From Micromonospora sp. Llam0 (GTDB taxonomy: Bacteria; Actinomycetota; Actinomycetes; Mycobacteriales; Micromonosporaceae): a stretch of 64,000 bases of DNA. The position numbers and the translations under genes were made by a program. The notes beneath the pieces are model-generated. The model ran no database searches, was not told the DNA's origin, and saw only the letters and a program-made list of their open reading frames with translations. The stretch spans positions 62,001 through 126,000 of the forward strand of contig NZ_RJJY01000001.1 in NCBI RefSeq assembly GCF_003751085.1, read 5' to 3'. Positions 1 through 64,000 of this stretch are shown piece by piece; position 1 is the first letter of the stretch, and each line of letters starts with the position of its first letter.

Positions 1-1461
1 TACGGCACGTGCCAGCCGCAACGCGGCGTCACACTCCAGCCGGTGCAACCGCATGATCGCCTCGAACGAGTCGACCCGGACCCGCTCGGCCGGGTCGGTC
101 AGCTCGCGGGCACCGGCCGCCAGGTCCTCCAGCGTCGACTCGTTGCCGAGCCCCCAGTAGGCGACCAGTCCCAGCACCATCAACCAGCGGCTGCGTCGTT
201 CGTCGGTGGTGACCTCGTCGCGGACCGCCTCGATGGTGGCCAGGGCCCGCTCCGGCTCGTCGCGGAACATCAGGATGGTCGCCCTCAGCTCGGCCGCGTC
301 GAACCCCCCGCCGGCGTCGAACGCGCGGGCGGCCAGCCGGTCCGCCAGTGGGACGTCGTACCCGGCGAACGCCCGGCCGGCCGCGCTGAGCAGCATCGCC
401 GGGTCGTCGGCGGTGTTCGACTCCAGCCGCCAGACGGCGACCCGCAGCAGATCCTCCCGGCGCCGTGCCCCGACTCCGTCCACGAGCGAGGCGAGCCGCG
501 CCTGCAGCCGCTGCGCCCGGGTGACCGGGCACCGGCGGCGTACCACCTCGCCGTACAGCGGATGGGCCATGTGCACGTCCTGCCGGCGGTCGTCGACGTC
601 GACCCGGATCAGCCCGCGTTCCTCGGCGGCCTCCACGTCGGCGTGCCGGCTGGTCCGCAGCAACAGCTGCAGCCCGATCGGCTGGCCGAACGCCACCAGC
701 TCGACGACGCCGCGGACCGGCGGGCTGAGCCGGCCGATCCGGCTGTCGATCAGATCGGTCAGGCTCGGTGCCAGCTCCAGCCGGCCGGTCCACCGCCACA
801 CCCCGTACGTCTGGGTCAGCTCCTGCCCGGACTGGGCGGCGATGACGAGCTCCCGCAGCAGCAGCGGATTTCCTTCGGACAGTCGCCACAGCCGTTCGGC
901 CGACGTCGGGTCCAGCGGCCCACCGAGCAGCTCCATCAGCAGGCCGGTGCTGTCGACGACGTCCAGCGGCGCCAGCTGGTCGTGTACCACCAGATCGTCG
1001 GCCCACAGTGCCCGGATCGGCAGCGGCACCGGCTCGCCGCTGAGCAGCGTACCCAGCACAGTGGCGTGGCCGGAGCGGGCGATCAGGTTCGTCACCGCCG
1101 CCGAGGAGGGGTCGAGCAGGTGCGCGTCGTCGATGGCGAGCACGATCGGCCGGCCGGCGGCCCGCTGCCGCAGCGACTCGACGGCCCAGCGCAGCAGCGC
1201 CGACGGGGACAACCCGGGTGGCTGATCCGCCGGGAGTACCTGGGCGAGGCCGGCGAACGGCAGGCCGGCGGCGCTGACGCTGCCCGAGGCGAACCAGACC
1301 GCGTAGGTCTCGGTCGGCAGTCTACCTACGACTTCCCGTAGCAGTCGGCTCTTGCCGATCCCGGCGGAGCCACTGAGGATCAGGCCGCGACCGCCGTCGG
1401 TGGCGGCGGCGAACAGCCGGTCGAGCTCTTCGGACCGTCCCACGAAGCTCCACAGGCCCAT
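1..1461 (-). CDS. Large ATP-binding (MalT/LAL-type) transcriptional regulator, 3' part outside window
   Basis: This is the first 487 codons of a gene running off the left edge. It starts at the ATG at 1461 (MGLWSFVGRSEELDRL). A Walker A motif, GSAGIGKS, lies at about residues 31-38 and a Walker B strand, IVLAIDDAH, at about 106-114. An alpha-helical, TPR-like repeat region follows. This is the architecture of the STAND-type LuxR regulators (AAA ATPase, winged helix, TPR, C-terminal LuxR HTH). The HTH would lie outside the window, so DNA binding is inferred from family architecture. A possible -10 (TATGCT) lies just before the start, so the mRNA may be leaderless. It is divergent from the pseudo-dynamin gene. 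Confidence 0.8.
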   Translation of the reverse strand, partial: MGLWSFVGRSEELDRLFAAATDGGRGLILSGSAGIGKSRLLREVVGRLPTETYAVWFASGSVSAAGLPFAGLAQVLPADQPPGLSPSALLRWAVESLRQRAAGRPIVLAIDDAHLLDPSSAAVTNLIARSGHATVLGTLLSGEPVPLPIRALWADDLVVHDQLAPLDVVDSTGLLMELLGGPLDPTSAERLWRLSEGNPLLLRELVIAAQSGQELTQTYGVWRWTGRLELAPSLTDLIDSRIGRLSPPVRGVVELVAFGQPIGLQLLLRTSRHADVEAAEERGLIRVDVDDRRQDVHMAHPLYGEVVRRRCPVTRAQRLQARLASLVDGVGARRREDLLRVAVWRLESNTADDPAMLLSAAGRAFAGYDVPLADRLAARAFDAGGGFDAAELRATILMFRDEPERALATIEAVRDEVTTDERRSRWLMVLGLVAYWGLGNESTLEDLAAGARELTDPAERVRVDSFEAIMRLHRLECDAALRLARAV

Positions 1462-1634
1462 GGCAGGGGAGCATATAGAACAGTTGCCAAGGGGGAAGGG
1501 GCGGTCACGGATCGCAGTTGAGTATGAAGTGTTTGATCAGTTGAGTAGCGATGATCGTCGCTGTGTAAGTGATTGTGCACGTAGCGTCGGTGTATTGGTA
1601 TTTCGTGGCGATGACGCCCGAAGGAGCTCAGCTT

Positions 1635-3149
1635 GTGGAGTCCGTGACAACACCGTCGAATCGCCCGGCTGCCCGCGCCGCGGCCCGAGTGCCCCGGCAG
1701 CGTAGGCGGCCGCGCCGACCGGGTGACCTGGCCGTGGACCTGCCGATGGCCGCCCCGATGCCGCCGCCCCCGGCCGACGAACCGGTCGCGGCCGTCGTGG
1801 TCGGAGCCGCCGCCAACAGCCGCCGTGCCGTGCTGACCGCGTTTCTCGACGGTGAATCGCTGCCCGACCTGCGTCCGCCCGAGAGTTTCCTGGTCATCCG
1901 GCACGGTACGGTCGAGCGGATCGCGGCCTACCTGCCGGGCTGGTCGCAGCCGTGGATCGTCCCGGCGCGGTCGGCGCGGTCCGGTGCCGGCCTGGCCCTG
2001 CCCCGTCCACCGCGCCGGGTCGAGGTGAGCCGACCGGATGCTCCGCTGCGCCGGCTCAGCCTGGTCGATTCGCCCGACCTGGAGACGCTCCGGTCGGCCG
2101 GCGCGACGGTGCTGCTCGACGCGGCGGTACGCGGCGGCGCGCTGGTCTTCGTGGTTGGTGCCGGGCCGCCGCCCGGGCAGGTCGAACACGAGCTGCTGCG
2201 CCGGGCACTGCGCGCCGGTATCACGGTGTTTGTCGCCATCACCGCGGCCGGCGTACAGAGCGCGGGCGAGTCGTTCCAGCGGGCGGCGCTGCTGGCCGCC
2301 GTGCCGGAGCTGGAACAGGCACCCTGGCATTCGGTCGACGCGGCAACCGGCGACGCGGTATTTCTCCGCCGGGAGGTGACCGACTGGGCCGCCCGGGAGG
2401 CGCTGCACCGGGCCGGTGCCGGTCTGGCCGATCAGTCGGCGTTCGACGAGCCGCCGACGCTGCCGCCCGGCGGGCCGGCAGCCGACTGGTCCGAGCAGCT
2501 GGACCGGGTGGTGCGACGGATCGGCCAGCGGGTGCGGCACACCCTGGCGATCGAGTTGGCCAACCTGCACCTGGCCGCGGTACGCGAGCTGCTGTTCGGC
2601 GGTGGACCGGCCGGGATACCCGGCTTCCTGGACCGCGAGTTCCTGACCCTGTCGTTGCAGGCCAGCACGGCCTGTGCCGTGGGCGTGGATGACGCGATGG
2701 ACGAGGTGGTCGAGCAGGTGTTCGGGGCCGACCCGGCGCAGCGGCTCGGTCCGCTGCTGCGCGAGCAGCTCCGCCGCCGGCTGCTCGGGGATCCACCCAC
2801 GGCGGTCGCGGAAGGACTCCTGACGACCGCTGCGGGCCAGTGCGAGCCGGTGCCGTCTCTCGCCGCCGGGCCGGCCCCCGTGGTGGTGGATGTCTTCGCC
2901 GCGTACCCGGTGCAGCGGTCCCGGTGCACCGTGCCGCCGATCGGCGTCGCGCTCGCCGCCGACTGCTGGCACCCGCGCGGTGGACCGTCCGGGATGGCGC
3001 CGGACCAGGCCCGGTCCTGGATCCAGCAGGCGCTGCGGGCGGTGGAGATCGCGCTGTCCCAGGAGATCTCGTTGCGGTTCGCCGCGGTACGGCGTGGCCT
3101 GGCCAACCTGTTGGCAGATGCGATCGACAGCGGCGACGCGCCGGGCTGA
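1635..3149 (+). CDS. Dynamin-like protein with degenerate GTPase motifs
   Basis: Predicted 504 aa. The GTG at 1635 is preferred because AAGGAG sits eight bases upstream; in-frame starts further up have no ribosome site. After a basic, Pro-rich leader, the order of strands follows bacterial dynamin-like GTPases. [14 protein letters not shown] (about 55-68) stands where the P-loop GxxxxGKS should be. VIRHG, LVDSPD (about 143-147, G3 position) and [10 protein letters not shown] follow. The Lys-Ser of the P-loop and the N/TKxD motif are missing, so nucleotide binding is doubtful. The C-terminal half is helical, as in dynamin stalks. Family assignment is by pattern only. The role is unknown, possibly membrane remodelling or scaffolding. 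Confidence 0.6.
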
Positions 3150-3198
3150 CCGTGGTGGGCGTTGTCCGCCCCGTCCCCACCGGTGGCACGATGGGGGA

Positions 3199-3489
3199 AT
3201 GGCGGCTCCCCAGGTTGCTCCGGTCGAGACGCCGGACACGGTCGAGGTACCAGGTGACGAACGCCTGTGGGTGACCATCGTCTGGGACGATCCGGTCAAC
3301 CTGATGACGTACGTGACCTGGGTTTTTCAGAAGTTGTTCGGGTACAGCCAGGCCAAGGCGGAGGAGCTGATGCTCGACGTGCACAACAAGGGCCGGGCGG
3401 TGGTGTCCAGCGGCCCCCGCGAGCGGATGGAGCTCGACGCGTCCCGGCTGCACGCCTACGGGCTCTGGGCGACGGTCGATCGGGCATGA
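3199..3489 (+). CDS. clpS: ATP-dependent Clp protease adaptor ClpS
   Basis: 96 aa from the ATG at 3199. ClpS delivers N-degron substrates to the ClpC/ClpP protease. The core [20 protein letters not shown] is the classic ClpS signature, with the Asp-Asp-Pro-x-Asn loop and the following Met that form the N-degron pocket. [14 protein letters not shown] is the ClpC-binding face. The extended N-terminal tail ([16 protein letters not shown]) is acidic and flexible, as in other actinobacteria. The stop overlaps the start of the next gene (ATGA), so the two are translationally coupled. The same pair is adjacent in Mycobacterium (Rv1331-Rv1332). Confidence 0.95.
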
Positions 3490-3995
3490 GCATGTTTCGA
3501 CGCCGCAACGGGCGGGTCGTCGCGGTCTTCTCCCCCGACGAGGTACGGGTGCTGCGCAAGGTCGCCGGTGAGGTGGTGGGTCTGCTCACCGACGGGTTCG
3601 AACGGGACGACCCAGTGGTCGACCGGCTCTTCCCGGACACTTACCGGGACGATCCGGCGAGCTCGGCGGAGCTGCGGCGGTACACCGAGAGCGACCTCAA
3701 GACGGCCAAGATCGACCAGGCGGGAGCGGTGCTCGCCGCGTTGCCGGCCGACGCCGACGACACGGGCGCGGAGGTCCGCCTGGACGGCGAGGCGGCCGAG
3801 GCGTGGCTGCGCGCGATCAACGACGCCCGGCTGGCGATGGGCGTCCGGTTGCAGGTGCGGGCCGACACCGATCTCGGCGCCGAGCTGGCGGCGGCCGAGC
3901 GGGACGATCCGTCGTCGAGCCGGCTGTTCCAGCTGTCGGTCTACGCCTATCTGGGCTATCTGCAGGAGTCCCTGCTCGGCGCGTTGCTCGACTGA
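3486..3995 (+). CDS. DUF2017 family protein
   Basis: 169 aa, starting [19 protein letters not shown] at the ATG overlapping the clpS stop. It matches the actinobacterial DUF2017 family (Rv1332-like): a short N-terminal basic strand, a helical region with VVGLL, a variable acidic stretch ([19 protein letters not shown]), then a [16 protein letters not shown] helix typical of the family and a C-terminal [10 protein letters not shown]. No catalytic residues are known. The family always sits next to clpS and the mec-cysO-cysM genes, so a link to proteolysis or sulfur metabolism is possible but unproven. Confidence 0.85.
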
Positions 3996-4093
3996 CGTCG
4001 GCTGGCGTCGAACAGTGCCGGCCAGTGCCGGCCAGTGTCGGACAGCGTGACGACCGCCACGGGCCGGCCGGGCCGGAGAAGCGGAGAAGGCGG

Positions 4094-4099
4094 TAGGCT
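4094..4099 (+). promoter_or_regulatory. Leaderless -10 element (TAGGCT) for mec
   Basis: TAGGCT ends six bases before the GTG start. This is the spacing expected when transcription starts at the start codon. The same arrangement recurs at seven other genes in the window. Confidence 0.6.
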
Positions 4100-4105
4100 G
4101 GGGTC

Positions 4106-4597
4106 GTGCTGAGCATCGACCGGTCGATCATCGACGCGATCGTCGCCCATGCCCGCCGGGACCACCCCGACGAGGCGTGCGGCGTCGTCGCCGGACCGGC
4201 CGGCTCGGACACGCCGACCCGGCACGTCCCGATGCAGAACGCGGCCCGCTCGATGACGTTCTACGAGTTCGACTCGATGGAGCAGTTGCATCTGTGGCGG
4301 GAGATGGACGACCGGGACGAGGAGCCGGTGGTGATCTACCACTCGCACACCGCGACCGAGGCGTACCCGTCCCGCACCGACGCGGCGATCGCCGGCTGGC
4401 CCGAGGCCCACTACCTGCTGGTCTCCACCCGTGACCCGGAGGTCACCGAGATCCGGTCGTTCCGCATCGTGGACGAGGTGGTGACCGAGGAGCCGGTCAA
4501 TCTCATTGACGCCGGTGTCGACCCGCACGCGGTGCAGTCGTACCTGTTCGGGCAGACCCCGACCACGGTCGACTACGAGTGTTCGTCCGGCCGCTGA
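4106..4597 (+). CDS. mec: JAMM metalloprotease of the CysO cysteine pathway (Mec)
   Basis: 163 aa, GTG start directly after a TAGGCT -10 box. The JAMM/MPN+ zinc site is complete: Glu23 (PDEACG), then HSH at 79-81, Ser89 and Asp92 (HSHTATEAYPSRTD). In Mycobacterium tuberculosis the homologue (Rv1334) hydrolyses the CysO-cysteine adduct to release cysteine and regenerate CysO. Here the gene is followed by cysO and cysM, the same order. Given the extra residues after the diglycine of this CysO, this protease may also have to trim the CysO C terminus (inference). Confidence 0.93.
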   Translation: MLSIDRSIIDAIVAHARRDHPDEACGVVAGPAGSDTPTRHVPMQNAARSMTFYEFDSMEQLHLWREMDDRDEEPVVIYHSHTATEAYPSRTDAAIAGWPEAHYLLVSTRDPEVTEIRSFRIVDEVVTEEPVNLIDAGVDPHAVQSYLFGQTPTTVDYECSSGR

Positions 4598-4657
4598 CCC
4601 TGGCGCCGTACCGCACCGCAGTCTGGTCCGACCTACCGTTGCAATAGGAGCACGTCA

Positions 4658-5951
<1,294 letters not shown>

Positions 5952-6118
5952 ACCGCACCGGTCGGTACGGTCTGTGGCCCGGTGCTCCGGTGCAAATGAT
6001 TGGTTGCGCTATGGGCGATCCTGGGGCGGGTTGTCGAAGTCGCTCCAGTTGTTCGCGCTTCGGTGTCACGTTGACGACAAGTTGCAGCGGATCTTTCATT
6101 CCGCTGCTGGCTGCGGCG

Positions 6119-6124
6119 TAGGCT
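6119..6124 (+). promoter_or_regulatory. Leaderless -10 element (TAGGCT)
   Basis: TAGGCT ends seven bases before a GTG at 6132, which begins a 26-codon frame leading into the MBL-fold gene. No other start lies at the right distance. Confidence 0.5.
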
Positions 6125-6131
6125 GCCGAGC

Positions 6132-6212
6132 GTGGCAGAGCCGCTGGTGGAGATCTTCGATGGCATGGACGGCGCATCGCCGGTGTCTCACCGCGACCGT
6201 GGGAACAGTTGA
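6132..6212 (+). CDS. Possible 26-codon leaderless leader peptide
   Basis: A short frame (VAEPLVEIFDGMDGASPVSH...) begins with GTG at 6132, seven bases after a TAGGCT -10 box. It ends with a TGA whose A is the first base of the ATG of the MBL-fold gene. The MBL gene has only a weak ribosome site of its own, so translation may be coupled through this leader. No homologue is recognised. It could instead be untranslated 5' leader, or the tail of a gene (murI or rhomboid) found here in relatives but absent from this genome. The rest of the 5952-6211 gap shows nothing recognisable. Confidence 0.4.
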   Translation: MAEPLVEIFDGMDGASPVSHRDRGNS

Positions 6213-6958
6213 TGCGTCTGACCGTACTCGGCTGCGCCGGGAGTTTCCCCGGGCCCGAGGCAGCCTGTTCGGCCTACCTGATCGAGGCGGACGGGTTCCG
6301 CCTGCTCGTCGACTTCGGCTCGGGTTCGCTGTCCGCCCTGCAGCGGTACGCCGGCCTGCACGCGGTCGACGCGATCCTGCTCACCCACCTGCACTGCGAC
6401 CACATGCTCGACGCCTGCACCTACGTGGTGGTGCGGCGCTACGCCCCGGACGGCCCGTACCCGCCGCTGCCGGTCTACGCCCCGGCCGGCGCGCCCGACC
6501 GGATCGCCACCGCGTACAACATCAGCGGCGAGTCGGTCGACGACGTCTACACCTTCTACGGACTGCAACCCGGCAGCTTCCCGATCGGCCCGCTGCAGGT
6601 CACCGTCGACCGGGTCAACCACCCGGTGGAAACCTACGGAGTACGCGTGGAGCACGGCGACCGGGTGCTGACCTACTCGTCGGACACGGCACCCTGTGAG
6701 GCGCTGCTGCGGCTGGCCCAGGACGCGCACGTCTTCCTCTGCGAGGCCAGCTACCTCGACGGGGTGGACAACCCACCGGATCTGCACCTGACCGGCCGCG
6801 AGGCCGGGGAGGCCGCGACCAAGGCGGGCGTCGGCCGGCTGCTGCTGACCCACCTGGTCACTGCCTGGGGCAGCGAGGCGTCGACGTTCGAGGCGGCGGC
6901 GTCGAGCTTCGACGGGCCGGTCGAGATCGTCCGGGCCGGCGCCCGTTACGAGGTCTGA
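6212..6958 (+). CDS. MBL-fold metallo-hydrolase (Rv1339-like)
   Basis: 248 aa from the ATG at 6212. The metallo-beta-lactamase motif HLHCDH is at 59-64, with further metal ligands at HPVE, YSSDTAPC and LTHL. The overall arrangement is the RNase Z/phosphodiesterase-like subgroup. The gene sits between cysM and rph, as Rv1339 does in Mycobacterium. Rv1339 has been reported to act as an atypical cAMP phosphodiesterase, so a cyclic nucleotide phosphodiesterase role is possible but not shown by the sequence. It is cytosolic, with no signal peptide. It may be coupled to the short leader frame in front. Confidence 0.87.
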   Translation: MRLTVLGCAGSFPGPEAACSAYLIEADGFRLLVDFGSGSLSALQRYAGLHAVDAILLTHLHCDHMLDACTYVVVRRYAPDGPYPPLPVYAPAGAPDRIATAYNISGESVDDVYTFYGLQPGSFPIGPLQVTVDRVNHPVETYGVRVEHGDRVLTYSSDTAPCEALLRLAQDAHVFLCEASYLDGVDNPPDLHLTGREAGEAATKAGVGRLLLTHLVTAWGSEASTFEAAASSFDGPVEIVRAGARYEV

Positions 6959-7056
6959 CCGGCAGACATCGGCCAACCGGTCTCTTGCCGCAGAGTTCGC
7001 CCGCTGGTCAACGCGGCGTAGCCTCGGCCACCCGCACAGGCGCGACCGTGACACCC

Positions 7057-8208
7057 ATGCGCGTCGCGATCGTCACCGAGTCCTTCCCGCCGGACCTCAA
7101 CGGGGTGGCGCACTCCGTGGTGCGGGTCGCCGAACACCTGGTCGCCCGCGGCCACGAGCCGTTGGTCGTCGCGCCGGCGCCAGCGCCGGCCGCCGCCGAG
7201 CGGGCGGAGGCCGGCGCCCACCCGTACCCGGTGGTCCGGGTGCCGAGCCTGCCGGTGCCGCTGTACCGCAGCTTCCGGCTCGGCCTGCCGAGCCGCCGGC
7301 TGACCGAGGTGCTGGCCGAGCACGCCCCGGACGTCGTACACCTGGCCAGCCCGTTCGTGCTCGGTGCGCGAGGACTGACGGTCGCCCGCCGGTTGCGGCT
7401 ACCCACCCTGGCGGTCTACCAGACCGACGTGGCCGCCTACGCCCGCGCGTACCACCTGGGGTGGAGCGTGGCGACGGTCTGGCGCTGGCTGCGCGAGATC
7501 CACAACGCGGCGGACCGCACCCTGGCGCCCTCGACCGCCGCGGCCGCCGACCTGACCGCCAACGGCATCGACCGGGTACGCATCTGGGGCCGCGGCATCG
7601 ACCCGGTCCGGTTCGACCCGGCCCGCCGCTGCGAACAGACCCGCCGCGAGCTGGCCCCCGGTGGTGAGACGCTGGTCGGCTACGTCGGCCGGCTCGCCGC
7701 CGAGAAGCGGGTGGACCTGCTCGCCGAGACCAGCCGGCTGCCGGGCGTACGGGTCGTGGTGGTGGGTGACGGACCGGCCCGCAAGGAGTTGGAACGCGCC
7801 CTGCCGGCGGTCCGCTTCCTCGGCGCCCGGCACGGCCGCGAACTGGCCCGGCTGTACGCCAGCTTCGACGTGTTCACCCACACCGGGCCGCACGAGACCT
7901 TCGGCCAGACCGTGCAGGAGGCGCAGGCCAGCGGCGTACCGGTGGTGGCACCGGCCGCCGGTGGCCCGATGGACCTGGTGGTGTCCGGGGTGACCGGGCT
8001 GCTGGTGCCGCCCGGTGATCCGACGGCGCTCGCCGGGGCGGTCGCCGGCCTGGTCGCCGACCCGGCCCGTCGGGCCCGGTACGGCCGGGCCGCGCGGGCC
8101 GCGGTCGCCGGCCGTACCTGGGCGGCGATCGGCGACGAGTTGATCGAACACTACCGCGCCGTGTTGGACGCCCCCGGCGTCGTGGCCCGCCTGCCGGTCG
8201 CCGCCTGA
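7057..8208 (+). CDS. GT4 glycosyltransferase, GDP-mannose-dependent mannosyltransferase (MgtA-like)
   Basis: 383 aa from the ATG at 7057; a GTG at 7048 is an alternative. This is a GT-B fold protein beginning MRVAIVTESFPPDLNGVAHSV, the usual opening of the actinobacterial MgtA/PimB' group. The C-terminal donor site has VGDGPARKELE and the EX7E motif in HETFGQTVQEAQASGVPVV. Relatives transfer mannose to glycolipid acceptors of the cell envelope (lipomannan anchors). Donor and acceptor here are inferred from the family. There is no signal peptide, as expected for a peripheral inner-face enzyme. Confidence 0.85.
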   Translation: MRVAIVTESFPPDLNGVAHSVVRVAEHLVARGHEPLVVAPAPAPAAAERAEAGAHPYPVVRVPSLPVPLYRSFRLGLPSRRLTEVLAEHAPDVVHLASPFVLGARGLTVARRLRLPTLAVYQTDVAAYARAYHLGWSVATVWRWLREIHNAADRTLAPSTAAAADLTANGIDRVRIWGRGIDPVRFDPARRCEQTRRELAPGGETLVGYVGRLAAEKRVDLLAETSRLPGVRVVVVGDGPARKELERALPAVRFLGARHGRELARLYASFDVFTHTGPHETFGQTVQEAQASGVPVVAPAAGGPMDLVVSGVTGLLVPPGDPTALAGAVAGLVADPARRARYGRAARAAVAGRTWAAIGDELIEHYRAVLDAPGVVARLPVAA

Positions 8209-8216
8209 GCGGACCG

Positions 8217-8269
8217 GTCCGGTGTGACCCGGACGGTGCGCCCGGACGGGTCCGGTGTGACCCGGACGG
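8217..8269 (+). terminator. Tandem terminator-like hairpins
   Basis: The 20-base unit GTCCGGTGTGACCCGGACGG occurs twice, at 8217-8236 and 8250-8269. Each copy folds as GTCCGG/CCGGAC around a short loop. The pair lies just after the glycosyltransferase stop and before the rph promoter. No U-tract follows. Confidence 0.5.
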
Positions 8270-8290
8270 GGCCCGGCGCGGCGCGGCACA

Positions 8291-8296
8291 TAGGCT
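8291..8296 (+). promoter_or_regulatory. Leaderless -10 element (TAGGCT) for rph
   Basis: TAGGCT is followed by six bases (CTGCGC) and the ATG of rph. Confidence 0.6.
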
Positions 8297-8302
8297 CTGC
8301 GC

Positions 8303-9031
8303 ATGGCACGACCCGACGGACGCACCCACGCCCAGCTACGACCGGTGACCCTGACCCGCAACTGGAGCATGCACCCGGAAGGGTCGGTGCTGGTCGAGTT
8401 CGGGCAGACCAAGGTGCTCTGCACCGCGAGCGTCACCGAGGGGGTGCCCCGCTGGCGGAAAGGGTCCGGACTGGGCTGGGTTACGGCCGAGTACGCCATG
8501 CTGCCGCGGGCGACCACCACCCGGTCGGACCGGGAGAGCGTCAAGGGCCGGCTGGGTGGTCGGACCCACGAGATCTCCCGGCTGATCGGGCGCAGCCTGC
8601 GTGCCGCCGTCGACCTGAAGGCGCTCGGGGAGAACTCGATCGTGCTGGACTGCGACGTGCTGCAGGCCGACGGCGGCACCCGGACCGCCGCGATCACCGG
8701 CGGCTACGTCGCGCTGAACGACGCGGTCAGCTGGCTGGCCGACCGCAAGGCGCTCAGCGGCAAGCCGGACCGGGTGATGCGGCGCTCGATCGCGGCGGTC
8801 AGCGTGGGCGTGATCGACGGCGAACCGCGGCTGGACCTGTGCTATCTGGAGGACGTCGCGGCCGACGTGGACATGAACGTGGTCTGCACCGGCGACGGCG
8901 ACTTCGTCGAGGTGCAGGGCACCGGTGAGGCGGCGGTGTTCGGCCGGGACCAGCTTGACGCCATGCTCGACCTGGCGGTCGCCGGTTGCGCCGAGCTGAC
9001 CGCCGTGCAGCGTAAGGTGCTGGACCGGTGA
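8303..9031 (+). CDS. rph: Ribonuclease PH
   Basis: 242 aa, ATG at 8303 right after a TAGGCT -10. RNase PH trims tRNA 3' ends phosphorolytically. Typical features are [15 protein letters not shown] at the N terminus, the phosphate-binding region around [18 protein letters not shown], and the conserved [18 protein letters not shown] and EVQGTGE segments. Length is that of the family. Its stop codon overlaps the GTG of the next gene by four bases, so rph and rdgB are co-translated, as in Mycobacterium (Rv1340-Rv1341). Confidence 0.97.
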
Positions 9032-9657
9032 GCGCGGCACCTCCCGGGCGCACCCGGCTGCTGCTCGCCACCCGCAACGGCAAGAAGCTGGCCGAGCTGC
9101 AGCGGATCCTGGACACCTCGCTCGGTGCCCACCGGGTTCAACTGGTCGGGCTGGCCGACCTGGAGCCCTACCCGGAGGTGCCCGAATCCGGCCTCACCTT
9201 TGGTGAGAACGCGCTGCTCAAAGCCAGGGAAGGCTGCCGGCACACCGGGCTGCCGACGGTCGCCGACGACTCCGGGTTGGCCGTCGACGCGCTGGGCGGG
9301 ATGCCCGGAGTGTTCAGCGCCCGGTGGTCCGGCCGGCACGGTGACGACCTCGCCAACCTGAATCTGGTGCTGGCCCAACTGGCCGACGTGCCGGACGAGC
9401 ACCGGGCGGCGTCGTTCGTCTGCGCGGCGGCCCTGGTGCTGCCCGGCGGCAAGGAACACCTGGTCGAAGGTCGTCAGTCCGGCCGGCTGTTGCACGCCGG
9501 TCGTGGCGACGGCGGCTTCGGTTACGACCCGATCTTCATCGGCGACGGCCAGGAACGGACCAACGCCGAGCTCAGCTCGGCCGAGAAGGACGCGATCAGC
9601 CACCGTGGCAAGGCATTCAGGTTGATGGCGAAGGTCGTCGCGAAGACCCTCGGATGA
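9028..9657 (+). CDS. rdgB: XTP/dITP pyrophosphatase (RdgB/HAM1)
   Basis: 209 aa, GTG at 9028 overlapping the rph stop. It cleanses the nucleotide pool of dITP, ITP and XTP by hydrolysis to the monophosphate. The HAM1 hallmarks are [14 protein letters not shown] (substrate loop with Thr-Arg-Asn-x-x-Lys), [14 protein letters not shown], the catalytic [16 protein letters not shown] and the C-terminal GFGYDPIF and SHRGKAF. Length is normal for the family. Confidence 0.96.
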
Positions 9658-9764
9658 CGCCGGTAGATTTAATTAGTGCTTAGATCTCTGGTTACGCGGC
9701 GTACATCTGAGCTCACCCCCGTTAGGCTCGCGCGGCAAGCTCGTGCCACAGGGGGGCTGTTTTC

Positions 9765-11504
9765 TTGAGCAGACACAGATTGAGCGACGTCATCGCGCGT
9801 ACCGGGTCCGGCCGTCGCCGGCTCATCGTCGGCGGCGTCAGCGCCGCGCTGCTGGCCGGCATGGTGGTCACCGCCCTGCCGTTGCTCGCCGACGACGAGG
9901 TCACCGTGTCGGCGACCGCCGACACCACCGCAACCGACGTGCCGCAGGACGGTGACAACGGGGCGAAGACCACCCTGGCCACCTGTCCCGCGCTCTGCGA
10001 GCGCAACCCGCGGGGGGCCCGGGACGCGATCGTCGAGTTCACCGTCGACCAACTACCGAAGACCGTTCGCAACCTGCGGGTCCGCCTGCAGTTGTACTCC
10101 TGGCAGGACCTGGACGCGCAGGTCACCGCGTACCGGACCGCAGTGGACGCCCGTCAGTCGCGGCCGTCGCTGGCCGGGGCGGACGGTATCGCCCGGACCG
10201 TCGACCGGGCACTCGCGACGCTGCCGACGGTCCGCAAGGGCTACAACGAGTGGGACGTGTCCGCGCAGGTCGCCGGCAACGGCACCTACACGTTCGCGCT
10301 GCGCCAGACCGGGCTGAACCAACGCGTCTACTGGCCGTCGGTCGAGTACCGCGACCAGTCGATCCGGCCACGGCTGGTGATCAGCTACGAGCCGGCGGCG
10401 GACGCGCCCAGCAGCCCGCCACCGGCTGCGGCGCCCACCCCGTCGGCGCCGCCGAGCGCGCCGGTGCCGACCACGCCGGCCCCGTCGGCGTCCGCATCGG
10501 CCTCCGCTTCGCCGACCGCCGCGCCCAGCCCGTCGGCCAGCCCGCCGGCCCCCGGTGCCGGCTGTGGCTCGGTGTCGGACCTGCTGGTGCCCGCCTGCGG
10601 TGCCTGGTGGGGGATGTACTCGCCGACCAGCGCCGCGAAGGGCTGGAACCACGGGGGTGCGGTCGCCGAGGTGGAGGCGCAGGTCGGGCGCAAGTTCGAC
10701 ATCGTGCACCGCTATCACGACTTCTCGAACGCCGGCAGCAACGGGGCGTTCCCTGACAAGTTCGAGCAGGAGCAGATGCGCGGCGGCCGGTTGATGTTCT
10801 TCGCCTGGGAGTCCCGGATCTTCTCCTCCGGCACCACGCTGAGCTGGCGGGACGTCTACAGCGGCCGGTACGACTCGGTGATCGACGACGTGGCCGGCCG
10901 GATCAAGGCGACCGGGGTGCCGGTGTTCATGGGCTTCGACCACGAGCCGGAGGACGAGCCGGCGAAGGGCAGCGACGCCGACTTCGTGCGGGCCTGGCGG
11001 CACGTGCACCAACGCTTCGCGAAGGCCGGCGCGGACAACGCGGTCTGGGTGTGGGTGATGATGGGCTGGTCGGGCCATTACGACCGGTACGCCGACCTCT
11101 ACCCCGGTGACGCCTATGTGGACTGGGTCGGCTACGATCCGTACAACTTCTACGCCTGCAACGGCGGCAAGACCTGGAAGGATCCGCACACCACGGTCGG
11201 CGGGTTCTACCGGTGGCTGGACGAGCACCGCATCGGTGTGGGCAAACCCCGGATGCTGGCCGAGTTCGGCAGCAACTTCGACCCGGACGACCCGGCGGCG
11301 AAGCAGCGGTGGTTCGAGCAGTTCCCGGCGGCGATCAAGGCGCATCCGAAGATCAAGGCGGTGGTCTACTTCAACTCCGCCGGATCGACGACCACGTCGG
11401 CCACCTGCAACATGACGATGAACCACAACCCGTCCGCACTGGCCGGGTTCACCAGGGCCGGCAAGGATCCGTATTTCCGGCAGCCGCTGCCGGGCCGGAG
11501 TTGA
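9765..11504 (+). CDS. Secreted GH26-like glycoside hydrolase with N-terminal DNRLRE-type domain
   Basis: 579 aa; start TTG at 9765 with GGGGGG nine bases upstream. It has an N-terminal signal/anchor (RRRLIVGGVSAALLAGMVV). A beta-rich DNRLRE/CBM96-like module covers roughly residues 60-205, ending RPRLVISYEPA. A Pro/Ser/Ala linker (about 206-265) follows, then a GH26-like barrel. Probable catalytic glutamates lie in FDHEPED (acid/base) and MLAEFGSN (nucleophile). Relatives are mannanases and glycanases found in exopolysaccharide loci. It lies first in the polysaccharide locus, so trimming or releasing the exported polymer is the likely role. The AT-rich gap before it (9658-9764) probably carries the promoter. 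Confidence 0.8.
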   Translation: MSRHRLSDVIARTGSGRRRLIVGGVSAALLAGMVVTALPLLADDEVTVSATADTTATDVPQDGDNGAKTTLATCPALCERNPRGARDAIVEFTVDQLPKTVRNLRVRLQLYSWQDLDAQVTAYRTAVDARQSRPSLAGADGIARTVDRALATLPTVRKGYNEWDVSAQVAGNGTYTFALRQTGLNQRVYWPSVEYRDQSIRPRLVISYEPAADAPSSPPPAAAPTPSAPPSAPVPTTPAPSASASASASPTAAPSPSASPPAPGAGCGSVSDLLVPACGAWWGMYSPTSAAKGWNHGGAVAEVEAQVGRKFDIVHRYHDFSNAGSNGAFPDKFEQEQMRGGRLMFFAWESRIFSSGTTLSWRDVYSGRYDSVIDDVAGRIKATGVPVFMGFDHEPEDEPAKGSDADFVRAWRHVHQRFAKAGADNAVWVWVMMGWSGHYDRYADLYPGDAYVDWVGYDPYNFYACNGGKTWKDPHTTVGGFYRWLDEHRIGVGKPRMLAEFGSNFDPDDPAAKQRWFEQFPAAIKAHPKIKAVVYFNSAGSTTTSATCNMTMNHNPSALAGFTRAGKDPYFRQPLPGRS

Positions 11505-11625
11505 CCTGATAGGACGTTCAGCAGATCTGGTAGAAACCCGATCGGTCACCGTCCGATCGGTGGATGTCTGACCCGGCTGGGGTTGGCGCACGCTGTCTGA
11601 GACAATTTCCCATCTGGAGGGAAGC

Positions 11626-13623
11626 GTGAACCAATCCCAGCCTGGCTGGCGTCTGTCCAGCGGCCGTCGTCCGTGGGTATTGTCCCTGGTCGCGACGGCT
11701 GCGGTGCTTACACTGATCATCGACGCGACGGCCGCGGGCGCCGCCGTCGTCCCCACCCCGGCTCCGGCCACTCTGGTCTCGACCAATCCGGCGGACCACA
11801 CTCCACATGCCCGCAACGGCGAAGCCCGGGCGTTCGCCGAGATCGGTGGCGTTGTCTTCGTCGGTGGCACCTTCACCGAGGTCCGGCCGACCAGTTCGGC
11901 GCCCTGGGAGGCCCGGCCGTACCTGTTCGGCTACCAGCGGTCCACCGGCGCGCTGGTCGCCGGTTTCCAGCCCGACCTGGACGGTGCGGTGAACACCCTC
12001 GAGGTCACCCCGGCCGGTGAGCTGATCGTCGGCGGGGTCTTCCGCAACGTCAACGGCGAGGCCCGCCGCAATCTGGTCGCCCTCGATCCGGCGACCGGTG
12101 CCACGGTGCCGTCCTGGGAGGGCCGCTCCGACGGCGGAGTGGTCCGCGACATGGAGGTCAGCGGTGACTGGCTCTACATCGGCGGCGCGTTCAACTGGGT
12201 CAACGGCACCCAGCACGCCGGGCTCGCCCGGCTCGACGTGGACACCGGTGCGATCGATCCGACCTTCGACGTCGACATCGCGGTGGGCCGGCACGACGTG
12301 CCACCGTACGTGTGGACGCTCGACGTCGCACCCGACGGTGACACGCTGGTCTTCGGCGGCAACTTCCGCGAGGTCGAAGGCCTGATCCGGGAGCAGATCG
12401 CGATGGTCGACCTGACCGGCACCCCGGTCCTGGTCGACTGGGACAGCAACCACCGGTTCGCCCCGAACTGCTCCTGGCGGACCTTCACCCACTACGTCCA
12501 GGACATCAGCTTCGGCGACGACAGCAGCTACTTCGTCGTCGGCACCAACGGGGGATCGGGCTGGCCGACCGCGTACTGCGACGCGCTGGCCCGCTACGAG
12601 ACCGCCGACCGGGGCAGCGGCCTCGACGCCACCTGGCTCAACTTCACCGGCAACGACACCATCACCTCGGTGGTGGTCCGCGACGGCATCGCCTACACCG
12701 GTGGGCACTTCCGCTGGCTGAACAACCCGAACCGCAGCGACAACGCCGGTGACGGGGCGGTCGACCGGCTCGGCATCGGCGCGGTGACTGTGGCGACCGG
12801 GATGCCGGTCAACTGGAACCCCCGGCGCAGCGGCGGATCAGCGCTGCCGCCCGGCGCGAGCAGCTGGGGTTCCGCGGTGCCGGTGCTCTGGTTCGGCTCC
12901 GACGGCCTCTACTTCGGCCACAACTCGGACGGGATGGGCAACGAGTACCACGGTCGGCTGGGCATGTTCCCGGACGCGGGTGGGCGGACCGTCGTGCCGC
13001 GCAACCCGCCGACCGGCAGCACCGGCTACCTCTACCTGGCGGCAGCCAACGGCGACCTGACCAAGGTGCCGTTCGACGGGGCCACGCTCGGCACGGCTGC
13101 CGTCACCAACCAGCCGAATCTGGTCGACGCCGGCGCGGTGTGGCGGGTGCACGACCGGATCTACTGGGCCCGCCCGGTCGCCGGCACCGACACCGGCAGC
13201 CGGCTGGACATCTCGATGTTCAACGGCAGCAGCGTCGGCGGGCCGTGGGAGAGCTCGGGCTACAACTCCTGGTTCGACGCGTTGTCGCTGAACGCTGCGT
13301 TCTACCTGGACGGCCGGCTCTACTACACCCGCTCCGGCAGTGGCAACGACCAGCTGTTCTACCGGTACTTCGAACTCGACGGCAACTACCTCGGCGCCAC
13401 CGAGTTCACCGTACCGACCGACGGCGTCACCTGGAGTTCGGTCCGTGGCATGGCCTGGGTGGCCGGCAGCATCGTGTTCGGCTCGTCCGACGGGCGGCTG
13501 CGGGCGGTGCCGTTCGACCCGACCGCCGACGTCGCGGTGGCCGGCACCACGGCAACCGTGCTGGCCGAGCCCGACCCGGCGCTCGACTGGACCAACCGGT
13601 CGATGTTCTTCGCGGCCGAGTGA
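11626..13623 (+). CDS. Exported beta-propeller protein with delta-60-type repeats
   Basis: 665 aa; GTG at 11626 behind GGAGGGAAG. A Sec signal peptide (about 1-40, ending AGAAVV) is followed by repeated blades such as VFVGGTFTEV, LIVGGVFRNVNG, LYIGGAFNWVNG, LVFGGNFREVEG and AYTGGHFRWLNN. This is the GGxFxxVNG pattern of delta-60/WD-like propellers. There are no catalytic residues. Being secreted and inside a polysaccharide locus, it may bind or organise the polymer at the surface (inference). The 121-base gap before it holds two direct copies of CCGATCGGT. Confidence 0.75.
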   Translation: MNQSQPGWRLSSGRRPWVLSLVATAAVLTLIIDATAAGAAVVPTPAPATLVSTNPADHTPHARNGEARAFAEIGGVVFVGGTFTEVRPTSSAPWEARPYLFGYQRSTGALVAGFQPDLDGAVNTLEVTPAGELIVGGVFRNVNGEARRNLVALDPATGATVPSWEGRSDGGVVRDMEVSGDWLYIGGAFNWVNGTQHAGLARLDVDTGAIDPTFDVDIAVGRHDVPPYVWTLDVAPDGDTLVFGGNFREVEGLIREQIAMVDLTGTPVLVDWDSNHRFAPNCSWRTFTHYVQDISFGDDSSYFVVGTNGGSGWPTAYCDALARYETADRGSGLDATWLNFTGNDTITSVVVRDGIAYTGGHFRWLNNPNRSDNAGDGAVDRLGIGAVTVATGMPVNWNPRRSGGSALPPGASSWGSAVPVLWFGSDGLYFGHNSDGMGNEYHGRLGMFPDAGGRTVVPRNPPTGSTGYLYLAAANGDLTKVPFDGATLGTAAVTNQPNLVDAGAVWRVHDRIYWARPVAGTDTGSRLDISMFNGSSVGGPWESSGYNSWFDALSLNAAFYLDGRLYYTRSGSGNDQLFYRYFELDGNYLGATEFTVPTDGVTWSSVRGMAWVAGSIVFGSSDGRLRAVPFDPTADVAVAGTTATVLAEPDPALDWTNRSMFFAAE

Positions 13624-13653
13624 CCGGGCGGCGTAACGCCCCCCGGTGACCGA

Positions 13654-13690
13654 GGTGGGTCGGCGGCAGCATCCCTGCTGCCGGCCCACC
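13654..13690 (+). terminator. Rho-independent-type terminator
   Basis: A 16-bp stem (13654-13669 with 13675-13690, two G-U pairs) around a CATCC loop, followed by GGCCATTTTG. It separates the propeller gene from the acetyltransferase, whose own -10 candidate (TAGGGT) is at 13701-13706. Confidence 0.65.
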
Positions 13691-13736
13691 GGCCATTTTG
13701 TAGGGTGAGGCATCGTTGCACAGGGGAGGCGGACCG

Positions 13737-14285
13737 GTGGGTTCGAGCACACGTCGGCACGGCGCGTTGCCGCGGCTGGTGTTCGCCGTCAAGCGGGCCT
13801 ACTACCAGCTGCGCTACCCCCGCCTGAAGCTCGGCCGGGACGTGGAGATCCGTGGCCGGATCCGGCTCCGCCGTGGGGTACGGGTGACGATCGGCGACCG
13901 GACCCGGCTCAACAAGTTCGTCCGCTTCGCCGGCACGGGTGAGGTCACCGTCGGTGCCGACTGCCTGCTCAACGCCACCTGGATCGGCAGTTGGACCAGC
14001 GTCGAGGTCGGCGACCGGTGCCTGCTGTCCGACTGCGAGCTGATGGACAACGATTTCCACAATCTTCCGCCGCAGCTGCGCCACGCACCGCCCGGCCCGG
14101 CGACCCGGGCACCGATCGTCGTCGGTGACAACGTCTGGATCGGGGCGCACGTCCTGGTGATGAAGGGCGTCCGGATCGGCCACGACAGTGTCGTCGGTGC
14201 CGGCACGGTGGTCCGCGTCGACGTACCCGATCGGGTCGTCGTGATCGGCAACCCGCAGCAGATTGTGAAAAAGTTCGATGAGTGA
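13737..14285 (+). CDS. Hexapeptide-repeat acyltransferase (LbH family)
   Basis: 182 aa; GTG at 13737 is chosen because AGGGGAGG lies just upstream, rather than a TTG 21 bases earlier. The left-handed beta-helix repeats ([LIV]-G-x4) run from about residue 35 to the end. They include IGDRTRLNKFVRFAGTGEVTVGADCLLN, VGDNVWIGAHVLVMKGVRIG and VVGAGTVV. The catalytic-type His is in DNDFHNLPP. Enzymes of this kind O- or N-acetylate sugars of cell-surface polysaccharides. The stop overlaps the start of the Wzz-like gene by eight bases. Confidence 0.85.
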   Translation: MGSSTRRHGALPRLVFAVKRAYYQLRYPRLKLGRDVEIRGRIRLRRGVRVTIGDRTRLNKFVRFAGTGEVTVGADCLLNATWIGSWTSVEVGDRCLLSDCELMDNDFHNLPPQLRHAPPGPATRAPIVVGDNVWIGAHVLVMKGVRIGHDSVVGAGTVVRVDVPDRVVVIGNPQQIVKKFDE

Positions 14286-16056
14286 CCAGCCAGCCCGGAC
14301 CGTGACCCTCACCGACCTGCTGCGGATCCCGCGGCTGCGGTGGCTGACGGTCGTCGCGGGCGCCGCCACCGGTCTGCTGCTGGCGATCGGCTACCTGGTG
14401 GTGGCCCCACCCGCCGCCTCGGCCACCGCGGTCGTCGCCGTCCGGCCGGTGGTCACCGACGCCTTCACCTACCCTGGGGCCGGCGCCGACCGGTCGATCA
14501 ACATGAACGTCGAGAGTGGCATCGCGGCCAGCACCGAGGTGCTCGCCCGGATCGCCGACGCCCGGTCGGCCGACGTGGTCGAGGTCCGCCGGGCACTGCA
14601 GATCGAGGTCCCCACCGGCGGCCAGATCCTGCGGTTCACCTACTCGACCGGCACGGTCGACGAGGCGGTCGACACCGTGAACCTGGCGGCCGCCACCTAC
14701 CTGCAGGTGCGCGAGGAGATGTACGAGCGGCAGCGCACCGACATGCTGGCCTCCTACGACGGGAGCATCGTCAAGGTGGCCGAGCAGCAGGACGCGGCGC
14801 AGAGTCGGATCGCCGACGCGAACAGCGCCTCGGCGGCCGACGCGGCGCTGGCCGAGTTCGGCTCGCTGAGCAACCAGTTGGCCGAGCTCAACGCGGCCCG
14901 TACCGAGATCGCCGCGATCGACGTCACGCCCGGCTGGATCACCCAGAGCGCCCAGCAGCAGCTGTCCACCGACGGTCCGCCCGGGATCCTGTACCTACTG
15001 GCCGGCCTGCTGGTCGGCGCGGTGCTCGGAGTGCTGCTGACCTACCTGCGGGAATCGGTGGACCGGCGGATCCGCAGCGAGGCGGAGGCCAGCGAGGTCG
15101 CCGGGCTGCCGCTGCTGGGCACCGTACGCCGCCGCGGGTTGCGGGTCGACGCGCGTACCGTCGATGCCGACGTCCGGTACGTCGGCATGGCCATCGCCGA
15201 ACAGCTCCGCCAGGCGGTCCGTACCCCGGTGGTGGTGATCTCGTCGCGTAACCGGGAGGACACCACGCCGATGACCGCGAGCCTCGCCGTCGCACTGGCC
15301 GCCGACGGGCGGGACGTCTACATCGGCGACGACAGCCACCGGGTTACCGCGCTGCGCGACGCGTTGCTCGCCGACCGGCGCCGGGTGCCGTCCGGGCCGT
15401 TCGTGCCGGCGCAGCCGGACGGTGCCGCGCCGGGCCGGCCGGCTCCGGCGGGCGGCCACGACGTCTCGATCCCGTCGCCGGCCGGCGGTACGCCGCAGCT
15501 GGACCCGGCCGGCGGCGGCCCTGGCGCGCAGCAGCGCCCCGGCGACAGCGGCGACCCGGAGAGCACCCTCATCTTCTCTCTGCCCAACGTCGACCAGGAC
15601 CGTACGGTGATCCTGCCCCGGGTGACCGACACGGCGGACGCCCCGGCGAGTCCCGCCCGGCGACCGTCGCCCCGGCCGACCCCGGGCACCGGGCAGTCCG
15701 GGCCGGCGGGCGGGGACCGGCCGCCGGCCGGCGATCGCCCGGCCGGCGGCGGCAGCCCGGTGGTGGCCACCATCCCGGTCCGTACGCTGCCGGCGGACGC
15801 GCTCACCGTCGGGGCCGGCATGGTCCGGATCGGCCTGTACGCCCAGGCACCGCGCGACGGGGAGATCGTGCTGTTCAACGCCCCACCGGCCGAGTCGGAC
15901 GAGCGTGGCGTGCGGGAGGCGCGGACCGGCACCGCGATCGTCGTGGTCGAGCGGGACCGTACCCGGCTGGCCGACCTTCGCCGGTTGACCGACCGGCTGC
16001 GCGCCGCCGGGGCCGAGCCGCTCGGCTTCGTGCTTACCGGCAGCGGCCGTGGTTGA
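14278..16056 (+). CDS. Wzz/BY-kinase-like polysaccharide co-polymerase with degenerate kinase domain
   Basis: 592 aa, ATG at 14278. It has a Wzz-type layout: first membrane helix (about 23-43), periplasmic coiled region with a long helical stretch (YERQRTDML to LAELNAART), second helix (about 238-258), then a cytoplasmic domain. That domain resembles the BY-kinase Rossmann fold (TPVVVISSRNREDTTPMTASLAVALAAD, split here at DTT for reference only), but the Walker A Gly-Lys-Ser is gone and Walker A' reads DVYIGDDSHR. A roughly 140-residue Pro/Gly-rich insert interrupts the domain and there is no C-terminal Tyr cluster. It probably controls chain length without kinase activity. Confidence 0.75.
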   Translation: MSDQPARTVTLTDLLRIPRLRWLTVVAGAATGLLLAIGYLVVAPPAASATAVVAVRPVVTDAFTYPGAGADRSINMNVESGIAASTEVLARIADARSADVVEVRRALQIEVPTGGQILRFTYSTGTVDEAVDTVNLAAATYLQVREEMYERQRTDMLASYDGSIVKVAEQQDAAQSRIADANSASAADAALAEFGSLSNQLAELNAARTEIAAIDVTPGWITQSAQQQLSTDGPPGILYLLAGLLVGAVLGVLLTYLRESVDRRIRSEAEASEVAGLPLLGTVRRRGLRVDARTVDADVRYVGMAIAEQLRQAVRTPVVVISSRNREDTTPMTASLAVALAADGRDVYIGDDSHRVTALRDALLADRRRVPSGPFVPAQPDGAAPGRPAPAGGHDVSIPSPAGGTPQLDPAGGGPGAQQRPGDSGDPESTLIFSLPNVDQDRTVILPRVTDTADAPASPARRPSPRPTPGTGQSGPAGGDRPPAGDRPAGGGSPVVATIPVRTLPADALTVGAGMVRIGLYAQAPRDGEIVLFNAPPAESDERGVREARTGTAIVVVERDRTRLADLRRLTDRLRAAGAEPLGFVLTGSGRG

Positions 16057-17347
16057 GCTGGCCCGGCACCCCCCGGCGCTGCCGATCTGGCCGCTGTGGC
16101 TGATGTTCGGCCTGGTGCCGGTCTGGTGGCTCAGCGGGCTGTTCTACTTCGGCTGGCCGGTGTTCGGCGCGCTGCTGCTGATCGTCATGTTCGTCCGGGG
16201 ACGGATCCCGTTGCCCGCCGGCGCCGGGCTCTGGCTGGCCTTCCTGGCCTTCGTGGTGGTCAGCGCCACCCAGTTGGCCGACGTCGGCGCGCTGCTCACC
16301 TTCACCTTCCGGTTGTTGTTCTACGTCACCGCGATCGTCGTCTGCTGCTACGTGTACACGATGGCGCGGGAGCGGGACGCGTTGACGGTGGTGCTCGGCC
16401 CGCTGTGCGCCTTCTTCGTCGCCCTGGTGCTGCTCGGCTGGCTCGGCCTGCTGATGCCCCGGTTCGGCATGGTCACTCCGTTCGAACTGGTGTTACCGGG
16501 TGGATTGTCCGGCAACCCGTTCATCCGGGACATGGTGCACGCCCAGGCCACCGAGTACAGCGCCCGCTCGACCAATCCGATCTTCCGGCCGGCGGCCCCG
16601 TTCGCCTACACCAACACGTACGGCAGCACATTCGCCATCACCCTGCCGGCGGTGGTGGCCTGCCTGCTGCTCGGTGCCCGGGGCCCGGCCCGGACGGTCC
16701 TGCTGGTCGCCCTGCCGTTGTCGCTGCCGCCGGCGTTCCTGACCCTCAACCGGGGCATGTTCCTCAGCCTCGGCGTCGGGCTGGCCGTGCTCGGCCTGCG
16801 GGCCGCGGCCCGGGGCAACGTCAAGGCGTTGGCGTCCATGCTCGGGATGTTGGCCGTCGGCGGGCTGGTCACCCTGTTCATTCCGATCGGCGAGCTGATC
16901 GAGCGCCGGGTGAGTGTCAGCGACACCAACACCGACCGGCTGTCGCTCTACCTGGAGGTGCTGCGCTGGGTCCAGCGGTCGCCGGTGCTCGGTTTCGGCG
17001 CACCGGTGCAGGTCGACACGGTCACCGCCGACGCGCCGATCGGCACCCAGGGCCAGGTGTGGGCCGTGCTGTTCAGCCACGGCGTTCCGGCGCTGGTCTG
17101 CTTCATCGGCTGGTTCGTGATCGTCGGGCTCCGCTGCTGGCCGGCCCGCACGGCGGCCGCGCAGTGGCTCTCCGTCGTGCCGCTGATCGGCCTGGTCCAG
17201 CTGCCCTTCTACGGCCTGGTCAACCAGAACCTGACTGCGATCTTCTACGTCGCCGGGGTGGCGTTGGTGCTCGTCGACCGGGAACGTCCGGGCCGTCCGC
17301 CCGGTCAGCGTCCAGCCCCGCAGCGTCTGGCCGGGGCCGTACGGTGA
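16049..17347 (+). CDS. O-antigen ligase/polymerase (Wzy-like) membrane protein
   Basis: 432 aa, GTG at 16049, overlapping the previous stop by eight bases. About 10-12 hydrophobic helices with a large extracytoplasmic loop between about 150 and 200 (PGGLSGNPFIRDMVHAQ). The Wzy_C/O-antigen ligase signature is seen around FLTLNRGMFLSL and the following helices, with a second loop VSVSDTNTDRLSLY typical of the family. It would polymerise flipped repeat units outside the membrane. Sequence among these enzymes is poorly conserved, so polymerase versus ligase cannot be decided. Confidence 0.78.
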   Translation: MVELARHPPALPIWPLWLMFGLVPVWWLSGLFYFGWPVFGALLLIVMFVRGRIPLPAGAGLWLAFLAFVVVSATQLADVGALLTFTFRLLFYVTAIVVCCYVYTMARERDALTVVLGPLCAFFVALVLLGWLGLLMPRFGMVTPFELVLPGGLSGNPFIRDMVHAQATEYSARSTNPIFRPAAPFAYTNTYGSTFAITLPAVVACLLLGARGPARTVLLVALPLSLPPAFLTLNRGMFLSLGVGLAVLGLRAAARGNVKALASMLGMLAVGGLVTLFIPIGELIERRVSVSDTNTDRLSLYLEVLRWVQRSPVLGFGAPVQVDTVTADAPIGTQGQVWAVLFSHGVPALVCFIGWFVIVGLRCWPARTAAAQWLSVVPLIGLVQLPFYGLVNQNLTAIFYVAGVALVLVDRERPGRPPGQRPAPQRLAGAVR

Positions 17348-18843
17348 CCGCGGCCACCGACCAGCGGGAGACCCGGCGCAGCGCCCGCAGCGGCGCCATC
17401 GGGCTGGCCGGCGCGGCGGTCAGCGGGCTGTTCGGCTTCGTCCTCGCGGTGGTCATCACCCGCGGCTACGGGCCGACCGGCGCGGGCGCGTTCTTCGCCG
17501 CCGTCGGACTGCTCACCGTGGCCACCGCGGTCTGCACACTGGGGGCCGAGACGGGGCTGCTCTGGGCGTTGCCCCGCCGCCGCACCGGCGCCACCGGGGA
17601 TGCCGCCCGGATGCTGCCGGTGGCGTTGCTGCCGCCGCTGGCGTTCGCCATCGTGGTGGCCGTCGTCGGGCTGCTGGTCGCGCCGCAGCTCGCGGTCGGC
17701 CTGTTCGATCGGGCGAGCACGGACACCGTACGCCTGGTTCAGCTCTGCGCGGTCGGGTTGCCCGTGCTGGTCGCCACCGGTCTGATGCTCGCGGCGGTAC
17801 GCGGGGTCCGACCGATCGGCGGCTACGTGGCGGTGCAGTTCTTCCTGCTGCCGATCGGCCGGCCGGTGCTGGTCGGCCTCGCCGCGCTGGCCAGCGGCGC
17901 GGTGCTGCTCGGGCTGGCCGGCTGGCTGGTGCCGGCGCTGGCCGCCCTGCTGGTCTGCGTCGGTCTGGTCGCCGGGCCGCTCGGTCTGGGGCGCGGCGCC
18001 CGGCTGCGGGCCGGGTCGGCGCACTGGCGTGACTTCTGGCGGTTCGCGCTGCCGAGGGCCGGCTCGGCCGCCATCGACGCCGGCAGCATGTGGATCGGGG
18101 TGCTGCTGGCGGTGGCGCTGGCCGGGCAGGTCGAGGCGGGTATCTTCGGCGCGGTCGGTCGGTACATCCTGGCCGGGCAGCTCGCCCTGCAGGGGCTGCG
18201 GGTCGCGGTCGCGCCGCAGCTGTCCCGGCTGCTCGGCGCGGACCGGCCGGCCGAGGCGGCGGCGGTGCACCGGCAGACCACCAGTTGGGCGATCGTGCTC
18301 TCCTGGCCGGTCTATCTGCTGCTGGCGGTCTTCGCACCGGGTTTACTGAGCATCTTCGGGCCGGAGTTCGCCGCCGGTGCCACGGCGATGACGGTGCTGG
18401 CCGTCGCGATGCTGGTGAACATCGCGGTCGGTAACGTGCAGACGTTGCTGTTGATGAGCGGCCACAGCGGCCTGCATCTGGTGGCCACGCTGGTGAATCT
18501 GACGGCCACGGTGTCGTTGGCGTTCTGGCTGGTCCCCCGGCACGGGGTGCTCGGCGTGGCGGTGGCCTGGGCCACCGGGATCGTGCTGGAGAACCTGATC
18601 GCGGCGACCGCCGCCCGGCTGGTGGTCGGGCAGCCACTGGTGGACCGGTCGGTGTCGGTGGCGGCGGCGGCGACGCTGGCCGGTGTCGGGGCGGTCAGTG
18701 TGGTCGCGGTCGCCGCGGCCGGCCGGGACGTGGCCGGCCTCGGTACCGCGTTGGCCCTGGTCGGCGCGGTCGTGATCGTAGTGTCGGCGCTGCCGGGTGT
18801 GCGGCGCCGGGTATGGCGCAGCGTCAGACAGAGAGGTGGGTGA
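17344..18843 (+). CDS. Polysaccharide flippase (Wzx/MATE-like, MOP superfamily)
   Basis: 499 aa; GTG at 17344 overlaps the upstream stop (GTGA). The frame is open much further upstream, through the polymerase gene, but that part is a shadow. Twelve to fourteen hydrophobic segments are visible, starting GAIGLAGAAVSGLFGFVLAVV, with the Wzx-like N-terminal ITRGYGPTGAGAFFAAVGLL. It would move undecaprenyl-linked repeat units across the membrane for the Wzy-like polymerase encoded next door. Confidence 0.83.
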   Translation: MTAATDQRETRRSARSGAIGLAGAAVSGLFGFVLAVVITRGYGPTGAGAFFAAVGLLTVATAVCTLGAETGLLWALPRRRTGATGDAARMLPVALLPPLAFAIVVAVVGLLVAPQLAVGLFDRASTDTVRLVQLCAVGLPVLVATGLMLAAVRGVRPIGGYVAVQFFLLPIGRPVLVGLAALASGAVLLGLAGWLVPALAALLVCVGLVAGPLGLGRGARLRAGSAHWRDFWRFALPRAGSAAIDAGSMWIGVLLAVALAGQVEAGIFGAVGRYILAGQLALQGLRVAVAPQLSRLLGADRPAEAAAVHRQTTSWAIVLSWPVYLLLAVFAPGLLSIFGPEFAAGATAMTVLAVAMLVNIAVGNVQTLLLMSGHSGLHLVATLVNLTATVSLAFWLVPRHGVLGVAVAWATGIVLENLIAATAARLVVGQPLVDRSVSVAAAATLAGVGAVSVVAVAAAGRDVAGLGTALALVGAVVIVVSALPGVRRRVWRSVRQRGG

Positions 18844-18850
18844 GACGGCC

Positions 18851-19753
18851 ATGGCGTCCATCAGGGACCGCATCAAGCAGGCGGTACCGACCCAGGTGAC
18901 CGACCGGGTACGCGAGTCGATGGTGCACTACGGGGTACGTACCAGTCACCGTCGCCCGCTGCCGGACTTCCTGATCATCGGCACGAAGCGCGGCGGCACC
19001 ACCTCGCTGTGGAACTACCTGATCCAGCATCCGCTGGTGCCGCGGCTCTTCCCGGCCTGGAACACCAAGGCCACCCACTACTTCGAGGAGCACTGGTCGC
19101 GGGGGGAGGCGTGGTACCGGTCGCACTTCCCGACCGAGCGTCAGCGCGCTGCCCTGGCCGCCCGGTACGGCGGCCCGGTGCGCGCCGGTGAGGCCGCTCC
19201 GTTGTACATGTTCCACCCGACGGCCGCCGAGCGGGTCCAGCAACTGCTGCCCCAGGTACGGCTGATCGTGCTGCTGCGCGATCCGGTGGAGCGGGCGTAC
19301 TCGCACTGGAAGGAACGGCGGACCGAGGGCAAGGAGCCGCTGGACTTCCCACAGGCGTTGGCGAGCGAGCCGGAGCGGACCGCCGGTGAGCGCGACCGGC
19401 TGATCGTCGACCCGAACTACTTTTCCGAGCCGTACGACTGGTACACCTACCGGGCGCGCGGGCGTTACCTGGAGCATCTCGAGCCCTGGCTGGACCGGTT
19501 CGACCGCGCCCAGTTTCTCTTCCTGACCAGCGAGGAGTTCTACCGCGACACCCGGTCGGCGTATCTGCGTACGCTCGATTTCCTCGGCCTGCCCGGGCAT
19601 GAGCTGCCGACGTTCAAGGTGTACAACGACCGCCGGTCGGCGCCGATGGACGACGCACTGCGGGCCGAGCTGACTGCGTACTACCAGCCGCACAACGAGG
19701 CGTTGGCGCAGCGGCTGGGGTTGCGGCTGGACTGGGCCGGGGCGCCACGATGA
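18851..19753 (+). CDS. Sulfotransferase domain protein
   Basis: 300 aa, ATG at 18851. The PAPS-binding motifs of carbohydrate sulfotransferases are intact: 5'-PSB loop FLIIGTKRGGTTSLWNYL (about 39-56) and 3'-PB motif RLIVLLRDPVERAYSHW (about 136-152). The core HYFEEHW and WYRSHFP resemble heparan/GlcNAc-type sulfotransferases and actinobacterial Stf proteins. It is cytoplasmic. Its place inside the polysaccharide locus suggests that the exported glycan is sulfated. Its stop overlaps the next start (ATGA). Confidence 0.85.
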   Translation: MASIRDRIKQAVPTQVTDRVRESMVHYGVRTSHRRPLPDFLIIGTKRGGTTSLWNYLIQHPLVPRLFPAWNTKATHYFEEHWSRGEAWYRSHFPTERQRAALAARYGGPVRAGEAAPLYMFHPTAAERVQQLLPQVRLIVLLRDPVERAYSHWKERRTEGKEPLDFPQALASEPERTAGERDRLIVDPNYFSEPYDWYTYRARGRYLEHLEPWLDRFDRAQFLFLTSEEFYRDTRSAYLRTLDFLGLPGHELPTFKVYNDRRSAPMDDALRAELTAYYQPHNEALAQRLGLRLDWAGAPR

Positions 19754-21087
19754 CCGGCACCGACCCGCGTCGCCGCGACGACGGTCTTGGCTGGGTGACC
19801 CGGGCGGTCTTCCCGGACGAACGGGTGCGGCTGACGCTGCTGCCGGCCGGGGCGTCGCAGCCGGCGCTGGATCCGGCCGACCGGCTGCTGGCGCGGTACG
19901 CGGTGGTGCCGTCGCCGGCCCGGGCCCGGTTTCTGCTGCCGTTGGGACCGCGCCGGGTGACCGCCGCCTCGGTCTGGGCGTACAACGCGCTGCGCCCGCT
20001 ACGGGTGCGACTGCCCCGGGCGTTGCTCGGTCTGGCGGCCCGGACCGGGGTGCTGCAGGTGACCCGGCCGGCGGTGCTGACCGTGTCGGCCGGGCCGGAG
20101 CCGGCCGAGCAGCTGACGCTGGTCGACCATCTGGCGGCGCACTCCGGCGGGGCGCGCTGGTACGCGGCGATCGGGGTCCGTCCGCCGGACCCGAACCACA
20201 AGCCGACGGTGCAGTTGTTCGACGCGGCCGGACGGCCACGCGGCTACGCCAAGATCGGTTGGAACGACGCCACCCGGGAACTGGTCCGGGCGGAGGCCGC
20301 CGCGCTGGCGGCGGTGGCGCCGGTCGCGGGGGTGGGTGAGCATCCGGTGGTGCCGAGGTTGCTGGCCGCAGGCGAGTGGTCCGGTCAGGCGGTTACCGTC
20401 GTCGAGCCGCTGCCCGCCGACGTGCGGGGGGTCGGGGTGGGCGAGCCCTCGCAGGTGGCGGCGGTGCTGGCGGTCGCCCGGCGGGGTGGTGCGCCGGCTG
20501 TGCCGCGGCCGCTGGCCGGCTCGGCCTTCCTGGATCGGCTGCGGCGGTCGGCCGCCGCGGCCGCGAGCGACCCGGACGGTACGGCGGCGGCCGGTCGGCC
20601 CGACGGCGCGGCGGCGGCCGGCAGGCCTGCCGCCAACGCCGCCGACCCGCTGGCCGGACGCCGGTTGGCGGCGGCGGTGGAACGGCTGGCCGACCGGTTC
20701 GAGCAGGTGCGGGTCGAGTTCGGCCACTGGCACGGCGACTGGGTGCCGTGGAACCTCGGCCGGTACGCCGGGCGGCTGGTCGCCTGGGACTGGGAGCACA
20801 GTGGCCCCGAAGTGCCGGTCGGCTTCGACCTGGCACACGACGCCTTTCAGCGCAAACTGGTGCTCGACGGGGCTCCGGCGGCGAGCGCGGCGGCCGCTGT
20901 GGACGCCCAACTGCACCGGCTGGCCGCAGCGTTGGGTGTGGACGCCGAGCGGCGGCGGCTGATCGTCCAGAGTTACCTGATTGAGATGTGGCTGCGGACC
21001 TGGCGGCTGGCGGCCGGTGGCGCCGGGTGGAATCCGGCGCTGCACCCGGCGCTGCTGGACGTGATCGAGCAGCGGGGCGCCGACTGA
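19750..21087 (+). CDS. APH-like phosphotransferase in polysaccharide locus
   Basis: 445 aa, ATG at 19750. The N-terminal third is not recognised. The rest follows the aminoglycoside phosphotransferase/choline kinase fold: a nucleotide-binding strand with Lys in RGYAKIGWND, catalytic loop HWHGDWVPWNLG (HGDxxxxN) and metal-binding VAWDWEHSG. It probably phosphorylates a sugar or lipid-linked glycan rather than a drug (inferred from location). An Ala/Gly-rich low-complexity stretch (AAAASDPDGTAAAGRPDGAA) lies between the lobes. It is the last gene of a run in which every gene is coupled or closely spaced. Confidence 0.65.
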   Translation: MTGTDPRRRDDGLGWVTRAVFPDERVRLTLLPAGASQPALDPADRLLARYAVVPSPARARFLLPLGPRRVTAASVWAYNALRPLRVRLPRALLGLAARTGVLQVTRPAVLTVSAGPEPAEQLTLVDHLAAHSGGARWYAAIGVRPPDPNHKPTVQLFDAAGRPRGYAKIGWNDATRELVRAEAAALAAVAPVAGVGEHPVVPRLLAAGEWSGQAVTVVEPLPADVRGVGVGEPSQVAAVLAVARRGGAPAVPRPLAGSAFLDRLRRSAAAAASDPDGTAAAGRPDGAAAAGRPAANAADPLAGRRLAAAVERLADRFEQVRVEFGHWHGDWVPWNLGRYAGRLVAWDWEHSGPEVPVGFDLAHDAFQRKLVLDGAPAASAAAAVDAQLHRLAAALGVDAERRRLIVQSYLIEMWLRTWRLAAGGAGWNPALHPALLDVIEQRGAD

Positions 21088-21452
21088 CAGTCGCTCCGGC
21101 TCGTCTCATATAGTGAGACTTCCTTGTCGTGTGCCCGACGTCAAGATTGTCGATCACGCGATTGCCAGCGTACCGGCGGTGGTGCCCGACTCTGTTCACC
21201 TACTAATCCTACCGAACGGATAGAAAATGTCTCACATTCTTAGGCACAGATAGTAACTGTTTGTTGAAATGCTCAGTTGTCGGGTGGTTTCGGGGAGTAG
21301 TTGCCAACTGTGGTGGTCGGGGATGTTGTCGCAGGTCAAGTGGATCGACGGGAAGGTGTCAAGCGACCTCCGCCAATTTTCTTTCCGGCCGTGGTCGCAT
21401 ATATTGTCAAACCAAACAGTGGTTGGCCGGCTAGTGAACTCTGGGGGCATCT
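21088..21452 (+). other. 365-base AT-richer intergenic region
   Basis: This gap is clearly less GC-rich than its surroundings and separates two halves of the polysaccharide locus. It contains a short perfect inverted repeat, GTCTCA-TATAG-TGAGAC (21103-21119), which may be a weak terminator or operator. A TTGTCA-like hexamer lies at 21404-21409 without a well-spaced -10. Several short frames in it show no protein-like composition. Confidence 0.5.
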
Positions 21453-21935
21453 GTGGCCAACAACGTGCCTGACGTTGACAGTGCACCCACGCTCCTGCTG
21501 GTCGGCTCGAGCGGTGGTCACCTCGCGCAGTTGCTCGCGCTCGAGCCGTGGTACGTCAACCGGACGCGGTGCTGGGTGACCTTCGACACGCCGGACGCCA
21601 CCTCGCTGTTACGTGGCGAGGATGTCATGTGGGCGCACCATCCGACGACCCGGAACCTGCGGAACCTCGTCCGAAACGCCCGGCTCGCGGTGCGGATCTT
21701 CCGGCAGCGGCGGGTCGCCGCCGTGATCACCACCGGTGCCGGAGTGGCCTTTCCCTTCGTGTTCCTTGCCTGGTTGCGCGGGGTGCCGGCGATCTACATC
21801 GAGGTCTATGACCGCATCGACACGGCGACGCTCACCGCGCGGCTGTGTCGCCCTTTCCTGTCGGCGATGCTCGTGCAGTGGGAGGAGCAGCGGCGCCAGT
21901 ACCCGGAGGCGACCGTCGTCGGCAACCTGCTATAG
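21453..21935 (+). CDS. Alg14/PssD-like glycosyltransferase membrane subunit
   Basis: 160 aa, GTG at 21453. It starts with LLLVGSSGGHLAQLLALEPW, the Alg14/PssD/WelF signature. VAAVITTGAGVAFPFVFLAWLRGVPAIYIEVYDRID follows; here it is named by its ends, VITTGAG and YIEVYDRID, which are the most conserved parts. In bacteria and eukaryotes this subunit recruits the Alg13/PssE catalytic partner to the membrane and binds the lipid-linked acceptor. The partner is encoded next, 73 bases downstream. Together they should add an early sugar to the undecaprenyl-linked repeat unit. Confidence 0.82.
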   Translation: MANNVPDVDSAPTLLLVGSSGGHLAQLLALEPWYVNRTRCWVTFDTPDATSLLRGEDVMWAHHPTTRNLRNLVRNARLAVRIFRQRRVAAVITTGAGVAFPFVFLAWLRGVPAIYIEVYDRIDTATLTARLCRPFLSAMLVQWEEQRRQYPEATVVGNLL

Positions 21936-22008
21936 CTGTGCGCATTTATCAACGACGATGACATGTGAACGTAACAAGAGTAGAAGTGGCCAGGTCAAGG
22001 AGTTGATC

Positions 22009-22635
22009 GTGGTGGAATCCGCGTTGTCGAACCCCGGGCCGACCAGCGTCGCCGCACGGATCCCCCGGCAGCGCGGTGGGCCGCGTACCGGAACCATCCT
22101 GGTCGCCGTCGGGACCGACCGGCACCGGTTCGACCGGCTGATCGGCTGGTTGGAGGACTGGCACGCCGCCGCCGCCGACCGGGCCGACCTGATCGTGCAG
22201 TACGGGCACAGCCGAGCGCCGGAGCTGGCCGGGGCGATCGACTTCCTCGACCACGACGCGCTGCAACAAGCCATGCAGCGGTCCACCCTGGTGGTGTGCC
22301 ACGGCGGCCCGGCGACCATCCTCGAAGCCCGCCGGCACCGCCACCTGCCGATCGTCGTACCCCGGGATCCCACTCTGGACGAGCACGTCGACGACCATCA
22401 GATGCTGTTCGCCCGCCGGCTGGCCGACGCCGGGCTGATCCGGCTCTGCCAGTCGCGCACGGCACTGTTCGAGGCGCTGGAGGCCGGGCTGCGCGCGCCG
22501 GCGAGCTTCGGCATCACCGCCGACGCCGGCACCGACACGGCCCGGCTCGCGGCCGTCGCCCGGGTCGGCGAGATCATTGAAGGGCTGATCTCGTCGGCGA
22601 ACCCGCGCCGCGTGCTCAGCCGGCGGTCGCGGTGA
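22009..22635 (+). CDS. Alg13/PssE-like glycosyltransferase catalytic subunit
   Basis: 208 aa; GTG at 22009, with AAGGAG seven bases upstream. GT28 C-terminal-type fold: TILVAVGTDRHRFDRLI, IVQYGHS, VVCHGGPATILEARRHRHLPIVVPR (named by its parts CHGGPATI and PIVVPR) and DEHVDDHQ. These form the UDP-sugar site of MurG/Alg13 enzymes. It pairs with the Alg14-like subunit just upstream. An N-terminal extension of about 25 residues (SALSNPGPTSVAARIPRQRG) is unusual for the family. The stop overlaps the start of the next gene by four bases. Confidence 0.82.
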   Translation: MVESALSNPGPTSVAARIPRQRGGPRTGTILVAVGTDRHRFDRLIGWLEDWHAAAADRADLIVQYGHSRAPELAGAIDFLDHDALQQAMQRSTLVVCHGGPATILEARRHRHLPIVVPRDPTLDEHVDDHQMLFARRLADAGLIRLCQSRTALFEALEAGLRAPASFGITADAGTDTARLAAVARVGEIIEGLISSANPRRVLSRRSR

Positions 22636-23555
22636 CCGCCGACCGGACCCCGACGATCAGCGTCGTGGTCCCCACCCGGGACCGGCCCGAGCTGCTGCGC
22701 GAGGCCATCGCCGCGATCCGCGGACAGGACTATCCGGCGCCCGTCGACGTGGTCGTGGTCTACGACCAGTCCACCCCGGACGCCGCGCTGGCGAGCGACG
22801 ATCCGCACCGGCCGGTCCGGGTGATCAGCAACAGCCGGACCGCCGGCCTGGCCGGTGCCCGCAACAGCGGCATCCTGGCCGCGACCGGCGAGTTGGTCGC
22901 GTTCTGCGACGACGACGACCGGTGGCTGCCCGGCAAGCTCGCCGCCCAGGTCGACGAGCTGCTCGCCCACCCGGACGCCGAGTTCGTCAGCTGCGGCATC
23001 CAGGTCAGCTACGACGGCACCGTCAACGACCGGGTGCTCGACCTCGACAGCGTGTCACTCGCCGCGCTGCTGCGCGACCGGATGACCGAGCTGCACCCGT
23101 CGACGTTCCTGATCCGGCGCGCTGCGCTGGTCGACGGCTTCGGGCTGGTCGACGAGGAGATCCCGGGCAGCTACGCGGAGGACTACGAGTTCCTGCTCCG
23201 GGCCGCCCGCAGCGCCCCGCTGCGCAACCTGCGTACGCCGTACGTGCTGGTCCGCTGGCACAAGCGGTCCTACTTCGCGCAGCGCTGGGACACCATCGCC
23301 ACCGCCCTGCAGTGGCTGCTGGACCGCTACCCGGAGTTCGCCACCGAGCCGGCCGGCGAAGCCCGGGTCGCCGGGCAGATCGCCTTCGCCGAGGCCGCCG
23401 CCGGGCACCGCCGCGGGGCGATCCGCTGGGCCCGGCACACCCTGGCCCGCAACCCGCGCGAGCCGCGCGCCTACCTCGCCCTCGCCGTCGCCAGCCGGGC
23501 GGTACGGCCGGACATGGTGCTCCGTACCCTGCACAAGCGCGGCCGGGGCATCTGA
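22632..23555 (+). CDS. GT2 family glycosyltransferase
   Basis: 307 aa, GTG at 22632. GT-A fold: ISVVVPTRDRPELLREAI at the N terminus, AGLAGARNSGI, the metal-binding FCDDDDRW and the acceptor-loop EDYEFLLRAAR. The C-terminal 70 residues (GHRRGAIRWARHTLARNPRE) look like one TPR-type unit, common in such transferases. It closes the polysaccharide locus and probably adds a sugar to the lipid-linked repeat unit. Donor and linkage cannot be read from the sequence. Confidence 0.85.
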   Translation: MTADRTPTISVVVPTRDRPELLREAIAAIRGQDYPAPVDVVVVYDQSTPDAALASDDPHRPVRVISNSRTAGLAGARNSGILAATGELVAFCDDDDRWLPGKLAAQVDELLAHPDAEFVSCGIQVSYDGTVNDRVLDLDSVSLAALLRDRMTELHPSTFLIRRAALVDGFGLVDEEIPGSYAEDYEFLLRAARSAPLRNLRTPYVLVRWHKRSYFAQRWDTIATALQWLLDRYPEFATEPAGEARVAGQIAFAEAAAGHRRGAIRWARHTLARNPREPRAYLALAVASRAVRPDMVLRTLHKRGRGI

Positions 23556-23660
23556 CGCGACGGCTTGGGTGCGCGGCGGCCCGCTGAGACGAGCGGGGCA
23601 TCGCTGTGCCTCGCGGCGCTCCGAGCCGGATATCGGTGAAGGTATGCGGCGGTAGTTCGG

Positions 23661-23666
23661 TAGCCT
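23661..23666 (+). promoter_or_regulatory. Leaderless -10 element (TAGCCT) for gltX
   Basis: TAGCCT is followed by seven bases and the GTG start of gltX. Confidence 0.55.
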
Positions 23667-23673
23667 GCTATCC

Positions 23674-25077
23674 GTGGCCAGTTCCGATATCCGTGTGCGC
23701 TTCGCGCCTTCCCCGACGGGCATGTTCCACGTCGGTAATGCCCGGTCTGTCCTGTTCAACTGGGTGCTGGCCCGACAGTCGGGCGGGACGATGGTGCTGC
23801 GGATCGAGGATACGGACGCGGCGCGGAACCGTCCGGAGTGGGTCCAGGGCATCCTGGACGCGATGGAGTGGCTCGGCATCGGTCCGAGTGAGTACGAGGG
23901 CCCGCTGTTGCAGTCCGACTATGCCCAGCACCACCGCGAGGCCATCGACCGGCTTCTCGCCGCTGGGCGCGCGTACTACTGCGACTGCGCCCGGGATCAG
24001 GTGATCGCTCGGACGGGCAGTGATCACAAGGGTTACGACGGCTTCTGCGGGGACCGTGGTCTGCCTGCTGGGGAAGGTCGCGCGTTGCGGTTCCGTACGC
24101 CGGACGACGGCTCGACCGTGATCGTCGACCTGGTGCGCGGCAAGCCGACCTTCGACAACGCGCTGATCGAGGACTTCGTGATCGCCCGTGGCGACGGGTC
24201 GCCGGTGTTCCTGCTGGCGAACGTGGTCGACGACATGGTCATGGGCGTCACCCATGTGATCCGGGCTGAGGAGCACCTGCCGAACGCGCCGAAGCAGCAG
24301 TTGCTGTGGGAGGCGTTGGGTGCTGAGCCGCCGGTGTGGGTGCACGCGCCGATCCTGGTCAACGAGAAGCGGCAGAAGCTGTCCAAGCGGCGGGACCGGG
24401 TGGCTCTGGAGGACTTCCGTGCCGAGGGCTACCTCGCCGAGGCGATGCGCAACTACCTGATGTTGCTCGGCTGGGCGCCGTCGGGTGATCGGGAGATCCT
24501 GCCGTGGGATGACATCGTGGCGGAGTTCCGGCTGTCCGACGTCAACCCGTCGCCGGCGTTCTTCGACGTGAAGAAGCTCCGCGCCTTCAACGGGGACTAC
24601 ATTCGGGCGCTGTCGGTGGAGGCGTTCATCGAGGCGTGCCAGCCGTGGTTGCGCGGCGATACCGTGCCGTGGCGGCCGGAGGCGTACGACGCCAACGCGT
24701 TCGCCGCTGTCGCCGAGTTGGCGCAGACCCGGATCGCGCTGCTGTCGGAGATCGTGCCGATGGTCGACTTCCTGTTCCTCGATGAGCCGGTCACCGACGA
24801 GGCAGCGTGGGCGAAGGCGATGAAGGTCGATGCCCCGGCGCTGCTGGCCGCTGTGGTCGAGGCGTACGGGACGTGCGAGTGGCGGGCCGAGGTGCTCAAG
24901 TCGACGCTGGAAACCATGGGTGCTGAGCGGGGACTCAAGCTGGGCAAGGCGCAGGCGCCGGTCCGGGTCGCGGTGACCGGCCGCACCGTCGGGCTGCCGT
25001 TGTTCGAGTCGCTCGAGATCCTCGGACGTGAGCGAACCTTGGCTCGCCTGCGAGCCGCACTCGACCGCCTGAGCTGA
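23674..25077 (+). CDS. gltX: Glutamyl-tRNA synthetase, probably an accessory copy
   Basis: 467 aa, GTG at 23674 behind a TAGCCT -10. Class I synthetase with [20 protein letters not shown] (HIGH equivalent HVGN) and QKLSKRRD (KMSKS equivalent). A Cys-rich insertion CDCARDQ...FCGDRG resembles the zinc-binding region of non-discriminating or GluQ-like forms. The C-terminal anticodon-binding part is full length. Actinobacterial housekeeping gltX genes usually have a different N terminus and neighbourhood (leuCD region). Together with argS next door, this suggests a second, accessory copy (inference). Confidence 0.88.
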
Positions 25078-25087
25078 ACCCACTTCT

Positions 25088-25116
25088 GTGACCGGCGGAT
25101 CGACCCCGCCGGTCAC
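25088..25116 (+). terminator. Terminator hairpin after gltX
   Basis: A perfect 11-bp stem, GTGACCGGCGG / CCGCCGGTCAC, around the loop ATCGACC, 10 bases past the gltX stop and followed by CGTTTGG. Confidence 0.65.
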
Positions 25117-25206
25117 CGTTTGGTCGTCGATCGATCCGCTCCCGAGCATTTCCCGGATGACCTGTCTCCCTAGTGGAGGCACGTCGGAGCATGATTGGCG
25201 TACCCG

Positions 25207-26925
25207 ATGAGTCTTGAGAAACTGCTGGCCGACCGGCTGGCCCAGGCGTTTGCGGCCGTGGCCGGCGAACCGGTCGATCCGGTCGTGCGGCGATCGCAGC
25301 ACGCCGACTTCCAGTCCGACGCCGCCCTGCCCCTGGCCCGTCGGCTCGGCCGCCCACCACGGGACATCGCCACCGACGTCGTCGGCCGAGCGGAGCTGAC
25401 GGACCTCTGCAGCGCCGTCGAGGTGTCCGGACCAGGGTTCATCAACCTGACGGTCGCCGACCCGGCCCTCGGCACGCTGCTGTCGACGGTGGCCGCCGAC
25501 ACCCGGCTCGGCGTCGCACCCAGCGCAAACCCGCAGACAGTGGTCGTCGACTACTCGGCGCCGAACGTCGCCAAGGAGATGCACGTCGGGCATCTGCGGT
25601 CGACGGTGATCGGTGACGCCGCCGTACGACTGCTGGCATGGCTCGGGCACCGGGTGATCAAGGCCAACCACCTGGGCGACTGGGGCACCCCCTTCGGGAT
25701 GCTCATCGAGCATCTGCTCGACCTGGGCGAATCGGAGGCCGCCCATGAGCTGTCCGTCGGTGACCTGGACTCGTTCTACAAGGCGGCCAGGGTCAAGTTC
25801 GACGCCGACGACGCGTTCAAGCAACGGGCCCGGCTGCGGGTGGTCGCCCTGCAGAGCGGTGACGAGCAGACCCTGCGGCTGTGGCGGATGCTCGTCGCCG
25901 AGTCGGAGAAGTACTTCCTCACCGTCTACGACCAGCTCGACGTCCTGCTCACCGGCAAGGACTTCTACGGCGAAAGCTATTACAACGACCTGCTCGCCCC
26001 GGTGGCCGACGAACTGGACCGGCTCGGGCTGCTACGCGACAGCGGCGACGCCGCCTGCGTCTTCCCCGACGGCTTCACCGGCCGCGACGGACAGCCGTTG
26101 CCGATCATCGTGCGTAAACGCGACGGCGGATACGGCTACGGCGCCACCGACCTCGCGGCGATCCGCCACCGGACGCAGGATCTCGGCGCGACCCGGCTGC
26201 TCTACGTCGTGGGCCAACCGCAACGGCAACACTTCGAGATGGTGTACGCGGTCGCCCGGCAGGCCGGCTGGCTGCACCCGCCCATCCAGGCGGAACACAT
26301 CGGCTTCGGTTCGATCCTCGGCTCGGATGGCAAGATGCTGCGCAGCAGGGCCGGTGGCTCGATCAAACTCGTCGGCCTGCTCGACGAGGCCGTGACCCGG
26401 GCCGCCGAACTCGCCCGGCAGAAGAACCCCGACCTGCCCGAGGCGGAAATCGCCGAGGTCGCCCGCGCCGTCGGGATCGGCGCCATCAAGTACGCCGACC
26501 TGTCCACCGACCGGATCAAGGACTACGTCTTCGACTGGCAACGGATGCTGTCCCTCGACGGCAACACCGCCCCGTACCTGCAGTACGCCCACGCCCGGAT
26601 TCGGTCCATCTTCCGCCGCGCCGGGATCGAACAACCCACCACGACCCCGATCGTGGTCTCGCACCCGGCCGAACACGCCCTCGCCCTCGAACTGGCCAAC
26701 TTCGGCACCGTCGTCACCGGCGTCGAACAGACCCTGGAGTTCCACCGGCTCGCCGGCCACCTGCACACCCTCGCCACCACCTTCAGCGGCTTCTACGAAC
26801 ACTGCCCGGTCCTGCGCGCCGACGGCGAGGTACGCGACAGCCGGCTCGCCCTGTGTGACCTCACCGCCCACGTCCTGCGCCAGGGCTTGCACCTACTGGG
26901 GATTGCCACCCCGGACCGCATGTAG
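25207..26925 (+). CDS. argS: Arginyl-tRNA synthetase
   Basis: 572 aa from the ATG at 25207. It has the N-terminal Add-1-type domain, with GPGFINLTVAD closing it. The HIGH motif is in SAPNVAKEMHVGHLRS (HVGH), and GSDGKMLRSRAG replaces KMSKS, as usual for ArgRS. The C-terminal DALR anticodon-binding domain includes YLQYAHARIRSI. All catalytic parts are present. Housekeeping argS in actinobacteria normally lies near lysA-hom-thrC, which are not here, so it may be a second copy. An AT-rich 261-base gap follows. Confidence 0.9.
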   Translation: MSLEKLLADRLAQAFAAVAGEPVDPVVRRSQHADFQSDAALPLARRLGRPPRDIATDVVGRAELTDLCSAVEVSGPGFINLTVADPALGTLLSTVAADTRLGVAPSANPQTVVVDYSAPNVAKEMHVGHLRSTVIGDAAVRLLAWLGHRVIKANHLGDWGTPFGMLIEHLLDLGESEAAHELSVGDLDSFYKAARVKFDADDAFKQRARLRVVALQSGDEQTLRLWRMLVAESEKYFLTVYDQLDVLLTGKDFYGESYYNDLLAPVADELDRLGLLRDSGDAACVFPDGFTGRDGQPLPIIVRKRDGGYGYGATDLAAIRHRTQDLGATRLLYVVGQPQRQHFEMVYAVARQAGWLHPPIQAEHIGFGSILGSDGKMLRSRAGGSIKLVGLLDEAVTRAAELARQKNPDLPEAEIAEVARAVGIGAIKYADLSTDRIKDYVFDWQRMLSLDGNTAPYLQYAHARIRSIFRRAGIEQPTTTPIVVSHPAEHALALELANFGTVVTGVEQTLEFHRLAGHLHTLATTFSGFYEHCPVLRADGEVRDSRLALCDLTAHVLRQGLHLLGIATPDRM

Positions 26926-27137
26926 CTGATGGCTCCCGGCGGCGGGTAGCGGAGCGGGCCGGCAATCGGCGGCGGATGTGGATGTGGACGCGTACCCAGG
27001 TCGCCTAAGCCGTGAACCCGTCGCTGACGGGCCAGTGGGAAGCGGGACCAGTACGTGTGACCCCGACTGGACCAGGATAAAGGTCCTTATTTGTCTGCTT
27101 TAGATGTTCATTCACAGATGCTGTTGCACATCCTGTC

Positions 27138-27171
27138 GCGTGTACGCTGTAGTTATCTACAGCACACACGC
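27138..27171 (+). promoter_or_regulatory. 34-base near-perfect palindrome, candidate operator
   Basis: Inner arms GCTGTAG-TTAT-CTACAGC and outer arms GCGTGT / ACACGC are separated by AC on both sides. Thirteen of fourteen or more arm positions pair. The element ends 15 bases before the TTG start at 27187 and covers any likely -10. It is a probable operator for the protein encoded next, or for a regulator elsewhere. Confidence 0.6.
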
Positions 27172-27186
27172 TTGGAGGACTGAGCT

Positions 27187-28545
27187 TTGGCGCTGTCGTA
27201 CAGGTACACGGCGGTGGGGAACGGGTTGCGAACGGATCACCCGATTCCGGATCTGCCGTTCGTCGACGACTCCCACCTGCCGCTGGACGACCCGGACGCG
27301 ATCGAAGCGATCGGCCGCAAGCCCGGCGTCAACGGAACCTGGGGCCGTACGGATTTGTGCAAGGACGGTGGCTGGGTTGCCTTCACGACCGACGTCCTGC
27401 GACCGGATCTGGGCTGGGTGGTCCGCTGGCACCCCGAGCACGGCCGGTCGGTGGTGCTCTATCGCGACGAGGACGTGGCGAGCGCGTACATGTCCTACGA
27501 GGACGAGGCCCTGCTGTTCCGTGCCGGCGGCTACTGGTGGGACGGCACGACGTGGTATCGGCCGTCGCAGGTATTCGACCGGGCTCGGGAGATCTACGTC
27601 AACCGGCCGGTCCCGGCCGCGTTGACGATCAGTGCCGCCGACCTGCCACAGGGCGACCCCGGGAAGGGCGCGGTGTGGGCGATCACTGAGCTCGGCCCCG
27701 ACACGATGACGCCCGCCGCCTCGCGCCGCTGGCATGACGACCTCGCGCTATGGGCGCTGCGGCACGGGTCAGTGCGGCACCTGGCGGGCTGCGTCGTGCA
27801 CCTCACCGCTCCGGAACTTGCGGCGGACCAGCTCCTCGGCGTGGCCGAGCTGGCCGAGATCGCCGGGATCGGCGCCAGCACCCTGCGCGCCTACCAGACC
27901 CGAGGCGAGAGCGACGTGCCGCTGGCGCAGGCCACCGTCGGTGGGCGCAGCATGTGGTCCCGACCGGTCGCCGAGGACTGGGCCGAAACCCGCCGCCGCT
28001 CCCGCGACGGCGTCGCCCGCACCATGGCCGACCGCGATCACGAGAATCTGTCGGTCGGTGTGGCGCGGCTGTGGGACTACTTCACCAACGCCTTTGTCAT
28101 CGACCTGTGGGACCGAGACAGAAACCGCAAGAGGTTCGCGCTGCGCTGGCGTACCAAGGCGGCGGTGCGTGACGTTGCCTACGACGTCGCCTGGACCGCT
28201 GCCGCCAGCCTCGATCGGATCGTCCCACTCGGCGATCTCGGAGCGACGATCCGCGCCGCCGTGTTGTTCGAGCTCGCAGACTGGCAGCGCACGGTGCGCA
28301 ATGACGAGGTGAGTTACCCGATCAATCACGCGATTGCCCGGATGCTCGACTGGTTGATCCAGCACGAGCCCGGGCATGCCCGGGCCGTCGTCGCGGAGAT
28401 CGTCGGCGAGGCCGAGCGTGGCCTGGGTATTCCGCCCGAGGTCACCGGCTCCTCTCTGCGTCAGGCTCTCGCGTTGGACGGCAAACTGTCTGGCGAGAAC
28501 GCCTACGCCGAGTTTCTGGACCTCGTCCTACCACCGGACGACTGA
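27187..28545 (+). CDS. Unknown protein with MerR/excisionase-like helix-turn-helix
   Basis: 452 aa; TTG at 27187 with TTGGAGG at the right distance. Three regions can be seen. An N-terminal 145-residue domain is rich in Trp, Asp and aromatic residues (YWWDGTTWYRPSQVF). A central stretch, LLGVAELAEIAGIGASTLRAYQ, reads as an AlpA/MerR-like helix-turn-helix followed by a wing-like VGGRSMWSRPVAEDW. A helical C-terminal domain of about 180 residues completes it. No family is recognised. Its codon use is less extreme than that of its neighbours, and it stands alone between argS and the hut operon, consistent with an acquired gene. It may bind the palindrome in its own promoter. Confidence 0.55.
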   Translation: MALSYRYTAVGNGLRTDHPIPDLPFVDDSHLPLDDPDAIEAIGRKPGVNGTWGRTDLCKDGGWVAFTTDVLRPDLGWVVRWHPEHGRSVVLYRDEDVASAYMSYEDEALLFRAGGYWWDGTTWYRPSQVFDRAREIYVNRPVPAALTISAADLPQGDPGKGAVWAITELGPDTMTPAASRRWHDDLALWALRHGSVRHLAGCVVHLTAPELAADQLLGVAELAEIAGIGASTLRAYQTRGESDVPLAQATVGGRSMWSRPVAEDWAETRRRSRDGVARTMADRDHENLSVGVARLWDYFTNAFVIDLWDRDRNRKRFALRWRTKAAVRDVAYDVAWTAAASLDRIVPLGDLGATIRAAVLFELADWQRTVRNDEVSYPINHAIARMLDWLIQHEPGHARAVVAEIVGEAERGLGIPPEVTGSSLRQALALDGKLSGENAYAEFLDLVLPPDD

Positions 28546-28867
28546 CCGGCGTAGACACGATGACGGCGGGGCGATCCGCGAGATCAGCCCCGGACCGAGC
28601 CGATGCTCGATGGCCCCGGCCTCAACAAGGTCCGCTGCCGGACGTCCGCCGATGTCCAGCCGCGCCTAACCATCGGCCCACCGCTGCCACCAGCGGACAA
28701 CCTCGTTTGCCTCCAAACCGTCGCCTCGGCGATGTCCGCCAGGTCCGACCCGGCCAACAGAGCAACGCGAATCATCAAAGGGCTGCCAGCTTATCCACCG
28801 CACAGCACCCACGGTGCCGGCCTAGCAGATAGCGGGCCGGCACGGCGTGACGGCGGCACGCATCGGG
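28546..28867. other. 322-base region without a convincing gene
   Basis: The gap lies between the convergent unknown gene and hutH. A 64-codon minus-strand frame (28584-28778, with LLAGSDLADIAEATVWRQ) might be a relic of a helical protein, but it has no ribosome site and matches nothing I know. The direct repeats and GC-rich short palindromes (GCCGGC...GCCGGC) near 28820-28845 could end hutH or argS-side transcription. Confidence 0.4.
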
Positions 28868-30409
28868 TCAGTGCAGGGGGCCGATCTCGGATTCGATCGC
28901 GCAGCGCAACTCCCGGCCGGCCACCACCGCGCGCGTCGCCTCCAACGCCGGGGCCAGGAAGACATCCGGCCCCGGCTCACCGGCGAGCTTGCCGACGATC
29001 TCGACCGCCGCCTGCCCGGCCGGCGACGGCCGTAACGGGGCCCGCAACTGCAGGCCGCGTACCGCCGCCAGCAGCTCCACCGCGAGCAGACTGGTCAGGT
29101 TGTCCAGCACCGTACGCAGCTTGCGGGTCGCCGCCCAGCCCATCGACACGTGGTCCTCCTGCATTCCGGAGGTCGGCACCGAGTCCACCGAGGCCGGTGC
29201 GGCCAACCGGCGGTTCTCCGCGACGATGCCGGCCGCGGTGTACTGGGCGATCATCAGCCCGGAGTTGACCCCGGCGTCCGGGGACAGGAACGCCGGCAGG
29301 CCCCGGGACCGGTTCACGTCGAGCAGCCGGTCCACCCGGCGTTCGCTGATCGACCCGACCTCGGCGGCCGCGATGGCCAGGAAGTCGGCGGCGAAGCCGA
29401 GCGGCGCACCGTGGAAGTTGCCGGTCGACTCGACCCGCCCGTCCGGTAGCACCACCGGGTTGTCCACCACCGACCGTAACTCCCGGCCGGCGACCGCGCC
29501 GGCGAACGTCAGCGTGTCCCGGGCCGCCCCGGCCACCTGCGGCGCGCAGCGCATCGAGTAGGCGTCCTGCACCGCGTGCAGCAGATCGTCGCGGTGCGAG
29601 TCCATCACCGCCGAGTCCTGCAGCAGCCGGTGGATGTTGCCCGCCGACACGCCCTGACCGGGATGTGGCCGGATGGTGTGCAGGTCGGCCTGGAACGGCC
29701 GGTCCGAGCCGAGCATCGCCTCGATCGCCAGCGCGGCGGTGACGTCCGCCATGGTGAACAGGTGCCCGGCGTCCTCGACCGCCAGCAGCAGCATGCCGAG
29801 CATCCCGTCGGTGCCGTTGATCAGCGCCAGACCCTCCTTGGCGGCCAGCTCCACCGGGGCCAGCCCGGCCCGACGCAACGCCACCGCGCCGTCGACCCGG
29901 TCCCCGGTGTCCGGATCGCGTACCCAGCCCTCACCCATCAGCACCAGCGCGCAGTGCGCCAACGGCGCCAGGTCACCGGAGGCTCCGAGCGACCCGTGCT
30001 CCGGCACCCACGGGGTGATCCGATGGTTGAGCAGATCCAGCAGCGCCTGGGCGAGCAGCGGCCGTACCCCGGAGCGGCCCAGCGCCAGCGACCGCACCCG
30101 CAGCACCAGCATCGCCCGGACCACCTCGTCGGGCATCGGCGCGCCGACCCCGGCCGCGTGCGAACGGATCAGCGCGTGCTGCAGCTCCGAACGCCGGTCC
30201 GGCGCGACGAAACTGCTGGCCAGCGCGCCGAACCCGGTGGAGACGCCGTACACCGGGCGGCCGTCGCGTTCGATCGACTCGACGATGTCCCGGCTGCGGG
30301 CCATCGCCGCGACCGCGCCGGGGCTCAGCTCGACCCGCGCCCCGTCCCGGGCCACCGCCCGTACCTGGGCTGCGGTCATCCCGTCCGGTCCGATCATCAC
30401 AGTGGACAT
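28868..30409 (-). CDS. hutH: Histidine ammonia-lyase
   Basis: 513 aa; start ATG at 30409, with GGAG seven bases upstream. A second ATG at 30397 overlaps the hutI stop. It deaminates L-histidine to urocanate. The autocatalytic MIO cofactor is made from Ala-Ser-Gly at 143-145 in [15 protein letters not shown]. The conserved Tyr53-64 loop ([12 protein letters not shown]) and the GSD/QxD motif ([10 protein letters not shown], read as [11 protein letters not shown]) are present. It is the last gene of the hut operon, coupled to hutI by a 13-base overlap. Confidence 0.97.
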
Positions 30410-31578
30410 ACTGGTACTCCGTCGCGCAGGACCTGATGGACAAGGGGCACCCCCGGCCGGTAGGCCAGGTGCAGATGCGACGGTGCGTCGAGTAGCAGCA
30501 GGTCGGCGCGGGCACCCGGGTGCAGTACGCCGACGTCGGCGCGGCGCAGCGCCCGCGCGCCACCGGCGGTCGCCGCCCAGACAGCCTCCGCGGGGGTCAT
30601 CCCCATCTCCCGTACCGCCAGCGCCACACAGAACGGCATCGACGTGGTGTACGACGAGCCCGGGTTGCAGTCGGTGGCCAACGCCACCGTCGCACCGGCG
30701 TCGAGCAGCCGGCGGGCATCCGGGTACGCCGACCGGGTGGAGAACTCCGCGCCCGGCAGCAGCGTCGCCACCGTCGCCGAGCCGGCCAGCGCCGCCACGT
30801 CGGTGTCGGACAGATGGGTGCAGTGGTCGGCGCTGGCGGCCCCCAGCTCCACCGCCACCGATACCCCAGGGCCGGGCCCCAACTGGTTGGCGTGCACCCG
30901 CAGCCCCAGGCCGGCGGCGGCCCCGGCGGCGAGCACCGCGCGGGCCTGGTCGCCGTCGAACGCGCCGCGTTCGCAGAACACGTCAACCCAGCGGGCGTAC
31001 GGGGCCGCGGCCGCCAACATCGGGCCGGTGACCAGGTCGACGTAGTCGCCCGGGTGGTCCGCGTACTCGGCCGGCGCCACATGCGCGCCGAGGAACGTCG
31101 TCTCGTCGGTGAACTCCGCCGCCACCCGCAGCGACCGGGCCTCGTCGGTGACGCTGAGCCCGTACCCGCTCTTGACCTCGATTGTGGTGCTGCCCTGCCG
31201 CAGCGCTTCACGGCGCAGCCGCCCGACGGTGCCGCGCAGCTCGTCGTCGCTGGCGGCGCGGGTCGCCGCCACCGTGGTCCGGATGCCGCCGCCGTCGTAG
31301 CGGACCCCGGCCATCCGGGCGGCGAACTCGCCCGCCCGGTCCCCGGCGAAGACCAGATGCGCGTGACTGTCCACGAAACCGGGCAGTCCGGCCCGGCCGC
31401 CCGCGTCGATCCGCCGGTCGGCGGCCGGCGCCTGCGCCGCGCGCCCCACCCAGGCGACCCGGTCGCCGTCGACCAGCACCGCCGCGTCGGTCAGCAGCCC
31501 CAGCGGGCCGCCGTCGTGCGTCGGATCGTTGGTGACCAGCTCCCCGATACCGGTCACCAGCAGCGTGCCCGTCGTCAT
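30397..31578 (-). CDS. hutI: Imidazolonepropionase
   Basis: 393 aa, ATG at 31578. This amidohydrolase-superfamily enzyme opens the imidazolone ring to N-formimino-L-glutamate. The metal site starts with [19 protein letters not shown]. The substrate loop GYGLSVTDE and the metal-binding Asp in ATDCNPGSS follow, as in the family. Length is typical. The start overlaps the hutF stop (ATGA) and the end overlaps hutH, so the two are translationally coupled. Confidence 0.96.
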
Positions 31579-32957
31579 CCGGTCGTCACCGCCCGAATCG
31601 CGGCGGCCAGGTCGGCCGGTACGTCGACGTGCAGATGCCGGCCGTCGGCCACCACCGGCCGGCCGTCGACCACCACGTCGGTGACGTCGGCGGCGGTCGC
31701 CGCGAACACCAGACCGGCCGGGTCGACCCCGGCGGTCCGTACGCTGTCGCGTCGGACGGTGACCAGGTCGGCGCGGGCACCGACCGCGATCTGGCCGGCG
31801 TCGGCCCAGCCCAGCGCGGCGTGCCCGGCTCCGGTGGCCATCGAGATCAGCTCGCCGGGGGAGAAGTGTCCCCGCCGGCCGGTGCGCAGCCGCTCGTGTG
31901 TCTCCACCGCCCGCGCCTCCTCGAACAGGTCGACCACCGCGTGGCTGTCACTGCCCACGCTGAGCGCGACCCCGGCGGCCGACAGCGGACCGGCCGGGCC
32001 GATCCCGTCGGCCAGGTCCCGCTCCGTGGTCGGGCAGAGGCAGACCCCGGCCCGCGCGCCGGCCAGCAGCGTCACGTCGGCATCGGTCAGGTGGGTGGCG
32101 TGCACCGCGGTGGTGTCCGGGCCGAGCACCCCGGCGTCGGCCAGCAGCGCCGTCGGGGTCCGGCCGTACCGGGCCAGACAGGCAGCGTTCTCCGCCGGCT
32201 GCTCCGACAGGTGTACGTGCAGCGGGGTGCCCCGCTGCGCCGCCGCCCCGGCGACGACCGGCAGCCCGGCGGCCGGTACCGCCCGTACCGAATGGACCGC
32301 CGCGCCGGCCCGTACGTGGTCACCGGTCGGCCGCCACCCGGCGGACCGGTCCGCCCAGTCGGCCGCGTCGGCGTCGCCGAACCGGCGCTGCACCCCGGTC
32401 AGCGGTGACCCGTCCACCCCGGCGGTCAGGTAGCAGGTGTCCAGCAGGGTGAGCCGCAGCCCGGCGTCGGCGGCGGCCTGCGCGAGCGCGTCGGACATCA
32501 CGTTCGGCTCGGCGTACCGCCGGCCCTGCGGATCGTGGTGCAGGTAGTGGAACTCGCCGACGCAGGTGATCCCGGCGAGCGCCGCCTCGGCGTACACCGC
32601 GCGGGCCAGCGCCAGGTAGCTGTCCGGGTCGAGTCGTGCGGCGACCGCGTACATCCGGTCCCGCCAGGTCCAGAAGCTGCCCCGGTCGTCGTGGGTCCGC
32701 CCGCGCAGCGCCCGGTGGAAGGCGTGCGAGTGGGTGTCGGCCAGGCCGGGCAGGGTCACCCCGGCGAGCCTCGGTACGCCCGGCGGTGCCGCCACCCCGG
32801 CGGTGACCGTGGTGAACCGGCCCGCCTCGGCCTCGATGAGCACCCCGGCCGCCGGGGCCGGCCCGCCCAGCCAGGCGTGTTCGGCGTACCACCGCATCCG
32901 GGTCGCCCCGGCTGCCGGCACCTGCATCCGGGCCGCCCGATCTGCCGGCCGCCTCAT
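31575..32957 (-). CDS. hutF: Formimidoylglutamate deiminase
   Basis: 460 aa; ATG at 32957 overlaps the preceding stop (ATGA). Internal ATGs about 10 and 20 codons on would give the usual [13 protein letters not shown] terminus. It converts N-formimino-L-glutamate to N-formyl-L-glutamate and ammonia. Amidohydrolase metal ligands lie in [13 protein letters not shown], the later HVHLSEQ and HATHLTD, and [17 protein letters not shown]. The presence of HutF marks the five-step (formylglutamate) histidine route, which needs a deformylase. The open frame continues upstream antisense to sense across the next gene but is not coding there. Confidence 0.94.
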
Positions 32958-34218
32958 TCGCCGGCCAGGTCGGCCAGCGCGGCGGCGAGGGCCCGCACCC
33001 CGGCGGCGCAGTCGTCGTCGGTGGCGTGCTCGTTCGGGGCGTGCGACACCCCGGTCGGATTCCGTACGAAGATCATCGCCGTTGGCACGTGTCCGGCCAG
33101 GACACCGGCGTCGTGCCCGGCGGCGGTCGGCAGCACCGGCACCACGCCGGGCAGCTGCGCACCCACCGCCGTGGCGATCCGGTCGGTCAGGTCCGGGTCG
33201 AAGGCGACCGGCGGGCTGTCCGACTCGCGGACCACCGCCACCGCCGTCCCGTCCACCCGCGCCCGGGCCGCCGCCTCGGCACCCACCGCCTCGACCAGCG
33301 TGGCCAGCGCGGTGTCGTCGGCGGCCCGCGCGTCCAGCCAGGCGTGCACCTGGGCCGGGATGGCGTTGGTGGCGTTGGGCCGCACCGCGACCCGGCCGAT
33401 GGTGGCGTGCGCACCCAGCCGGCGGGCCTGCGCGTCCGCGGCGAGTACGGTGTGCGCGCAGGTCAGCATCGGATCCCGGCGGTCGACCATCCGGGTGGTG
33501 CCGGCGTGGTCGCCGGCACCGGTGAACTCCAGGCGCCACCGGCCGTGCGGCCAGATCATGCTGGCCACCCCGACCGGGGCGCCGAGGTCGACCAACGCCC
33601 GGCCCTGCTCGACGTGCAACTCGACGAAGACCCCGACCCGGGCCAACCGGTCCGGGTCCGGCCCGGCCGCCGCCGGGTCGGCGCCGGCCGCCCGCATCGC
33701 CTCGGCCACCGTCACCCCGTCGGAGTCGGTCAGCGCCAGCGCGTACTGCGCCGACACACCGCCGGTCAGCAGCCGCGATCCGAGGCAGGCCAGGCCGAAC
33801 CGGCCCCCCTCCTCCTCGACGAACGCGGCGACGGTCACCGGCCGGGCCGGGGTGAAGCCACGCTCCCGCAGCTCGTCGACGGCGAGCAGCGCCGACACGA
33901 TGCCCAGCGGCCCGTCGTAGCCGCCGCCGTGCGGCACCGAGTCGAAGTGGCTGCCGGTGACCACCGCCGGCGCGGCCGGATCCACACCGGACGGTATCCA
34001 GTCGGCCCACAGGTTGCCGTTGCCGTCGGGGCGCACCGCCAGCCCGCGTCGGACCGCCTCGGTGGTGAACCACTCCCGGCAGGTCAGCTCCGCCGCCGAC
34101 CAGGCGTAGCGCAGGTAGCCGCCGGTGCCCGGATCGCGGCCGATGCCGGCGAGCTGCGTCCACATCGCCCGGAACCGTCCGACCAGCGGATCAGCGGTGG
34201 TCACCGGGGCCGGGCCGG

Positions 34219-34222
<4 letters not shown>
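32954..34222 (-). CDS. M20 amidohydrolase, likely the deformylase step of histidine breakdown
   Basis: 422 aa, ATG at 34222, coupled to hutU and hutF by ATGA overlaps. It belongs to the allantoate amidohydrolase/N-carbamoylase branch of M20. Metal-binding residues are in [20 protein letters not shown] and the catalytic Glu-Glu in [11 protein letters not shown]. The lid domain with HVEQG and the final HAPNEHAT are typical. Such proteins are often labelled allantoate amidohydrolase. Here the operon has HutF but no HutG. An N-formyl-L-glutamate amidohydrolase function would complete the route (inference from context). Confidence 0.85.
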
Positions 34223-35931
<1,709 letters not shown>

Positions 35932-35952
35932 GTCGCGGTCCCTTCCGGGTAG

Positions 35953-36879
35953 TCAGCCGATGAAGACGTTGCGCTGGGCGGCGGAGCGCTCGAACTGCTC
36001 CAGCCGGCGCTGCGCCTCGCCGGGGGCCGCGTCGCAGATCGCCTGCAGCAGCACCATCGCCAACGCCATCGGCGCGGCGTGCAGGTCGAACACCAGCTGG
36101 TCGCCGACCGGTGCGGGCAGCACCAGGTCGGCGTGCTCGGCGGCCGGGCTCAACAGGGAGTCGGTGATCAGCACCACGGCCAGGCCGACGGCGCGCGCTT
36201 CGACCAGCGCGTCGACGGCTTCCCGGGGGTAGCGGGGCAGCACGATGGCCAGCAGCGCGGTCGCGCCGGCCTCCCGGGTCTGCTCCAGACGCTCCGGCAG
36301 CAGGCTGCCGCCGCTGTCCAGCACCCGCACGTCCGGGCGGACCTTCGCGGCGAAGAACCCGAAGTAGGTGGCCAGTGGCGCGGCGGCCCGCAGCCCCAGT
36401 ACCGGCAGCGGGGTGCTGCCGGCCAGCAGGGTGCCGGCGGCGGTCAGCCGGTCCCGATCACCGAGCTGGTCGGCGAGCATGCTCAGCTGCCGGGCCTCGG
36501 CGCGGACCGCGCGCTGCATCTCGTTGTCGGCGGCGTAGGCCCGCCGCCCGCCGCGCCGGGACTCGCCGCGCGGCGCCGGCAGTCCGGCGGCGGCGCCGGA
36601 CTGGCCGGTGCCGACCGGGTTGACGGCGAACTCACGTAGCCGGCGGCGTAGCGCGGGGTAGCCGTCGTAGCCGAGTGCCATTGCGAACCGGGTGACCGAC
36701 GGCTGGCTGACCCGGGCCAGCTCGGCGACCTCGGCGGCGGACAGGAACGCGGCGGAGCCGGCGTGCTGCACCAGGCTGTGCGCGATCCGTCGTTGGGTGG
36801 GGGTGAGGCGGACACCGGTGAACAGGTCGAGCACCCGTTCGGCCGAAGCGGCCGGGACGACCTCGCTGTCATTCACCAT
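35953..36879 (-). CDS. RpiR/MurR-family regulator, probable hut regulator
   Basis: 308 aa; ATG at 36879. A GTG at 36876 sits six bases after TACAGT and would be a leaderless start. It has an N-terminal RpiR HTH (LSAAEVAELARVSQPSVTRFAMALGYDGYPALRRRL, here given by its ends) and a C-terminal SIS domain (VLGLRAAAPLATYFGFFAAKVRPDV; ADLVLPAPVGDQL). SIS domains sense phosphosugars, but RpiR members next to hut genes are known to control histidine catabolism. It is encoded directly upstream of, and in the same direction as, hutU. Confidence 0.88.
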   Translation of the reverse strand: MVNDSEVVPAASAERVLDLFTGVRLTPTQRRIAHSLVQHAGSAAFLSAAEVAELARVSQPSVTRFAMALGYDGYPALRRRLREFAVNPVGTGQSGAAAGLPAPRGESRRGGRRAYAADNEMQRAVRAEARQLSMLADQLGDRDRLTAAGTLLAGSTPLPVLGLRAAAPLATYFGFFAAKVRPDVRVLDSGGSLLPERLEQTREAGATALLAIVLPRYPREAVDALVEARAVGLAVVLITDSLLSPAAEHADLVLPAPVGDQLVFDLHAAPMALAMVLLQAICDAAPGEAQRRLEQFERSAAQRNVFIG

Positions 36880-36884
36880 GACAC

Positions 36885-36904
36885 TGTATGCATTATTTCA
36901 TTCA
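36885..36904. promoter_or_regulatory. Candidate operator of the RpiR-type regulator
   Basis: TGTATG-N8-CATTCA is an inverted repeat (five of six positions per arm) in an AT-rich spot between the regulator start and the divergent MOSC gene. It overlaps the likely -10 (TACAGT) of the regulator-hut transcript. The central ATGCAT adds a second small palindrome. Confidence 0.5.
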
Positions 36905-37007
36905 GCCGGCAACGGTGGCCGCGACGGCACCGGCGGTCGCTGTGGTAGAACCAGCACGTGGAACGCCTGTCGCCGGGTCGCAACCCGGTCCGCACCCGGC
37001 CGCCGTC

Positions 37008-37877
37008 GTGACCGGCGTACGGGTCGCCGCCCTCCACACGTACCCGGTCAAGGGGTGTCGCCGGCTCGACCACGACGACGCCCGGGTCGAACCCTGGGGC
37101 CTGGCCGGCGACCGACGCTGGATGATCATCGACCCGGACGGAGTCGGCATCACCCAGCGGGAGGCTCCGGCGCTGGTCCACATCCACCCCCGGCCCGTCG
37201 CCGGTGGACTCACCCTGCACACCGCCGGCCGGCCGACGCCGGACGTCCCCCCGCCGGTCGTGCCCACACTGGATGTCTGCGCGCCGGTCGCCGGCCCGCC
37301 GGTGCAGGTCCGCGTCTTCCTGGCCAAGGCCCCGGTGCCGGCCCGGCTCGCCGCGGCCACCGCACACGCCTGGATCAGTGCGGTCATCGGTCGACCGGCC
37401 CGACTGGCCTGGCTGGCCGACCCGACCGTACGGGCGGTCGACCCCGACCACGGCCGCCCCGGCGACGTGGTCAGCTTCGCCGACGGCTACCCGGTGCTGC
37501 TGACCAACGCGGCCTCCCTCGACGCGGTCAACGACTGGCTCGTCGAGTCGGGCGACCCGGCCGCGCCGTTGCCGATGCACCGGTTCCGCCCCAACGTGGT
37601 GATCGGTGGAGCGCCGGCCTGGGCCGAGGACGGGTGGCTGGGGCGCCGGATCCGGATCGGCGACGTCACCTTCCGGGTCGCCAAGACCTGCACCCGCTGC
37701 GTCGTCACCACCACCGACCAGGACACCGGCGAACGCGGCCAGCAGCCGCTGCGGATCCTCGCCCGACACCACCGTGGCCCGAAGGGTGTCCTGTTCGGGA
37801 TGAACATCATTCCGGACGGCACCGGACGGATCACCGTCGGCGACAACGTGGTGGTTGCGGCCGGTCCCGACTCTTAG
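37008..37877 (+). CDS. MOSC domain protein (YcbX-like)
   Basis: 289 aa from the GTG at 37008 (VTGVRVAALHTYPVKGCRRL). The N-terminal MOSC_N beta barrel (VKGCRRLDHDDARVEPWGLAGDRRWM, cited by PVKGC and LAGDRRWM) is followed by a MOSC domain with RFRPNVVI and the cysteine motif KTCTRCVVTTTDQDTG. These proteins bind the molybdenum cofactor and reduce N-hydroxylated compounds such as base analogues. There is no ferredoxin domain. Longer upstream frames are rejected because they lack a ribosome site and a typical start. Confidence 0.88.
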   Translation: MTGVRVAALHTYPVKGCRRLDHDDARVEPWGLAGDRRWMIIDPDGVGITQREAPALVHIHPRPVAGGLTLHTAGRPTPDVPPPVVPTLDVCAPVAGPPVQVRVFLAKAPVPARLAAATAHAWISAVIGRPARLAWLADPTVRAVDPDHGRPGDVVSFADGYPVLLTNAASLDAVNDWLVESGDPAAPLPMHRFRPNVVIGGAPAWAEDGWLGRRIRIGDVTFRVAKTCTRCVVTTTDQDTGERGQQPLRILARHHRGPKGVLFGMNIIPDGTGRITVGDNVVVAAGPDS

Positions 37878-37931
37878 GTCTCACTTAGGACCGTTGCCCG
37901 GGTACGTCGTAGTACGGCAGCATCACTGGAC

Positions 37932-38930
37932 GTGACCGACGACGGACCCGCCTCCCATGCCCGCCGGACCCGCTGGCTGGCTGGCGGTGCGGCGGCGGCC
38001 GGGGCCGGCCTGCTCGGCCTGCTGCTGGCCGCCCAGGTCGGAGCCAGCCCGGCCTGCGCGGCACCACCCGTCGGCGGCGGCAACCACCAGGGCAAGGCCA
38101 CCTTCTACGACGCGCAGGGGCAGGGCGGCAACTGCTCGTTCGACAGCGCGCCGGCCGACCGGATGTACGTCGCGCTCGGCCCGGACGAGTACGCCGACGC
38201 CGCCGCGTGCGGCGGGTACCTCGACGTCACCGGTCCCCGCGGCACCGTCCGCGTCGTCGTCATGGACCAGTGCCCGGAGTGCGCCGCCGGTCACATCGAC
38301 CTGTCCCGGGAGGCGTTCGCCCGGATCGCCGACCCGGTGCGGGGCATCGTCGACGTCAGCTACCGGGCGGTGGTCGACCCGCAGACCGGGCCGCTCGCGG
38401 TGCGCGTCAAGGAGGGCGCGTCGCAGTGGTGGTTCGCGGTTCGGGTCACCGACCACGGCAACCCGCTCGCGACGGTCGAGGCCCGAACCGGATCGGGGTG
38501 GCGCGGACTTGTCCGGCACGACTACAACTACTGGCTCGCCGACGACGGGCTCGGCCCCGGCCCGTACTCCCTGCGGGTCACCGACGTGTACGGCAACCGG
38601 GCGACCGTGCCGGGGGTCCAGTTGGCCCCGGAGCGGACCCAGCGGACCGACGTGCGGCTGTATGGCAGCGGATCGGGTTCCGGCTCCGGCTCCCGGTCGT
38701 CCGGGTCGTCCTCGGCCGCCGGGGGCTCCGGTGCCGACCGGTCCGGTGACCGGTCCACGGCGGCCCAGACCACGCCGGCCGCCGAACCACCGTCGCCAGG
38801 TCCGACGCCCACCGGGTCGGCCTCGCCGGGTCCGTCGCCAACCGCCGGTGCAGCGGGTCTCGGCGCGGCCGCCAGCCCGTCGACGGTGCCGGCCGCGGCT
38901 CCTGCCGACCCGCCGTCAGTCTGCCGCTGA
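37932..38930 (+). CDS. Bacterial expansin (EXLX1-like) with Ser/Pro-rich tail
   Basis: 332 aa, GTG at 37932. Signal peptide to about residue 43 (AAQVGASPACA). Domain 1 is a double-psi beta barrel: GKATFYDAQGQGGNCSF, then MDQCPECAAGHIDLS with Asp112, the equivalent of the essential Asp of EXLX1. Domain 2 is CBM63-like, with KEGASQWWFAVRV (Trp166/167) and DYNYW (Tyr198/200), the aromatic cellulose-binding strip. A low-complexity Gly/Ser and Pro/Thr tail of about 100 residues follows. Expansins loosen cellulose or peptidoglycan networks without hydrolysis. The protein suggests a plant- or litter-associated lifestyle. Confidence 0.88.
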   Translation: MTDDGPASHARRTRWLAGGAAAAGAGLLGLLLAAQVGASPACAAPPVGGGNHQGKATFYDAQGQGGNCSFDSAPADRMYVALGPDEYADAAACGGYLDVTGPRGTVRVVVMDQCPECAAGHIDLSREAFARIADPVRGIVDVSYRAVVDPQTGPLAVRVKEGASQWWFAVRVTDHGNPLATVEARTGSGWRGLVRHDYNYWLADDGLGPGPYSLRVTDVYGNRATVPGVQLAPERTQRTDVRLYGSGSGSGSGSRSSGSSSAAGGSGADRSGDRSTAAQTTPAAEPPSPGPTPTGSASPGPSPTAGAAGLGAAASPSTVPAAAPADPPSVCR

Positions 38931-38938
38931 CCCCGCCG

Positions 38939-39505
38939 TCAGCCTGCCGCTGGCCAGCTTGTCGGTGCGCCGCTCAGCTCCCGCCACATGATGATCTCGT
39001 CCCGGTCGTCGCCGTCGGCCACCCGCAGCGCGCCCGGCAGCCGGCCCACCTCCCGGTAGCCGCACCGCTGGTAGAACGCCGGCAGCCCGTGCCCGTCGCG
39101 GATGGTGACCTGCAGCGCGGACAGACCCATCGACCGGCCGACCCGCTCCGCCTCGGCCATCAGGGCCAGCCCGTAGCCGCGCCCTTGCCGGCCCGGCGTG
39201 ACCACCACCCGCTTGAGCACCCGCCAGTGCTCCTTGAGGTCGAACCGGTTGCTGGTGACGAAGACGAACGCGGCCAGCCCGGCATCGTCGTGGCCGACGA
39301 GCAGCCGGTCGACGCCGGCGGCGACCCCGGCGAACGCCGCCTCGGCGGTCGGGCGCACGTCGGCGGCGGTCACCGGGGCGACGAAGCCGACCGCGCCACC
39401 GGCGTTGGTCGCGTCCGCCCAGACCGCGATGATCCGCTCGCGCAGCTCGTCGTCGAGCGGCGGATCAAGGACGAAGCCCAGCCGTACGGAGAGTGGGTGC
39501 ATCAT
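38939..39505 (-). CDS. GNAT family N-acetyltransferase
   Basis: 188 aa, ATG at 39505 (the next codon is also ATG). GNAT core: LLVGHDDAGLAAFVFV, the acetyl-CoA loop VVVTPGRQGRGYGLALMAEAE (cited by GRQGRGYG) and the C-terminal AFYQRCGYREVGRLPGALRV. The substrate cannot be deduced. It converges on the expansin gene with only eight bases between stops, and its 5' end lies 45 bases from the tRNA gene. Confidence 0.85.
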   Translation of the reverse strand: MMHPLSVRLGFVLDPPLDDELRERIIAVWADATNAGGAVGFVAPVTAADVRPTAEAAFAGVAAGVDRLLVGHDDAGLAAFVFVTSNRFDLKEHWRVLKRVVVTPGRQGRGYGLALMAEAERVGRSMGLSALQVTIRDGHGLPAFYQRCGYREVGRLPGALRVADGDDRDEIIMWRELSGAPTSWPAAG

Positions 39506-39549
39506 TGCGGTGTGTCGACTCCGGGTGGGCCTGGGTGCCAGGCGCTGGG

Positions 39550-39623
39550 TAGGGCCGGCGGGACTTGAACCCACACTGGTGCGATCCTAAGTCGCATGCC
39601 TCTGCCAATTGGGCTACGGCCCC
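39550..39623 (-). tRNA. tRNA with UAG anticodon (Leu by codon) but short variable loop
   Basis: The minus strand folds as a standard 74-base cloverleaf: acceptor GGGGCCG/CGGCCCT, D arm with GG, anticodon stem TGCGA/TCGCA, T arm GTGGG-TTCAAGT-CCCGC, discriminator A. The loop CTTAGGA puts UAG at 34-36, which reads CUA leucine codons. The variable loop is only five bases (CCAGT), whereas bacterial leucine tRNAs have a long variable arm. CCA is not clearly encoded (ACCCA). The gene is real by structure; the amino acid it carries is uncertain. Confidence 0.85.
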
Positions 39624-39666
39624 GAGCGCTCCTAGGTTACGTGCCGAGGACAGGTTAGCCGAATCC

Positions 39667-39722
39667 CGGTCGGCCGGAGCCGGAGCCGGCTGCTGGAGCC
39701 GGCTGCTGGAGCCGGAGCCGGG
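39667..39722. repeat. Short GGAGCCG-type tandem repeats
   Basis: Repeats of GGAGCCGGAGCCGGCTGCT and GGAGCCGGCTGCT, about 13 and 19 bases, lie between the tRNA and the bcp stop. They are probably simple-sequence expansion; their palindromic GCCGGC units could also help terminate bcp transcription. Confidence 0.6.
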
Positions 39723-39733
39723 TGCTGCGTCAG

Positions 39734-40225
39734 TCAGTCGAGGCCGAGGTCGCGGCGGAGCTTGGCGACGTGGCCGGTGGCCTTGACGTTGTACAGCGCT
39801 TTGGTGATCCGCCCCTCGGCGTCGATCACGAAGGTCGACCGGATCACCCCGGTGACCGTCCTGCCGTACAGCTGCTTCTCGCCGTAGGCGCCGTACGCGG
39901 TGAGCACGGCCTTGTCCGGGTCGGACACCAGCGGGAAGGTGAGCCCGTCGCGCTCGCGGAACTTGGCGAGTTTCTCCGGTTTGTCGGGAGAGATGCCGAC
40001 CACCTCGTAGCCGGCGGCCTGCAGCCCGGCGAGCGAGTCGCGGAAATCACACGCCTGCTTCGTGCAGCCCGGGGTCATCGCCGAGGGGTACGCGTACAGC
40101 ACCACGTTGCGCCCGCGTAGCTCCTTGAGGGACAGCTGGTCGCCACTGTCGGTCGGCAGGGTGAATTCCGGGGCGGAATCGCCCGGCGCGAGGCGGACCG
40201 GCCCGTCGGCGGCAGCTGAAGTCAT
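39734..40225 (-). CDS. bcp: Thioredoxin-dependent peroxiredoxin (Bcp/PrxQ)
   Basis: 163 aa, ATG at 40225. It reduces hydroperoxides using a peroxidatic cysteine at 54 and a resolving cysteine five residues later at 59, in TPGCTKQACDFRD. This Cys-x4-Cys spacing defines the Bcp/PrxQ group. The residues before TPGCT are SAM rather than the usual DDT. Length and the C-terminal FVIDAEGRITKALYNVKATGH are normal. It is cytosolic and stands alone. Confidence 0.94.
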   Translation of the reverse strand: MTSAAADGPVRLAPGDSAPEFTLPTDSGDQLSLKELRGRNVVLYAYPSAMTPGCTKQACDFRDSLAGLQAAGYEVVGISPDKPEKLAKFRERDGLTFPLVSDPDKAVLTAYGAYGEKQLYGRTVTGVIRSTFVIDAEGRITKALYNVKATGHVAKLRRDLGLD

Positions 40226-40280
40226 GGCCGGAGCCTACCTCCGCCGCTACCGGGCGGGTCGGACCGCCAACCATGACCAG

Positions 40281-40297
40281 TTGCATCCCCTATGCAA
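40281..40297 (+). promoter_or_regulatory. Nur-box-like operator upstream of the Ni/Co importer
   Basis: TTGCAT-CCCCT-ATGCAA is a perfect inverted repeat with 5-base spacing, resembling the tTGCaa-N5-ttGCAA box of the nickel regulator Nur of streptomycetes. The right arm is placed 17 bases before TACGCT (40315-40320), a possible -10, so a bound repressor would cover the -35. No cobalamin riboswitch is present. Confidence 0.55.
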
Positions 40298-40360
40298 GAG
40301 CAGTGACGGCGAAATACGCTGGCCACGCGACCAACGGACTGCCCAGCCGGGAGGAACCAG

Positions 40361-41104
40361 GTGGACCCCCTCGCACTCCACATCCAGAACGGGGTGCTCA
40401 ACGGCCCCGTAGCGATCAGCTACGCCATCCTCGCCGCCGTGGCCTTCGGGTACTGCGTGGTCCGCGGCCGCCGGGACCTCGACGACCGGCTCGCCCCGAT
40501 GGCCGGCCTGGTCGCCGCGTTCATCTTCGCCGTCCAGATGCTCAACTTCCCGGTGCTGCCCGGGGTCAGCGGCCACCTGCTCGGCGGCGCGCTGGCCGCG
40601 CTGCTGGTCGGCCCGTGGGTCGGCGCGCTCTGCGTGTCGATCGTGCTGATCGTGCAGGCGCTGCTGTTCGCCGACGGCGGGGTCACCGCGATCGGCCCGA
40701 ACGTCACCAACATGGCGCTGGTCGGCACCGCCGCCGCGTACGGGCTGATCTTCGTCCTGCTGCGGGTGCTGCCGCGCACCCCGACCGGGCTGGCGGTCAC
40801 CGCGTTCGTCGCGTCGGTGGTCAGCGTGGTCGCCGCCGCGTTGAGCTTCGTGCTGCAGTACGCCATCGGCGGCACCACCCAGTTGCAGGAGTTCGGCCTC
40901 GGCCAGGTGCTGACCCTGATGACCGGCACCCACGTCCTGATCGGCGTCGGTGAGGGGTTGATCGCCGCGGTCACCGTGCTGACCGTCGCCCGGACCCGCC
41001 CGGACCTGGTGTACGCCCTGCGCGGGCTGCGCCGCCCGAGCCCGCCGAACACGCCGGCCGCTCCCACCACCACCCAGCCCGCGTCCACCGGAGGTGCCGC
41101 ATGA
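40361..41104 (+). CDS. cbiM: ECF-type Ni/Co importer substrate subunit CbiM
   Basis: 247 aa, GTG at 40361 behind GGGAGGAACCAG. Six membrane helices and the metal-binding N terminus, MDPLALHIQNGVLNGPVAI: the His at position 7 and the amino terminus build the metal site in CbiM/NikM proteins (usually MHIxxG). Here the His is set back by several residues. It is the first gene of an MNQO set. The Nur-like box in front favours nickel, while the protein family alone cannot separate nickel from cobalt. Confidence 0.9.
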   Translation: MDPLALHIQNGVLNGPVAISYAILAAVAFGYCVVRGRRDLDDRLAPMAGLVAAFIFAVQMLNFPVLPGVSGHLLGGALAALLVGPWVGALCVSIVLIVQALLFADGGVTAIGPNVTNMALVGTAAAYGLIFVLLRVLPRTPTGLAVTAFVASVVSVVAAALSFVLQYAIGGTTQLQEFGLGQVLTLMTGTHVLIGVGEGLIAAVTVLTVARTRPDLVYALRGLRRPSPPNTPAAPTTTQPASTGGAA

Positions 41105-41466
41105 AGCGCAACACCGGTTTCATCCTGGCCGGTCTGTTCGTCTCGCTGCTGCTGGCCGGCGTGGTCAGCAACTACGCCTCCGGCTCGCCCGACGGGCTGG
41201 ACTCGGCGTCGACCCAGGGCTGCGAGGTCGACGGCGAGGAGATCGTCGGCGGGGCCTGCATGGGCTCCGGCGCGCAGGACCACGAGCTGGCCGACAGCCC
41301 GTTCGCCGACTACGGCCTGACCGCCGTGGACAACGCCTTCCTCGGTACGGCGGTCGCCGGCGTCGTCGGGGTGCTGCTCACCTTCGCCGTCGCCGGTGGG
41401 CTGTTCTGGCTGACCCGCGGCCGCCGGCCGGAGGAGCCCGCCGACGCCTTGGCCAGCGAGCGGTAG
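41101..41466 (+). CDS. cbiN: PDGLE-domain small subunit CbiN
   Basis: 121 aa, ATG at 41101 overlapping the cbiM stop. Two membrane helices (about 7-23 and 82-103) enclose an extracytoplasmic loop. SPDGLDSAS after the first helix is the PDGLE motif of CbiN/NikN proteins, which assist metal loading of the M subunit. Confidence 0.9.
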   Translation: MKRNTGFILAGLFVSLLLAGVVSNYASGSPDGLDSASTQGCEVDGEEIVGGACMGSGAQDHELADSPFADYGLTAVDNAFLGTAVAGVVGVLLTFAVAGGLFWLTRGRRPEEPADALASER

Positions 41467-41480
41467 GGGCGGGATTCACC

Positions 41481-42251
41481 GTGGGCGCGGGGCACTCGCA
41501 GCTGCTGCACCTGGAGCGGGACAGCCCGGTGCACCGGCTCGCCCCGGAGACCAAGATCGCGGCGATGGTGGCCTTCACCCTGGTGGTGGTGGCCACCCCG
41601 CGCGAGCAGCTGTGGGCCTTCGGCGGGTACGCCGTACTGGTGGCGGTGGTGGCCGCACTGGCCCGGGTGCCGGCCGGCTGGCTGGCCCGCCGGTCGCTGA
41701 TCGAGGTCCCGTTCGTGGCGTTCGCGGTCGCGTTGCCGTGGCTGGCCGGCGGCGAGCAGGTCGTCATCGGCGGGCTCAGCCTGTCCGTCGACGGCCTGTA
41801 CGGCGGCTGGAACATCCTGGCCAAGGCCACCCTCGGGGTGCTCGCCTCGCTGCTGCTGGCGGCCACCACCACCAGCCGCGAGCTGCTGGTCGGGCTGGAC
41901 CGGCTGCGCTGCCCGTCGATCGTCACCCAGATCGCCACGTTCATGCTGCGCTACGTCGAGGTGCTGGTCGACGAGGCCCGGCGGATGCGGATCGCCCGGA
42001 TCTCCCGGGGCGACGACCCGCGTTTCCTCTGGCAGGTACGCGGTTTCGCAGCCGGCGTCGGCGCGTTGTTCCTGCGGGCGTTCGAGCGCGGCGAGCGGGT
42101 GTACCTGGCGATGATCTCCCGCGGTTACACCGGTCGGATGCCGGTGGCCTGGCAAGCCACCGGCGGTGCCACGGCCGGCCAGTGGATGCTGGCCGCGTCG
42201 GTGCCGGTGACGGCGGCTACCATCGCCGCCGTGGCGGTGTTGTCGCAGTGA
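41481..42251 (+). CDS. cbiQ: ECF transporter T component CbiQ
   Basis: 256 aa, GTG at 41481, 14 bases after cbiN. The T component couples the M subunit to the ATPase. Visible are the N-terminal RLAPETKIAAMV, five or so hydrophobic helices and two Ala-Arg-Gly-type coupling motifs, RMRIARISRGDDPR and MISRGYTG. The stop overlaps the start of cbiO by four bases. Confidence 0.92.
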   Translation: MGAGHSQLLHLERDSPVHRLAPETKIAAMVAFTLVVVATPREQLWAFGGYAVLVAVVAALARVPAGWLARRSLIEVPFVAFAVALPWLAGGEQVVIGGLSLSVDGLYGGWNILAKATLGVLASLLLAATTTSRELLVGLDRLRCPSIVTQIATFMLRYVEVLVDEARRMRIARISRGDDPRFLWQVRGFAAGVGALFLRAFERGERVYLAMISRGYTGRMPVAWQATGGATAGQWMLAASVPVTAATIAAVAVLSQ

Positions 42252-43102
42252 GCGATCCGGTGCCGCCGTCGCTGTGCGTACGCGACCTGCGGTTCAGCTA
42301 CCCGGACGGGCATCCGGCGCTGCACGGGGTGAATCTGACCGTGCCGGCCGGGGCCCGGGTGGCGTTGCTGGGGCCCAACGGTGCCGGCAAGACCACGCTG
42401 GTGCTGCACCTCAACGGCGTACTGCGCGGCGGGTCCGGTCAGGTCGAGGTCGGCGGGCTGCTGGTGGATCAGCGGCGGGCGACGCTCGCCGAGGTGCGCC
42501 GCCGGGTCGGCATCGTCTTTCAGGACCCGGACGACCAGCTGTTCCTGCCGACCGTCGCCGAGGACGTGGCGTTCGGTCCGGCGAACCTGGGGCTGCGCGG
42601 TGCCGAGCTGGCGGCGCGGGTCGACGAGGCGCTCGACGCCGTCGGGATGGCGCAGCACCGGGACCGCTCCCCGCAGCACCTGTCGTTCGGTCAGCGGCGG
42701 CGGGTGGCGGTGGCGACGGTGCTGTCGATGCGTCCGGAGATCCTGGTGCTGGACGAGCCGTCGTCGAACCTCGACCCGGCGGCCCGTCGTGAGCTGGCCG
42801 AGGTCCTGCACCGGCTGCCGGTGACGATCCTGATGGTCACCCACGACCTGCCGTACGCATTGGAGCTGTGCGACCGGTCGGTGATCCTGGACGGCGGCCG
42901 GGTGGTGGCGGACGGTCCGACCACGGAGTTGCTCGCCGACGCGGAACTGCTGGCCCGGCACCGGCTGGAGCTACCGTTCGGCTTCGACCCGCGGCTCGCC
43001 GCGCGTCAGCTCGCCACCGTCCGGGCCGGCGCCGCCCGGTCCGTCCCCGCCGGCCCGACCGACACCGTCCGGGCCGGCAGCGGGCTCCGCGCGCAGGCGT
43101 AG
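42248..43102 (+). CDS. cbiO: ECF transporter ATPase CbiO
   Basis: 284 aa, GTG at 42248. ABC ATPase: Walker A GPNGAGKTTL, Q-loop FQDPDDQLF, signature LSFGQRRRVAVA, Walker B ILVLDEPSSNLD and switch His in VTHDL. It powers the CbiMNQ importer. The last 45 residues are a loose Ala/Arg tail (ATVRAGAARSVPAGP) and are antisense to the end of the next, convergent gene (132-base overlap). Confidence 0.94.
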   Translation: MSDPVPPSLCVRDLRFSYPDGHPALHGVNLTVPAGARVALLGPNGAGKTTLVLHLNGVLRGGSGQVEVGGLLVDQRRATLAEVRRRVGIVFQDPDDQLFLPTVAEDVAFGPANLGLRGAELAARVDEALDAVGMAQHRDRSPQHLSFGQRRRVAVATVLSMRPEILVLDEPSSNLDPAARRELAEVLHRLPVTILMVTHDLPYALELCDRSVILDGGRVVADGPTTELLADAELLARHRLELPFGFDPRLAARQLATVRAGAARSVPAGPTDTVRAGSGLRAQA

Positions 43103-44158
43103 CACCGCGCCGAGCGCCACGGCGGCCCCGCTGACCAGGACGGCGGCGACCGCGATCCGCGGCCACCAGGCCGGTCCGGGCACCGGGGCGATCGCCCGGG
43201 TGAACACGGCGGCGTTGGCCACCCCGGCGAAGATCGCCAGGCAGGTGCCGGTGAGGGCGAGGGCCAGCTCGGCACCGGGCCGGCGGCGGGCCGCGTACCC
43301 GGCGGCAGCCAACGCGGCCAGCCCGGTCAGCAACGCCCAGACCGGCCCGTCGAGCAGCACGCTGAGCAGGCCGAGCGGCCCACCGGTGCCGGATTCGACC
43401 GCGCGGGCCATCGCGTAGCCGACGGCGGTCGCCGCGCCGACGGCGAGCCCGCCTGCGGAGACCAGCTGTGCGGTCCGCGGACCGCGCCGGGCGGTGGCCA
43501 GCAGAGCGACCAGCATCAGTACGGCGCCGAGCAGCGTGCCGCCCCACCAGCGCAGCGGGTCGGGCGGCGGGATCCAGTCCAGGGTCCCGCGCAGCTCGAC
43601 CGGGGTGACGCCGTCACGCAGCGGCACCACCCAGTCGCGTACCCGGTGCACCTGGTCGGGTGCGGCCCGCACCGCGTCCGGCGGTGCGGCGTCGCGCCAG
43701 TAGGTCCGCTGGTCGTGCCAGCGGACCACCGGCCGGTCGGCGATCCGCCGCCAGAGCGGCGGCGCGGTCGGGTCGGCGTCGGCGGGCACCGGGGTGTCGC
43801 CGGCCAGGGTCTCGTTCTGGTAGGCGGTGGGGGAGCGCCGGTTCTGGTAGACCCCGTCCGGTCGGATCTCCAGGTACGGCTCCCCGGCGTAGCCGAGCAC
43901 CTCGATCGGTCGGCCGCTGTGGTTGGTCAGCTCGAGCCGGGCACCGGCCTCGACGACCCGGACGGTGAGCCCGTCGACGGCCGGCACGGTGCCGGTCACC
44001 GTCACCCGGTAGTCGGTGGCCGCGGGGGCGTCCGCGCCGTGCGCGGCGGCCGGCGTCGCGGCACCGGTGAGCAGTACCGCCGCCCCGCCGACGAACACCG
44101 CCAGCCGGCCGGCCAGTCGGGTGGCCCGCGCCCGCGCCGGCCGTCGGGTGAACAGCAC
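42971..44158 (-). CDS. Exported membrane protein of unknown function near copper/thiol genes
   Basis: 395 aa; GTG at 44158, two bases after the DsbA-like gene. Signal peptide (about 12-35, ending TPAAAHGAD), a beta-rich extracellular domain of about 180 residues with LELTNHSGRPIEVLGYAGEPYLEI, then four membrane helices (about 205-345) and a charged Gly/Asp tail. The extracellular domain has the character of a cupredoxin-like or DUF fold but no copper motif is obvious. It follows the DsbA- and MauE-like genes on the same strand, which suggests a role in envelope thiol or metal handling. The tail overlaps cbiO antisense. Confidence 0.65.
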   Translation of the reverse strand: MLFTRRPARARATRLAGRLAVFVGGAAVLLTGAATPAAAHGADAPAATDYRVTVTGTVPAVDGLTVRVVEAGARLELTNHSGRPIEVLGYAGEPYLEIRPDGVYQNRRSPTAYQNETLAGDTPVPADADPTAPPLWRRIADRPVVRWHDQRTYWRDAAPPDAVRAAPDQVHRVRDWVVPLRDGVTPVELRGTLDWIPPPDPLRWWGGTLLGAVLMLVALLATARRGPRTAQLVSAGGLAVGAATAVGYAMARAVESGTGGPLGLLSVLLDGPVWALLTGLAALAAAGYAARRRPGAELALALTGTCLAIFAGVANAAVFTRAIAPVPGPAWWPRIAVAAVLVSGAAVALGAVLRLRAEPAAGPDGVGRAGGDGPGGAGPDGGELTRGEPRVEAER

Positions 44159-44159
44159 G

Positions 44160-44870
44160 TCAGCCGGCCGCGTCCACGGCGGCGGTGATGGCCTGGGCGC
44201 TCGACGCGACGGTCGCGCCGTCGACCAGCACGGTCGGGGTGCCGCTGACCCCGGCCCGGCCGGCCTGCTCGGTGACGTGGGCCGGCCAGCCGGCGTAGGT
44301 GTCGTCCCGGACGCACCGGCCGAAGCTGCCGGTGTCCAGCCCGACCTCACCACCGATGGCGATCAGCCGCTCCTCGCTGAGCCCGGGACCGCCCTCGGCC
44401 GGCTGCTGTTCGTAGAGCGCGGCCGCGTACTCCTCGAACTTGCCGCCGGCCGCCGCGCAGCCGGCCGCCGCCGACGCCCGCGTCGAGTACGCGTCGTCGC
44501 TGAGCCGGTCGAGGATCGCGACGGGGTGGTACACCAGGGTGATCCTGCCATCCTCGACGAGCTGGTCCAGGGTCGGGCCGACCTGCTGCTCGAACTGCCG
44601 GCAGGCGGGGCAGAGGAAGTCGGCGTAGAGGTCGACGGTGACCGGGCCGTCGCCGATCGGGATGCCGGAGTCGTCGGCGACCGCACCGGGCGGGGCGGTG
44701 TACTCGCCGCCGCGCTGGGTCTGGTAGACGGCCCAGCCGATCATGCCGGCGAGGACCAGCGCCACCACGGCCGCCACCGACGTCCAGAGGGCGCGCTGGC
44801 GCCGCCGCTCCCGGGCCAGCTGTTCGCGGACCACCCGGGCTGCCTTCTTCTGCTCCACTCGCCGGCTCAT
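44160..44870 (-). CDS. Membrane-anchored DsbA-like thioredoxin-fold protein
   Basis: 236 aa, ATG at 44870. A basic N terminus and one membrane helix (about 28-49) anchor an extracytoplasmic thioredoxin domain. The redox pair is Cys87-x-x-Cys90 in DLYADFLCPACRQFEQ, and the cis-Pro loop is GVSGTPTVLVDG. Two more cysteines (AAAGCAAAGG and FGRCVRDD) may form a structural disulfide. Family members oxidise or isomerise exported proteins and often pair with DoxX/MauE or VKOR partners; a MauE-like gene lies just upstream. Confidence 0.88.
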   Translation of the reverse strand: MSRRVEQKKAARVVREQLARERRRQRALWTSVAAVVALVLAGMIGWAVYQTQRGGEYTAPPGAVADDSGIPIGDGPVTVDLYADFLCPACRQFEQQVGPTLDQLVEDGRITLVYHPVAILDRLSDDAYSTRASAAAGCAAAGGKFEEYAAALYEQQPAEGGPGLSEERLIAIGGEVGLDTGSFGRCVRDDTYAGWPAHVTEQAGRAGVSGTPTVLVDGATVASSAQAITAAVDAAG

Positions 44871-44902
44871 CGCCGTCACCCGCCGATCTACCCGAAATCC
44901 GA

Positions 44903-45367
44903 CTATCTGCTGTTGTTTACCCAAGAATCCGTCGACAGTGCCGTGCGCGGCCACCACACCAGGAACCCGGCGAGCGCGAGGAACGCCAGGTCGCGGGCGA
45001 TCTCCGGGCCGTAGGCGGGGGTCTGCCCGGCGGCCAGCTCACCGCCGACGCCGAAGCAGCCGCAGTCGATCCGCAGCCCACGCACCCACGCGGAGGTGAT
45101 GCCGGCGATGAAGACCACCAGCAGGCCGGCCGAGACGACCGCGCAGAGCCGGGTGGCCAGCCCGATCAGCAGCAGCACGCCGAGCGCCAGTTCGATGAAG
45201 GGCAGCGCGGCGCCGATCACCATGGCCAGGTCGTACGGGAAGACCTGGTAGGCGTTGACCGCCCGGCCGGACCCGGCCAGGTCGGTGACCTTCGACCCGC
45301 CGGCGAACAACCACACGGCGGCCAGCCCGAGGCGGACGGCGGTGCCGATCCAGGGTCGTACCCTCAT
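44903..45367 (-). CDS. MauE/DoxX-family membrane protein
   Basis: 154 aa, ATG at 45367. Four membrane helices. It begins MRVRPWIGTAVRLGLAAVWLFAGGSKV and carries the motif RIDCGCFGVGGE between helices 3 and 4, typical of the MauE/methylamine-utilisation subgroup with a CxCFG pair facing outward. Such proteins are thought to pass electrons to DsbA-like partners. It is 32 bases upstream of the DsbA-like gene on the same strand. Confidence 0.87.
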   Translation of the reverse strand: MRVRPWIGTAVRLGLAAVWLFAGGSKVTDLAGSGRAVNAYQVFPYDLAMVIGAALPFIELALGVLLLIGLATRLCAVVSAGLLVVFIAGITSAWVRGLRIDCGCFGVGGELAAGQTPAYGPEIARDLAFLALAGFLVWWPRTALSTDSWVNNSR

Positions 45368-45547
45368 GTCTGTTAGTCGCTGCGCACCCGGTGCCGAGTT
45401 CCACGGCGGCATGACATCAAACCGGAAAATCCGATGTCGTACGTCACACCGGGCATCGCGGAACTTCGGCCCCCGACCGGCCGACCAACCACAAATGAGG
45501 GGGAGCCGGGTCGCGCGGACCCAGGTGGACCGGCGAGCATATTGCCC

Positions 45548-47200
45548 ATGACTGCCGCAACGAATAGATGGACGTCGCGCCTCGCGGCCGTCGCCGGCCT
45601 GCTGCTGGCGGCGCTGCCCGTGGTCCTGCTACCCGCCGCGCCGGCCAGCGCGCACGCCGTCCTGGTCAGCACCAGCCCGGTGACCGACTCGGTGCTGCCG
45701 AACGCCCCGGCCGAAGTAGTGCTGACCTTCTCCGAGTCGGTGCGGCAGGTCCCCGACCGGGTACGGGTGATCGCCCCGGACGGGCAGCGGGTCGACCAGG
45801 GCGAGCCGGTCTTCGACGGCGCCGTGGTCACCGTCGGCGTCGAACAGCAGACGTCGCGCGGCACGTACCTGGTCAGCTACCGGGTGATCTCCGCCGACGG
45901 CCACCCGGTCAGCGGCGGCTTCACCTACTCGGTCGGCGCGCCCTCGGCGGTGCCCACCGACGACGGCGGCGCCGACACCGATCCGCTGGTCAGCGGGCTG
46001 CTCCAGGCGACCAAGTTCGTCGGGTACGCCGGACTGCTGCTGATCGTCGGCCCGGTGCTGGTGCTGAGCATGCTCTGGCCCCGCCGGCTGGCCCGTGGCG
46101 GGCCGGGCCGCCTGGTCTGGACCGGGCTGGGACTCGTCGCGGCGTCCACCCTGGCGACCATCTGGCTGCAGGCCCCGTACGTCACCGGTGGCGGGATCGG
46201 CGACGCCGACGGCGCGGCGCTGCGCGACGTCCTCGGCAGCGGGATCGGCGCCGCGCTGCTGGTCCGGCTCGGAGTGCTGGCCGCCGCGGCGGTGCTGCTG
46301 CGGCCGTTCCTGGCCGGCTCGGAGGGCCGCAGCGACCAGATCCTGCTCGGCGGCCTGGCCGTCATCGGGGTGTTCACCTGGCCACTGGCCGGTCACCCGA
46401 GCGCCTCGCCGGTGCCGGCCGTCTCCGTCGTCATCGACGCCGTGCACCTCAGCTCGATGGCGGTCTGGCTCGGCGGTCTGGCGATGCTCGCGGTGTTCCT
46501 GCTCCGGCAGGCCGAGGAGCGGGAACTCGCCGCGATCCTGCCGATCTGGTCGCGCTGGGCGGCGCTGGCGGTCTGCGCCCTGCTGCTGGCCGGTACGGTG
46601 CAGGCGCTGATCGAGGTGGGCACCCTCGAAGCGCTGTTCGGCACCACGTATGGCCGGTTGCTGCTGGCCAAGATCGGCCTTTTCGGGCTGGTTCTCGCGG
46701 TGGCGGCGTACTCGCGGCAGTTGGTGCGCAACCGCAGCGCCGCCGGACGTCCCGGCCGGATGCGGCAGGCGATCGTCGCCGAACTGGCCGTCACCACCGT
46801 GGTGCTGGCGGTCACCGCGGTGCTGGTGCAGACCACCCCGGCCCGGACCGCCATCGGCGAGGACCTGCGGGCCGACAGCGGCTACTTCTCCACCACGCTG
46901 AACAGCGACATCTACTCGCTGCAGGTCGAGGTGGACCCGGCCCGTCGGGGCAACAACTCGGTCCACCTGTACGCCTACACCGAGGACAACCGGCCGCAGC
47001 CGGTGATCGAGTGGCAGGCCACGGCGGCGTTGCCGGCCAGCGGGGTCGAACCGATCGAGATCCCGCTGCTGCCGCTGACCGACAACCACGCCACCGGTGA
47101 GATCAGCCTGCCGGCTGCGGGAGACTGGGAGCTGCGGATCACCGTCCGGATCTCCGACATCGATCAGGCAACCGTCTCCACCACGGTGGAAATCAACTAG
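45548..47200 (+). CDS. CopC-CopD fusion copper resistance protein (YcnJ-like)
   Basis: 550 aa, ATG at 45548. Signal peptide to about residue 35. The CopC domain begins AHAVLVSTSPVTDSVL, where the mature N-terminal His is a copper ligand, and ends with SADGHPVSGGF (second His). It is followed by eight membrane helices of a CopD domain with HLSSMAVWLGGL. A C-terminal extracellular YtkA-like beta domain (about 460-550) completes the protein. It probably imports or handles copper at the envelope. The ycnI-type gene follows 13 bases later, as in Bacillus ycnJI. Confidence 0.9.
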   Translation: MTAATNRWTSRLAAVAGLLLAALPVVLLPAAPASAHAVLVSTSPVTDSVLPNAPAEVVLTFSESVRQVPDRVRVIAPDGQRVDQGEPVFDGAVVTVGVEQQTSRGTYLVSYRVISADGHPVSGGFTYSVGAPSAVPTDDGGADTDPLVSGLLQATKFVGYAGLLLIVGPVLVLSMLWPRRLARGGPGRLVWTGLGLVAASTLATIWLQAPYVTGGGIGDADGAALRDVLGSGIGAALLVRLGVLAAAAVLLRPFLAGSEGRSDQILLGGLAVIGVFTWPLAGHPSASPVPAVSVVIDAVHLSSMAVWLGGLAMLAVFLLRQAEERELAAILPIWSRWAALAVCALLLAGTVQALIEVGTLEALFGTTYGRLLLAKIGLFGLVLAVAAYSRQLVRNRSAAGRPGRMRQAIVAELAVTTVVLAVTAVLVQTTPARTAIGEDLRADSGYFSTTLNSDIYSLQVEVDPARRGNNSVHLYAYTEDNRPQPVIEWQATAALPASGVEPIEIPLLPLTDNHATGEISLPAAGDWELRITVRISDIDQATVSTTVEIN

Positions 47201-47213
47201 AAAGGGCTACTTC

Positions 47214-48038
47214 ATGCTCCGTCACCGACGCACACCGGCCCGCGCCGCGGCGCTCGCCGGTGCGGTCGTCCTCGTCGGCGTCCTCGGCCTGGCCGCCCCG
47301 GCGGCCGCGCACATTTCGGTCAACCCGTCGCAGGCCACCGTCGGCGACTACGCCCGGCTGGCGTTTCGCGTGCCGAACGAGAGCGACGAACACAGCACCG
47401 TCGAGGTGGAGGTGGTGATGCCGGAGGACGCACCGGTGGCCTCGGTGACGCTGGCCCGGGTGCCGGGCTGGACCGCCGACGTGCAGGTGGCGCCGGTGGA
47501 TCCGCCGCTGGAGGTGCACGGCGCCCAGGTCACCGAGGCGGTGTCCCGGATCGTGTGGACCGCCGACAGCCCGCAGACCGGGGTGCAGCCGGGTGAGTTC
47601 GTGGAGTTCCCGGTCTCCCTCGGCCCGCTGCCCGACGCCGAACAGCTGGTCTTCAAGTCGCTGCAGACCTACTCCGACGGCACCGTGGTGCGCTGGATCG
47701 AGGTGCCGGTGCCCGGCGAGGAGGAGCCGGCCACCCCGGCCAGCGTGGTCACGCTGACCTCGGCGGAGGAGGACAGCCCGGCGACCGGCGGCGGCGGTCA
47801 GGAACAGGTCGACGACGAGGCGCCGACGGCCGACACGTCGACGGCCGACAGTGACACCGGAGGCAACGGCGCCGCGCTGGGGGTGGGGATCGTCGGGCTG
47901 CTCGCCGGCCTCGGTGGACTGGCACTCGGCGGGCTGGCGTTCGCCCGGACCCGCCGCCCGACGCCCGCTCCGGCAGCTGCCCCGGCGGCTGCTACCCGCC
48001 CGGAGTCGACGTCGGGCGGCGGCGGATCGGCAGACTGA
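47214..48038 (+). CDS. YcnI-like copper-binding protein (DUF1775)
   Basis: 274 aa, ATG at 47214 with AAAGGG upstream. Signal peptide ending AAA, so that the mature protein starts HISVNPSQATVGDYARLAFRVPN. The new N-terminal His is the copper ligand in YcnI. The DUF1775 domain runs to about residue 175 and carries the conserved Trp of the copper brace region (VPGWTADV). An acidic linker and one C-terminal membrane helix (about 222-245) anchor it. Its end overlaps the convergent GT87 gene by 47 bases. Confidence 0.9.
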   Translation: MLRHRRTPARAAALAGAVVLVGVLGLAAPAAAHISVNPSQATVGDYARLAFRVPNESDEHSTVEVEVVMPEDAPVASVTLARVPGWTADVQVAPVDPPLEVHGAQVTEAVSRIVWTADSPQTGVQPGEFVEFPVSLGPLPDAEQLVFKSLQTYSDGTVVRWIEVPVPGEEEPATPASVVTLTSAEEDSPATGGGGQEQVDDEAPTADTSTADSDTGGNGAALGVGIVGLLAGLGGLALGGLAFARTRRPTPAPAAAPAAATRPESTSGGGGSAD

Positions 48039-49302
48039 CCAGCAGCAGCGCGGCCGCCAGCACATACAGGTTGCGCAGCACGAAGGTGGCCGGATCCTCG
48101 GTCGGCACCTTCGCGTGCCCCCAGTCGATCAGTGACACCACGCCGACGACCAGCGCCGCGAAGATGACCGCCGCCAACGCCGCCAACGCCGCCAACACTA
48201 CCGACGCCGCCGGTCCGGCGGCCCGGACTCCGCTCCGGGCCGCCGGCGGGTCCGGTGCAACGCCGAACGGCGGCCGGTCCGGCAGCGCCGCGTCGAGGAG
48301 CACGACCAGCGCCGGGACGAACCAGTAGACGTGGTGCGGCCAGGTGATCGGTGCGATCAGCGCGGCCACCAGGCCGGTCAGGGTCAGCCCGGCCAGCTCG
48401 TCACCGGCCCGTACCGCCCGGGCCGCGCGCCACAGCCCGTAGCCGGCGGCGACGGTCACCAGCACCAGCCAGACCAGCCGGTCCGGCTCGGCCGGAGCGG
48501 CCAGCCGGGCGAGCAGCCCCTGCAGCGACTGGTTGCCGGTGTAGTCGCTGCGCCCCACCCGCTCGGTGCTCCACAGCTCGGTGAACCAGAACCGCCACGA
48601 CTCGGCCGGGGCGACCGCGGCGGCGAGCAGGGTGGCGGCCGCCGCCGCCAGGCAGGACACCAACGCCGCCCGCCACCGGCGGGTGACCAGCAGGTAGACG
48701 ATGAAGATCCCCGGGAACAGCTTGATCGCCGTCGCCAGGCCGATGCCGACGCCGGCCCAGCGGGACCGCTTCGGTACGGCGAACAGCAGGTCGGCCAGAA
48801 TCAGCACGACCAGCAGCATGTTGATCTGCCCAAGGAAGATCGTCTCCCGGGTCGGCTCGATCAGCACCACCAGCGGTACCACCAGACCGGCCAGCCACCA
48901 GCGCGGCAGGCCGCGTCGGCGGGCGATCGGCGTGACCAGCCAGACCGTGGTGACCACCACCGCCAGCAGCGTGCCGACGGTGAAAACGGCGGCGGCGGTC
49001 CCGGCGCCCACCGCCGCGAACGGGCGCAGCAGCAGCGCGGTGAACGGGGGATAGGTGAAGTAGAGCTGGCCCTGCACGATGTCGGGCTGAACGTAGTCGT
49101 AGAGCGGGTTGCCGTCGGCCCACCAGCGCATCGCGCTGAGGTAGATCTTCAGGTCGTAGAAGTCGTGCCGGTTGCCGTACCAGATCAGGGCGGCGACCAC
49201 GGCGGCGCCGAGCGCGACGACGACCGCGACCCGGCGCGGCGTGCGGGATCTGTCGTCGACGGGGCGCGGCGCGGGGCCGTCCGGGAGGGTGTCGGCGGGC
49301 AC
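47992..49302 (-). CDS. GT87 (DUF2029) polyprenol-phosphate mannosyltransferase-like protein
   Basis: 436 aa; GTG at 49302 lies seven bases after a TAGGCT -10 on the minus strand. About ten membrane helices. The GT-C acidic motif is in HDFYDLKIYLSAM, with YFTYPPFTALLLRP and GQINMLLVVLILADL as further family signatures. Mycobacterial relatives (PimE, Rv2181) add alpha-1,2-mannose to lipomannan from polyprenol-phosphate mannose. Use of the same donor here is inferred. Longer upstream frames are shadows of other genes. Confidence 0.87.
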   Translation of the reverse strand: MPADTLPDGPAPRPVDDRSRTPRRVAVVVALGAAVVAALIWYGNRHDFYDLKIYLSAMRWWADGNPLYDYVQPDIVQGQLYFTYPPFTALLLRPFAAVGAGTAAAVFTVGTLLAVVVTTVWLVTPIARRRGLPRWWLAGLVVPLVVLIEPTRETIFLGQINMLLVVLILADLLFAVPKRSRWAGVGIGLATAIKLFPGIFIVYLLVTRRWRAALVSCLAAAAATLLAAAVAPAESWRFWFTELWSTERVGRSDYTGNQSLQGLLARLAAPAEPDRLVWLVLVTVAAGYGLWRAARAVRAGDELAGLTLTGLVAALIAPITWPHHVYWFVPALVVLLDAALPDRPPFGVAPDPPAARSGVRAAGPAASVVLAALAALAAVIFAALVVGVVSLIDWGHAKVPTEDPATFVLRNLYVLAAALLLVSLPIRRRPTSTPGG

Positions 49303-49309
49303 GTCCGCG

Positions 49310-49315
49310 AGCCTA
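49310..49315 (-). promoter_or_regulatory. Leaderless -10 element (TAGGCT) for GT87 gene
   Basis: On the minus strand, TAGGCT is followed by CGCGGAC and the GTG start. Confidence 0.6.
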
Positions 49316-49362
49316 GCGGGGGCCGCCGCCGGTGACCTGGTCGGCTGCTGGACGGTGCCGCG

Positions 49363-49368
49363 TAGGCT
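49363..49368 (+). promoter_or_regulatory. Leaderless -10 element (TAGGCT) for orn
   Basis: TAGGCT, six bases, then the GTG of orn. It is 48 bases from the divergent GT87 element. Confidence 0.6.
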
Positions 49369-49374
49369 GTCCGC

Positions 49375-49965
49375 GTGGCGGATCTTCTTGTCTGGATCGA
49401 CTGTGAGATGACCGGGCTCGACCTCGGCGGGGACGCGTTGATAGAGGTGGCCGCCCTGGTCACCGACTCGGACCTCAACGTGCTCGGTGACGGCGTCGAC
49501 CTGGTGATCCACGCCGACGAGGAGACGCTGGCCGGGATGCCGGACGTGGTGCGGGAGATGCACGCCAGGTCCGGGCTGACCGAGGAGGTGCGGCGCTCGG
49601 CGGTCACCCTCGCCGAGGCGGAGGACCGGGTGTTGGAGTACGTGACCAGCTTCGTGCGGGAGCCGAAGACCGCGCCGCTGTGCGGCAACTCGATCGCCAC
49701 CGATCGGGGGTTCATCGCCCGCGACATGCCACGCCTCGACTCCTACCTGCACTACCGCATGATCGACGTCTCGTCGATCAAGGAGTTGTGCCGCCGGTGG
49801 TACCCCCGGGTCTATTTCGGCCAGCCGGCCAAGGGGCTGTCGCACCGGGCCCTGGCGGACATCCGGGAGAGCATCCGGGAGCTGGAGTACTACCGGCGGT
49901 CGATCTTCGTGCCGTTGCCCGGACCGGACGTCGACGCGGCCAAAGCGATCGCCGCCGGCCTCTGA
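49375..49965 (+). CDS. orn: Oligoribonuclease
   Basis: 196 aa, GTG at 49375 after a TAGGCT -10. A DEDDh 3'-5' exonuclease that degrades RNA dinucleotides such as pGpG to mononucleotides. Catalytic acids lie in [11 protein letters not shown] (Exo I) and in [11 protein letters not shown] and HYRMIDVSS (Exo II region). The C-terminal [18 protein letters not shown] holds the Exo III His and Asp. Length matches the family. Confidence 0.97.
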
Positions 49966-50110
49966 CCGCTGTCGAACGACCGGCCGCTGCCGACGACCGG
50001 CCGCTGGGCGGCGGCGGGGCGGGCCCGGCGGAACCCGCTCGACGTGATGCCCGCCGGTAGGGCTATCATTGGTCGGCACCCCACGCGGCAGTCTGCCGGG
50101 TGTGGTTCTT

Positions 50111-50187
50111 GGTGGCTGTAGCTCAGCAGGTAGAGCACCGGGTTGTGGTCCCGGGTGTCGAGGGTTCAAGTCCCTTCAGTCACCCCA
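50111..50187 (+). tRNA. tRNA-His (GUG)
   Basis: Acceptor GTGGCTG/CAGTCAC with an extra G at the -1 position (50111) opposite C73, the mark of tRNA-His. Anticodon loop TTGTGGT gives GUG. CCA is encoded (50185-50187). The likely promoter is TATCAT at 50064-50069. Confidence 0.97.
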
Positions 50188-50192
50188 TACCG

Positions 50193-50229
50193 AAGCGCCC
50201 GGCCAGGATCAGATCCTGGCCGGGCGCTT
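50193..50229 (+). terminator. Strong bidirectional terminator
   Basis: A perfect 18-bp stem beginning AAGCGCCCGGCC and ending GGCCGGGCGCTT, with a one-base nominal loop, followed by TTTCTG. It ends the tRNA-His transcript and the convergent L,D-transpeptidase gene. Confidence 0.85.
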
Positions 50230-50261
50230 TCTGCTCAGTGCCCGTCCCGGGCGGGGACGGG

Positions 50262-51578
50262 TCAGGCCTGCGGGTCCGAGCTGGTCCCGGACCCGCCGGC
50301 GGCACCGCCCGGCGTCGACTCCGTCGACTCCGGCTCGGTCGTCGGCGGCTCGTACGGCAGGGCGCTGCCTTCGACGAGCTCGTCCCAGCTGAGGTTCCAC
50401 ACGGTCCAACCGTTGCCGTTGGCGAGCTGCACCTCGGTGCCCTTGACCGTGACCGGGTCACCGACCCTGGTCTGGTTGAACAACCACTTGGCGTTGTCCA
50501 TCGACATGTTGATGCAGCCGTGTGACACGTTGCGTACCCCCTGGTCGGCCACCGACCACGGGGCGGCGTGGATGAACTCGCCACCCCAGGTCAGCCGCTG
50601 GGCGTACTCGATGTCCGTCCGGTAGCCCTCCTCCGGACCCAGCTCCTCGTACGTGTCGAAGACGGTCTCCTTCAGCTTCTCCATCACGATCATGGTGCCG
50701 CTGGAGGAGGGCGTCTTCGGCTTGCCGAGACTGATCGGGATCTCCTTGATCGTCTCGCCGTCCTTGGTGACCACCATCGTCTTGCTGGCGTTGTCCGCCG
50801 TCATCACCAGCGCCGCACCGACCTCGGCGTCCACGGTCAGGTCGTTGCGGCCGTACCAGCCGTCGCCCATCGGCAGGCCACCGGTCTGCGCCTTGTAGAA
50901 CAGCTGGGTGCCGGCCTGCCAGAACTCGCGTGGCCGGAACTGGACCTCGGTGGGGCTCACCCAGTACCAGATGCCCTCCTGGGCGGGCTCGGTCTCGACG
51001 CTCAGGCGTCGCTGCACGTCGTCGCGGTAGTCCTGCGGGATGTCCCGGCTGAACCGCAGGATCAGCGGCATCGCGACACCCACCACGTTGCCGTCGCCCA
51101 GGAAGCTGGACACCCGTACCTGATTGCCCGGCTGGGCCATCGTCCGGAAGTTGTGGCTGGCCGTGGTGGTCTCGCCGTCGTCGCCGGTCACCGTCACCGT
51201 CGCCGTGTACGCGGCGTCGTACTCCAACTGCCCGTCCGGCAGGAAGACGGTGCCTTCGGCGTCGACCTCGCCCGGCACCGGGTTGCCGTCGGCGTCGGTC
51301 AACTCCACCGTTGTCTGCGCCGCGTCGGCGGTGGTGAACGTGATCGCCGTCGACGCGGGCACGTCGGTGGCGTCGGCGGCCGGCTCGGTGATCGTCGCCT
51401 GGGCCTGTGGGCTTGGCTCGGCCCCCGTACCGCCCTGCCAGGTGGGAGCGTCACCGGCGCGAGTGCAGGCGCCGGTGAGGGCGAGCGCGGCGGCGAGCGC
51501 GACGGCCGTGACAACCCGCGGTACGGGCGGTCGCGCCCGCCCGGCGCGCGGCTTTACCTGAAAGCGGCTGACTCGCAT
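50262..51578 (-). CDS. L,D-transpeptidase lipoprotein (copy 1)
   Basis: 438 aa, ATG at 51578 with GAGGGG upstream. Lipobox LTGAC at about residues 26-30 indicates lipid anchoring. Two Ig-like domains (about 60-230) precede a YkuD catalytic domain. The active-site motif is HGCINMS, with Ser-His-Gly-Cys and upstream His in EFIHAAPW. A W-rich CBM-like tail (NGWTVWNLSWDELV) follows. It forms 3-3 cross-links in peptidoglycan, like mycobacterial LdtMt2. It is tandem with a paralogue downstream in the window. Confidence 0.93.
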   Translation of the reverse strand: MRVSRFQVKPRAGRARPPVPRVVTAVALAAALALTGACTRAGDAPTWQGGTGAEPSPQAQATITEPAADATDVPASTAITFTTADAAQTTVELTDADGNPVPGEVDAEGTVFLPDGQLEYDAAYTATVTVTGDDGETTTASHNFRTMAQPGNQVRVSSFLGDGNVVGVAMPLILRFSRDIPQDYRDDVQRRLSVETEPAQEGIWYWVSPTEVQFRPREFWQAGTQLFYKAQTGGLPMGDGWYGRNDLTVDAEVGAALVMTADNASKTMVVTKDGETIKEIPISLGKPKTPSSSGTMIVMEKLKETVFDTYEELGPEEGYRTDIEYAQRLTWGGEFIHAAPWSVADQGVRNVSHGCINMSMDNAKWLFNQTRVGDPVTVKGTEVQLANGNGWTVWNLSWDELVEGSALPYEPPTTEPESTESTPGGAAGGSGTSSDPQA

Positions 51579-51801
51579 GATCCCCTCACGAAGTTTCGGT
51601 CCCCGGATCCCATCGTCCAGCAAAGACGCGATGGGGCAACTCCCGGGTTCGTGCCTCAACGTACGCAACATCGACACGGCTGACCGATATTTCCCGGATC
51701 ATCCGGTCCGTTCGGTCAGCCGTGTCTCATTCGTCCGTAGTTGGCAGTTATTCAGATGTCATACTGTGCCGATCCGACGCCGACCAGAACCACATCGACC
51801 G

Positions 51802-53082
51802 TCACCCTGACGTCGCTGTCGGTACCGGAGCCGGCGTCGTCGGCGCCGGTGAAGCGGCCCCTGCCGGCTGCAGATCGGCCGGCACCGGCAACGCACTACC
51901 TTTGACGAACTCGTCCCAGGTGAGGTTCCAGGCCGTCCAGCCATTGCCGTCCGCCAACTCCCGCTCGGTGCCCTTGACCGTGATCGGATCACCGACCTTG
52001 GTCTGGTTGAACAGCCACTTGGCGTTGTCCATCGACAGGTTGACGCAACCGTGTGACACGTTGCGTACCCCCTGGTCGCCCACCGACCACGGGGCGGCGT
52101 GGATGAACTCGCCACCCCAGGTGATCCGCTGGGCGAACGAGATGTCCGTCCGGTAGCCCTCCTCCGGGCCCAACTCGGCGAAAGTGTCGAAAACGGTCTG
52201 TTCCTGCTTGTCCATCACCACCATGGTGCCGCTCGACGACGGCGTACTCGGCTTGCCGAGACTGACCGGCATCTGCTTGACCAGCTCGTCGTTCTTGAAC
52301 ATCGACAGCTGCTTGGTGGCGTTGTCGACCTCCACGGTCACCTTGTCACCGATCTTCGCGGTGGCGCCCCGGTCCATGTCCCCGTACCGGCCGTCACCGG
52401 TCGGGTGACCGTCCAGCGCGATCCGGGTGGTCACCGTCGTGCCGGCCTGCCAGAAGTCCGGAGCCCGGTAGAAGGCCTGGGTGCCGTTGGCCACCCAGTA
52501 CCAGGTGCCCGGCTGCGGCGGGTCGGTCTTGACGAACATCCGCTTCTGGACGCTGGCCCGCTCCTGCTCCGGGATGCCGGGGAAGAACTCGACCACCACC
52601 GGCATCGCGACTCCGTACGTCCGTCCGTCGAACAGGTAGAGGCCGGTTCCGGTCTGCGACCCGGACTTGCCCATCGTGCTGAACGACGTGGTCTTCGTCT
52701 CCTCCTCCCCGGTGCTGCTGGTCGCGACGACGGTCGCCGTGTACTGCTTCTGATTCTTGAGTGGTTTGTCCGGCACCCAGGCGGTGCCGTCGTGCCGCAT
52801 ACTGCCGCTGACCTCGCCGCCACCGTCCTCGACGAGGGTCACCGAGGTGACCTCCCCGCCGCTGACCGTGGTGCCGATCTCCGTACTGATCGGCAGGTTC
52901 TTCGCGTCGGCCTTCGGCGCGATGGCGAACTCGAACGGCTCCGGCGAAGGTGTCGGACTCGCCGTGGCCACCTGGCCGTCGACGAATCGTGGCGTCTTGT
53001 CCGATCCACACCCTGCCAGTGCCGCCGGTGCGATGACTGCCAGTGTCACCGCGACCGACCAACCCCTCCTGACCTTGTGCAT
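51802..53082 (-). CDS. L,D-transpeptidase lipoprotein (copy 2)
   Basis: 426 aa, ATG at 53082. Lipobox ALAGC at about residue 24. Two Ig-like domains, then a YkuD domain with HGCVNLS and EFIHAAPW, and the same NGWTAWNLTWDEFV tail as its neighbour. The N-terminal halves of the two copies are diverged, but the DNA around the active site is nearly identical (50470-50600 versus 52000-52130), including third codon positions. Each has its own promoter gap; 51579-51801 is AT-richer and carries that of copy 1. Confidence 0.93.
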   Translation of the reverse strand: MHKVRRGWSVAVTLAVIAPAALAGCGSDKTPRFVDGQVATASPTPSPEPFEFAIAPKADAKNLPISTEIGTTVSGGEVTSVTLVEDGGGEVSGSMRHDGTAWVPDKPLKNQKQYTATVVATSSTGEEETKTTSFSTMGKSGSQTGTGLYLFDGRTYGVAMPVVVEFFPGIPEQERASVQKRMFVKTDPPQPGTWYWVANGTQAFYRAPDFWQAGTTVTTRIALDGHPTGDGRYGDMDRGATAKIGDKVTVEVDNATKQLSMFKNDELVKQMPVSLGKPSTPSSSGTMVVMDKQEQTVFDTFAELGPEEGYRTDISFAQRITWGGEFIHAAPWSVGDQGVRNVSHGCVNLSMDNAKWLFNQTKVGDPITVKGTERELADGNGWTAWNLTWDEFVKGSALPVPADLQPAGAASPAPTTPAPVPTATSG

Positions 53083-53244
53083 GCCAGTCCCCGTTCCTTG
53101 TTCCGTCCCTGCCGACATCGTGCATCACCCGCCATGCCCTTCGTGCCTGATCCGGAAGGGTGCCAGATCCGCGCACCCGGGCAGGTCCGCCGGACAGACG
53201 GCTCGTTACCGGCAACTGGTTGGAAGCTGGACGGCCGGACATGC

Positions 53245-53250
53245 TAGGGT
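53245..53250 (+). promoter_or_regulatory. Promoter -10 of tRNA-Lys
   Basis: TAGGGT, with TTGGAA at 53220-53225 as a loose -35 (19-base spacer). Confidence 0.5.
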
Positions 53251-53268
53251 TGCCCGCGTTGTCAGCGA

Positions 53269-53344
53269 GCGCCGCTAGCTCAACTGGCAGAGCAGCGGAC
53301 TCTTAATCCGCGGGTTGTAGGTTCAAGTCCTACGCGGCGTACCA
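53269..53344 (+). tRNA. tRNA-Lys (CUU)
   Basis: Full cloverleaf: acceptor GCGCCGC/GCGGCGT, anticodon stem GCGGA/TCCGC with loop CTCTTAA (CUU), T arm GTAGG-TTCAAGT-CCTAC, discriminator A and encoded CCA. Accessory genes begin directly after it. Confidence 0.97.
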
Positions 53345-53350
53345 GACAAC

Positions 53351-53391
53351 AAGGCCCCGACCAGGCGTTTCTCGCCCGGTCGGGGCCTTTT
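53351..53391 (+). terminator. Terminator of tRNA-Lys
   Basis: A perfect 12-bp stem, AAGGCCCCGACC / GGTCGGGGCCTT, followed by TTTT. Confidence 0.85.
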
Positions 53392-53544
53392 GTCGTACGT
53401 CGTACCGCCGGACGGGTGCTCGCCGGGCGCTCGTGAGCCGTTGGACCGGTCGGCCGCTGGTGGGACAGCAGCAGCATTGACGGGACGTTCACCCCGACCC
53501 ACTGCCGGGCTCGTCAAACGGGTGGATGCCGGGCTGGGATAGTG

Positions 53545-54195
53545 ATGAAGGTGAGCCCTGGATCCGCTGCGTCGCCTGAGCTTGTCATCTTCGACTGCGA
53601 CGGGGTGCTGGTTGACAGCGAGCCGATCGTTGCTCGGGTGCTCACCGAGTGGATGCGACACCTCGGGGTTCGGATCACCTATGAGGAGTGCGCTCGGGAG
53701 TTCGTGGGGCTGGCGCAGGAGGTGGCGGCGCAGCGAATCGCCGACCGTCTCGATGGCGAGGTGCCAACGGGCTGGTTCGACGGGCTCACCGCTGCGGTTG
53801 ACGCCGCGTTGCGGGCCCAGGTTCGGCCGGTGCCGGGCGTCGCGCAGGTGCTCGAACGGCTCAAGGTCCCATTCTGCGTGGCGTCGAACGGCCGGCCAGC
53901 CAAGGTCGACTTGACGCTGAGCGCGAGTGGCCTGGCGAGATACTTCGACGGGCGGATCTTTACTGCCTCGCAGGTCGCCCGAGGCAAGCCGGCCCCTGAT
54001 CTGTTTCTGCTGGCGGCGTCCCGGATGGGCGTACAGCCTGAACGGTGCGTGGTGGTCGAGGACAGCGAGGCCGGCGTTGCAGCCGGCCTGGCTGCAGGGA
54101 TGCGGGTTCTGCGGTACGCCTCGGACGGATCCCGGACGGGCTCCACCGAGGTATTCCACAGCATGGATGGCCTACCGCGTTGCTTGGGCCGGTGA
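53545..54195 (+). CDS. HAD-superfamily phosphatase (beta-phosphoglucomutase/phosphoglycolate type)
   Basis: 216 aa, ATG at 53545. HAD motif I VIFDCDGVLVDSEP, motif II VASNGR, motif III GKPAPD and motif IV VVEDSEAGVAAG. The helical cap between I and II is of class I. Substrate cannot be read; sugar phosphates are usual for this branch. It is the first gene after tRNA-Lys. Its base composition is somewhat less GC-rich than the housekeeping genes. Confidence 0.88.
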   Translation: MKVSPGSAASPELVIFDCDGVLVDSEPIVARVLTEWMRHLGVRITYEECAREFVGLAQEVAAQRIADRLDGEVPTGWFDGLTAAVDAALRAQVRPVPGVAQVLERLKVPFCVASNGRPAKVDLTLSASGLARYFDGRIFTASQVARGKPAPDLFLLAASRMGVQPERCVVVEDSEAGVAAGLAAGMRVLRYASDGSRTGSTEVFHSMDGLPRCLGR

Positions 54196-54263
54196 CCGGC
54201 GGCTGACCGATTCCAGGTGTTCCGAGCACCGGGTGCGGTCAAATGATCGACGTGGCTGCACGG

Positions 54264-54269
54264 TAATGT
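54264..54269 (+). promoter_or_regulatory. Leaderless -10 element (TAATGT) for trpS
   Basis: TAATGT is followed by seven bases and the ATG of trpS. Confidence 0.6.
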
Positions 54270-54276
54270 CCTACCT

Positions 54277-55296
54277 ATGGGGTCGACGGCGCGTAAGGTT
54301 TCGCTGACTGGTATCAAGCCGACCGGTGAACCACATCTGGGCAACTACATTGGCGCGATCCTTCCCGCACTGAAGTTGGTCGATGACTATGAGTCCCTGT
54401 ACTTCATCGCGGACCTACATGCGCTGACGACGATCCGTGACCGTGATCTGTTGCGGCACTACACCCGTTCGGTGGCCGCGACGTGGCTCGCGGCCGGACT
54501 CGATCCGGACCGCACCACCTTCTATCGCCAGTCGGACATCCGGGAGATCCCTGAGCTGACCTGGGTGCTGTCCTGTCTGACCGGTAAGGGGTTGATGAAC
54601 CGGGCGCACGCGTACAAGGCGGCGCGCGACCGTAACCGTACGGCGGGCAAGGAGGATCTGGACGCCGGTGTGAACATGGGCCTGTTCAACTACCCGATGC
54701 TGATGGCGGTCGACATTCTCATCATGGACGCCGATGTGGTGCCGGTTGGCCGTGACCAGGTCCAGCACGTCGAGTACGCAGCTGACATCGCAGGTGCCTT
54801 CAACGCCGTCTACGGCGATCGGTTCAGGCTGAAGATCCCAGCTGCCGTCATACCGGATGAAGGCTCGGCGCAGACCCTGCCCGGCGTCGACGGGCGGAAG
54901 ATGAGCAAGTCCTACGGCAACACGATCCCGCTGTTCGAGTCCGAAGCCGGTCTGCGCAAGATGATCCGGCGGATCCCGACTGACAGCGTGCCCCTCGAGG
55001 AGCCGAAGGATCCCGACTCGGCTGCGGTCTTCACGCTGCTGGAGCGGTTCGGCGAGGCGGACGTTGTCGCCGAGACCCGAGCACGGCTGTCGGCCGGTGG
55101 GATGGGTTGGGGCGAGGTGAAGGCCCAGCTCACCGACGCGTTGACCGCCCAGTTCGCGCCGCTGCGGGAGCACTACGAGGCGCTGATGGCACCTGGCGGC
55201 GAACTGGACGACCTCCTCGCGCACGGCGCGGACAAGGCCCGTAAGCAGACCCGACCGTTGCTGGAGCGGGTGCGTGACGCCGTCGGCATCGGGTAG
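54277..55296 (+). CDS. trpS: Tryptophanyl-tRNA synthetase
   Basis: 339 aa, ATG at 54277, seven bases after TAATGT. A complete class I TrpRS: PTGEPHLGNYIGA (HIGH as HLGN, 20-23), the tRNA/Trp pocket region GKGLMNRAHAYK, VPVGRDQVQHVE and the GRKMSKSYGN loop (208-212). It ends convergently 22 bases from the flavoprotein gene of the five-gene operon. Actinomycetes often carry a second TrpRS that resists Trp-analogue antibiotics. Its accessory surroundings, next to a TrpRS-like paralogue, fit that idea but do not prove it. Confidence 0.93.
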   Translation: MGSTARKVSLTGIKPTGEPHLGNYIGAILPALKLVDDYESLYFIADLHALTTIRDRDLLRHYTRSVAATWLAAGLDPDRTTFYRQSDIREIPELTWVLSCLTGKGLMNRAHAYKAARDRNRTAGKEDLDAGVNMGLFNYPMLMAVDILIMDADVVPVGRDQVQHVEYAADIAGAFNAVYGDRFRLKIPAAVIPDEGSAQTLPGVDGRKMSKSYGNTIPLFESEAGLRKMIRRIPTDSVPLEEPKDPDSAAVFTLLERFGEADVVAETRARLSAGGMGWGEVKAQLTDALTAQFAPLREHYEALMAPGGELDDLLAHGADKARKQTRPLLERVRDAVGIG

Positions 55297-55318
55297 CCGC
55301 TGGCAGCGTGCCTCGCCG

Positions 55319-56350
55319 TCAAACGAGTGCGTCGACTACCTGATCGGCGCAGTGCCAGGCGGTTGTCCATTTGCCGGGTAGCGCGACCAGCAGGTTGGCC
55401 GCTGAGGTCCAGCCGATTGGTGGCTTCCTGAGGTCGACGACCAGGCTCGATGGATCGGCCTCCGGGCTGGCTGGCTCGCACACGGTGCCCCACAGCAGGC
55501 TGAGGTCACGGTCGGGCCGTTGAACTCCGCGCAGGTCGAGGGCGGTCTGGAGCCGGGCATGTTCTTCCTCGGCCGTTGCGTACCGGCCGTTGACTGCGGG
55601 CAGGCCGACGCGGGTGCCTCCGAGATCTGGACTGAGGGCGAGGAGGTCGCCGTCCAGCCAGTAGGTCAGGCTCCGTACGCGGGTGCCGGCCTGCCGTCCC
55701 CAGGCGATGCGCCGGGTGCGGAGCGTGTTCCGGATCCCCGCTCGGGCCAACAGTCGCGGTGTACCGGCGCCGGCTGCCAGGACCAGCATGCGTGCCCGTG
55801 GGGCGGCACGCGGTGCGTTCTGTGCGAGCGAGACGAGAGAGCTGGCCGGATCTCGGCGTAGGGTGACCTCCCGTCGCAGTACCGGCGGTACGCCTGCGGT
55901 GTGAGCCAACGTGACGAGGCTGGTGTGCAGTGCGGGTAGGTTCACGCTGTAATCCGGGATGCGGAAGGCGGCGGCCGGTGGGGGAAGAGAGCCGCTGGCC
56001 ACGGGAGCCGCTTCCGAGGCGGTGATGCCGATCCGGTTCCAGGCCTTCAGATACCGGTCGACGGCATCGGCCGAGTGGAACAGGGCCAGGCCGGTGGCGG
56101 CTCCGATCCGTACGGGCCGGGTCAGGTCGTACCAGCGACTCCGCTCCCGCCAGCAGGCCTCGCTGAGCGAGGGCAGCACCGGGGCGTAGACGGCACCCGA
56201 ATGCAACTGCCCGAAGTTGGCGAGCGACGCCCCAGCCTGCCCGTCACCGACGCACCGCACCCGCAGACCACGACGTGCCGCCGCCACGGCGATAGCCAGA
56301 CCGCAGAATCCTGATCCGACGATGAGAGCGTCAAGGATGTCATCTGGCAC
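55319..56350 (-). CDS. FAD-dependent oxidoreductase (DAO-like), fifth gene of operon
   Basis: 343 aa; GTG at 56350, overlapping the SDR-like gene by 11 bases. The longer upstream frame is a shadow. N-terminal Rossmann motif DALIVGSGFCGLAIAVAAARRG (cited by GSGFCGLA), then ASLANFGQLHSGAVYAP, the FAD/substrate region of glycine/D-amino-acid oxidase-like proteins. MLVLAAGAGTPRLLARAG closes the FAD domain. The C terminus, KWTTAWHCADQVVDAL, is typical of DAO folds. It probably oxidises an amine or amino-acid-derived intermediate. The partner acceptor is unknown. Confidence 0.8.
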   Translation of the reverse strand: MPDDILDALIVGSGFCGLAIAVAAARRGLRVRCVGDGQAGASLANFGQLHSGAVYAPVLPSLSEACWRERSRWYDLTRPVRIGAATGLALFHSADAVDRYLKAWNRIGITASEAAPVASGSLPPPAAAFRIPDYSVNLPALHTSLVTLAHTAGVPPVLRREVTLRRDPASSLVSLAQNAPRAAPRARMLVLAAGAGTPRLLARAGIRNTLRTRRIAWGRQAGTRVRSLTYWLDGDLLALSPDLGGTRVGLPAVNGRYATAEEEHARLQTALDLRGVQRPDRDLSLLWGTVCEPASPEADPSSLVVDLRKPPIGWTSAANLLVALPGKWTTAWHCADQVVDALV

Positions 56351-57239
56351 GCGCCGCCTCGTTCCCCTTTGATGGAGCTGCCTCGGACCGTTCATCGATG
56401 ACGGCGATGCGATGGCGGTCGGCGAATCGGCGTAGCAGCCCGCGCGGTGCCAGGTGGTGGTCGACGCGGAGTCGGATGCGTCGGGGCCAGAGGCGCAGCC
56501 GGCTGCGGGCCGCGGCCCGGTGGGCCTGCATCGAGTCGCGGTCCAGCAGGAGGCTGCGCAGATGGGCCAGGATCGTCGAGCCAGCAACGGAGATGAAGCC
56601 GGCTTCGGCATTGATCGCTGGGTCTGGAACGACCGGCACCAGAATGGCGAGATCAGGTCGGACCGGTGTCGTCGCCGCCGCTGCGACGATCTTTTGGGCT
56701 GCCTGGTCGAAGGACCAGACCGGTTGAGGGGTCGGTTCGTCGACCGGCTGTGGCGTCAGCTGGGGTAGCAGCAACGCCATGCCGGGGATGCCGGATCGGG
56801 CGTATCTGACGACCTGTCGGCGTTTCGCGAGCCCGTAGGGCGTCTGGTACAGACCGGGTGCCAGCACCGCCGTCGTGCTCGCGGCGATCAGCGTGATCTC
56901 CCGACCGCTGGCGAGAAGTTGATCGCACAGGTGTAACACGGTTTCGGTCGCGCCGTGCACGCTGCGTCGCATCGACTGCACCCCGCTGCGGTCGAGAACG
57001 CTGTCTACGACGCAGACCCGACCGCGAGAGGCGGCAAGGATGGCCGTCGTGACGGCAACCCGGGCGCGGTGCTCGGCAACCGTCAGATCCGCGAGAATCC
57101 AATGCGCGTCGGCGGATGCCTGGTCCGCTGGGCGGCTCCGTGCGACGGCGACGACGGTGAAACCGGCTGCGACGGCTAGCGGCGCAATGGCACGACCAAG
57201 GCGCCCGGACGCGCCGAGCAGGACGAGGAGTGGGCTCAT
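56340..57239 (-). CDS. SDR-like NAD(P)-dependent protein, fourth gene of operon
   Basis: 299 aa; ATG at 57239 overlaps the stop of the synthetase-like gene (ATGA). The nucleotide motif GASGRLGRAIAPLA is of the extended SDR type. The catalytic-type Tyr-x3-Lys appears in YQTPYGLAKRRQ, with IAASTTA as the Ser-bearing strand. The C-terminal 100 residues are basic and Arg-rich (RLRLWPRRIRLRVD) and not recognised. It is likely a reductase or epimerase acting on the operon product. Confidence 0.72.
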   Translation of the reverse strand: MSPLLVLLGASGRLGRAIAPLAVAAGFTVVAVARSRPADQASADAHWILADLTVAEHRARVAVTTAILAASRGRVCVVDSVLDRSGVQSMRRSVHGATETVLHLCDQLLASGREITLIAASTTAVLAPGLYQTPYGLAKRRQVVRYARSGIPGMALLLPQLTPQPVDEPTPQPVWSFDQAAQKIVAAAATTPVRPDLAILVPVVPDPAINAEAGFISVAGSTILAHLRSLLLDRDSMQAHRAAARSRLRLWPRRIRLRVDHHLAPRGLLRRFADRHRIAVIDERSEAAPSKGNEAARAR

Positions 57240-58228
57240 CGCGTGCACCACTGCCAGGTCTCGGCGAACTGGGTGAAGGAGCGGCAGTACTCTCGGCGTG
57301 CCTGGCGCCAGGGGCCTGGCCGGAGAAGCCGATCGGCGAACGCCTCACGGGCGCGGGTGATGTCCGTAGCGTCCCAGCCGCTGCTCAACTCGATGGCCGA
57401 CAGCAGCGGTGCCTGGCTGGCCTCGTCGTCGCGCATCACCCGGTCGTTGATCTCGGCCGGAGTCATGTTCAGATGGATGCTCGACGCCGGGATGCTCTTC
57501 GACATCTTCGGGTAGCCGGCAAGTCCTTCAAGGACCCGGAAGTACAGGGCGCCGATCCGGCCCTGCCAGCCGAGACTCAAATCGTCGGCGCCGGCCTGCC
57601 GGTGCAGCACCAGCCGGGCCAGGTCGGTGAAGTAGGACTCTTCCACGCCGGAGACCATGAGGACGTCGCCTGCGCCGCCCTCGAAAGGGCCGAGAATGTC
57701 GGCGACCGTGTACAGCGAGTCGACGACCACTCCGGTCTCACTGCCGAGCAGCCCGTGGTCGGCGTACAGCTCCAACAGGCTTTCCCGGTGTTCCTGGAAG
57801 TCGGCCCGAGACAGGTAACGGGCTACCCGCCCGGCGCGGATCAGGTTGGCGTGGTCAAGGTGTGACCGCAGTTCGGCCGCGTCCCGGTCCAGGCCGATCG
57901 CGACGAGGAACGCGAGCATCTGATCCCTGACCTGGAGCAGCGTCTGCCAGGGCACGTTGCGGGAGTTCCACGCGCCGAGGTCCGAGATGACGACTGTCAT
58001 CGGCGCGCCGAGTCGGCGTTGCAGCTCAACGATGCCGAGCATGACCGACAGGGTGCCGGCGGTCGGTGCGTTCGTTGGGCCGAAGCCGGTCACGACCGAC
58101 ATCGACTGGCGCTTGTACGGGTCCAGGACCGTGAGCGCGTTGTCGGCGTGGGTGAATCGGGCTGCGGTTGGTCCGAGCTCTTCGGCCAAGACCTCGGCCG
58201 ATCGCAGATCTATTGACGCTGGTGGCAT
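57236..58228 (-). CDS. TrpRS/TyrRS-like protein with altered HIGH motif, third gene of operon
   Basis: 330 aa; ATG at 58228, GGTAGGGGA upstream. The fold reads as a class Ic synthetase: VVTGFGPTNAPTAGTLSVML holds the HIGH position, but reads TAGT (56-59), so both histidines are replaced by Thr. The second signature is intact, GYPKMSKS (241-245). The substrate strand is VSGVEESYFTDLARL instead of the usual GxDQ. The C-terminal helical domain is present, about the length of TrpRS. It may activate an amino acid or act on an unusual substrate. Canonical TrpRS is encoded nearby, so this is a paralogue with a separate task. Confidence 0.78.
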   Translation of the reverse strand: MPPASIDLRSAEVLAEELGPTAARFTHADNALTVLDPYKRQSMSVVTGFGPTNAPTAGTLSVMLGIVELQRRLGAPMTVVISDLGAWNSRNVPWQTLLQVRDQMLAFLVAIGLDRDAAELRSHLDHANLIRAGRVARYLSRADFQEHRESLLELYADHGLLGSETGVVVDSLYTVADILGPFEGGAGDVLMVSGVEESYFTDLARLVLHRQAGADDLSLGWQGRIGALYFRVLEGLAGYPKMSKSIPASSIHLNMTPAEINDRVMRDDEASQAPLLSAIELSSGWDATDITRAREAFADRLLRPGPWRQARREYCRSFTQFAETWQWCTR

Positions 58229-58239
58229 GTCTGGTTCCC

Positions 58240-59262
58240 CTACCTGAGCTCGGTGAGCATGGTCAGCAGCCGCATGGCGTTGCCGGAGCGGCGAGCGTGA
58301 CGAACCCGGCTGCTCGCTTCGTCGATGTCGACTCCGCTTGCTCCCACGACGAGCGCGGCGTTCAGCTCGACCAGCATGGTGGCGGCCGTGTCGTCTCCAG
58401 GGGCGAGCGCAGCGGTGACGAGCGCGGCGTTCCCGGCATGTGTGGGTTGGTGCGCGACGGACTGACGCCATGAGGACGTCGGCTCAGCGCCTTGGTGGAT
58501 GCCGCAGGTGATGAGGCCGTCGGTGAGACGGGCCAGCCGTGCCTGACCGACGCCGGCGTATTCGTCGACGGTCTCGCCGGGGGACAGCTCCGTGCAGGTG
58601 ACGACGCCGAGGGCGAGCTCTGGCCTGATTCTCTGTAGCGCTGCGGCCGCGAGCGTGACGTCGCGGTGCGCCAGGCCGAGCAGGTAGCTGCTCGCGCGGA
58701 CGCAGAGAGCGCCGACTGGCATGAAGAAACTTGCCGGATTCAGGGTGTCGAAGACGTCGTCGTACCGGTCTGCGTAGCGAGGGCAAAAGACTGGGTAGCC
58801 GACGAAAGCGATGCCGTAACGCTCCAGCACTTCAGGAATGTCCGTTGGCTGGCCGACCGGTCGTATGCCGAGGAGATCCAGGACGTCGGCGGCTCCGGAG
58901 ACTGCGGATACCGATCGCGAGATTCCCTTGACGACGCGGGTTCCGGCGGCGGCGGCGAGGATCCCAGCCGCAGTGCTGACGTTGAAGGTCTTGTACTGCT
59001 CCTTTCCGCTGCCGGCAACGACGACAGTGCCCTCGGGTACGTCGACCGGCCGGCTGGCGTAGTTGGCGAGCACCGGGTCGAACTGCGTGATCACCGTCCA
59101 CCACTCGGACAGTTCCGCCGGGCCGAGGCGGTCGGCGCGGAGCAGGTCGGCGCACCACCGCCGCCATTGCATGTTCGCCGATGGTGATTCGTCCCGAAGA
59201 AACGCGTGCAGCTGATCGGCGGACCATCTGTCAGACGGCGCGGCAAGAGACGGGGCGCTCAT
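58240..59262 (-). CDS. TrpD-like (class III phosphoribosyltransferase fold) protein, second gene of operon
   Basis: 340 aa; ATG at 59262 overlaps the preceding stop (ATGA). The central segment matches anthranilate phosphoribosyltransferase. GSGKEQYKTFNVST (84-97) stands for GTGGDGxxTFNIST, and KGISRSVSAVSGAADVLDLLG (cited by SRSVSAVSGAADVL, 115-128) for KHGNRSVSSKSGSADVLEALG. The later CPRYADRYDDVFDTLNPASF replaces the HPAMK..R..LG.RTIFN stretch, so PRPP and anthranilate contacts are altered. It may be a phosphoribosyl or nucleoside-related transferase of new specificity. Confidence 0.75.
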   Translation of the reverse strand: MSAPSLAAPSDRWSADQLHAFLRDESPSANMQWRRWCADLLRADRLGPAELSEWWTVITQFDPVLANYASRPVDVPEGTVVVAGSGKEQYKTFNVSTAAGILAAAAGTRVVKGISRSVSAVSGAADVLDLLGIRPVGQPTDIPEVLERYGIAFVGYPVFCPRYADRYDDVFDTLNPASFFMPVGALCVRASSYLLGLAHRDVTLAAAALQRIRPELALGVVTCTELSPGETVDEYAGVGQARLARLTDGLITCGIHQGAEPTSSWRQSVAHQPTHAGNAALVTAALAPGDDTAATMLVELNAALVVGASGVDIDEASSRVRHARRSGNAMRLLTMLTELR

Positions 59263-59504
59263 TTGGTCCACCACGAGCTCGTCGAGCCAGCCGTGCGGGC
59301 ACCGGACAGCTCAGGACGAGACGCTCCAGGCGTACGCCGGGGCAGGTGTGCAGACAGGCTGAACACCCGTGCCGCCTGTTCGTGCGCCGCGCAGGGTCCG
59401 AGCGTTCCGCATGCCAGGCACTTCCCATCGGCGCACGAAACCACGTGCTGCGTCAGGGCGGCCTGCGCCTCCTCCAGCTGCCCGCCGCCGAGATACGTCG
59501 CCAC
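59259..59504 (-). CDS. Small Cys-rich (probably zinc-binding) protein, first gene of operon
   Basis: 81 aa; GTG at 59504 with GGAGG just upstream. The core carries His20, Cys24, Cys29, Cys32, Cys38 and His41 (HVVSCADGKCLACGTLGPC), a zinc-ribbon-like C-x4-C-x2-C-x5-C pattern. The C-terminal part is Arg/Ser-rich and looks disordered. Its stop overlaps the TrpD-like start, so it is part of the operon. A similar small protein is encoded at 63.6-63.9 kb. Confidence 0.72.
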   Translation of the reverse strand: MATYLGGGQLEEAQAALTQHVVSCADGKCLACGTLGPCAAHEQAARVFSLSAHLPRRTPGASRPELSGARTAGSTSSWWTK

Positions 59505-59676
59505 GGTTCCTCCAAGGTCATTTGGTCAATGGGTGGTGTGGCGGGCACGTCGTGCGCGTCGCTTCCATCGACGTCGCCTGCCGTCGCCGTCACCGGGACT
59601 CAACGGCTCGCCGTTCGCATCCCTCGATGAACAGGTTGGTCGCGCCGATAGATCAGCTGAAGTGGTTCTCCGTCAG

Positions 59677-59696
59677 CCGGTGTCAGCCGACACCGG
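59677..59696. promoter_or_regulatory. 20-base palindrome between operon and NUDIX gene
   Basis: CCGGTGTC-AGCC-GACACCGG is a perfect inverted repeat in the gap between the divergent operon (start 59504) and NUDIX gene (start 59745). It lies about 36-55 bases upstream of the NUDIX -10, a position suiting a regulator such as the XRE protein encoded downstream. Confidence 0.5.
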
Positions 59697-59731
59697 GCAC
59701 CCATGGCGCGCGGGGGCCAGCGAAGCGGCGA

Positions 59732-59737
59732 TAGGGT
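59732..59737 (+). promoter_or_regulatory. Leaderless -10 element (TAGGGT) for NUDIX gene
   Basis: TAGGGT, GCGGCAT, then the ATG at 59745. Confidence 0.6.
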
Positions 59738-59744
59738 GCGGCAT

Positions 59745-60308
59745 ATGAGTACCGGTGCTCGGCGGGCAAGTGAGTGGACCATCCACGACGAGCGGGTCAT
59801 CGACGACACGAGGCGTGCCGTGCTGAGCGTCGCCGACGTCGAACTACCCGACGGTGTCCGGTTCGAGCAGTACGTACTCAGAGTGCCGTCCGCCGCGATG
59901 GTGATCGTCCTGGACGACGCCGACCGCGTGCTGATGATGTGGCGGCACCGGTTCATCATCGACCGGTGGGTCTGGGAGCTGCCGGGCGGCTATCTTGACC
60001 ACGACGAGGACCCAGCCGTCTGCGCGGCGCGGGAGGTCGAGGAGGAGACCGGCTGGCGGCCCAGGACCATGGAGCCGCTGCTGGGCTTCCAGCCCATGGT
60101 CGGCACGATCGACCAGCAGAACATCATTTACCTGTCCCGAGGGGCCGACCCCACGGGCACCGCGCCTGACATCAACGAGACCGCGCGAATCGGCTGGATC
60201 CCGCTGGCCGAGGTGGAGCAACGAATCCACGCCGGGGAGATCGTCGGTGCGGGGTCTGTCTCCGGTCTGCTCGCCGTGCTGCTGGCCAAAGCGACAGGGC
60301 GAATTTAG
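59745..60308 (+). CDS. NUDIX hydrolase
   Basis: 187 aa, ATG at 59745. The NUDIX box is complete: GGYLDHDEDPAVCAAREVEEETGW, cited by GGYLDHDE and REVEEETGW, with the GX5EX7REUXEEXGU pattern. An ADP-ribose pyrophosphatase-like beta-strand (QYVLRVPSAAMVIVLDD) precedes it. Its stop overlaps the end of the convergent XRE gene by four bases. Such enzymes are common partners of XRE/TPR regulators in actinomycete accessory regions. The substrate is unknown. Confidence 0.92.
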   Translation: MSTGARRASEWTIHDERVIDDTRRAVLSVADVELPDGVRFEQYVLRVPSAAMVIVLDDADRVLMMWRHRFIIDRWVWELPGGYLDHDEDPAVCAAREVEEETGWRPRTMEPLLGFQPMVGTIDQQNIIYLSRGADPTGTAPDINETARIGWIPLAEVEQRIHAGEIVGAGSVSGLLAVLLAKATGRI

Positions 60309-61681
60309 GCGGCTCGGAGTAGCGGCCGTACGCGCACAGAGAACTCCTGCACCGTCGGCAGCCCGGCGTACGGCGTGAGGCGGTCCGCGAGAGTGGCGAG
60401 GTAGGCGCGCGCCCGTTCGGAGCTCAGACTCTCAGCGGCTTGTGCTGCCTGCACCCCCACCGCGCCGGCTTGCTCCGGCTCACCGGACTGCACGTGGGCA
60501 AGCGCCAACAATGCCAGGTTGAACTGCTTGCCGCGGGCATAGGCGGTGCCGTCCATCTCCAACGACCGCACCGCGAACCGGGCCGCGAGCTTGCCTTGGC
60601 CGAGCGCGGCGAAGCAGTGTCCGAACTTGGCCGAGAGATACGCTTCGTCGAAGTAGCCGATCCACTGTGGGTTGCTCGTGTTCTCCGCGCGGTCGAAGGC
60701 GCGTTCAGCGCGGTCGAGCGCTGCCGTACACGCCGCCTCGTCACCGCCCACGGCGTGGCCCTGCGCCTCCAGCACCGCAGATTCCGCCTGGATCGCGGCC
60801 ATCCCGGACTCGGCCGCCGTGCGACCTGCGGCACGCGCCAAGTCGACCGCCTCTGCCGACGCCCCCAGGTAGGCCGCCTGGTGACTCATCGCCGCCAGGA
60901 TCTCCGCGCCCAGCGGGCGATCGCCAGCGGCTGTGGCGAGCCGTAGCGCCTGGACCATGTACCGCTGCGCCAAGCCGTTCAGCCCAGCATCGTACGAGGC
61001 CCAGCCCGCGAGCTGGGTGGCCTCGGCAGCCGCCGAGTACAGCGCGATACCGGTACGGGCGTCGTACCGACCACGCAAGAGCGGAGCCACCTCGGTATCA
61101 AGGAACCGGACCAACCCGTCACGGACGTGGCCGCCACCATAACGGTTGTCGAGCGACCGGTAGACGCCGGAGATGTGCCGAATGGTTTCGACGTGAGGTT
61201 CACCGACGAGTCTGTCACCGTGGCCGACGGGCTCCTCTTCGAGCCGAGCGGTCAGCCAGCGGAGCGCCGGCGTCAGGAACGCCGCCGCGTTGAATCCCGT
61301 ACCTATCAGGAGATCTCGCCGTTGCATATCTCCCCGCCACAGCTCTGCCGCGACCTCCGCGCCGTGTCGCCAGTCCTGCGGAAAGTCTAATCCGACCGCC
61401 GCGTCGGGGCCCGCCTCAGCGGGACCCACGACCAGTTCGCCTCTGTCAGCCGACACCGCGCTCACCAAGGCGGACAACTCGCCGTTGGCACCGAGCGCCG
61501 TGTCGAGCAGCGCCACCACGGACGCGCTGGGCCGCTTGCCGCCGGCCTCGAGATCCCAGAGGTATCCGTGGGAGCAGTGGACCAGCTGCCCGAGCCGGCG
61601 AAGCGACAGGCCTCGCTCCTCGCGTAGCGACCTCAAGCGCGGCCCGAAGGCCGGATCGACGACAACGAGCTGTCGCGGCAT
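60305..61681 (-). CDS. XRE-family regulator with TPR domain
   Basis: 458 aa, ATG at 61681 with GAGGAG upstream. N-terminal XRE HTH: FGPRLRSLREERGLSLRRLGQLVHCSHGYLWDLEAG, cited by LREERGLSLRRLG and SHGYLWDLEAG. A linker of about 70 residues leads to a long helical TPR-like region (YMVQALRLATAAGDRPLGAEIL, AFDRAENTSNPQWIGYFDEAY). This is the tetratricopeptide XRE type seen beside secondary metabolic genes in streptomycetes. It may read a small peptide or metabolite and act on the palindrome at 59677-59696 (inference). Confidence 0.9.
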   Translation of the reverse strand: MPRQLVVVDPAFGPRLRSLREERGLSLRRLGQLVHCSHGYLWDLEAGGKRPSASVVALLDTALGANGELSALVSAVSADRGELVVGPAEAGPDAAVGLDFPQDWRHGAEVAAELWRGDMQRRDLLIGTGFNAAAFLTPALRWLTARLEEEPVGHGDRLVGEPHVETIRHISGVYRSLDNRYGGGHVRDGLVRFLDTEVAPLLRGRYDARTGIALYSAAAEATQLAGWASYDAGLNGLAQRYMVQALRLATAAGDRPLGAEILAAMSHQAAYLGASAEAVDLARAAGRTAAESGMAAIQAESAVLEAQGHAVGGDEAACTAALDRAERAFDRAENTSNPQWIGYFDEAYLSAKFGHCFAALGQGKLAARFAVRSLEMDGTAYARGKQFNLALLALAHVQSGEPEQAGAVGVQAAQAAESLSSERARAYLATLADRLTPYAGLPTVQEFSVRVRPLLRAA

Positions 61682-62043
61682 GGCACGCTCTCCTCGGAAA
61701 TGAGGTCACGATTGGCCGATTGGTCCTGCCGGAGCGAAGACGTGGGTTGACAGTACTCCTTGGATCGCAATCGTAGGACCACGAAACCATCCGGCCATCA
61801 CAGTGGGCAATCTGGACTCGCAGCGCCCTCGTTTGGCGCGGATGTTGCTATAGGAGCTGACCGACCCAGATCCTTCACGATCTTGAAGGTCTGGGCTACT
61901 GATAGATGATTGTCGCTGTTTTGGGTGGTGTTTCGGGTTTCGGGCGTAGTGAGGACCCGGCCGGGGTGACCGGGTGTGCCCGTGGTGTCCCCTGTGGGCG
62001 GGGGTTCGGGGCCTTTCGTCTGGTCGGGGCGGTGGTTGCGGGG
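61682..62043. other. Intergenic region between regulator and IS element with a hairpin
   Basis: The gap holds the XRE promoter (minus strand) and, at 61865-61895, a stem-loop CCCAGA-(T)-CCTTCA / TGAAGG-TCTGGG around CGATCT. The hairpin may terminate or insulate the IS1380-type element that begins soon after. The left terminal repeat of the element should lie between about 61890 and 61950, but no exact inverted match to the right side could be found by eye. Confidence 0.5.
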
Positions 62044-63576
62044 TCAGCCGCTGGGGTTCAGGGCACGGATCTTCTGCCAGGCCTGGGTGTACTCGGCGGT
62101 GTGGGGGTGGTTGTCGGGCAGGCGGATGAGGCGCCGTCGGGCGGTGTGGACAAGCCGGGCGGGGATGCCGAGCAGTGTGGTGCGTAGGGTGTTCGGAGTG
62201 GCTCGGCGCAGGGTGTCGTGGTCGTTGACGGCGAGCAGGCGTAGCCAGGCGAGCAGGTCGGCGGCGATCGCGACGATGATGGTCCAGGCCTGGTTGAACG
62301 TGAAGTAGTAGGACGGCAGCCGGCGTAGTCCGAGGTTTTTCGCATCTTTGATCACGGTTTCCACTCCGGCGTGGTTGCGGTGGAACGCGTCGAGTTTCGG
62401 GTACTGCTGCCCGGGGATGTCGGTGGCGACGGCCTGGAACCGTTGACCACGTCGTTTCTCCTGCTCGCTGGCCTGTTTGCGGTGTTTCGGATGCAGCGGC
62501 TCGGTGCGGGCGGTGATCCGCATGCCGGCCGGCCAGCCGTCGGCGAGTTCCAGTAACCCGGTGATCTCGGTGGTGTACGCCCCTTTACGGACCTTGCCCG
62601 TAGGGGTGAGTGCGGGTACCCACACGTCGGCCGGGACCTGGCAGATCGCCTCGCGTACCGGGGCGGTGACGTCGAACCCGACGCTGTAATGCCAGGTGTA
62701 GCCGTGCTCGGCGGCCTCAGTCTTGATCCAGGCGAGCAGGTCCTTGGTGGCGCCGGCCCCGTCGGCCCGGAAGATGATCTGCCTGCGGTAGCGGGCCGGG
62801 ATCTGCGCGACCGCGTCAGCCAGCACCGTGAGGTGATCGGCGACGGTGTTACTGCCGGAGTTCCCGTCGCGTAGCAGGACGGTGAGCATCTCGCCGGTGT
62901 TCGCGACCGACACGATCAGCGGGTGGAGCCCGAAGATGTGTTTCTTGTAGGTGGGTGCCGCGCCCTGCTTGTCGGAGTGCGACTCGACCAGGGAGGCATC
63001 CACATCGATCACGATCTACCCGGTCCAGGTCTTGCCCGCCACCTGAAGCCAGGGGAAACCCTCTGGCCGGGCGGCCAGGGCGGCCCAGACCCGACGCCGG
63101 TGCACGGCCCGCGCGGTAGCGATCTTGTCCAGCATGGCCGCGTCGAGCTCCTCGACCACGCGCCAGGCGGTCACCGCGGTCGGGACCGGACCGCAGGCGA
63201 CGGCCGCCTGTTGCAGTACGCCGGCCGCGGCGGTGACCGATACCGCTCCCAGGCCAAGCCCGACCGCCAGGTCGGTCACGACCTGACCCCGGTCGTAGCC
63301 GGGGCTGAACCCGGTGCGATGCAACGCCTTCGACAGCACCGTGCGCAGTCCGGATTCCTCGGCCAGCAGCCGCAGCAGCGGAACCCCGGCCGTGGGCAGC
63401 AGCCCGGACACCGACCCGGACACCGCCAGCCCGACGGTCCACCGTGACGTGCGTTTCTCCAGCTCACGCCGACGCCGCAGCTCGACGGCACGCTTGTTCT
63501 TCTTCTGCAACCTGCCCGATGTTCTACGCTTCACTGCGAAGGTGCCGTTCCCCTGGACGATTGATGATCTTCTCAA
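62044..63576 (-). pseudogene. IS1380-family transposase, interrupted by an in-frame stop
   Basis: A 511-codon reading frame (start TTG at 63576, or GTG at 63534) with one amber TAG at 63018-63016. Both parts are in the same frame: ...QVAGKTWTG-stop-IVIDVDASLVESHSD.... The DDE core follows the stop (IDVDASLV, IIFRADGAGATKDLL, YVTFNQ-like YYFTFNQAW), with IS1380-type HRNHAGVETVIKDAKNLGL. The N-terminal half ends at the stop. A single G-to-A change (Trp TGG to TAG) would explain it. Without readthrough no full transposase is made. Ends and target duplication were not resolved. Confidence 0.85.
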
Positions 63577-63592
63577 TCGATATCGTCCCAGG

Positions 63593-63898
63593 TCAGGACG
63601 GCGCCTTCCTCACTCCGGGGACGGCCCGGACGCACCCATCACAAACCCCGTGAATGCACGAGGCCAGGTTGTGGGCCTGGCTGTCCGGGGCCTGTGGGAG
63701 ATGGTCGCGCCAGCGGACGGCGACATTCACTGATTGGTCCTCCCGCAGGAGGACTGCCGTGTCGGGCTGTGGGTGGGTGACGAGGAGCCCGTGCACGGAG
63801 GCGATCTGTCCCAGCGCTGCGCGCAACTCCTCCGGGGTCACTGGGCCATGTAGGACGTGCCAGTTCCGGCCGAGTGGGGGGTTCTGGGTGGTCATCAT
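63593..63898 (-). CDS. Small Cys-rich hypothetical protein, perhaps cut by the IS
   Basis: 101 aa; ATG at 63898 (the next codon is also ATG) with GTGAGGAAC upstream. A globular N-terminal region (MMTTQNPPLGRNWHVLHGPV, VTPEELRAALGQIA, TAVLLREDQSVNVAVRW) is followed by Cys81-x4-Cys86-x2-Cys89 (HNLASCIHGVCDGC). The spacing equals that in the first gene of the five-gene operon, and the fourth cysteine is missing. The frame ends 17 bases before the transposase start, so its true C terminus may have been replaced by the IS insertion. Confidence 0.6.
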   Translation of the reverse strand: MMTTQNPPLGRNWHVLHGPVTPEELRAALGQIASVHGLLVTHPQPDTAVLLREDQSVNVAVRWRDHLPQAPDSQAHNLASCIHGVCDGCVRAVPGVRKAPS

Positions 63899-63926
63899 GT
63901 TCCTCACTGTGAGGAGGTGGTTGGTG

Positions 63927-64000
63927 TCAGCGGTCCGCGATGATGTCGTGGAGGAGAGCGTCGGTGTCGGCCTGGTGGTCGAGCAGGACGCTCGCTGCGC
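63927..64000 (-). CDS. 3' end of an unknown gene
   Basis: The last 23 codons of a minus-strand frame run off the right edge and stop with TGA at 63929-63927. The visible part reads ASVLLDHQADTDALLHDIIADR. It is too short to identify. It lies directly upstream of the small Cys-rich gene, on the same strand and 28 bases away. Confidence 0.4.
   Translation of the reverse strand, partial: AASVLLDHQADTDALLHDIIADR

Follow-up and report, generated by a model that had tools for sequence, protein, structure and literature searches.

What function could bring together, in a single actinobacterial operon, homologues of two tryptophan enzymes, two oxidoreductases and a small Cys-containing protein? The operon lies in Micromonospora sp. 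Llam0 (GCF_003751085.1, contig NZ_RJJY01000001.1, forward strand, 62,001-126,000); this whole 64,000-nt stretch is referred to below as the window, and its first nucleotide is position 1. We compared it with related loci of the same (type I) kind and with a sister group (type II), whose amino acid appears to be tyrosine. The features of the window, with counts among the type I loci, are as follows.

53269-53344, plus strand: tRNA-Lys(CTT), the module boundary and a probable insertion hotspot (identity breakpoints in related genomes)
53542-54195, plus strand: HAD-family phosphatase, the usual neighbour in Micromonosporaceae loci (PF00702/PF13419; 8/14 loci, split into pieces in two)
54277-55296, plus strand: extra tryptophanyl-tRNA synthetase (TrpRS), convergent with the operon, proposed self-resistance copy (NF009207, 507.6 bits, cut-off 479)
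55319-56350, minus strand, GTG start: FAD-dependent oxidoreductase of the DAO family, at the 3' end of the operon (PF01266, 62.6 bits, above cut-off; 11/14 loci, one broken)
56340-57239, minus strand: SDR-like NAD(P)-dependent oxidoreductase (Epimerase and NAD_binding_10, both below cut-off; 14/14 loci, two partial)
57236-58228, minus strand: TrpRS-like class Ic synthetase homologue (PF00579; far below the cut-off of the NCBIfam TrpRS model; motifs)
58240-59262, minus strand: TrpD-like (AnPRT-fold) transferase (PF00591, 71 bits; TIGR01245, 96 bits, cut-off 199.05; alignments)
59259-59504, minus strand: small Cys-containing protein, gene 1 of the operon, optional (ORF without a family; 5/14 loci, one partial)
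59677-59696, no strand: operator-like palindrome CCGGTGTC-AGCC-GACACCGG in the divergent promoter region (six aligned promoters)
59745-60308, plus strand: divergent NUDIX hydrolase (PF00293; 7/14 loci, one partial at only 47% identity)
60305-61681, minus strand: XRE/TPR regulator of the NsdA family (NF053720, 342 bits, cut-off 75; 7/14 loci, one only 35% identical)
62044-63012, minus strand: DDE transposase on the distal side of the module (PF13701, 142 bits)

The five minus-strand reading frames of the operon contain no internal stops and are tightly packed, as a preliminary description had it, but they are joined by four junctions rather than the five counted there: three overlaps and one gap. 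The small Cys protein and TrpD-like genes share an ATGA overlap, as do the synthetase-like and SDR genes; 11 bases separate the TrpD-like and synthetase-like genes; and the SDR and DAO genes overlap by 11 bases if the GTG at 56350 is the DAO start. The homologues are those originally named, with PF00591, PF00579 and DAO above cut-off and SDR only below it. Between relatives, the dN/dS of the operon genes is 0.10-0.39; left out of this comparison were the synthetase-like gene of one genome (G152; its match overran the stop, and the ORF is intact) and the broken DAO gene of another (G060). The proposed five-gene extent, however, left out the true TrpRS at 54277-55296, which is conserved along with the operon, and this overlooked neighbour is the best clue to function.

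The neighbour passes the TrpRS model, carries HLGN and KMSKS, and is 36% identical to the other TrpRS of the genome. It is present in 13/14 type I loci and in 16/354 genomes of the family: in all 10 that have a type I synthetase-like gene and in 6 of the 344 that do not (hypergeometric 1e-15, a value that takes no account of the relatedness of the genomes or of gene linkage). At least two TrpRS matches were found in 15/15 other genomes tested, and the present genome likewise has a second TrpRS. We assign a probability of about two in three to the reading that the locus is a compact mobile cluster for a tryptophan-containing TrpRS inhibitor, in which the extra TrpRS serves the producer for self-resistance; the extra enzyme probably protects the producer from its own product.

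The six genomes that have this TrpRS and no synthetase-like gene, all of one genus, bear on that role. Each retains an intact TrpRS beside DAO sequence in an otherwise eroded operon: in five, DAO is a 3' fragment alone, and in one it is near full length and accompanied by a truncated SDR. The synthetase-like gene is absent genome-wide, and the TrpD-like gene is absent from the 18 kb around TrpRS. In seven within-clade pairs of these genomes, the dN/dS of TrpRS is 0.07-0.12, indicating purifying selection. TrpRS has thus stayed intact while the operon eroded, which fits a self-resistance role. The six genomes may be recent losers, and part of the measured selection may be older than the loss of the operon. 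In one of them (G724), no match reaches the score usual for a housekeeping TrpRS, the two besides the extra copy standing at 234 and 152 bits, and there the extra copy may be kept as the main TrpRS. The DLHA histidine is retained in the window's extra TrpRS, so a resistance change of the indolmycin type is not proposed.

It is conceivable, if unlikely, that the extra TrpRS is instead a dedicated supplier of Trp-tRNA, which the TrpRS-like protein would use for a product not aimed at TrpRS. In the ascamycin cluster, AcmF is an AlaRS-like transferase, and AcmD, an extra and more resistant AlaRS, provides its Ala-tRNA (PMC12945691, consulted in part); in two type I loci (L016 and L020), moreover, TrpRS is co-directional with the operon. 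However, the intact, conserved TrpRS of the 6/16 TrpRS-bearing family genomes that lack the synthetase-like gene makes supply alone insufficient, and supply and resistance can be combined, as they are in AcmD according to the same excerpts.

If a tryptophan-containing inhibitor is the product, the TrpRS-like protein would be the enzyme that handles tryptophan. It scored 32.4 bits against TIGR00233 (cut-off, 176.75) and 52 against PRK12285.1-2 (cut-off, 451), both under the cut-off for a canonical TrpRS. Its HIGH position reads TAGT, and KMSKS is present. Database relatives were taken in three sets (the best 120 of 354, the best 120 of 251 and all 78 of 78) and used solely to count motifs and to fill a few rows of alignments. 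PT[N/D]APTA, in which both HIGH histidines are changed, occurs in 119 of the 120 listed type I relatives, and K[MI]SKS, as a strict pattern, in 107 of the same 120. The CDPS family match expected of a cyclodipeptide synthase was not obtained for the protein, which matched only PF00579 and, weakly, DR2241 at E up to 1. The best-scoring model is TrpRS for type I synthetase-like proteins and, narrowly, TyrRS for type II, suggesting that each uses the amino acid of the extra synthetase beside it.

Because KMSKS is kept, adenylation is still permitted by the sequence, and transfer from Trp-tRNA is no more than a candidate mechanism. The protein could act as a tRNA-independent, ATP-dependent Trp:amine ligase in the manner of mycothiol ligase and the MetRS-like ligases, a nonexclusive variant of the inhibitor reading that we consider quite possible without being likely. 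Retention of K[MI]SKS favours it, as does the proposal, in the part of PMC2922099 consulted, that class I aminoacyl-tRNA synthetase (aaRS) paralogues act as direct peptide ligases; the alteration of both HIGH histidines argues against normal adenylation.

The TrpD-like protein departs from its namesake in a comparable way. It belongs to the PF00591 family with anthranilate phosphoribosyltransferase but falls well below the TIGR01245 cut-off for that enzyme and has no PF02885 match. Relative to the genome's own TrpD, it carries GSGKE for GTGGD and KG.S for KHGN, and it lacks an NF.LGPLTNP-like stretch. The GTGGD loop, the acceptor-site motifs, and the metal/PRPP-site DE and Lys all have roles in anthranilate phosphoribosyltransferase. 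K112, D233 and E234 are invariant in 11 aligned sequences, and N-S-T is also retained, so that the Lys, N-S-T and DE residues are common to both proteins. The altered active-site motifs of the preliminary description are thus real in the GTGGD loop and at HIGH, yet KMSKS is intact, as are DE and Lys of AnPRT. TrpD-like plasmid matches in two Streptomyces records proved to belong to clusters of acyl-carrier/TrpA/TrpC type, in which no gene is annotated as synthetase-like, and were set aside.

The TrpD-like, synthetase-like and SDR genes occur together in 14/14 type I loci, from three actinobacterial families, with several copies partial. The co-occurrence of at least three of the five genes elsewhere, which had been suggested as a check, was therefore found at every locus examined, and it supports well the idea of an acquired small-molecule route; the ribosyl transfer and amino-acid activation suggested for that route are putative. 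Distribution is patchy: 12/354 genomes in the family, 3/394 in the class and 1/396 in the phylum, the present genome being counted in each. DAO was detected in 11/14 type I loci and is broken in one of them. The small Cys protein, which had been listed as an operon member, is not part of the core, being found in only 5/14, and had no match in Pfam or NCBIfam; the zinc-ribbon character ascribed to it is putative. No transporter was found among the conserved genes of the cluster, the flanks of which are only partly annotated.

Decay in relatives had been named as evidence against a functional set, and some was indeed found: insertions or truncation disrupt 3/14 loci, and six more genomes carry the reduced operon described above, a pattern that itself supports resistance. 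The disrupted loci could also suggest that the genes are functionless, degenerate leftovers of tryptophan metabolism. Such an origin is very improbable, since every gene tested has a dN/dS well below 1 and since the TrpD-like, synthetase-like, SDR, DAO and TrpRS genes are each near-complete (a single match of at least 90%) in 9/14 loci from two families.

At another site, the present genome contains a sister cluster that has TrpD-like and synthetase-like genes of its own and an extra TyrRS. An extra TyrRS is present in 5/5 type II loci; among type I loci that have an extra aaRS, it is TrpRS in 13/13. Methyltransferase, glycosyltransferase-like and alcohol dehydrogenase genes lie beside TyrRS in the sister clusters. 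Judged by its extra TyrRS, the sister cluster would do with tyrosine what the window's cluster does with tryptophan.

The island position claimed for the operon held up. In 5/5 same-genus genomes without the module at this site, identity to the window ends just past tRNA-Lys, with breakpoints at 53428-53474. The module also adjoins tRNA-Lys in six other loci (L012, L059, L060 and L080-L082), and its location varies. A plasmid origin was not supported: tblastn with one protein per synthetase-like type against 72,556 plasmid records returned zero matches. An earlier guess that a type II relative in Rhizobium rhizogenes (P0209) lies on an agrocin plasmid was dropped for want of a plasmid match.

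An island beside tRNA-Lys and a transposase might serve defence or nucleic acid modification rather than biosynthesis. Nucleic acid binding has been attributed to some TrpD-family proteins, and the NUDIX and XRE proteins give weak PADLOC matches. We nevertheless consider a defence island improbable, given that at E 0.001 PADLOC matched 0/5 operon proteins and 0/1 TrpRS, and that the genes beside TyrRS in the sister clusters are typical of biosynthesis. The palindrome, the divergent NUDIX gene and the XRE/TPR gene, also part of the original account, are all real, the last encoding an NsdA-family regulator. The palindrome core GTCAGC..TGTCAGCCGAC is nearly invariant in the six aligned promoters, and the exact TGTCAGCCGACA occurs in five distinct loci.

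For the preferred reading, a cluster for a tryptophan-containing TrpRS inhibitor, we envisage the following route. The TrpD-like enzyme, which keeps Lys, N-S-T and DE but has altered acceptor motifs, would move a phosphoribosyl-type group onto an acceptor other than anthranilate. The HAD phosphatase might then strip the phosphate, while SDR and DAO would carry out oxidation or other tailoring of the scaffold. The case for the phosphatase is weak, because HAD is patchy (8/14 type I and 3/5 type II loci), is fragmented in some, and is represented in this genome by two proteins, one in each cluster type, with no significant mutual similarity. The TrpRS-like protein would couple tryptophan to an amine of the scaffold, drawing on Trp-tRNA, as AcmF and SbzA do, or on Trp and ATP, as aaRS-derived ligases do. 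The product would be a tryptophanyl-adenylate mimic that blocks the normal TrpRS, the extra TrpRS sustaining translation; here the genetic pattern is observed and the biochemistry is proposed. The NsdA-type regulator would work at the conserved palindrome.

Parts of this arrangement have precedents. A second full aaRS in the cluster, as in AcmF- and SbzA-type systems, is found in 13/14 type I (TrpRS) and 5/5 type II (TyrRS) loci, the synthetase-like protein presumably using that same amino acid; of the activation motifs, HIGH is gone and KMSKS is retained in the synthetase-like protein. The ascamycin cluster likewise pairs an aaRS-like protein that lacks activation residues with a complete second aaRS of matching amino acid specificity, but the fold is that of AlaRS (class II), the chemistry is that of a nucleoside sulfamate and no TrpD-like gene is mentioned in the excerpts consulted, whereas the present protein is of class Ic and keeps KMSKS (PMC12945691). 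SbzA, an IleRS-like protein of the SB-203207/altemicidin pathway, is an in-cluster class I aaRS copy that moves an aminoacyl group to a small molecule, as we propose here; according to the same excerpts it is enzyme and resistance copy in a single protein with HYGH kept, and here there are two proteins (PMC12945691). MetRS-like paralogue ligases and cyclodipeptide synthases are likewise class I aaRS-derived enzymes recruited for peptide-type metabolites, but the MetRS-like genes pair with a cupin and a lysine monooxygenase, with no TrpD-like gene mentioned in the part consulted (PMC2922099), and Pfam gave no CDPS match for the window's protein.

No description of such a cluster was found in the literature searched. 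Indolmycin and chuangxinmycin are tryptophan analogues made by other enzymes. Both are actinobacterial TrpRS inhibitors, and resistance to indolmycin has been linked to an additional TrpRS, but no TrpD-like or synthetase-like gene is mentioned in the sections of PMC7916415 consulted.

Taken together, the two cluster types raise a wider proposal, for us close to an even proposition though short of one: that a glycosyl-type transferase descended from TrpD works in a pair with an enzyme derived from a class Ic synthetase, its HIGH site rebuilt (TAGT for Trp, HLAT-type for Tyr), to make inhibitors of TrpRS or TyrRS matched to the amino acid, and that a resistant synthetase accompanies each pathway. 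This would be an undescribed class of actinobacterial pathways, represented in one genome by a Trp and a Tyr version, and the latter may supply the route still missing for SB-219383-like compounds. SB-219383 contains Tyr. It is a dipeptide TyrRS inhibitor from a Micromonospora strain and so resembles the type II clusters in its Micromonosporaceae source and in the predicted target (PMC9054317, consulted in part); it has also been termed a tyrosine analog (PMC7916415, consulted in part). No gene cluster for it was found in the literature searched, and its link to the type II clusters is a guess.

If these readings are true, the inhibitor family would have conserved genes without the usual NRPS/PKS markers, and the TrpD-like/synthetase-like pair with an extra TrpRS or TyrRS would provide sequence handles for a hidden family of translation inhibitors. 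Class Ic would become the third aaRS subclass in which a synthetase-like enzyme partners a resistant true synthetase. It would also become testable how a synthetase that loses HIGH turns into a ligase or transferase, and what role the TrpD fold plays without anthranilate.

The cluster had been described preliminarily as a five-gene, translation-coupled operon at 55319 to 59504. All five minus-strand ORFs are present, and a full TrpRS gene falls outside that interval. The features of the operon and its neighbours are as follows.

53542-54195: HAD-family gene, ahead of the extra TrpRS
54277-55296: full TrpRS, convergent with the operon (NF009207, 507.6 bits; cut-off, 479)
55319-56350, minus strand: DAO ORF, operon
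56340-57239, minus strand: SDR ORF, operon
57236-58228, minus strand: TrpRS-like (synthetase-like) ORF, operon
58240-59262, minus strand: TrpD-like ORF, operon (scored with TIGR01245)
59259-59504, minus strand: small Cys protein ORF, operon
59745-60308: NUDIX gene, divergent from the operon
60305-61681: NsdA-family XRE/TPR regulator gene, beyond NUDIX

Read from the sequence, the operon has four junctions rather than the five first reported; three of them overlap (by 4, 4, and 11 bases), and the remaining one is a gap of 11 bases. The palindrome noted earlier lies at 59677-59696, and its core barely varies among six promoter regions. The exact TGTCAGCCGACA was found in five distinct loci, and a second exact copy lies within the XRE gene, at 61444; two matches at no more than one mismatch were also reached by 7 of 100 shuffles, and the count within the window alone is not significant. 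Elsewhere in the window, a tandem pair of L,D-transpeptidase genes (YkuD with Big_10) occupies 50262-53118, with two matches in each of six same-genus genomes searched, and the AT skew is strong (-0.38) across ~2 kb at 16000-18000, where short tandem repeats are only weak.

The active-site motifs are altered, as the preliminary description held. With TIGR01245, whose cut-off is 199 bits, the TrpD-like protein reaches 96. An alignment of 11 relatives shows no variation at the Lys, N-S-T, and DE positions; GSGK(E/K) stands in place of GTGGD, and the motifs on the anthranilate side are altered as well. Taking these motifs to have their usual catalytic-site roles, we infer that a site for a phosphoribosyl-type donor is retained and that the acceptor differs. 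In the TrpRS-like protein, the HIGH position reads T-A-G-T and KMSKS is kept; the PT[N/D]APTA context of the lost HIGH recurs in 119 of 120 relatives (the best 120 of 354). A profile search placed TrpRS 3a04 and several TyrRS entries, all presumably archaeal, as the closest solved structures.

We compared 14 distinct loci of this kind (type I), drawn from our own genome, two more of the same genus, other Micromonosporaceae, Saccharopolyspora rosea, a Pseudonocardiaceae MAG, Streptomyces bauhiniae, and a Kitasatospora. All 14 contain TrpD-like, TrpRS-like, and SDR sequences, some copies being partial, so that at least three of the five operon genes do co-occur in other genomes. The extra TrpRS is found in 13 loci, DAO in 11, HAD in 8, NUDIX and XRE in 7 each, and the small Cys protein in 5. 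DAO was not detected in the S. rosea and MAG loci; contig edges bound two loci, the MAG contig beginning within the TrpD-like gene and L020 stopping after SDR. Decay is evident in some relatives: a transposase gene (rve domains) is inserted through SDR/DAO in G060, another interrupts the TrpD-like gene of S. rosea, and 19% of that gene is left in Salinispora fenicalii. However, in 9 of the 14 loci, from two families, one hit covers at least 90% of each of TrpD-like, TrpRS-like, SDR, DAO, and TrpRS, and dN/dS between relatives is 0.03 to 0.39 for the module genes tested.

The proposed island position agrees with comparisons of same-genus genomes. In five of five lacking the module there, identity to the window ends at 53428-53474, 84 to 130 bases past tRNA-Lys(CTT). 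G093 is collinear with the window up to 61864, and G060 carries the module at another location. The module adjoins tRNA-Lys in L012/L060, L059, and the TrpRS-only loci L080 to L082; tRNA-Lys is not beside it in L013 or L014. Two of the five genomes (G105 and G034) have a second copy of the tRNA 3' end, 79 to 80% identical and ~3.5 kb away; such partial copies, at about 8884-9000 in L102 and 8698-8805 in L105, look like attachment sites of other elements. L104 (G114) holds a NUDIX gene and an XRE 3' end (1344-2354) 94% identical to the window; no TrpD-like or synthetase-like gene was found in its 18.5 kb, and the locus is possibly a remnant.

The synthetase-like gene is rare, occurring in 12 of 354 family genomes (type I in 10, the sister type II in 3, both in one), 3 of 394 class genomes, and 1 of 396 phylum genomes, our own. 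The extra TrpRS is present in 16 of the 354, namely, all ten type I genomes and six others of a single genus. In these six, a genome-wide search found no synthetase-like gene, and no TrpD-like gene was found within 18 kb of their TrpRS; five retain only a 3' fragment of DAO (32 to 112 residues), and G244 has a near-full-length DAO and a truncated SDR. In all six, the extra TrpRS is full length and without stops, with dN/dS of 0.07 to 0.12 in seven within-clade pairs, although this selection may in part predate the losses. If the enzyme purely supplied the pathway, joint loss would be expected, yet it is kept where the makers are gone. A synthetase that outlasts the makers behaves as a resistance gene would, and we read it as a probable one. 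All 15 checked genomes other than our own have at least two TrpRS matches, and our own has a further TrpRS 36% identical to the extra one. Counting against the resistance reading, the six genomes are related to one another, and in G724, one of the six, none of the TrpRS matches scores as a housekeeping TrpRS usually does, so that its extra copy may simply have taken over as the main TrpRS. G724 also carries two adjacent, divergent TrpRS-related genes, ~30% identical to the window TrpRS (L086, G724:C35:132000-151000, at 9271-11520). In G698, a second TrpRS scoring equal to the cluster's copy lies ~51 kb away beside a DAO split over two frames (L085, G698:C1:1258000-1276000), apparently a partial duplication of the module.

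We read five type II loci, all with an extra TyrRS (in our own genome, G059, G013, G884, and G944). Our own (C1:4660-4670 kb) encodes TrpD-like, second synthetase-like, methyltransferase, alcohol dehydrogenase, HAD, and kinase-like proteins, the TyrRS, and two glycosyltransferase-like proteins, one on weak matches only; the kinase-like gene is APH-like, and an XRE-type regulator is also there (L031, G000:C1:4653000-4672999). TrpD-like, synthetase-like, GT4-like, alcohol dehydrogenase, and TyrRS genes occur in all five, the TyrRS always above the TIGR00234 cut-off, and one stop codon falls within the G944 synthetase-like match. HAD occurs in three, without significant similarity to type I HAD. 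A type II synthetase-like protein (P0209) that carries a Rhizobium rhizogenes label is 63% identical to an actinobacterial one, an apparent transfer across phyla. The identity of the extra synthetase follows the cluster type: wherever a type I locus has one (13 loci), it is TrpRS, and in all five type II loci it is TyrRS. Model scores of the synthetase-like proteins point weakly to the same amino acid: the best model is TrpRS for type I (52 bits) and TyrRS for type II (44.8 bits, with TrpRS models near, at 40.2).

Gene content, motifs, the matching of amino acids, the pattern of retention, and mobility are observed here, whereas we infer all the reactions of the pathway. The TrpD-like enzyme would carry out a phosphoribosyl-type transfer, HAD, SDR, and DAO would tailor the scaffold, and the TrpRS-like protein would couple tryptophan, giving a mimic of tryptophanyl-adenylate. 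Mycothiol ligase, an aaRS-derived ligase, is a precedent for tRNA-free coupling. Coupling could be tRNA dependent, as modelled on AcmF and SbzA (PMC12945691), or tRNA free, as modelled on the aaRS-derived ligases (PMC2922099). No description of a TrpD-like/synthetase-like pair accompanied by an additional TrpRS or TyrRS was found among the papers that searches of an open-access library listed, which is weak evidence of novelty. No gene cluster for SB-219383 was found in the same literature; this dipeptide TyrRS inhibitor from Micromonospora (PMC9054317) is the kind of compound that a type II cluster might make.
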